Source: a virus. From it: DNA of 26,208 nt. The DNA lies in IMG/VR virus record IMGVR_UViG_3300050821_009899, positions 1-26,208 of that record; one strand, given 5' to 3'. Positions 1-26,208 of the stretch are shown here, piece after piece; positions within the stretch are counted from its first letter, which is position 1, and every line of letters begins with the position of its first letter. Made by a program: the position numbers and the translations under genes. The notes below the pieces were generated by a model. It saw nothing but the letters and a program-made list of their open reading frames with translations. It was not told the DNA's origin and did not search any database.

Positions 1-336
1 CTTGCCCCCCTTTGCTCCGGCGGCCGACACATGCGCGCGCACGATCGTCGAGTCGAACATCTGGATCAGGTGCGCGGACGAACTCATCGAGGCAAGCGTG
101 TCAAAGAAGGCTTCGAAGACCCCAGCCTTGCTCAATCGGTCGAAGCGTTTCCACACTCTGTTCCAAGGACCAAAGCGTTCCGGCAGGGCGCGCCATCGAA
201 CGTTCTCGACCGTGAAGAAATGGAGCGCCTCGAGGAAGCGCCGGTCGTCGTTGGCCTTCCGTCCACGCCGGGGAAGGCAGGCGCGAAACACCGCAAGCGT
301 GTGCCTCCAATCCTCATCGTTCATCTTCGTCGACAT
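1..336 (-). CDS. IS5-family (IS427-like) transposase, N-terminal part, runs off window edge
   Basis: The minus-strand frame is open from ATG at 336 to base 1, giving 112 codons with no stop. Features typical of IS5-family transposases are visible. An N-terminal stretch contains DWRHTLAVFRACLPRRGR and is followed by FLEALHFFTVENVRWRALP. Next comes a FGPWNRVWKRFDRLSKAGVF segment, the insertion domain before the catalytic core. The stretch LIQMFDSTIVRAHV near residues 94-107 carries the first aspartate of the DDE triad. The remaining catalytic residues lie outside the window, so intactness cannot be judged. A short inverted pair TGATTC/GAATCA at 349-354 and 369-374 may lie near the element end. 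The gene is mobile DNA beside the prophage, not part of it. Confidence 0.85.
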   Translation of the reverse strand, partial: MSTKMNDEDWRHTLAVFRACLPRRGRKANDDRRFLEALHFFTVENVRWRALPERFGPWNRVWKRFDRLSKAGVFEAFFDTLASMSSSAHLIQMFDSTIVRAHVSAAGAKGGK

Positions 337-524
337 GGACCCGGCCCCTGATTCGGTCGGAGTCCTATGAATCATGCCCGCTTCAGCAGAGGAATCCCAA
401 AAATCTCATCCGTCGCAAATTCGTCCGCACGGCCTAGGGATGCTTACCCGGGCAATCCCCAAAATCGAGGTGCTGGCTTTGGGTGGCTATGCGCACGTGA
501 TGCACTCGGCTTTCAGCCTGCGGG

Positions 525-914
525 TCACAGTTCGTTGCCCTCGGCATCGAGTGCGCCAGTTTTGATGTCCGCGATCAGCTTTATGAGCTTCTCGCCGATT
601 GGGAGAGGCCTACACGCGAGTGGGCCGCGGGTCCAAAGAATGATGCCATTCTGAGCACCGTCATGAGTCGCGAGCAGCGCGCCGTCGCCGGGCGGCAAGC
701 CATCGGGAGTAGTCGGGCTTCCAACGTAGATGCCCTCGACGAAATGGAATTGCCCCGGGGTCAGCGTGGTGAAATGAGTTTTAGCGTCGAAGTCGGCCCA
801 GAGCTTGGCAAGCGGCTTGCAAGGCGAAGGCGTTTTGTCCGCCGCAAGTGTGGTGCCTCTGATCCCTGGATTAAGTCCTAGGACGAGGGCGGAAATGATC
901 CCAATCCGCAGCAT
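525..914 (-). CDS. Small secreted hypothetical protein
   Basis: The family is not recognised. The frame is open upstream to 986, but I chose ATG at 914 because it is preceded by GGAAG at 4 bases and begins a clear signal peptide. That start gives 129 residues. The N-terminus MLRIGIISALVLGLNPGI is hydrophobic and is followed by a TTLAADK stretch that suits signal peptidase I cleavage after AA. The mature part of about 100 residues is soluble and has two cysteines (SPCKPL and LACRPL) that could pair in the periplasm. It sits alone between two insertion-sequence remnants and is separated from the phage late genes. It could be a host gene or a late accessory gene of the prophage; the sequence does not decide. 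Confidence that it is a real gene is moderate. Confidence 0.55.
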   Translation of the reverse strand: MLRIGIISALVLGLNPGIRGTTLAADKTPSPCKPLAKLWADFDAKTHFTTLTPGQFHFVEGIYVGSPTTPDGLPPGDGALLATHDGAQNGIILWTRGPLACRPLPIGEKLIKLIADIKTGALDAEGNEL

Positions 915-1067
915 GAGACTTCCTTTGAATGTGCGAAGGAAAACGGAAGAAGAACCCGTTGTGCCTCGCCCCCTAGATGTAAGCATGATGCATCGCTTTG
1001 AATCGGAGGGGATTCACGATCGGGGATCGCGTGATTGCGACTGTCTGCCGGGATGGAGGGCGCGGAC

Positions 1068-1560
1068 ATGTCAAAATCTCTTGACGTTCGGACGCGGGTG
1101 TCGGCGGCGGCGGGCGGCGATCCGTTTTGGAGTGAGCGCCTCGATCGCGATCCGCTGCCGGATGATGGAACGGGGCAGGGCGACGCGACGCCGAAGGCAG
1201 TCGTCGCGTGACCGGAGCTCGATACGCGCGGACCGTCGTGCGGGCGACCATTCGCGCGCTGGTCGATGAGACCCCGGACATCACGCTCGAAGAGCTCAGG
1301 ACGGCGCTGGCCGCGCGACGCGTCTGGCAAGCTACGGCGCGCTGTGGCGCTTCTTTCACCGCCACAAGATCACGCGCAGAAAAGACCGCGCACGGGAACG
1401 AGCAGGATCGCCCGGACATCGTGAAGCGCCGCGAGCCTGGTTCAATGGCCAGTTGGAATCTCGACCCCGACCGTCTTGCGTTTACCACCGCAACGCCCAA
1501 CCTCGACCAACATCTGCCGCCGTTGCGGATGGGCTCCGAAATGGCTAGAGGCTCAGAGTC
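1068..1560 (+). pseudogene. Decayed IS630-family transposase
   Basis: This plus-strand stretch reads as an IS630-family transposase only if the frame changes several times. It starts MSKSLDVRTRVSAAAGG at 1068. A helix-turn-helix-like segment, RFGVSASIAIRCR, follows in another frame. The linker VDETPDITLEELRTALAARR is in the frame opened at 1208. A segment SYGALWRFFHRHKIT is shifted, TAHGNEQDRPDIVKRRE returns to the 1208 frame, and STNICRRCGWAPK is in a third frame. Several single-base indels have broken it. The catalytic region after the CGWAPK segment is absent, so the copy is also truncated. It is a relic of mobile DNA that once inserted next to the prophage and can no longer encode a working enzyme. 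Confidence 0.75.
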
Positions 1561-1728
1561 GGCGTTCCTTATCTGCACTCCAAAACAACGACTTTGTCGC
1601 CGGATTGCACCTTAACGGAATCGTCGCCCCGGTGGTTCTGGACGGATCCACAAACGGCTCCGCCTTTGAGGGCCCTACAGCGGACCCATCTCAGTCGGCG
1701 AATCGTGTTCGGTGTCCTCTTTGACGAT

Positions 1729-2223
1729 TCAGTCCTTCGGAGGAAGTGAGAAGAAGGAATCGTCCAACTCATAACCGGGCTCATCTGGCGCGCGCTGCTC
1801 CTTTGCGCCGGTTCGCTTCGTTCCAAGCCGGGCTTTAACCAGCATTACCCTTTCGCCACGGCTGAGCCTGCTTTGTGCCTCACGCAATATCCGCTTGAGC
1901 TTGTTGTTTAGCGTAGTCTCGTAGGCGCGTGGCGGAGCGTTTCTCTGACGTAACCACAAATCCACCAGCGGATCGTCGTCGTGTGCGACAAAGGCGATGA
2001 GTTCGGCATAAGCGGGCAGCGTTGCGGGCGGCGCCGAGATAGGAAGCCCCAGCATCGCGTTGACTTGATATGGCGTTACACAAGCGAGCGCGACGATGAG
2101 AGCGGGGACGGCGATCTTGGCGATAAGTGGCGCGGTAGAGGAACGAAAGAGCCATGAGCCGATGAGCGCGGTCATGAGCAGCATGGATCCGAACGAGGCA
2201 GCGAAAGCGCTGAAGAAGTTCAC
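1729..2223 (-). CDS. Two-helix membrane protein with charged C-terminal tail, partner of the ExbB-like gene
   Basis: The product has 164 residues. The start is GTG at 2223, preceded by AGGGGG at 7 bases, a strong ribosome binding site. Residues 1-25 and 33-55 are hydrophobic and predict two membrane helices. Residues 70-164 are soluble and contain AYAELIAFVAHDDDPLVDLW, a basic helical stretch with LKRILREAQSRLSRGERV, and an acidic end GYELDDSFFSLPPKD. The family is not recognised. It is the last gene of the minus-strand phage run and follows the ExbB-like gene after about 280 bp. Proton-channel proteins of the MotA/TolQ/ExbB family normally work with a small membrane partner, so a pair is a reasonable inference. 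However, the topology is not the single-helix ExbD/TolR type. A lysis-associated or host-membrane role is also possible. Confidence 0.6.
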   Translation of the reverse strand: MNFFSAFAASFGSMLLMTALIGSWLFRSSTAPLIAKIAVPALIVALACVTPYQVNAMLGLPISAPPATLPAYAELIAFVAHDDDPLVDLWLRQRNAPPRAYETTLNNKLKRILREAQSRLSRGERVMLVKARLGTKRTGAKEQRAPDEPGYELDDSFFSLPPKD

Positions 2224-2499
2224 GGCCTGACCCCCTAGGCATCGGCGATAGGTTCAAGCGACGGCTAGCGGAGCATATCTTGCCGTCCGCGCTTAGGCGG
2301 AAGTTCATGACGTTGACCGTTCACCCGAGATGATCGAGCGCGACGGCGTGCTGACCGTTAATATACACAAGAAGATATAGTGAATGTGATCTAGATCGAC
2401 GAGCCGGCGTGTCTCATTAGCCGAGCATTTCGGGCGAAGACGCTTATTGTCGTATCGATGGCGAGTCCAGGACAGAGGAAGTTTCCACTCGCCTACGAC
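2224..2499 (-). other. Intergenic region with AT-rich island, possible promoter
   Basis: No gene is supported in these 276 bases. The stretch around 2355-2395 is clearly AT-rich (for example tatacacaagaagatatag) in an otherwise GC-rich locus. In the minus direction it contains a TATATT hexamer that could be a -10 element for the gene starting at 2223. No convincing TTGACA-like -35 is visible at the right spacing. An overlapping minus-strand frame (1880-2308) is rejected as a shadow. Confidence 0.3.
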
Positions 2500-3029
2500 T
2501 CAAGTCGTTGCTGTGCCCGCTTCAAGATTGAAAGTCATGATGGCGATAAGAGCCGCTGCGGTCCCGCCACTCGCCGTGGTGAAGAGCGAGTCGCGAGCGC
2601 AGTGAAGCTGGTCGCGCCGCCGGCGAGCGACTTAGCCTGCAGAGAAAGGCCGATCGCGGTGCCGACAAAGCCCGCCATTACGCAAAGTCGCTCAGCCAAA
2701 TGACCATAATCAGATGATGGAGTAAAAATAATAAAGGAGTGTGGGTCGGAGCGTCCTCTGTTGTCCGACGTCGATTCGCCGATCCGCCATGCCTCCCATC
2801 CCAACCAAGCCGCCGAGCCGACGAACAGTGCGCCGATCACGCTGGTCATCATACTCATGTCATTCGTCCAAATAGTCTGCGGTACGCCATTAGCCCACGC
2901 AAAAAACGTTAGCCCCGCACAGGCTAGGCAGAGGACGAAGCGCGACAGAAAGGTTAGACGAGGAAGGTACACACGCTGCCTCCAGTTGTAGTGAAGACGC
3001 TTCCAATGAAACCAAGGATACACTGTCAA
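2500..3029 (-). pseudogene. MotA/TolQ/ExbB-like proton-channel protein with a one-base deletion near its end
   Basis: The first frame runs from about 3029 (TTG, with GTG at 3023 as an alternative) to 2535. It shows three hydrophobic segments: FVLCLACAGLTFFAWA, MMTSVIGALFVGSAAWLGW and VMAGFVGTAIGLSL. The FVGTAIGLSL motif matches the family's conserved GTV-G-I/L segment. The frame then turns into basic nonsense. The -1 frame continues instead with DSLFTTASGGTAAALIAIM and then TFNLEAG, the expected last family helix and its YN-like ending, and stops at 2500-2502. Restoring one G near 2592 (GCGCTCGCGACT to GCGCTCGGCGACT) would give FTALGDSLFTT in one frame. The break may be a real mutation or a sequencing error. 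These proteins form inner-membrane proton channels; the role in a prophage is unknown. Confidence 0.65.
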
Positions 3030-3069
3030 GTCGACGCCATCGAAAAGCAGCGACTAGCATGCGTAGACC

Positions 3070-3105
3070 GGTGAATCGTTCCTGCTAGGGCCGGAATGAC
3101 TCACC
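3070..3105 (-). terminator. Stem-loop over the stop codon of the giant fibre gene
   Basis: The arms 3070-3082 and 3093-3105 pair over 13 positions with one G-U wobble and one A-C mismatch around a 10-base loop. The stem includes the TGA stop at 3101-3103. No U-run follows in the minus direction, so it is not a textbook intrinsic terminator. It may instead protect the mRNA 3' end or reduce read-through into the ExbB-like gene. Confidence 0.4.
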
Positions 3106-6100
3106 CGCTCACCACCACGCCCTGGAACAAGCCGAAGGGCCGCAAAGGCAAGCCAGGCTCGAAATAGCCGCCCTGGCCGTTGGTGAAGAACTGATTGAGC
3201 GGATTTCCAGGCTCGCCAGAATTGTCGTACAGGAACATGCCCATCGTGTTCGAGTCGGTGTTGTATGTGCCGATGCCGCCAAAGCCCTCGACCGGCGCGA
3301 GCGGGATCGTCGCAATCGCGCCGCCGCAAGAACCTCCGGTGCACGTGACCGTCGTCAGGGGAACCGTGCAGGTCGACCCAACGCCCAAGCCCGCAGGTGA
3401 ATTTCCAGTTGTCTGGGATGACGGGTAGACGTCGACAATCGAGCCGCCTGTAACGATGACGTCGAACCTCGGTGCCGTGCCGCCGCTCTGGATCGTCGTG
3501 CAGATCGCCGCGATTCCGGAGTACGTTCCGTTGGTGTAGCCACTGCCCGCCGTGAACGGGAAGGACTGGCCGCCGACATAGCCAAGGAGCGAGGCAATCC
3601 GCCCGGTGACGATGGTCAAATCGCCATAGGAGATATAGGTTGCGCCGGAGCCCCACTGGCCGACGCCCGTCAGGGCGCCGCCTGAATAAGCTGGCGCCTT
3701 AACGCATCGGGCAACTTTCGCCGCTACGATGTTGCAGGTGAACGCCACACTCTGGTTGAAGGCGCCGTTGGCCATGTCGACGCCATCGTCAAACACCGAT
3801 CCAGGGCTGACGACGATTGAGCCATTGCCATACATGAGCTGGTTCGTGCCGATGCGGAAGGCGCGGACGATCTCACCGATCCCATTGCCCTGACACTTGC
3901 CGTTCGGGACGGCATAGTTCGGCGCATTGCCGTTGAGGTTGCCCGCGCCGCAGGTGTCGATCGCCGCCGAGGCCCCGAAGGTTCCGTTGACGTTGATCGC
4001 AATCGCTACGTCGATGCAATTCGAGCCGGTCCCCGACGTGCCCGAGCAGCCGCCCGCGACCGCGCCGCTGCCTGATCCGCCAATGGCCTGCCCAGAGGCG
4101 TTGTTGGCGGTGAAGGTGAAGATCTGCCCCACCTCGCCAGCGCCGATCGCTGTCGATTCCGTCGGCGGAACCGAAAGAGACGTGATGACGAGATTAGAGT
4201 TGCACCCGGAGCAGCTGAACGCTTGTCCGACGACAAAGGGCAGCGCATGCGCCGCGAGGCCGCCCGGGATGGTGACGGTGTTGCCGCTCCACGTCGCGGT
4301 TGCGAACGACGACTGATAGGTCGTCCCGATGTCGAAGCACGGCGCCGCCAGAGCCGCTGTATCACAGCCAACAGCATCAGCTTTCACGCGATCAACCTTG
4401 GGATCGGTCGCGTTGCCGCCGTTCGCCCCATAGATCATCGCCGCCCACCGCGAGGTCGCGCGGCGGCCGCCAGTGAACCCATTGGACGTATGCGGATTGC
4501 GGCCGGTCGTTCCCGAAAGGCCTTGGCTCTGCACGATGACGTCGTTCAGCGTGCCAGCATAGAACGCTGGTCCAGACCCGGAATAATAGACTGGATTCTG
4601 CATCGCCGCCGCAGTCGCCACATTGGGCGGCGACCCGGCGAGATTATAGGTCGATCCGCTCGCGCCCCACGCGCCGCTTGCGAGACTCGTTATGTAGACG
4701 CCAGACAGCGGTCGTATGCCGCAATTCGTCATGACAGGAGCGCAGCCGACGACTTCGCCCTCCCACATTGGTCCAACTGCGTTCGCTGTGAGAGTGAGAA
4801 CGCTGCTCGTGACCGTCCCCGAAAAGGTAGATTTGGTCGCGATGTCCTGCGTCCATTGGTCGTGAACGCCGTCCAGCGCCAAGACGGGATTGGTGAATTC
4901 CTGGGGTCCCTCGATGCGCCATTGCCCCGTGGTGATGAACGGCACGCTCGGGCTCGCGCCAGGAACCAGAGCGGGGAATTTCGTGCCATAGAGCCACGAT
5001 ATCATTTGCGAATAGCCAAGACCGCCGAACTGGTAGCCCTGATTCACAGCCGCACCGCTGTTCATCATGTAGGTCTTATCGGTTCCCTCACCGGAATAGA
5101 TATGGCCATTGACGCCGCCCGGCGCCTTGCAAAACAAAGCCGAATCCGCCCCGCTCTGGCAGGTTCCGTCGCCGAAGAAATCGATGTTCTGCGGCTTGTT
5201 GAGCGAGGCCGAGCTGATGGTTTCCGGCGAGACGATGTTCGTCCAGGAGGCGACGATCGCCGCATTCGACGGTGGCGCAGTGGTGAAATTGATCTGATAA
5301 TCGCCGGTCTGATAATTGACAAAGCCGGAAACGCCCGCGCCGATGCAATTGCCCCCGGTGTTGTTATAGGCGAAAACGCCGGTGTCTTGACAAACGACCG
5401 CACCATTGACGCTGACCGTGAACGTTCCAGGCTTGACGAGCGACCACCCGAACCCAGCCCAGGCATAGACCGATGCGCCATTGACCTGGATGTTGAGGTT
5501 CGGCCATGGGGCCCCCCCGACGGGATCGGCGCGCATGGCTCCGGTCGCGCCGCTGTCCGCAGCGGAGCTCAAGAGCCACGTCGACCCTCCGAAAGCCATG
5601 CCCGACGAGCAGCCCGTCAGGCACATGACGAGGGTTGGCGCATTCGGGGTGCTCAGCACCATGCCAGGCTCGAGCGCGCCGCCGATGCGCGTGGTCGCGG
5701 TCAGAGTCGAACCCGAAACGGAGCCCGTGAACCAGCCGCCAGTCAGGCTCGCTGCGCCGAAGACGAGCGGCCCCGCTGGAGATACGCCCGCCGACGGGCA
5801 GAACGTTGACGCCGAGCACCAGATCAAGGTCGACCCGTTACCCGCACCGATAGTCTGCGTCTGCACCGCATTGCCCAGCGTTACCAAGCCGATGCCGACG
5901 CCATCGCGCGTCGCTGAGAGGAACGACGCCGGAACCCCGAACGCATTCGTCAATTCCTGATCGAAGGCGCTGACGGCCTCCGAAAGGGGAGCGCCGCCGC
6001 TTTGGACACCGAAACGATCGCCGGCATCGGCGAAGGCTTCTCCTGGAACAAAATTGGCGGTGATCGGCGGCCCCTGCATATAATGCTCGAGGCTAGAGAA

Positions 6101-9100
6101 GGAACTAGTCCAGCCGGCAAAGCCCCAAAGACCCGAGAAATAAGACGTGTAGCTTCCGGACTGGGCGCCCTGCATCGAATCGGCCTGACCCTGGCCATAG
6201 AGTGCGTAGACGAAACCCACCTTGATCGAATTCGGCAGGGTCGCATAGGCCGTCCCGTTCGCGGCGCGGACGGAGACAAAATACGGTCCTCCGCCCGGAA
6301 TGCCGGCGATCGTTCCCGACCAAGCGCCCCCGGAAATCGACGCCGTGAGCGCGCCCCAATTGCAGGGCGTGCAGCCCGCGAGCGGCGGTCCGTTGGCGCT
6401 GTTCGAGACAAGCACCTGAATGCCCGATGGCGTGCCGCCGAGCGTGCCGGTACTGTAGGTTCCCGTGAACCGCAACGTCCCGGTATTGGCGCTGACGTTG
6501 GTGAGCGGGAAGGTTATGGCTGGCCCTAGATCACTGATCGTGAGCGCGGGACCGGGCGCGATCGCGCCGCCGTCCGTGATCGTCGTTCCGGTCAAGACGA
6601 CGGGCGAGCCCGACGAGCCGACTGCGTTCGTCGAATTTGGCGAGCCCGACAGTGTGTAGTGGCCGACCCCACCGATCGCGCCCGAGCCGTAGGCGACGAC
6701 CTTGACAGGATTGGTGATGGCCGCGTTCTGGATGTACTCTCCAGGGACCAGCGTCGTGAGAGACGCGGTCATGGTCGAGTCGGCGAGAAATCCCTGATAA
6801 TAATTTCCGGCAACCGTCCAGGTCGTACCGCTGCCACCGGTGATAAGCAAAGGCGAGCCGGTGAGGCTCGCGCCACCATCGGTCACGGCCATGCCTTGCT
6901 GAAGCTCGCCGGTTACGCCGCTGACGATGAGCGTGGTTGGGGGCGCAGGGAGCGCACCGTAGCCGTACATCGTTTCCGAACTGGCCGCTCCGGTTACGGT
7001 CGCGCTCAGCGTGTAGGTTCCGCTGAGGCCCGATGCGGTTCCGACCCCGATCACTGTCGCAGTCGAAGGCGTGCCGCCCGGAATGCTGACGCTTGACCCC
7101 AGCCCTATGACAGGATTTCCGCTCGTCGGCGCAGTTACGACAAGCTGGTTCGTGCCGCTGGCGATCGACGCAGAAAACGAGGAAGTCAGCGAACCGGTGA
7201 AGCTCGCAAAGCCGCTATGCGCCGTGCCATCGTCGAGCGAGGTCACATGCAGGGTCGAGACGCCGGCCGTTGTATCGATATAGCCTTTGAGAGTGTTCGA
7301 CTGGATCGGCAACGCGGGCTTGAAAGCGCCGACAGCGAAGGTGACAGGCGACCCGCTCGACCCGAGCGCCGCCGTGGTGTTGGGCGTGATCGCATAGGTC
7401 GTTCCCGCTGCCGCAGTGAGCGGAATCGTCACTGGGCTCGCCACCGGCAGGCCTACGCCGGTCAAATTTGCCGTCGGCTGAGACGGGGTGACGCCGAGCG
7501 AGCCGTAAGGCGTCGAGACGACATTGAGCGTCGCGTTCGTTCCGCTAGAATTGGTGATATAGCCGGTGATGGTCGCATCGCCGCTGTCGCCCCAGATTCC
7601 CGGATCGTTCAGGCGATAGAGAGAATTGACCTTGAGGCTCTTGGCCGCGGCGTAGGCTTGGATGTCTGTCTGCTTGGTGCAGATCGACGCAAGGTCGGAC
7701 GTGCTCGGAGCGCCGCCGGCTTGGCTTGGCAGCGCGCCGTAGAGCGTGGCGAAATTGCCAAGCGCGCCGCCCCAGCTGGTCCTAACTGCGCCGCTGACCG
7801 TCGTATTGCCGGCGCCCAGAACCGGGATGAAATCGCCAATCGACGAGCCGGTGCGCGGGGTAACGGTTATCCCAGAGGGCGTTGAGGCCGCAGCCGGATT
7901 GTAATAGAACAGGCTGTAGTCGGCTATGGTGACGGGCGATCCGGATGACCCGATCGCGCCCGTGGCCGTCGCCGTTCCAGTAGCGAGTCCCGTCGACGTG
8001 TTGACCGTGTAAGTTCCCGCCTGACCCGTGCCTGTTCCAAGCCCGGTAATGGTGTAAGTGTTAGAGTTCAAGACGAACGTCGTGCCGGGGATGATATATT
8101 GTGCAGGCGCTCCGGTGACGGTGATCGTCGTTCCGGAGACGGCACTGACCGTGAAAGCGTAGCCGGCCTGGTTGGCGCTCAGTGCGTAGGTGCCGGTGCC
8201 GCCGGTCCCCGATGAACTTGCGGTTCCGTAGGGCATGATGACGGCCCCGGTCGACGCGCCAAAGATCTGCGCCCCCGGCAGGAGGACGGACACCATCTGA
8301 CCGCCCGAAGCATAGGTGCTCGATCCCGGCAGAGAGGATCCCTGAGGCGTGCCTCCAGGGCCGCTCAATGGATTGGCGACGATCGAGGATGAGGTCGTGC
8401 CGCTAACGGCGACATAGGTGAGGTTGAAGCTCCCCGGCCCGGTTGAGGAGAGCCCCGAGACGGTAAACTCGGATCCCGGAACGAAGCCCGGATTGCTCGA
8501 AACGGTGAAGGTCGCAAAGCCGGTCATCGCGTTAAAGGTGGCGCCCGTGATCGTATAGGCGTTGAGCGCCGTCACGGTTAGGGCGGGCTGCGCGCCCGTG
8601 GTGACGTAGCCAGTCACGTTGCCTATTCCCTGATTGAGCAGCGTAACGAGCGCCGGAGAGCCAGGAACCGCATTGCCGTTGTTGTCGACCATCGAAATAA
8701 ATTGTGCGCCGGGGAACGACGAATCGTCGCCGTATTCCCCAAGGAAGCCGCAAATGTGCTGGCCTCCGCTAACAGTGATCCCAGTCGATCCCTGGCCGAA
8801 CGGATTGGTGGTCGAGACCGCAGGGAACGTGATCGCGGCCCCGGTTCCGCTAAGCGCGGTTCCCTCATGGGCCGACGTGTCGAGCGGAGATGTTGGGCAA
8901 GTCCCACCGCCTGTCGTCGTCTCGCCGACGAGCGTCGAGCCAGTCGTTCCTGGCAGTGCGGTATAGGTCGCGTTGTAGCCGGTGAATCCCGTCCCGTTAA
9001 ATCCCTGCAGCGGATAGGTTATGCCAGGCGTGACCTCATGCGCGGTCGCAAGATGAACCGTCACCGTCATTTCGCCCGAGACGGGTGAATTACTGACGCA

Positions 9101-9808
9101 AGTCGTCGCGCTCTGTGCCGGCGATGCGGCAAGACCAGTCGCCTGTTGCGCGGCGGAGCCGGGAACGTTGGCGGCGATCGCCGCCGCATTCAGCGATAGA
9201 GTCGCCGCCGGGCAACCAAATCCCGGGTCGACCTGCTGGAATTGTGTGGTTCCTCCCATCCAGACGCCGGTCGGCGCCCGCGCACAGCCGCTATTCGGCA
9301 CGGTGAAGGGATAAAACCCGCTTGCGTAGTTGCTTCCTGTCGTCGCACTGCCGCCGACCTCGACGCTCGCTCCAGGGTTGAGCAACCATTGAACATTCGT
9401 AAGACCGAGGTACAGCCTCTGGTAAAAGAAATTCGGCTGCCCCGGAAGCGTGTTCGTGTTAAGAACACCGCCTATGAAGGGCACTTCCACGCTCTGCGAA
9501 TAGGCAAGGCTCGGATTGACCACCATCTCGAAATAATTAGCGAAGGAATTCGTCGCCGTCGGCGGAAACTGCGTTGACCCGGCTGTCCCGCCGTTGAGCT
9601 TCAAGCCGTTGTTGGTCGTGCCGATGCTCTGGTTCGGATTGAAATTCGACGAAACGAACGGAATGATCGTGGGTGGCGTGAGCATAGCAATAGCCGTGGC
9701 GCCGCCGCCGACGCCAAGCAGTGTCAAGATACCGGCGGCCATGGCAGGATGACGACCGATCGTCTCGACGAGCGAGAATGTTGCGAGGGATGTGAAAAAT
9801 CGTTTCAT
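3101..9808 (-). CDS. Giant fibre-like protein (2235 residues) with N-terminal membrane segment and esterase-like domain
   Basis: The protein starts MKRFFTSLATFSLV and has a hydrophobic segment at about residues 22-45 (AAGILTLLGVGGGATAIAML), so a membrane anchor or uncleaved export signal is likely. Residues 60-1150 are rich in Gly, Ser, Thr and Val. Short beta-type repeats recur: GSSGSPV three times and GTYTLS-like motifs at least four times, as in tail fibres and adhesins. From about 1195 a domain resembling sialate O-acetylesterases appears. GQGQADSM sits near residue 1204 where the family has GQSN. LSEAVSAFDQELTNAFGVPA matches the family's FSAVAYFF-RELQ segment. DGVH near 1645 matches the Asp-His motif. 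The nucleophile serine therefore seems replaced by glycine. The gene follows two other fibre-type genes, so I infer host-surface binding. Its function and place in the virion are unproven. Confidence 0.7.
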   Translation of the reverse strand: MKRFFTSLATFSLVETIGRHPAMAAGILTLLGVGGGATAIAMLTPPTIIPFVSSNFNPNQSIGTTNNGLKLNGGTAGSTQFPPTATNSFANYFEMVVNPSLAYSQSVEVPFIGGVLNTNTLPGQPNFFYQRLYLGLTNVQWLLNPGASVEVGGSATTGSNYASGFYPFTVPNSGCARAPTGVWMGGTTQFQQVDPGFGCPAATLSLNAAAIAANVPGSAAQQATGLAASPAQSATTCVSNSPVSGEMTVTVHLATAHEVTPGITYPLQGFNGTGFTGYNATYTALPGTTGSTLVGETTTGGGTCPTSPLDTSAHEGTALSGTGAAITFPAVSTTNPFGQGSTGITVSGGQHICGFLGEYGDDSSFPGAQFISMVDNNGNAVPGSPALVTLLNQGIGNVTGYVTTGAQPALTVTALNAYTITGATFNAMTGFATFTVSSNPGFVPGSEFTVSGLSSTGPGSFNLTYVAVSGTTSSSIVANPLSGPGGTPQGSSLPGSSTYASGGQMVSVLLPGAQIFGASTGAVIMPYGTASSSGTGGTGTYALSANQAGYAFTVSAVSGTTITVTGAPAQYIIPGTTFVLNSNTYTITGLGTGTGQAGTYTVNTSTGLATGTATATGAIGSSGSPVTIADYSLFYYNPAAASTPSGITVTPRTGSSIGDFIPVLGAGNTTVSGAVRTSWGGALGNFATLYGALPSQAGGAPSTSDLASICTKQTDIQAYAAAKSLKVNSLYRLNDPGIWGDSGDATITGYITNSSGTNATLNVVSTPYGSLGVTPSQPTANLTGVGLPVASPVTIPLTAAAGTTYAITPNTTAALGSSGSPVTFAVGAFKPALPIQSNTLKGYIDTTAGVSTLHVTSLDDGTAHSGFASFTGSLTSSFSASIASGTNQLVVTAPTSGNPVIGLGSSVSIPGGTPSTATVIGVGTASGLSGTYTLSATVTGAASSETMYGYGALPAPPTTLIVSGVTGELQQGMAVTDGGASLTGSPLLITGGSGTTWTVAGNYYQGFLADSTMTASLTTLVPGEYIQNAAITNPVKVVAYGSGAIGGVGHYTLSGSPNSTNAVGSSGSPVVLTGTTITDGGAIAPGPALTISDLGPAITFPLTNVSANTGTLRFTGTYSTGTLGGTPSGIQVLVSNSANGPPLAGCTPCNWGALTASISGGAWSGTIAGIPGGGPYFVSVRAANGTAYATLPNSIKVGFVYALYGQGQADSMQGAQSGSYTSYFSGLWGFAGWTSSFSSLEHYMQGPPITANFVPGEAFADAGDRFGVQSGGAPLSEAVSAFDQELTNAFGVPASFLSATRDGVGIGLVTLGNAVQTQTIGAGNGSTLIWCSASTFCPSAGVSPAGPLVFGAASLTGGWFTGSVSGSTLTATTRIGGALEPGMVLSTPNAPTLVMCLTGCSSGMAFGGSTWLLSSAADSGATGAMRADPVGGAPWPNLNIQVNGASVYAWAGFGWSLVKPGTFTVSVNGAVVCQDTGVFAYNNTGGNCIGAGVSGFVNYQTGDYQINFTTAPPSNAAIVASWTNIVSPETISSASLNKPQNIDFFGDGTCQSGADSALFCKAPGGVNGHIYSGEGTDKTYMMNSGAAVNQGYQFGGLGYSQMISWLYGTKFPALVPGASPSVPFITTGQWRIEGPQEFTNPVLALDGVHDQWTQDIATKSTFSGTVTSSVLTLTANAVGPMWEGEVVGCAPVMTNCGIRPLSGVYITSLASGAWGASGSTYNLAGSPPNVATAAAMQNPVYYSGSGPAFYAGTLNDVIVQSQGLSGTTGRNPHTSNGFTGGRRATSRWAAMIYGANGGNATDPKVDRVKADAVGCDTAALAAPCFDIGTTYQSSFATATWSGNTVTIPGGLAAHALPFVVGQAFSCSGCNSNLVITSLSVPPTESTAIGAGEVGQIFTFTANNASGQAIGGSGSGAVAGGCSGTSGTGSNCIDVAIAINVNGTFGASAAIDTCGAGNLNGNAPNYAVPNGKCQGNGIGEIVRAFRIGTNQLMYGNGSIVVSPGSVFDDGVDMANGAFNQSVAFTCNIVAAKVARCVKAPAYSGGALTGVGQWGSGATYISYGDLTIVTGRIASLLGYVGGQSFPFTAGSGYTNGTYSGIAAICTTIQSGGTAPRFDVIVTGGSIVDVYPSSQTTGNSPAGLGVGSTCTVPLTTVTCTGGSCGGAIATIPLAPVEGFGGIGTYNTDSNTMGMFLYDNSGEPGNPLNQFFTNGQGGYFEPGLPLRPFGLFQGVVVSG
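6591..7955 (-). repeat. GSSGSPV repeats within the giant fibre gene
   Basis: The heptapeptide GSSGSPV occurs three times in the coding direction: at about 7955-7926, about 7370-7335 and about 6628-6591. Each is preceded by a small residue pair (AI, AL, AV) and followed by a short beta-like stretch. The spacings of about 590 and 740 bases suggest diverged copies of larger beta-domains rather than a simple tandem repeat. Confidence 0.55.
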
Positions 9809-9823
9809 TGTGTCTCGGAAGCT

Positions 9824-10978
9824 TTAGAATTGAGTATATGCAAGGCTGCCGCTGACCTGGACCGTCGCGGAATTAACTGCGCAGAGCGCGTTGCCCGCGG
9901 GGACGACAAGGACAGGGCCGAGACCGCTGCCCTTTGCAGCGCCAAACTGCGCCACAAGGCCGTAAGGGCCAGTCAGCGCCGTGGTCCCGGCGACGCAATT
10001 CGTTCCGGTCCCATACTCAAAGGTGAAATTTGTTGTCCCGGCCGCGATCACGTCCCAGGCTGTGACATAGATCGCCTTGCCGCTGACAGCAGCTACAAGC
10101 TGCGTGGTGGTGGCGGTCGAGAGGTTGATCGGAAGCGAGGCGCCGGCCTGGATGATGCTCGTGAGACTTCCGCCGGTGTTGGCGCTGTTGGTGGGCATCG
10201 GCACGCCGCCCGTGACGCCCTGCACGGCCTGGGCGCTGGTTGCACTCGCGCCGGCTGCGGTCACTTCCTGATTGGCGGCTGTGGCGGCGCCGGTGGGCAG
10301 AGCGGAGGAAAGAACGTTGGCGTTGACGCCGAGCACGTTCAGACCTGTCGGCGCCGAGCCCCATGCAGAGCCGGATGCGCCGACCATGTTGCCCCCGCCG
10401 ATCAGCATGCCGTTGTAAGTCGCCGAGCCGGGAGCGGGGGAGCCGGTCGACTCGACGGAGGCGTTTGAGCCTCCACCGCCGCCTCCGCCACCACCTCCGC
10501 CCGCGCCGGTCGGCAAGCCCGCGCCGCCGGATATGTTCAGCGAGGTCGTTCCCGCTGTCTCAATCGCGGCAAGGAAACTGTTCGGGTTTACGGTGAACGC
10601 CATCCAGCCGCCTACCGGAATGACGTCGTTGCCCACTGTCGCGGTGACGCTCGAATTGCCAATCGTCACATAGGCTGGGTTAGCACCCGTATTGTAGATG
10701 ATCACAACTGTTCCGCTCGGAAGCGGCACGCGCGACGATGTCGGCCCGACGGCGAGCTGTGCGTAGGCGGGCGTCGGTTGAAAGCCGCCAACCGTGGAGT
10801 TGAACGAGCCGGTAACGACGCCGGGATTCGACGACGTGAACAGCGGCCCGACGCCAGGTCTAATGGGCACAACGCCGCGGACGTAAGTGCCGCCGGAGTC
10901 CTGATAGGTTTGCGCGCCCGCAGGCACGCCAAACAACAGGCCAGCCGCTCCCGCGGCGCCCAGAAGAATGCGCTTCAT
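9824..10978 (-). CDS. Signal-peptide-bearing phage-locus protein with polyglycine linker
   Basis: The product has 384 residues and no named family that I recognise. The N-terminus MKRILLGAAGAAGLLFGVPA followed by GAQ is a classical signal peptide with an AGA cleavage site. Residues about 24-155 form a beta-rich domain containing VVIIYNTGANPAYVTIGN, which resembles a small jelly-roll or decoration-type fold. A run of 11 glycines follows at about residue 160. The rest is alanine-, serine- and threonine-rich, ending in a second beta-rich domain with two cysteines (TGTNCVAG and NALCAVN). A spacer of 15 bases separates it from the giant fibre gene and 29 bases from the upstream fibre gene; AGGGGTCGG precedes its ATG. 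Position suggests a fibre or host-contact role. The export signal is odd for a virion part, so it could instead act on the host envelope. Confidence 0.7.
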   Translation of the reverse strand: MKRILLGAAGAAGLLFGVPAGAQTYQDSGGTYVRGVVPIRPGVGPLFTSSNPGVVTGSFNSTVGGFQPTPAYAQLAVGPTSSRVPLPSGTVVIIYNTGANPAYVTIGNSSVTATVGNDVIPVGGWMAFTVNPNSFLAAIETAGTTSLNISGGAGLPTGAGGGGGGGGGGGSNASVESTGSPAPGSATYNGMLIGGGNMVGASGSAWGSAPTGLNVLGVNANVLSSALPTGAATAANQEVTAAGASATSAQAVQGVTGGVPMPTNSANTGGSLTSIIQAGASLPINLSTATTTQLVAAVSGKAIYVTAWDVIAAGTTNFTFEYGTGTNCVAGTTALTGPYGLVAQFGAAKGSGLGPVLVVPAGNALCAVNSATVQVSGSLAYTQF

Positions 10979-11007
10979 TTCCGACCCCTATTGGAAAGAG
11001 AAAGCCG

Positions 11008-11862
11008 CTACGCGGCGGAAGGATTCGCGAGAAGGATGGAAATCGATAACCTAACCTGGCCGCCAGTAAACGAACCGCCAGCCGCGGTGATGATGATCGT
11101 CGTGTTCGTGTAGAAGGCTGTCGGACCGATCAGGCCGAAATTTGATGACCCGGCCGGGACCGAGAGCAGCGAACCGAACTGCGAAAGGTTCCCAGATACT
11201 CCGATCTCATACGATGTGGCGCCAGTAATTGCCGTTAGGACACGAGCGCCGACCGCCAGGACGATGCAGTTTGCCGGGATCGGTACCGAAGCGTTCGTGG
11301 AAGCGCCCGAGAGGGGAACCGTCTGTTCGAGCACTTGCATCTGGATCGAGGCGCCATGCGCCGCCGCGGCCAGGTTGACCGTCGCCGGCATAAAACCCTG
11401 GCCGGTAATCGTCCACGCGCCGACGCCATTGCTCTCAATCTCGATATAGCCGTAAGCCTCGTTCACGACCGCCGAAATGGCGCCGTCGATATCATCAGTT
11501 CCGGCGGCGTTGACGGTGAGCGTCTTGGTGACCGAACAGGAGCCGCTTTCATCGATGATCAGAAGCTGTGTCCCGGTCGGATAGGCGCTAGCGGCCGGCA
11601 GCGTGATGACGCGCGCGGCCGTGAGCGCGGTGTAGGCGACCATGCGATCGGTAAATAAAGCCGTGTAGGCGACGTCAGAGACGGCCGTGCGCGTGTTGGT
11701 GATGACCTCGGCGAGTTTTGCATGCGGCGCGCCGCCGACCGTTACGCCATCGTTGAGGACGAGCCGATTGTTGGTCGTGTCGGCAACGACCTCCCCAGCC
11801 GCACCGGTGAAGCCGGCGACCTGGGATACAGTACCGCGACGAAGTTGAAGCTGCTCGCTCAA
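11008..11862 (-). CDS. Tail fibre protein with Mtd-type N-terminal domain
   Basis: The product has 284 residues from a TTG start at 11862, which overlaps the TGA of the tip gene (TTGA). The first 50 residues read LQLRRGTVSQVAGFTGAAGE then LVLNDGVTVGGAPHAKLAEV. This pattern is typical of the N-terminal attachment domain of major tropism determinant and related phage fibres. The middle contains ARVITLPAASAYPTGTQLLI, which recalls repeats in other fibre proteins. The C-terminal 120 residues are beta-rich (VPLSGASTNASVPIPANCIV, then AITGATSYEIGV) and probably form the receptor-facing part. The N-terminal domain presumably anchors the fibre to the baseplate built by the preceding tip protein. No C-type lectin variable region is visible, so a tropism-switching role is not supported. 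Confidence 0.75.
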   Translation of the reverse strand: MSEQLQLRRGTVSQVAGFTGAAGEVVADTTNNRLVLNDGVTVGGAPHAKLAEVITNTRTAVSDVAYTALFTDRMVAYTALTAARVITLPAASAYPTGTQLLIIDESGSCSVTKTLTVNAAGTDDIDGAISAVVNEAYGYIEIESNGVGAWTITGQGFMPATVNLAAAAHGASIQMQVLEQTVPLSGASTNASVPIPANCIVLAVGARVLTAITGATSYEIGVSGNLSQFGSLLSVPAGSSNFGLIGPTAFYTNTTIIITAAGGSFTGGQVRLSISILLANPSAA

Positions 11863-14465
11863 GGAACCGTCCCTAGATTGATGACGTCGATCAGGGCGTC
11901 ATTGGTGGAGCCAAAATCATCCGACACCGTCACAGCGCCAGTCGTTAGACCAAGATCGGTAGAGCCGATCAGCAGCTGTGCCGCGATCGGATGCGGGTTC
12001 AAAACGGCAACGGCGCCAAGATCGACGGTGTCGATAACCGAGGCTGTGACGAGCCCGAAATCGTCGGCCACAGTCGGCGCATCGTTCACCTGCCCCAAAT
12101 CAAGCGGAAAGCCCGCCTCGAGCTGCAGGGCGATCGGATGCGCCGGTGGCGTCGGTGGGGTATTCGGCGGCGACGAGACGACCACCGTCGAAGCGAATTG
12201 AGGCGTGAAGCTGTAGACCGCCACGGTCGACAGATCCTCGGCGCCACCGCCGAAGACGTTGAACGACTGGAATTTGAAATAGATCGTCTTGCCGATGAAA
12301 TTCGCCGGCACGTTATATTTGACGATCGCGCCGTCGATGCGAAAGAACTGCGCGCCGGAAGAATGGCTGGCACCGACCGAACCGCTCAGCGCGCGCGCCA
12401 GTCCGGTCAGATTGTAAGCCGGGGCGCTGCTGGTGAGCGTCGCTGCCTCGTAGGCGATCAGTTCGCTGTCGATCAGTGTCAGCGTCGCGCCGGCCTGCGC
12501 CGCCGCCTGACTGGTGCCAGTCAACGGGCTAGAGCCCTGCTCGCAACTCTCGGACAGGTTGACCGCAAGCGTATCGACCGAATCCCACCCGGCCGCGGCG
12601 GCCAGGCTCGCGGTCAGGAGCCCCTGGCGCATCGGCGCCGTGATGACCGCGATCTGAGAATAGGTGACGTTATCCGTCGAAATGTAGACGTTCGCGCCGC
12701 CCCATTGGTTGCCACCCCCGCCATTGATCCCCGACGCGCCGACCCATATCTGCGCGACGCCGCCCGTTCCGGACGGAGGCGGCTCGTAGATCAGCGGCGG
12801 GTTGATCGAAACGGCCGGGACACCCCAATTCGGCTGAAAGCCGCCCGCAGAAGCGTTCGGATTGAAGGCCGGGTTCGAGACGCCCGTCACCAACTCCTCG
12901 CATGTGCAGGACAGCAGGCCCTTGTCGTCCTCCTCGATCTCGATGATCCTAACCGGATAGTTCGACAGCCCCAGGTTCGCGTCCGTGATCGTGACGATGT
13001 CCATGGGATCGAGCAGGCAATATTCCCAGGACAGCTTGAACGTGAACTTGGTTCGGACATAGAGCGCGCGCTGCAAGATCGTCTGCGCGATCGCCGGCCC
13101 CATTACGAATTCGTCGCAGATCTCGTGAGCTTGAACGGTTGAGCCGACGCGTGGGCCGAAAATCTCGATCTGGCTTTGGTCGCGTGCCTCGACCGGAAGA
13201 GCGGAATATTGGTTCCCGCGTGACAAGACTTCGACGCGCTGGATCGTCGGCAACGAGAAGACGTCGACCCTTTCGACCTGGACCGGATCCTTGTTGCCCT
13301 TCTCGTCGACAAAGTCTGTGTCGCTCAGCGCGTATGCCGGGGTCAGATTTGGCGTGAAGTTGCCGGCAGAACCGGCAGTGTACGTGATGACGATCGGCTT
13401 CCCTTGATCCGCCTGCCCGAAGACGTAGGTGCCAGAAGGGAACATCCCGTATTGGCCCGCGACGGTGGGCTCCGCTGCCCCGATGAACGTGAGCGGGATG
13501 TTGACAAAGGCATAAACGACGCCGCCATCTGAAACGAACTGACTTGCAGGCGCGACCGTCACCAGCGCCGGGAGCGACCCGCCGGACGATACCGGAATCG
13601 GGACCGGGATCGATAATTCCGTGCTATAAGTCTGCACCTGTCCCGCGGAGATCGCCGTGTCCCCATAGGGGATGAATTTAAGCAGGCCGCCACTCCAAAC
13701 TGCGGCCGTCGAGAAGATCTGCAGCCACCGTGTCAGGATGCTTGATGCCTGTTCCTGGCTGACCAGAGCAGGCGAAAACGCATAGCCCATGGCGATGCAA
13801 TAGGCCTGAAAGGAATCCGGGTTCGTAAACAACGAGCCAGAATCGATCGACGCCGGATCGAAGCCGCAGCCATATTGCGCGTTGATCAAAAAATCCTGGA
13901 TGACCAGCGCCGGGTCGGCGTCGATGCCATTGACGCCGGTGCCGGCCAGAGGGCCATAGACCTCGACGTTATGATTGCCTATCGAGGCGCTGTCGCCGAG
14001 ATTGTATCCGCCGCCCCAGAGGTAGGCCGTGCCCTGATAAGCGAGGGCGTTGAAAGGGTAGGTTGCCGCGAGATACGGCCAGACCTCTTGCGGTGTCGAT
14101 CCTGGAAACGATCCGAGCCCCAACTCGAGCTGGACATAGACCCCGAGGTCTTTCCAGATGAACCCGATCCCGGTCCCGATCTCGCCTTTTGGTGTTAGCG
14201 GCCCTTCGCAGAGCGCCATGATCAAATCAGCGGTGTAGGTGTAATCGGCCCCGGCCGCGCTGGCACCGCCGAAGAGACCCCCTTTGCCGCCGATCCCCTT
14301 GCCGTTACCGCCCGGGACCGCCTTGAAATTTGCATACCAGATCAGGTTCGGCGCGATCTTGTTCTGACCCCATACGATCGGGATTGGCAGCGTCGAAGTC
14401 GACGTCTGGACCTGGAGCGCGGTGTAATCTGGTTTGGCGTTGTCGCTGCGGCGGAGGAAGGCCAT
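11859..14465 (-). CDS. Tail tip / baseplate hub protein, GTA gp15 C-terminal-like (phage-tail_3)
   Basis: The product has 868 residues. The N-terminus (YTALQVQTSTSTLPIPIVWG, then GADYTYTADLIMALCEGP) is typical of host-specificity tip proteins related to lambda gpJ and the C-terminal part of GTA gp15. Residues about 380-560 contain the conserved hub region, with VERVDVFSLPTIQRVEVLSR and FKLSWEYCLLDPMDIVTITD. Residues about 303-364 carry an inserted beta module also found in the tail tube and connector. Residues about 575-740 look fibronectin-like. The last 93 residues are two copies of a 44-49 residue repeat. Unlike GTA gp15, it has no TIM barrel, which sits in another gene here. It lies after the NlpC peptidase, as in GTAs, and its stop overlaps the fibre start. 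Confidence 0.88.
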   Translation of the reverse strand: MAFLRRSDNAKPDYTALQVQTSTSTLPIPIVWGQNKIAPNLIWYANFKAVPGGNGKGIGGKGGLFGGASAAGADYTYTADLIMALCEGPLTPKGEIGTGIGFIWKDLGVYVQLELGLGSFPGSTPQEVWPYLAATYPFNALAYQGTAYLWGGGYNLGDSASIGNHNVEVYGPLAGTGVNGIDADPALVIQDFLINAQYGCGFDPASIDSGSLFTNPDSFQAYCIAMGYAFSPALVSQEQASSILTRWLQIFSTAAVWSGGLLKFIPYGDTAISAGQVQTYSTELSIPVPIPVSSGGSLPALVTVAPASQFVSDGGVVYAFVNIPLTFIGAAEPTVAGQYGMFPSGTYVFGQADQGKPIVITYTAGSAGNFTPNLTPAYALSDTDFVDEKGNKDPVQVERVDVFSLPTIQRVEVLSRGNQYSALPVEARDQSQIEIFGPRVGSTVQAHEICDEFVMGPAIAQTILQRALYVRTKFTFKLSWEYCLLDPMDIVTITDANLGLSNYPVRIIEIEEDDKGLLSCTCEELVTGVSNPAFNPNASAGGFQPNWGVPAVSINPPLIYEPPPSGTGGVAQIWVGASGINGGGGNQWGGANVYISTDNVTYSQIAVITAPMRQGLLTASLAAAAGWDSVDTLAVNLSESCEQGSSPLTGTSQAAAQAGATLTLIDSELIAYEAATLTSSAPAYNLTGLARALSGSVGASHSSGAQFFRIDGAIVKYNVPANFIGKTIYFKFQSFNVFGGGAEDLSTVAVYSFTPQFASTVVVSSPPNTPPTPPAHPIALQLEAGFPLDLGQVNDAPTVADDFGLVTASVIDTVDLGAVAVLNPHPIAAQLLIGSTDLGLTTGAVTVSDDFGSTNDALIDVINLGTVP
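11862..12140 (-). repeat. Tandem duplication at the C-terminus of the tip protein
   Basis: Two adjacent units of 49 and 44 residues share the order HPIA-QL, then DLG, V-DDFG, then IDV/TV-LG-V. The first begins HPIALQLEAGFPLDLGQ and the second HPIAAQLLIGSTDLGL. The copies are clearly diverged. They may form repeated beta-blades where the fibre docks. Confidence 0.65.
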
Positions 14466-14581
14466 TACTTGCGCGCCGCGCCTTTCGTCTTCCTGGTCAG
14501 CTTTGGAGCCTTGGCCAGGAAGAGCGTCCGCGCCTCTCCGCGATCTTTGTCTGGTTTTCTCGACGAGTCAGCATTCCTCAC
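14465..14581 (-). CDS. Possible small basic peptide (38 residues)
   Basis: A GTG-started frame lies between the NlpC peptidase and tip genes. It starts inside the peptidase gene's last codons and ends TAATG, sharing bases with the tip start. The product would be VRNADSSRKPDKDRGEARTL followed by a lysine-rich end (APKLTRKTKGAARK). The coupled stop/start overlap and the filling of an otherwise empty 102-base gap favour a real gene. The weak ribosome site, the GTG start and the short length argue against it. No family is recognised. Its role may be only to carry ribosomes to the tip start. Confidence 0.35.
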   Translation of the reverse strand: MRNADSSRKPDKDRGEARTLFLAKAPKLTRKTKGAARK

Positions 14582-15032
14582 CCCAAATACTGGCGAACTT
14601 TGCCGTCTTCATGCGCGCCGAGAGCTCGGCGTTGTTCTGGATAATGTCCTCGACCACGCGTTTGGCCAGGGCGAAGGCGTGGATGATCGCAAGCGGAGCA
14701 ACGCGCGATACAATCCCGGCATGAGCGAAACAGCGGCCCATGCGAAAAACAACAATATCGCCCTCCAGTGGCGTCCGTACCTCGCGCGAGCGCGACAGTA
14801 GGAAGCCGAGATAGCGCTCTTCGTCACGATGCAGGAACCAGTCTTTGGTGTAGGGGCGAGGATCGAATTTCTCGACGACGCCGAGATCGCAATAGACGCG
14901 GACCAGAAGCATGGCGCAGTCGACGCCGTGACCCTTGACGTCGGCCGCATGGTGGTACGGTGTCTGGAGCCATGTGCGCGCCTCAGCGACCACCGCCGCG
15001 CGCTGCGCCCCCTCTCTCGATGGCCGCATCAA
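14568..15032 (-). CDS. NlpC/P60-family tail peptidase (GTA gp14-like)
   Basis: The product has 154 residues, the usual length for this tail-associated family. The papain-like NlpC/P60 core is visible. The catalytic cysteine is Cys39 in GVDCAMLLVRVY, the histidine is His104 in FAHAGIV, and His118 (IIHAF) is a candidate third residue. WLQTPYHHAA before the cysteine is the family's usual lead-in. In GTAs and related phages this enzyme sits at the tail tip and cuts peptidoglycan so that DNA can pass into the periplasm. The start ATG at 15032 overlaps the stop of the DUF6197-like gene (ATGA). It sits just before the tip gene, as in GTA clusters. It should not be taken for the phage endolysin. Confidence 0.9.
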   Translation of the reverse strand: MMRPSREGAQRAAVVAEARTWLQTPYHHAADVKGHGVDCAMLLVRVYCDLGVVEKFDPRPYTKDWFLHRDEERYLGFLLSRSREVRTPLEGDIVVFRMGRCFAHAGIVSRVAPLAIIHAFALAKRVVEDIIQNNAELSARMKTAKFASIWGEEC

Positions 15033-15343
15033 GCCGGCATCCCCGAAGCAATTTCGATCGCCTTGAGAATTGCGTCGCGAACCTTATCGCGAGTGGTAAG
15101 CTTGGAGTCGTTCCAGGCTTCGATGCTCCTCCATCCAATCACTTGACGAAGAAGTTCAGCCGCCGGCGAGCAAAGCCCTCCGGCAACGATCTGTATCGCA
15201 TAGCCGACGCAGACGCCGCCGAAGGCGTTCCTCGCCGTTATTTGACACCAGCCATGCTCTTCGAGATAGGCGAGCGTTCTGCGCAAACCCGCGGCGGTTT
15301 CATTCCCAACGACAATCAGGTCGGACGGAAAGACGTGCTTCAT
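15029..15343 (-). CDS. DUF6197-like small protein
   Basis: The frame is open to 15460, but the upstream part overlaps the preceding gene and reads as basic shadow. I chose ATG at 15343, eight bases after that gene's stop, giving 104 residues starting MKHVFPSDL. The core EEHGWCQITARNAFGGVCVG followed by YAIQI, with paired cysteines and a GWC motif, resembles DUF6197 proteins found in phages of several bacterial groups. Their function is not known. The end overlaps the NlpC start by ATGA, so the two are translationally coupled. This gene is extra compared with the standard GTA order, where the DUF2163 and NlpC genes are adjacent. The family assignment is made from memory and is tentative, while the gene itself is well supported. 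Confidence 0.7.
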   Translation of the reverse strand: MKHVFPSDLIVVGNETAAGLRRTLAYLEEHGWCQITARNAFGGVCVGYAIQIVAGGLCSPAAELLRQVIGWRSIEAWNDSKLTTRDKVRDAILKAIEIASGMPA

Positions 15344-15350
15344 CGCGCCC

Positions 15351-16235
15351 TCAAAAGGCCAGTTGCGGCGGCGGGACGTAGGGGAAGGCGCGGAAATTCG
15401 GAAGATTGTTGAACTTGGCCACGCAGGTCGATTGCGTGTGATCGCAACCGAACGCGACATTGAAGGCGTCGCCGGTGGCCGGCGCGAATGGCAGCGGGTA
15501 CATCAGATTGTAGCCGATCGGCACCTGGGCGCCGTTCAAGATGACGGACTTGATCGTCACTCGGACATTGGAATTGGCGCCCGAAGTGAAGACGAGAGAT
15601 CCCTGCGCGTCACCCTTGCGCGCGCTCGAGAACATGATCGTGCCGGAGTTCGACCCGGCCTCGCAGTTCCCGTCCAGCGAGAACGTCCCGCGGACGATGC
15701 CGCAGCCGGCGTCATAGAGGACGTGGAGACAGGTCGGCGAGAACAGGTTCCTCGGCATGTCGTAATCGAGGATCACGAGATCCGACGCGACCGTCAGAGT
15801 AGCCTGAGTTCGACCAACGTTATCGACAGTAGAGATCCGTCCCTGGAATAGCCGAACACCCCCAACGACAGCGCCACCCGGAGCAGTGAGAAAGACGCGG
15901 TCTCGGTAAACCGGTGCTCCATCGAACGCCCCATCTCGAAGAGCGATAAGGAAAGGCGCGCCGTTGATGAGGTCTGTCGGTCGGGCGGCGATGGTGATCT
16001 GCTGTTTATCGACTTCAAGGCCCACTGATCCCTTGTATTTGAGACCGGAAACGAGCGGGCCTTCGGCATTGAAGGTGAAGCCGTTGAAAACGACGTCGTA
16101 GTCGACGCTCGTCCATGTGTAGACCGTGCCCGTGGTGGTGATGAAGGTGAAGCACTCGGCGAACGCGATTGGCGCGTCGGGTGCGGCGCGGGCGGCGTTG
16201 ATGAGGTTGATGGCCGCGGCAGAGGTCTGTTTCAT
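15351..16235 (-). CDS. DUF2163/BR0599 baseplate hub protein (GTA gp13-like)
   Basis: The product has 294 residues, the usual length of the family. The N-terminal half has the DUF2163 pattern (AFAECFTFITTTGTVYTWTS, then SGLKYKGSVGLEVDKQ). The C-terminal 85 residues carry the BR0599-type ending, with FGCDHTQSTCVAKFNNLPNF then RAFPYVPPP, in which GCD, TC-AKF-N and NFRAFP are the conserved points. Cysteines in YDAGCGIV and GNCEAGS are also typical; in GTA gp13 such cysteines bind an iron-sulfur cluster, and the same may hold here. The protein is part of the tail hub between the distal tail protein and the tip. Its ATG overlaps the stop of the 29-residue membrane peptide. Confidence 0.88.
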   Translation of the reverse strand: MKQTSAAAINLINAARAAPDAPIAFAECFTFITTTGTVYTWTSVDYDVVFNGFTFNAEGPLVSGLKYKGSVGLEVDKQQITIAARPTDLINGAPFLIALRDGAFDGAPVYRDRVFLTAPGGAVVGGVRLFQGRISTVDNVGRTQATLTVASDLVILDYDMPRNLFSPTCLHVLYDAGCGIVRGTFSLDGNCEAGSNSGTIMFSSARKGDAQGSLVFTSGANSNVRVTIKSVILNGAQVPIGYNLMYPLPFAPATGDAFNVAFGCDHTQSTCVAKFNNLPNFRAFPYVPPPQLAF

Positions 16236-16321
16236 GACCAGAAAAATTTCCAGAGGCCGGCCATAAGCAAATAGATCGCAGCGCCTCCGGCCAGAAAATA
16301 AAGGGTGTCGGCAGTAATCAT
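16232..16321 (-). CDS. 29-residue single-helix membrane peptide
   Basis: A complete short gene starts at ATG 16321 with GAGGAAGG seven bases upstream. It ends in TGA, which overlaps the next gene's start (ATGA). The peptide starts MITADTLYFLAGGAAIYLLM and ends AGLWKFFWS. It is a single hydrophobic helix with an aromatic, basic C-terminus, so it should sit in the inner membrane. The strong ribosome site and exact stop/start coupling make chance unlikely. No family is recognised. It lies inside the tail-tip genes, where no membrane protein is expected; possible roles include superinfection exclusion, a small holin-like helper or membrane guidance for hub assembly. Confidence 0.6.
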   Translation of the reverse strand: MITADTLYFLAGGAAIYLLMAGLWKFFWS

Positions 16322-16537
16322 CAGAGCGCCTTCCTCAAGCCACGTCGCCTATCGAGCGCTGTCGAGCTTGGAGATCTCTTCCCGCAGGGGACAGCAAGTC
16401 TTATCGTTTATGGGTCTAGCTCGTTTCGCGTGCGCGTGGCGGGGGAGATTATCGGAGCGCCGGTCCAGCAAACTTCTCCGCTGGCTGCGGATCGAGTTAA
16501 GGTGCGTGGGCAAGCACCCACGGGCTGAGGTAGAGTT
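16322..16537 (-). other. Gap in the tail-tip operon with unresolved short frames
   Basis: This 216-base gap is unusual in an operon where most genes overlap. A minus-strand frame is open to TAG at about 16346 and reads THLNSIRSQRRSLLDRRSDN, ending LREEISKLDSAR just before the next ribosome site. It has only TTG-type starts, one with GGAG close upstream. On the plus strand an open frame reads SLIVYGSSSFRVRVAGEIIG and ends APTG, but has no start codon. A perfect 6-bp stem (16505-16510 with 16517-16522, loop of six) lies just after the DUF2460 stop. I cannot decide between a small protein gene and a structured leader. Confidence 0.3.
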
Positions 16538-17155
16538 TCACGACGTCCGCACCGATTTGAATTTGATACTGTCGACCTGCCACAGGTTCGACATGAATTC
16601 CTCGAAATCCTGGTCGTCGGAATCGAAGCGGCACTCGAAGGCGTACGTAAAGGTAGCGGCAACCGAGACGCCGGGGCCGGGCGCGGTCGCAAACACAAGC
16701 GAGTTAGGGGCCGATAACGACCAGCCGGACGGCTGATTGATATTGTTCAAAAAAACGTTCGCGATGCTCGTCACCCAGCCAACTGGCTCAAGGAACGCGC
16801 CCATAAAGCGGCAGAACGTGAAGGTGGTAGTCACCCCATCGCCAGTGGCCAAGCGCACGTTCGTCGCCGTGCTGTCAGTCGGATCGTTGTAGAGGAAGGT
16901 CCCGAATTGCCCTTGCATCTGTAGGAAGAAACCCATGAGCGCCTGCAGGGAATTGGCGCCGGCTCCGGGATACGAAGTTGGCGATGATGACAGGGCGTCG
17001 AAGGTCAGCTCGAATTGCCAGATGGGGTTCTGATAGAGAGGGTCGCGAACCTCTCGGCCAGAGACATGAGTCGCGACCAATGTCGAAAACACTGGCCTTT
17101 TGTGCACGCTCCAGCCAAGGCCGGCCAGCGTCGGGAACGAGGGCGGTGTGGTCAT
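16538..17155 (-). CDS. DUF2460 distal tail protein, second copy (GTA gp12-like)
   Basis: The product has 205 residues, the usual size for the DUF2460 (TIGR02217-like) family that forms the distal tail ring in GTAs. The N-terminal pattern is LAGLGWSVHKRPVFSTLVAT then HVSGREVRDPLYQNPIWQFE. The middle contains LATGDGVTTTFTF and the end CRFDSDDQDFEEFMSNLW. All have equivalents in the domain at the end of the preceding gene (WSVHIKPQFKTEIGQHVSGR, GVGDGSQTVFPLV, DFEEFMTMLWALRTV). The two are therefore paralogues from tandem duplication. The start ATG at 17155 follows the shifted-frame stop of the upstream gene by one base. This copy is intact and is the likely functional distal tail protein, while the fused copy may form a second ring or cap. 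Confidence 0.88.
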   Translation of the reverse strand: MTTPPSFPTLAGLGWSVHKRPVFSTLVATHVSGREVRDPLYQNPIWQFELTFDALSSSPTSYPGAGANSLQALMGFFLQMQGQFGTFLYNDPTDSTATNVRLATGDGVTTTFTFCRFMGAFLEPVGWVTSIANVFLNNINQPSGWSLSAPNSLVFATAPGPGVSVAATFTYAFECRFDSDDQDFEEFMSNLWQVDSIKFKSVRTS

Positions 17156-17156
17156 A

Positions 17157-19668
17157 TCACGGTCGGACCGTCACCAGCCGAACCGTTCGGAGCGCCCAGA
17201 GCATCGTCATGAACTCCTCGAAGTCCTGCACATTTTCGGCGAAGCGGCAAAGCCAGAGAATGCTGAAGTCGGCTGTGATGGCGGCGCCCGCGAGCGGCGC
17301 CGAGGTGAATGTGATCGCCGGCAGATATCCACTCGAAACGGACCAACCGCTGGGCTGTGCGACACCGTCTAGGTAAACTGCGGCAACGCCGGATGTCCCG
17401 TAGACGGGGCCAATGTAGGAACCGATCGAGCCCACCAACGGGAAAACCGTCTGCGAGCCATCGCCCACTCCTATCGCTTGGCGCGACTGCCGATAGACCG
17501 GGTGGCTCGACCCAGAACGGCGCGGCCTCGCCACTTGCCTGTTCGAAGAACCCGGCAATTGCCTGCAATTCGAGATGCGCGGCGTCTGCACGCAATAGGT
17601 CATAGGTAAGATCGATGTCGAAATAGGGGTGCGCGAACCGCTGGGTCCGCGTTTCCCGTCCGCTCACATGCTGACCGATTTCGGTTTTGAATTGCGGCTT
17701 GATGTGGACAGACCAGGCAAGAGCGGGTCCGAGTGCGAGCGTAGCGAATTCTGGAGGGGTCGGGGGTAGGCTTGGCGAAGGCGGTGGCAGGACGGCGCGG
17801 GTCGTTCCGATCCAAAGCCCCTGCGGCCAGTTTCCAGCGTCGCCCCAGGCGCTATTTAGGATCGGGAATGTCGGGAATGGCCGCGCATCCGTATTCCAGA
17901 CGCAGCAGAAATTCCAGTTAAGCATCGGCAGTCCGCCGACGCTTTCATTGTTCCCGTCGACATTCCAGTATTCGTAGACCGCCTGAAGCGCTAGAGCCTG
18001 AATGGTGTCGTCACGCCGCGGGAGATACCCGAGCTCGTTGGCGGGATCCCAGATCGACCAGTAGGCCGTGAAGCTCTCTGTCGATTTTGGGTCAAAGAAG
18101 ACGTTCGGTTGGTTCGTCGACTTGTCGCACGCAGCGAATCCGTATTCCAGCGTAATGACCGACTTGGCGTTCGGATCCCATTCGGTTTTCGGCCCGTGCG
18201 GAGCGAAACCTTGGCCGTCGCCGTTGTCGTAAACGGCTTGGTGGTTGTTATTCCACCACCACCGCAATTGCTTATTGGCCAGGATTTCCTGATTCGGAAA
18301 ATATGGATTGCGCGCCTGTCCTAGACGATCGCCTTCTGGCAACGAGACTTGTAGGTCTGTACCCACCGGGTCGAGGCCGCGGCCGAGATTATTGCTATCG
18401 TTGTAGAACCAATCAAAATACTGTCCGCCCTCAATGTTGCTCTTGAGATATGGTGTTGAGTAGATCGTGGGCGGCCCGCTCAAACCCGAGCCGCTCAGTT
18501 GTGTAGGTCCAGGCGGCCAGGACCCACTGAACTGTGGCTCATTCCAGTTCGCCGCGTCCAAACCGCCGGAGCCCGTCGCCCAGTCCGTCAGTGGCATGTA
18601 GTTGTCAAAGCTGACGAAATCGATGTTCGGATTGGCCCACAGTTGATCGAGATGCGGCCACTGACCGTCTGCCCCTGCGTGCTGCCATCCCATCCAGCTC
18701 GACCAGTCGGCCGAATACGTGATGAGGTTTTCAAGACTTGACAGGTTTTTGGTGAGACCTGCGCTATCGAACGTGGACCGGACGTCATTGGCGAGGGCGT
18801 TCAACTGGGCGACCATTGGATAGTCCCAGATCGCGTTGCCCGAACCGTCGACGGCCCCCGGTTTCGTCCAGGTCGGACCGCGCAGGATCTCGAGGCCGCG
18901 AAGCTCCGAACCAATCACGAACAGGCCCACTCCACCCGCCACTACGCAGAGGTTCGCATAGTGCAGAATCATGCGACGGAACGTCCAATCGAACGGTCCT
19001 GCTGCGCCGGCGTAAGCGACGGTCAGATTGATCGAATCCCGAACGAAATCGCCGACCCCCGCGCTGCCCATGAAGGACGCCACATCATTCGTCGCAGTCT
19101 GCATTAGATCGCCGGGCGAGGTGATGCGGCCGCGCCAGGGGAATCCGGCGCTCGTCCCAAGCAGGAACGGATAGAAGACGACGTTGAATCCGCGACTTTT
19201 GAGATCGCGGATGCAGCGCACGACGCTTGGATCGCTCGGTGTGCCGCCATACACGAAACTGGTTGAGCCGGGCAGCGCGGGAAGCGGGATGAGGCCCGGA
19301 TAGTCCTGCTCCGTTAGGCTTGACACGTTCCAGTTGACGGGCGTGAAGGTCGACCCGTTCCATTGCTCGAACTCGCCGAGAATGAAGTTGGTCGACGGAT
19401 AGATGTTGCAGCTCGACGCGTCCTCCGAGTTGAAGAACCACGCGATGACCAAGCTGACCGTCGTGCATTCAGGATGTTGAGCCTGATATTGCGTAATCGC
19501 GTTCGTATAGTCGGTCGGCGCGCCGGGCGAACTGCTGAAGAAATTCAGGATGGTCGCGTTGTTAAGTCCGCTCGATCCGCGCTGAAACCCGACCGCCGAG
19601 ATCGTGTCGTAGGCGAACTCGCCAGTCGACGGCAGGAGATGGACGCCGGTGACGGTTGGGAAAGTCAT
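17157..19668 (-). CDS. GTA TIM-barrel domain fused to DUF2460, with a frameshift in the DUF2460 part
   Basis: Residues 1 to about 640 match the TIM-barrel-like domain normally found at the N-terminus of GTA gp15. Key stretches are YGGTPSDPSVVRCIRDLKSR, FNVVFYPFLLG then PWRGRIT, LFVIGSELRGLE near residue 254, and IDFVSFDNYMPLTDW near 355. These glycosidase-like barrels are thought to act on surface glycans. A proline-rich linker leads to a DUF2460 domain from about 645 (LAWSVHIKPQFKTEIGQHVS). Near 17496-17506, at CCACCCGGTC, the unshifted frame (stop at 17152) loses all similarity. The +1 frame continues the domain with VYRQSRQAIGVGDGSQTVFP, ending LVTVRP at 17157. The join gives 836 residues. 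The shift may be a mutation, a sequence error or programmed. The start overlaps the tape measure stop (ATGA). Confidence 0.82.
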
Positions 19669-20984
19669 CCGCGTCCGTTGAGCCGTTTGAGTCCGAGCGC
19701 CGCGCCGTGCCGCACGGCCTGGTCGAGCGCCTTAGCCACGCCGGGACCATTAGAGCGCATCCATGACGCCACGGACGCCCCGTCTATTGCGTTGACATGG
19801 AAATGGGTCGTGGGATGGATGGCGACACTGCCGCCGGCCGCGCCACCACTGTTTGGAGCGTTCGTCAGCATGTCGCGTAGCGCGCCAGCCGGCCCAGCGG
19901 GCATAATGAGCTCGTTCTGGTGAATCAGCGCAAGTTGATCTCTTGGCACCTGCCACATGCCGATATCCGCGGATGCAACAGCGCCAGCCATTCCCGCGAC
20001 CGTTGCCTGCGCCGCTGTGGCGGGACCGATGGCGAGGGGTCCCATGAGCGGCGCCAGAAATCCGAAGACGCCGGCAAAGGTCTCTGCGGCGGACGAGAGG
20101 ATCGATTGGACCATCGCCGCGCCCTGTGCGCCCAATGAAGCCGCGGCTCCGCCCTGTTCGGCCCCCGTGCGTGCGGCGACGCCCGCCGTGGTCGCGGCCG
20201 TCTTCATCGACTCCGCCAAGGCGTAGCGTGCGACGCTCGTTTCGCACCATTCGATGAATTTGATCAGCAAGTCCTGAAGCGCGTTCTTAAACGCCGTATG
20301 CCAGGTCGTCGTCCCGGTCAGCAGTCCGCGCAATTGGGAATTGACCGCTTGCGCGATCGAATTGCCGAATGCCTGATAGTCGCGCTCTTGGTCTTGAAGG
20401 GCCGACCGGGTCAACGCAGCCATCTGATCATCGCGGCGGCGTGTCGCTTCGATGATCATGTCGTCAACACGCTGTTTTGCAGCGAGCGATTGCTGGCCGA
20501 GAGCATCTTGCCGTTGTAGCGCGGCGAGCTCGGCAGCGTATTCTGCGTCCAGGGCTTGCTGCGAAAGGGAGAGCTTTTGCTGCTGCGTGATTTCGTAGAA
20601 GCGAGCCTCTTCGGAATAGAGAGCAAGCTTCTGTTTCGTTGCGTCGGCGACGATCCTTAATTCTTCACTGGTGGCGAGTTGGGCTGCCCTTGCCGCATCG
20701 GCGTAGGACGCCTCGTCGCCTTCGCGCAACGCTGCTGCAGCGCGAGCGCTATCAGCGGCGAACGACTGCTGAAGTGCTTGGGTCGCGGAGAGCGCGTCGC
20801 GATAGGGAGTCAGACGATCGGCGCTGAAAGCCTGGGACGTAGCGGTCCCGAACGAGACGAGTTGGCGGTTCATTTCGCCGAACGGCGCCGCAAAGGTCTG
20901 CAAGGCATCCTTTGCCTCGCTGACCTGAGAGACAAAATCGTTAGTCGAAGCGCTGAAGCTGACGGAGACGTTTGCGTCGGCCAT
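19665..20984 (-). CDS. Tail tape measure protein (short, 439 residues)
   Basis: The product starts MADANVSVSFSAS after AAGGAT at a good distance. Residues about 60-215 are almost wholly helical and charged, with coiled-coil character (LSQQALDAEYAAELAALQRQ, RVDDMIIEATRRRDDQMAAL). Residues about 280-345 are alanine- and glycine-rich and hydrophobic, as in the membrane-inserting part of tape measure proteins. The C-terminus contains VPRDQLALIHQNELIMPAGP, a variant of the P-L-x-x-GE-V/I-P motif common there. It lies directly after the G-T chaperone region and before the distal tail genes, as expected. At about 1.5 angstroms per residue it would set a tail near 65 nm; that figure is a rule-of-thumb inference. 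It overlaps the next gene by ATGA. Confidence 0.85.
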   Translation of the reverse strand: MADANVSVSFSASTNDFVSQVSEAKDALQTFAAPFGEMNRQLVSFGTATSQAFSADRLTPYRDALSATQALQQSFAADSARAAAALREGDEASYADAARAAQLATSEELRIVADATKQKLALYSEEARFYEITQQQKLSLSQQALDAEYAAELAALQRQDALGQQSLAAKQRVDDMIIEATRRRDDQMAALTRSALQDQERDYQAFGNSIAQAVNSQLRGLLTGTTTWHTAFKNALQDLLIKFIEWCETSVARYALAESMKTAATTAGVAARTGAEQGGAAASLGAQGAAMVQSILSSAAETFAGVFGFLAPLMGPLAIGPATAAQATVAGMAGAVASADIGMWQVPRDQLALIHQNELIMPAGPAGALRDMLTNAPNSGGAAGGSVAIHPTTHFHVNAIDGASVASWMRSNGPGVAKALDQAVRHGAALGLKRLNGRG

Positions 20985-21011
20985 GGCTGATCCTTGACCT
21001 TACTGGGGATG

Positions 21012-21631
21012 TCAAAGCGCGCCATTTGGAAAGGCCGCCTTCAGTTCCACAATCGTTGGCTGGCGCGCCGGCGCGATCTCGTCTGGCTCACGATACTTGA
21101 GCGCGGCGGCCACGAGCCAGTGAACGGGCGGGTTACGGCGCCACTCCGCTCGCAGTGCGAGAAACCGCGGCATCGTCAATTGGTCGAGCGCTTCATCCCA
21201 GCGCCAGCCGGTATTGGAGACGACCTGAGCGATCAGGGCGTCGAAATCGACTTTCCCACGTTTTGCGACGCCCCCGGCGTCGCATCCGCAGGCAAGCCTG
21301 GATCCTCAATCTTGCCTGGACGAAGGCCAGCCGCTCTAGCCACCGAGGGAAAGGCCTGAATCAGTTCGCCGACCGAGAACGCGAGGTCGAGAAAGTTTGC
21401 GAAGGAAAGCTCGGGCTCGACGAAAGAGACCGCTCGCCAAGTCGCCTCGGCGAGGCGATCGAGCTGGGCCTCGTTGAGGCGCGCAACGGATTCGGCTGAC
21501 ATCACGGCGCCGCCGGCTGAGAGATAGACGTCGAACAACGCTGGTTGGATAACCTTGACCGCGCGGAACGGAAGATGCGGGACCGACCAGGTCTTTCCCC
21601 CAAGCGATATGGTGAAGGGCTCCTCACTCAC
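21012..21631 (-). CDS. G-T tail assembly chaperone made by -1 frameshift
   Basis: Translation that slips back one base at 21257-21251 leaves the G frame and continues as VDFDALIAQVVSNTGWRWDE and onward to TGA at 21012-21014. This gives 206 residues, and 620 bases plus the re-read base divide exactly by three. The extension contains DQLTMPRFLALRAEWRRNPP then VHWLVAAALKY. The pattern of W-W-E-----T--RF-AL---W---PP-H---A is typical of the second half of chaperones in Alphaproteobacteria phages. This half has no good start codon of its own, supporting expression only by frameshift. In lambda the G-T form recruits tail tube subunits to the tape measure, and the same is inferred here. Confidence 0.8.
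21233..21631 (-). CDS. Tail assembly chaperone G
   Basis: The unshifted product has 132 residues from GTG at 21631, which overlaps the tail tube stop (GTGA). The frame is open further upstream to 21754, but that part lies inside the tube gene and reads as basic shadow. The sequence begins SEEPFTISLGGKTWSVPHLP, then LNEAQLDRLAEATWRAVSFV, and ends NVGKSISTP after the slip site. The location between tail tube and tape measure is where lambda-like phages encode gpG. It is expected to coat the tape measure protein during tail assembly together with a small share of the G-T form and to be absent from mature particles. Confidence 0.8.
   Translation of the reverse strand: MSEEPFTISLGGKTWSVPHLPFRAVKVIQPALFDVYLSAGGAVMSAESVARLNEAQLDRLAEATWRAVSFVEPELSFANFLDLAFSVGELIQAFPSVARAAGLRPGKIEDPGLPADATPGASQNVGKSISTP
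21251..21257 (-). promoter_or_regulatory. Ribosomal -1 slippery heptamer GGGAAAG
   Basis: In the G frame the site reads G GGA AAG, the X XXY YYZ form, and it is identical to the slippery heptamer of lambda gene G-T. It lies 15 bases before the G stop codon at 21233-21235, so slipping ribosomes avoid that stop. After slipping the frame reads GGG AAA GTC and stays open for about 80 codons. Confidence 0.85.
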
Positions 21632-22380
21632 GCCGCGTCTCCGAAGTTGAAGGTCATGACCTGACCGGCGGCGTTGGCGAACGCCTGGAACTCGAAGTCC
21701 GGCTTGGAGAAGTCCTCGATACTGGTGTCGAATGAGAATTTGCTGGCGACGCACTGGTTGAGCGTCACCGAGAACTGCGCGTTCGTCGTCGGGTCGGTCG
21801 CGAATAGCACCGCCGAGAAAGTCGACGTCGGTCCGACCAGCGGATTGCCGATCACCAGGTTCTGAGTTGTCGTAGCCGTTTGTGTGTAGGTGTAGGAGAT
21901 TAGGACGCCGGCGCCCTGATCTCCCGAGAAGAAGGTGTAGACGCCGGTCGAGGCGTTGAATGTGTACTGTCCCGTCGCCGTCACCGTCGCGACGTTAAGC
22001 AGTGGGAGGCCGTTGGCCGCGTAAGTAACGCCCTGGTCAGCCACGAAGTGCGTCGAGTTGGTGACGGTGATCGTGTCGGGGGCCGACGAGGGGACGCTAT
22101 GCACCTCAGCAAACTGAGATATGGTCGAGCCGGGAGTGGGCGTCTGATTGTAGAACAGGCGACCGAGGGCTTGCCCGCTGAAGCGCGCCAAGGACGCCTT
22201 GCACGTGACCTTGCGGGTGCCGGATCCGACGGCGACCGGGAACGCAAATTGGCCGTACAGTTCCTTGACGCTGACGGACGTGTCGACGCTGACCTTCTGG
22301 ACCAGTCCAAAGTTGATCGGGGTCGGATTGGGGACGTTCAATTGCGTGCCGATCAGCACACCCGAGCCGAATACGAACAT
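21628..22380 (-). CDS. Major tail tube protein with inserted beta module
   Basis: The product has 250 residues from ATG at 22380 with GGAG nine bases upstream. The N-terminal half has the tube-protein pattern, with TPINFGLVQKVSVDTSVSVK then ELYGQFAFPVAVGSGTRKVT. Its end (FSFDTSIEDFSKPDFEFQAF then NAAGQVMTFNFGD) matches the usual closing strands. Residues about 100-168 are an inserted module (FVADQGVTYAANGLPLLNVA, GQYTF, GVYTFFSGDQGAGVLISYTY) that also appears in the connector and tip proteins. Inserted Ig-like domains often decorate tubes and bind glycans. It precedes the chaperone gene with a GTGA overlap. A GC hairpin lies in its leader. Confidence 0.82.
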   Translation of the reverse strand: MFVFGSGVLIGTQLNVPNPTPINFGLVQKVSVDTSVSVKELYGQFAFPVAVGSGTRKVTCKASLARFSGQALGRLFYNQTPTPGSTISQFAEVHSVPSSAPDTITVTNSTHFVADQGVTYAANGLPLLNVATVTATGQYTFNASTGVYTFFSGDQGAGVLISYTYTQTATTTQNLVIGNPLVGPTSTFSAVLFATDPTTNAQFSVTLNQCVASKFSFDTSIEDFSKPDFEFQAFANAAGQVMTFNFGDAA

Positions 22381-22416
22381 GAGGGTGAACTCCGTTATGG
22401 GGTCGGTATGAGAGTC

Positions 22417-22445
22417 GCGCCGCTGCTGTCAGGGAGACGCGGCGC
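22417..22445 (-). promoter_or_regulatory. GC stem-loop in the leader of the tail tube gene
   Basis: Seven bases GCGCCGC (22417-22423) pair perfectly with GCGGCGC (22439-22445) across a 15-base loop. It lies in the 105-base gap between the DUF3168 and tube genes, the largest gap in the neck-to-tape-measure run. No U-run follows, so mRNA processing or 5'-end protection of the highly needed tube message fits better than termination. Confidence 0.35.
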
Positions 22446-22485
22446 ATTTCCGAGAAGGTTCAGCGGAGCGAGGGACGGAGCGTCT

Positions 22486-22920
22486 TCACGGCCCAATCAG
22501 CCGGACTGCGACCACCGCGAGCCCATCGCCGTCGAGGTCGCCTGTGTCTCGCACCGGCACGCCCGTAATCTTGCAGTCATACACGGCGCCGCCGAGGGTT
22601 TGGCGGCCGAGGCCGATGTTGGAGTCCGCAGGCGCGAGAGCCGCGTCGATCGCGTCGAGAGCGTTGTTGATCGCGATCGCGCCCGGCGTCGTCGGGTCAC
22701 GCGCGTCGAAATAGAGGAAGAGCTTGGCTTCAAGCGTTCGCTTCGCCGTCGTGGGTGACGCCCATTGATAAGTTTCCGGGCCTGATTCGAGCTGGAAGAA
22801 CGCCGGCCGCAGCGCCGCTGGAACTTCGCTCCACAGCTTCATCCTCCGCGACGCGAGTCCCCACGGATAAGCAGAGGACACGGCGGCGAACAGTGCGGAG
22901 AAGGCCGCTTCGCGGGTCAT
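22486..22920 (-). CDS. DUF3168 tail terminator / neck protein
   Basis: The product has 144 residues. An ATG exists at 22932, but I prefer the one at 22920 because it forms an ATGA overlap with the gp10-like stop and has GGGAG six bases upstream. The sequence begins MTREAAFSALFAAVSSAYPW, has VPAALRPAFFQLESGPETYQ then LEAKLFLYFDARDPTTPGA, and ends CKITGVPVRDTGDLDGDGLA. This order is typical of DUF3168 proteins, which cap the top of the tail tube and join it to the head (GTA gp8-like position). Length and position agree with this. Confidence 0.82.
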   Translation of the reverse strand: MTREAAFSALFAAVSSAYPWGLASRRMKLWSEVPAALRPAFFQLESGPETYQWASPTTAKRTLEAKLFLYFDARDPTTPGAIAINNALDAIDAALAPADSNIGLGRQTLGGAVYDCKITGVPVRDTGDLDGDGLAVVAVRLIGP

Positions 22921-23405
22921 GCGCTCTCCCATGCATCGGCCGCGCAGTCGGCGAGCGCCGCGAGGATTTCGTCTTTCATGTCCTCAAGCGACGAGCGCAA
23001 ATAAGATCGCTCCGGGATCACCGAACCAGGATGCTCCACCTTGTGCGCAAAATGCTGAGCGCCGCCGACGATAAAAGCGAGCACGTTGCCCTTAACTGGC
23101 AGGATCTCGTGCGCGCTCGTCTTGCCGCCGTACTCCTGAATCGCCGCATATTTCACGTCGCCTTCGGAGCCGACCGAAGCAAGAACACCGTCCGCGTCGG
23201 CAGTTACGCTGGCCGCGATCGAGTCACGGAGCGCGCCGGAGCTTGTCTTCAACACTGCGCCGGAAAGCTTGTTGTCTTTGACCAGCTCGGCGAGCGCCGC
23301 GGCGAGTTCGGTCGCCTTCGCGCTAAGCGCAGCTTGCAATGCGGCTGGATAGGCGTCGAGTTGCGCCCTTGTTTCCTCAAGACCCCGGACCTCGAGCGCG
23401 GACAT
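22917..23405 (-). CDS. HK97 gp10-like head-tail joining protein
   Basis: The product has 162 residues starting MSALEVRGLEETRAQLDAYP. The family hallmarks are present: a helical N-terminal half, then VKYAAIQEYGG, then VIPERSYLRSSLEDMKDEI. The YA-I-E-GG and PERS-LR motifs are diagnostic of the HK97 gp10 family, which forms part of the neck between connector and tail terminator. The ATG at 23405 shares a base with the connector stop (TGATG), and the stop overlaps the DUF3168 start. Nothing is missing from the family pattern. Confidence 0.87.
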   Translation of the reverse strand: MSALEVRGLEETRAQLDAYPAALQAALSAKATELAAALAELVKDNKLSGAVLKTSSGALRDSIAASVTADADGVLASVGSEGDVKYAAIQEYGGKTSAHEILPVKGNVLAFIVGGAQHFAHKVEHPGSVIPERSYLRSSLEDMKDEILAALADCAADAWESA

Positions 23406-24226
23406 CAGAGGATGACCCGCTTATAGGGTTGCAGCATCGCTTGGATCGGCGCCGACATTGCGCTCGTGTCGTAAGCGATTGTTTCCTGACCGCCTATCGA
23501 CTTCGATTTGAGCCCGATGCGCTCGGCCGCGCGAAAACGCTCAGCCGCCAATTCAAGGGCTGCCTGCGCGATATCCTGCGGCACATAGCCATAAGAGATG
23601 AAAACCGATTGTCCGGCGTCGGCCGCAGAGAACGAGTAGATGCCGGCGCTGACCGAATATTGGCCAGCGCCAGGCAAGGCTGAAACCGCCGTCAGCGACG
23701 CGCCGGTCGCAGTATAAGTCGCGCCAAGATCCGATCCCCAGGGTCCATAAGGCGAAAACGCGGAGAACTGGAGGGGAGCGCCGGCGGGAACGGCTTGCGC
23801 CTCGTTTTGAACCGCGTATCCAGCGCTGTAGGATACGACGAGACTTTGCCGTCCCGCCCGGTAGTGATGGCCGAATAGATCAAGCGCCTGCGGCCGCCCC
23901 GGTGGAGCGCCATCGTCCGGCTGAAGGACATAGCCGAATGACGCCTCCGGATCGGCGTTCTCGTCCGGCGGTACACTGATTCCGCGCCATGTCACCGAGG
24001 TAACCTGCAGCACTGGCCATTGCCTCAGGGTTACGCGACTGGTCTCGAGATCAATCGTCTCAGCGTAGGAGAACGGCAGGAGGCTGGGGCGGCTCAGCCA
24101 CGCGTAGATCGAGCGGCTCGCCGCCGTGATGAGCGCATTGAGCGTCCCATCGTTCGGGCCGGGCGCGGAGGGCAATCCGAGCCAGGCCTTCAAGGCCGCG
24201 AGATTGGTCAGATCGAAGGGCGACAT
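23405..24226 (-). CDS. Head-tail connector (gp6-like) with inserted beta module
   Basis: The frame extends to a TTG at 24250, but ATG at 24226 starts a more typical MSPFDLTNLAALKAWLGLPS, giving 273 residues. The N-terminal helical part continues with LITAASRSIYAWLSRPSLLP and RVTLRQWPVLQVTSVTWRGI, typical of gp6-like connectors that sit under the portal. The C-terminal helix QDIAQAALELAAERFRAAER is the usual last family helix. Between them, at about residues 142-214, is the beta module (GQYSVSAGIYSFSAADAGQS, VFISYGYVP) seen also in tail tube and tip. The insertion makes the protein longer than the roughly 180-200 residues usual for such connectors. Confidence 0.82.
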   Translation of the reverse strand: MSPFDLTNLAALKAWLGLPSAPGPNDGTLNALITAASRSIYAWLSRPSLLPFSYAETIDLETSRVTLRQWPVLQVTSVTWRGISVPPDENADPEASFGYVLQPDDGAPPGRPQALDLFGHHYRAGRQSLVVSYSAGYAVQNEAQAVPAGAPLQFSAFSPYGPWGSDLGATYTATGASLTAVSALPGAGQYSVSAGIYSFSAADAGQSVFISYGYVPQDIAQAALELAAERFRAAERIGLKSKSIGGQETIAYDTSAMSAPIQAMLQPYKRVIL

Positions 24227-24258
24227 GCAACGCTCGCAATGACGGGCCAAAGTCGAAA

Positions 24259-24306
24259 CGGCCGCGCGTGCGCCACTGCCTCGCGGCGATGCGCCTGGCG
24301 CGGCCG
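24259..24306 (-). terminator. Strong GC hairpin after the capsid gene, probable partial terminator
   Basis: CGGCCGCG (24259-24266) pairs perfectly with CGCGGCCG (24299-24306), four bases past the capsid stop. An alternative inner pairing uses 24270-24275 with 24296-24301. In the minus direction the stem is followed by TTTCGACTTT, a short broken U-run. It may limit read-through from the abundant capsid message or protect its 3' end. Confidence 0.5.
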
Positions 24307-24310
24307 AGCG

Positions 24311-25783
24311 TCAGCCGTTGCCGATGTTGGTGAGGATGCCGATGCCGAATGAGGCGTATATGGCCAACACCTCTTCAGTGTAGACGCCGAACTCGCGGCG
24401 ACGGGTGCGGACTGGCCAATCGACGCGATAATAGTCGCGACGCGTCAGGACCTCCGCGACATTGGGTGTCTCGTTCGATTGATACCACGCCGGCAGTCGC
24501 TCGCAGTAGGCCAGGATGGTCCCGGGCGGCAGATCCGGATGAACCGGCATCGGGATCTCTGTGCCAGTGAACGGATTATAGTACCAGCGTACGACGCCGG
24601 AGGCCGTGAACTCATAGGGCGCTGACTGAGAGGCGTCGACATTGTAGCGAACGAGCGGGCCGGACGCGTTCGTCAGGCACTTCGACGTGATGTTTTTCTG
24701 CTCCTGCGCGTTGACATAGATCACCGTCGGCGACAGCCGATAGTTGTTCCACATCTGCAGCAGCATATTGTCGATCTCGGCAATCGAGCCTCGGCCCGAC
24801 GGTGTAAGGAACGTGCCTGTGCCTGCCGGACCCGACGCCAGCCACTGGACGAACGAGGCTGTTGCGGGGTTGAAGCCGTCCGTCAGCAATCCGTCGAACG
24901 CCAGCCCCGGATTGCGAGAATTGTCAGCGGTGATGACGGTCGCCGCCTGCTGGCCTGAAACGAGCGGCGCGCTAAAGGCGGCGCTGTTGATCGTGGTGAT
25001 CGCCTGCAGCGTCTCCGAGCCAGCGGCCCCAACATACCACGCATAAGCGACAGCGCCGATGATGATCGGAGCGGTTGCAAGCAGCGTCTGTCCGAACGTC
25101 ACTGCTTGTGTGACGTTGGGGCTGCGCATCGAGGAGCCGCCGTTCAGCGTATAGGTGTTGCCGTCGTTACCGGTGATGGTCTTGGTTGCCGCGACTCCGC
25201 CGGCGAGGCTTGAGTTGCGATAGCCCTCGAATGCCAGACCGACGACGATCACCGAATAGGTCGCCGCTGGAAGGGTCGCGCCGGTGCCCGAGGCCGTCAA
25301 AGCCGGAGCGCTGGCCGCGCCGAGCGCAAGCGACGTGTTGCCGCCGAGGAGCGCAGTCTCCTCCTTGCGCATCGTCTTCTGAAGGATGCGCAGGGTGGCA
25401 GTGGCGTTGATGTCTTCGAAGCCCTGAGCGGCAGCTTCCGCTTCGAAGGTCACCGTATCTTCCTCGCCGAGCGTGACGTAGGGGAGCGTGACCGAAACTG
25501 CCGAATAAGACATGCTTGCAGTACGTTGGCCTTCCGGCACCCAGCCCATCGCGTCAAAGCCTGAACCGGTCGTGCCAAAGATCGAGCGCCAGTGAGCCGC
25601 GTCGCCTGGATTCAGCCGTGCGACGCGGGGAATTGAATTTCTCAATGGAGTGATCGTCGGGTACAGGTTCTTCGCCGGCGCCTGCAGGTCGTATGCGGTC
25701 AGGCCGGTCGAGATCGTAACGTTCTTGGCGAGCGAGTCTTTCATCAAACCCAACGTTTCCTGGGTCGTCAGCGCAATGTTCAT
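24311..25783 (-). CDS. Major capsid protein (HK97 fold) with a large inserted domain
   Basis: The product has 490 residues from ATG at 25783, preceded by AAGGAA. Capsid-type features are visible: YPTITPLRNSIPRVARLNPG near residue 41, VTLPYVTLGEEDTVTFEAEA near 98, and TLRILQKTMRKEETALLGGN near 130. Later come SIAEIDNMLLQMWNNYRLSP and VIYVNAQEQKNIT. The RILQ-T-R-EE-ALLGGN region is typical of long-helix spine elements in HK97-fold proteins. Residues about 160-285 look like an added beta domain, with LPAATYSVIVVGLAFEGYRN then GSETLQAITTINSAAFSAP resembling a fibronectin-like surface domain. No prohead protease site can be assigned by eye. A GC hairpin follows the stop. Confidence 0.85.
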   Translation of the reverse strand: MNIALTTQETLGLMKDSLAKNVTISTGLTAYDLQAPAKNLYPTITPLRNSIPRVARLNPGDAAHWRSIFGTTGSGFDAMGWVPEGQRTASMSYSAVSVTLPYVTLGEEDTVTFEAEAAAQGFEDINATATLRILQKTMRKEETALLGGNTSLALGAASAPALTASGTGATLPAATYSVIVVGLAFEGYRNSSLAGGVAATKTITGNDGNTYTLNGGSSMRSPNVTQAVTFGQTLLATAPIIIGAVAYAWYVGAAGSETLQAITTINSAAFSAPLVSGQQAATVITADNSRNPGLAFDGLLTDGFNPATASFVQWLASGPAGTGTFLTPSGRGSIAEIDNMLLQMWNNYRLSPTVIYVNAQEQKNITSKCLTNASGPLVRYNVDASQSAPYEFTASGVVRWYYNPFTGTEIPMPVHPDLPPGTILAYCERLPAWYQSNETPNVAEVLTRRDYYRVDWPVRTRRREFGVYTEEVLAIYASFGIGILTNIGNG

Positions 25784-26000
25784 GAGGTCGGTTCCTTGGC
25801 GCGGATTGGGGGTTAATGGGATGAGCGCATGGGTGGATTGGCGGGCGCGATTTGCGCGCGACCGATGGGGCTTCTGCGGGAACCCTTGATCCTGACCCTT
25901 TCGAGCGTGACTCGATCGTTCTCAATCACCGCGAGGCGGTGGGCCGTAAAACAAGACCGTCGCGCGATGGGCCGGCATGTCACTGGCATCGAGGTCGCGA
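25784..26000 (-). other. Leader of the capsid gene, no supported gene
   Basis: This 217-base gap separates the capsid gene from the gene upstream. A 58-codon frame ending at 25813 is arginine-rich and lacks a ribosome site, so I do not call it. A perfect 6-bp hairpin, CACCGC (25927-25932) with GCGGTG (25936-25941), lies in the middle. The gap probably holds a promoter or processing site that raises capsid expression, but no clear promoter motif is visible. Confidence 0.35.
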
Positions 26001-26208
26001 TCACTCGCCAAACTTCAGATTGCCGAGATCGACATTCCCGAACTTCACACGTCGCTTGCCAATCTCTTGATCTGGCGCGAGCGCTGTCGCTTTCTTGAAG
26101 TAGGGGAGCAACGCATTCTCGACGGCCAGAATATCGACGCCCGCGGCGACGGCATTGGTGGGTGTGCCCGCGGCGCAAATCGTCTGCGCTTGGGCATAAG
26201 CATTCTTC
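26001..26208 (-). CDS. C-terminal 68 residues of an unidentified head-region protein
   Basis: The minus frame is open from the window edge to TGA at 26001-26003. It reads KNAYAQAQTICAAGTPTNAV, then AAGVDILAVENALLPYFKKA, and ends GNVDLGNLKFGE. Codon use matches the neighbouring phage genes. Immediately upstream of the capsid gene, phages of this type encode a protease, scaffold or head decoration protein; the visible part fits none firmly. It is helical in the first 45 residues and ends in a short beta-like tail. The gene is real but its identity needs the missing N-terminus. Confidence 0.6.
   Translation of the reverse strand, partial: KNAYAQAQTICAAGTPTNAVAAGVDILAVENALLPYFKKATALAPDQEIGKRRVKFGNVDLGNLKFGE

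Follow-up and report, generated by a model that had tools for sequence, protein, structure and literature searches.

Does this virus carry one beta module in three otherwise unrelated proteins of its virion, and if so, how did the module come to be there and what might it do? The window, the whole 26,208-nucleotide stretch of DNA that was analysed, comes from a soil bacteriophage. The first-pass annotation located a shared segment of 60–70 residues in the head-tail connector (23585–23803), the tail tube (21877–22083), and the tip protein (13374–13559), described the three hosts as otherwise unrelated, and proposed that the segment is an insert that has spread within the genome and could give the virion a common surface property such as glycan binding or stability.

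One module shared by three virion proteins

The three segments are found at these positions, all on the minus strand. Their hosts are a gp6-like connector, a protein with the tail-tube fold, and a hub/tip protein of the Phage-tail_3 type. No similarity among the three proteins is detected outside the module, consistent with the earlier description of the hosts.

The connector (23405–24250, minus strand) has 281 residues as listed, and the ATG of MSPFDLTN at 24224–24226 is its likelier start. It belongs to the head-tail adaptor family PHROG 442 (E 2.6e-22) and matches Pfam Phage_connect_1 (PF05135) under the family cut-off (E 0.0013). Its AlphaFold2 (AF2) model superimposes on HK97 gp6 (3jvo) with a Z-score of 10.2 over 95 of 97 residues and on the neck proteins of DT57C, T5, and GTA with Z-scores of 11–13. 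A search of PDB sequences with the connector gives weak neck-protein matches, and a BFVD search returns mainly gp6-type proteins, with no clear match to both beta domains. The tail tube (major tail) protein (21628–22380, minus strand, 250 residues) is a member of PHROG 8234 over nearly its full length (residues 15–245, E 2e-47). Its AF2 model resembles the tail tubes 8xkn (Z 15.5, 225 residues), JBD30 (8rk3_f, Z 13.9), and YSD1 (6xgr, Z 12.9), and the chi tube is also among the structural matches. The tip, or J-like baseplate hub (11859–14465, minus strand, 868 residues), matches Phage-tail_3 (Pfam PF13550, E 3e-31) and the tail protein family PHROG 1101 (E 5.2e-80).

A MAFFT alignment of the three segments contains 14 invariant columns, with identities of 32–34% to the connector copy. 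The conserved pattern first described for them, which begins with D-G--Y and ends with V-I-Y, is complete in the connector (23591–23731) and the tube (21892–22038); the tip (13380–13529) has it with a longer second spacer. HHalign aligns the connector module with the tube module at 99.8% probability (E 7e-29, 73 columns). Because the alignment also covers an N-terminal E...VP motif, which lies beyond that pattern, the module is about 75–80 residues long; a single shared segment is upheld, at a greater length than first assigned. The true start of the module precedes the one first assigned: the shift amounts to 4 residues for the connector copy, 13 for the tube copy, and at most 27 for the tip copy. 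The connector copy occupies 23585–23815 and is supported by profile scores, HHalign, the AF2 model, and 17 relatives without the module, and the tube copy occupies 21883–22122. In the tip, an insert of about 90 residues (13371–13640) lies between ..FIPYGDTAISAG and NFTPNLTPAY.. and holds the conserved module at 13374–13574.

Tail proteins often contain small beta-sandwiches, and the connector's own beta domain (residues 58–142) has a strand order resembling that of the module yet no sequence similarity to it. Both points would suit a similarity that reflects a common fold or a shared beta-rich composition, not descent. Profile comparison, a kind of check that the first-pass annotation had suggested, bears on this. 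Profiles were built from the copies of one host protein only and scored on the others, with 17,596 reversed ORFs as decoys, the best of which reaches 9.5 bits. The tube-only profile scores the window connector at 65.0 bits and the window tip at 37.0 bits, the connector-only profile scores the window tube at 56.2 bits and the window tip at 32.3 bits, and the tip-only profile scores the window tube at 54.8 bits and the window connector at 42.2 bits. Chance similarity is excluded, because these scores far exceed those of the decoys: the copies in the three hosts recognise each other and are homologous. Convergence, against which the extent and E-value of the HHalign match, E...VP motif included, also argue, is thus extremely improbable. 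A duplication of the connector's own beta domain was considered as the origin of the module and rejected, since HHalign gives this pair a probability of 0.8%, which leaves at most a very ancient common origin.

The family PHROG 8234, which represents the whole tube, independently matches residues 150–223 of the connector (E 1.7e-10) and residues 255–363 of the tip (E 1.2e-4). Within PHROG 8234 the module corresponds to about profile positions 100–177. The connector and the tip match the family over the module only and are not members of it. A profile scan of the window that included the fibre, the capsid, and the DUF2460 protein finds no fourth copy above noise, giving exactly three copies. 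None of seven module copies matches a Pfam-A family at E up to 5, the Ig-like families Big_1, Big_2, I-set, and fn3 included. When the tube and module alignments are used as profiles against PDB sequences, no relevant match results, YSD1 and JBD30 included.

Insertion sites, distribution and history

In the connector, the module is flanked by the last strand of the protein's own beta domain (..LVVSYSAGY) and a helix starting VPQDIAQAALE. In the 17 relatives without the module, ..VTVSYTAGY is directly joined to ..PPEIEQA. In the tip, five phage homologues show a clean gap of about 90 residues. The tip of locus L169 carries the module, and its sister clade (L052–L070) has the empty site ..IPYGDTAVTGNG-VTFNPNVTPIY..; aligned against L169, the tips of L053 and L140 likewise show a clean gap. 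A further tip, in L099, looked like a near-identical empty site and was rejected as a contig-level deletion that fuses a chaperone-region gene to the tip. Comparison of homologues with and without the segment thus bears out the proposed insertion in the connector and the tip. The tube relatives always carry the module, and the tube copy is an insert only by comparison with structurally known minimal tubes; the minimal R4C tube (130 residues) aligns to the tube model over 126 residues only. Tubes on two viral contigs (L018 and L035) were set aside as module-less cases, being frame-broken fragments.

Among 80 prophage-type genome loci, the module is present in 80 of 80 tubes, 29 of 64 connectors, and 7 of 44 tips; one of the search patterns used to collect tubes was derived from the module, and module-less tubes are possibly under-sampled. 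Because of these frequencies and the empty sites, we regard the module as optional in the connector and the tip and entrenched in the tube. Its patchiness in the first two proteins, its several gains and losses, and its evolving faster than its hosts would be expected of an easily tolerated, harmless insert that is spread by recombination and kept in the tube through structural entrenchment. However, the module is in frame in all sampled tubes and in large connector clades, which implies purifying selection, and tandem copies are retained; a neutral insert is therefore doubtful.

A scan of 172 sequences (the window and related loci) yields about 290 module copies, and 80 additional genome loci yield 116 further module-bearing ORFs; some loci overlap, and the counts are not independent. 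Bacterial genomes contribute 39 matches across 20 genomes, and those that could be placed lie in prophage tail loci. The DUF2460 protein of the window (distal tail type; 16538–17155, minus strand) is without the module, and its counterpart in the Brevundimonas phages Polewnik and Strzyga carries one. The same holds for the DUF2163-type hub protein (Gp84_N + BR0599; 15351–16235, minus strand), whose counterparts in L163 and in L166 and L167 carry the module at two different points. Tips have a second site nearer the N terminus, often with two copies (L064–L076), and the connectors of L089–L091 have a tandem pair. A GDSL-like tail protein of 914 residues, encoded by a Rhodoblastus prophage, also contains the module (50 bits), as does a relative; the GDSL assignment itself is weak (Pfam E 0.0043). 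Related phages thus carry the module in at least six kinds of tail protein, namely tube, connector, tip, DUF2460, DUF2163, and GDSL-like, and over evolution it is mobile, as had been supposed.

The supposed spread within this genome fares differently. The nearest neighbour of a copy lies in the same host class for 104 of 104 tube copies, 78 of 78 connector copies, and 36 of 41 tip copies. Identity between connector and tube copies is 0.49 within a genome and 0.48 between genomes, and that between tip and tube copies is 0.38 in both cases. Because copies group by host protein and identities are equal within and between genomes, recent copying inside this genome is not supported. As judged from these sequence comparisons, the insertions are old and mostly inherited with the host protein. 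The connector tree has 2–3 gains or losses of the module, and the tip tree has seven changes over the states none, site A, and site B, with the L169 tip (site A) nested among tips without the module; both are quick trees with some long branches, and the counts are rough.

Predicted fold and a possible bracing role

Structure prediction, proposed earlier for each host, was carried through for the connector (59 sequences, mean pLDDT 85.7) and the tube (70 sequences, mean pLDDT 87.8). Both AF2 models show the same six-strand domain, as judged by DSSP strand order, with a pLDDT of about 95 over the module in each. The strands are E145–152, E160–162, E170–178, E196–200, E203–206, and E214–221 in the connector and E84–94, E102–104, E111–119, E137–141, E146–149, and E157–166 in the tube. 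In both, a long, a short, and a long strand lead into a loop of 17 residues, after which come two short strands, a helical turn of three residues, and a last long strand. In the tube model, helix 68–75 is followed by the module (84–166) and then by core strand 186–194. The tube copy is therefore positioned between the helix and the next core strand of the tail-tube fold, as expected of an insert of the YSD1 domain 2 type, a definition by position that is not applicable to the connector and tip copies. Weak structural alignments of the connector copy, with Z-scores near 6, are also obtained with injection-system proteins, those of the P1 baseplate and the T6SS among them (6n38_I, 9ay5_0, 9gtp_1G); these values are middling and show no function.

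The positions conserved in the tube, connector, and tip copies are turn glycines, a turn aspartate, and an alternating hydrophobic/aromatic core, in the pattern D.GV.Y...G..L..V....G.Y....G.Y.F...D.G..V.I.Y. No shared polar or aromatic surface patch is evident among them. When close relatives are compared, conservation is lower in the module than in the remainder of the host protein, with identities of 0.73 versus 0.82 in the connector, 0.68 versus 0.82 in the tube, and 0.66 versus 0.74 in the tip; the difference vanishes among more distant relatives. The faster variation fits an exposed add-on; taken together, conservation and variability point to an exposed structural addition more than to a ligand site common to the copies.

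The lower conservation of the module could also be that of an adsorption aid, a domain with weak affinity for glycans or surfaces that is present many times over along the tail. Host-surface binding has been proposed for tail Ig-like domains (PMC9022992), among them domain 3 of YSD1 (PMC7385642). However, the positions conserved across hosts are those of a folding pattern, the connector copies belong to the neck, which is distant from the cell, and no Pfam carbohydrate-binding match for the module is found. The glycan binding suggested in the first-pass annotation thus finds no support here, and we consider an adsorption aid unlikely.

With moderate confidence, we favour the reading that the module is a brace domain on the virion exterior, promiscuous in its choice of host protein, constitutive in the tube and gained elsewhere. 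It would be related to the known phage Ig-like decoration domains, though it has no name of its own. In the models the first and last strands are long edge elements, which would permit insertion into a surface loop with the host fold undisturbed. On this reading, a large group of prophages and phages, chiefly those of Alphaproteobacteria, has the module as a constant part of the tail tube. Other proteins along the tail axis (connector, DUF2460, DUF2163 hub, tip at two sites, GDSL-like protein) have acquired or exchanged it on several occasions, and after each insertion it was inherited together with the host protein. By analogy, it would face outward on the ring-forming proteins, contact neighbouring subunits, and brace them, as domain 2 of YSD1 latches the next tube subunit. 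A stabilising role is plausible from the likeness to that domain (PMC7385642). Sequence searches connect the module with neither YSD1 nor JBD30, nor with any other solved structure, so that the latch role is an extrapolation from fold and position. The rings of connector, hub, and tip differ in symmetry from that of the tube, and the tube-type contact may be absent there. A further possibility, which we think quite improbable, is that the copies in the neck, tube, and tip of one virion touch each other or a shared partner and form a girdle from connector to tip, with the tube as a reservoir that re-seeds the other tail proteins.

Comparison with known tail domains

The module gives function or boundaries to unlabelled proteins: PHROG 8234, which has no function label, becomes a tail tube family, and in connectors, tips, and DUF2460 and DUF2163 proteins the additional segment becomes an insert. 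It offers a countable case of a single domain family that has entered six or more kinds of virion protein and whose empty sites survive. Connectors and tips occur naturally both with the module and without it, and such pairs make the role of Ig-like decorations on siphophage tails, a long-standing question, open to test.

A close comparison is the Ig-like domain 2 of the YSD1/chi tube (6xgr), which wraps the neighbouring tube subunit like a latch, buries 950 Å2 per subunit, and locks the ring (PMC7385642). The tube module lies at the same place in the tail-tube fold. The YSD1 authors noted a weak structural similarity of domain 2 to phage and T6SS baseplate proteins (PMC7385642), a likeness that the connector copy shares. 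However, domain 2 has no detectable sequence relation to the module and is described as distinctive of the tubes of chi-like phages, whereas the module is also present in the connector, DUF2460, hub, tip, and GDSL-like proteins.

The decoration domain of the JBD30 tube (8rk3) is described as Ig-like and comprises residues 88–175 after helix 77–83 (PMC11445458). This domain and those of tubes 8xkn and 8ygm follow the peripheral helix as inserts, just where the tube module lies (whole-tube Z-scores of 13.9–15.5). No sequence similarity of the module to any of the three is found, and the module occurs in several virion proteins, whereas the available text on JBD30 mentions its domain in no other virion protein.

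We found no earlier report of one domain in both a connector and a tail tube in a literature search from which most subscription papers were out of reach. Domain mosaicism, in which otherwise unrelated phage proteins have fragments in common, mostly ancient, is known already (Nat Commun 2023, PMC10684548); the emphasis of that survey is on receptor-binding proteins, endolysins, and replication proteins, and the terms 'tail tube' and 'connector' are absent from its main text. Also known is the promiscuity of Ig-like domains in phage structural proteins (PMC9022992, which cites Fraser et al. 2006). Like the module, Big_1, Big_2, I-set, and FN3 domains are each found in several unrelated exposed structural proteins; they are recognised families and in tail tubes mostly C-terminal additions, whereas the module is internal. 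In addition, a single virion can have the module in as many as three different proteins. What is new here is a module family that has no Pfam model and no solved relative detected by sequence, lies inside its host proteins, extends to the head-tail connector, and is present in three proteins of the same virion.

Candidate receptor-binding and fibre proteins

On the minus strand of the window, the ORF after the tip, the J-like baseplate hub protein, spans 11008-11862 and carries an N-terminal Mtd_N domain (PF18454, E 4.4e-10), the N-terminal domain of major tropism determinants. Because this domain lies at its start, the ORF may, judging from sequence, encode a receptor-binding protein. A fibre-like protein of 2235 residues (3101-9808, minus strand) is rich in Gly/Ser/Thr beta motif repeats, such as FTVSG and TYTVN, and has no match in Pfam.

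Gene order and contig ends

The GTA TIM-barrel ORF (17152-19668, minus strand) reads on into a DUF2460 and covers its initial 74 positions before the frame is lost; the remainder of this DUF2460 lies in the neighbouring frame (17157-17603, minus strand), followed by an intact second DUF2460 (16538-17155, minus strand). The frame loss may reflect sequencing error, decay, or frameshifting. In the contig L099, the tail chaperone-region gene is joined straight to the tip at NLTPVY (3038-5317), an apparent internal deletion of the intervening tail genes. At the left end of the window, a transposase-like fragment (..SSAHLIQMFDSTIVRAHVSAAGAKGGK; 1-375, minus strand) suggests an insertion sequence or prophage edge.

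Other possible inserted beta segments

The tip modules of two other loci, L064 (8750-12481) and L068 (9134-13705), each enclose a second segment of ~90 residues, unrelated to the module, at about residues 180-285 and 205-310, respectively. This segment, with the pattern ..FTVTSC..GG.TVY.GTF.GG....G....I.GF...NN.TF.C.ASTAT..T..NP.GVAET.., looks like a further mobile beta module. The putative major capsid protein of the window (24311-25783, minus strand; PHROG 13692, E 8.5e-105) has a Gly/Ala/Thr beta-rich stretch at about residues 150-290. This stretch resembles an inserted decoration domain in its own right, unrelated to the module of the connector, tube, and tip.

The connector's own beta domain

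The gp6-like connector has a beta domain of its own (23821-24076, minus strand; model residues 58-142). No sequence similarity was found between this domain and the module, and the predicted strand order of the two is similar. In structural alignment, the modelled domain matches domains of T4 gp6, the phi812 baseplate, and CBA120 TSP4 (Z about 7-8.6).
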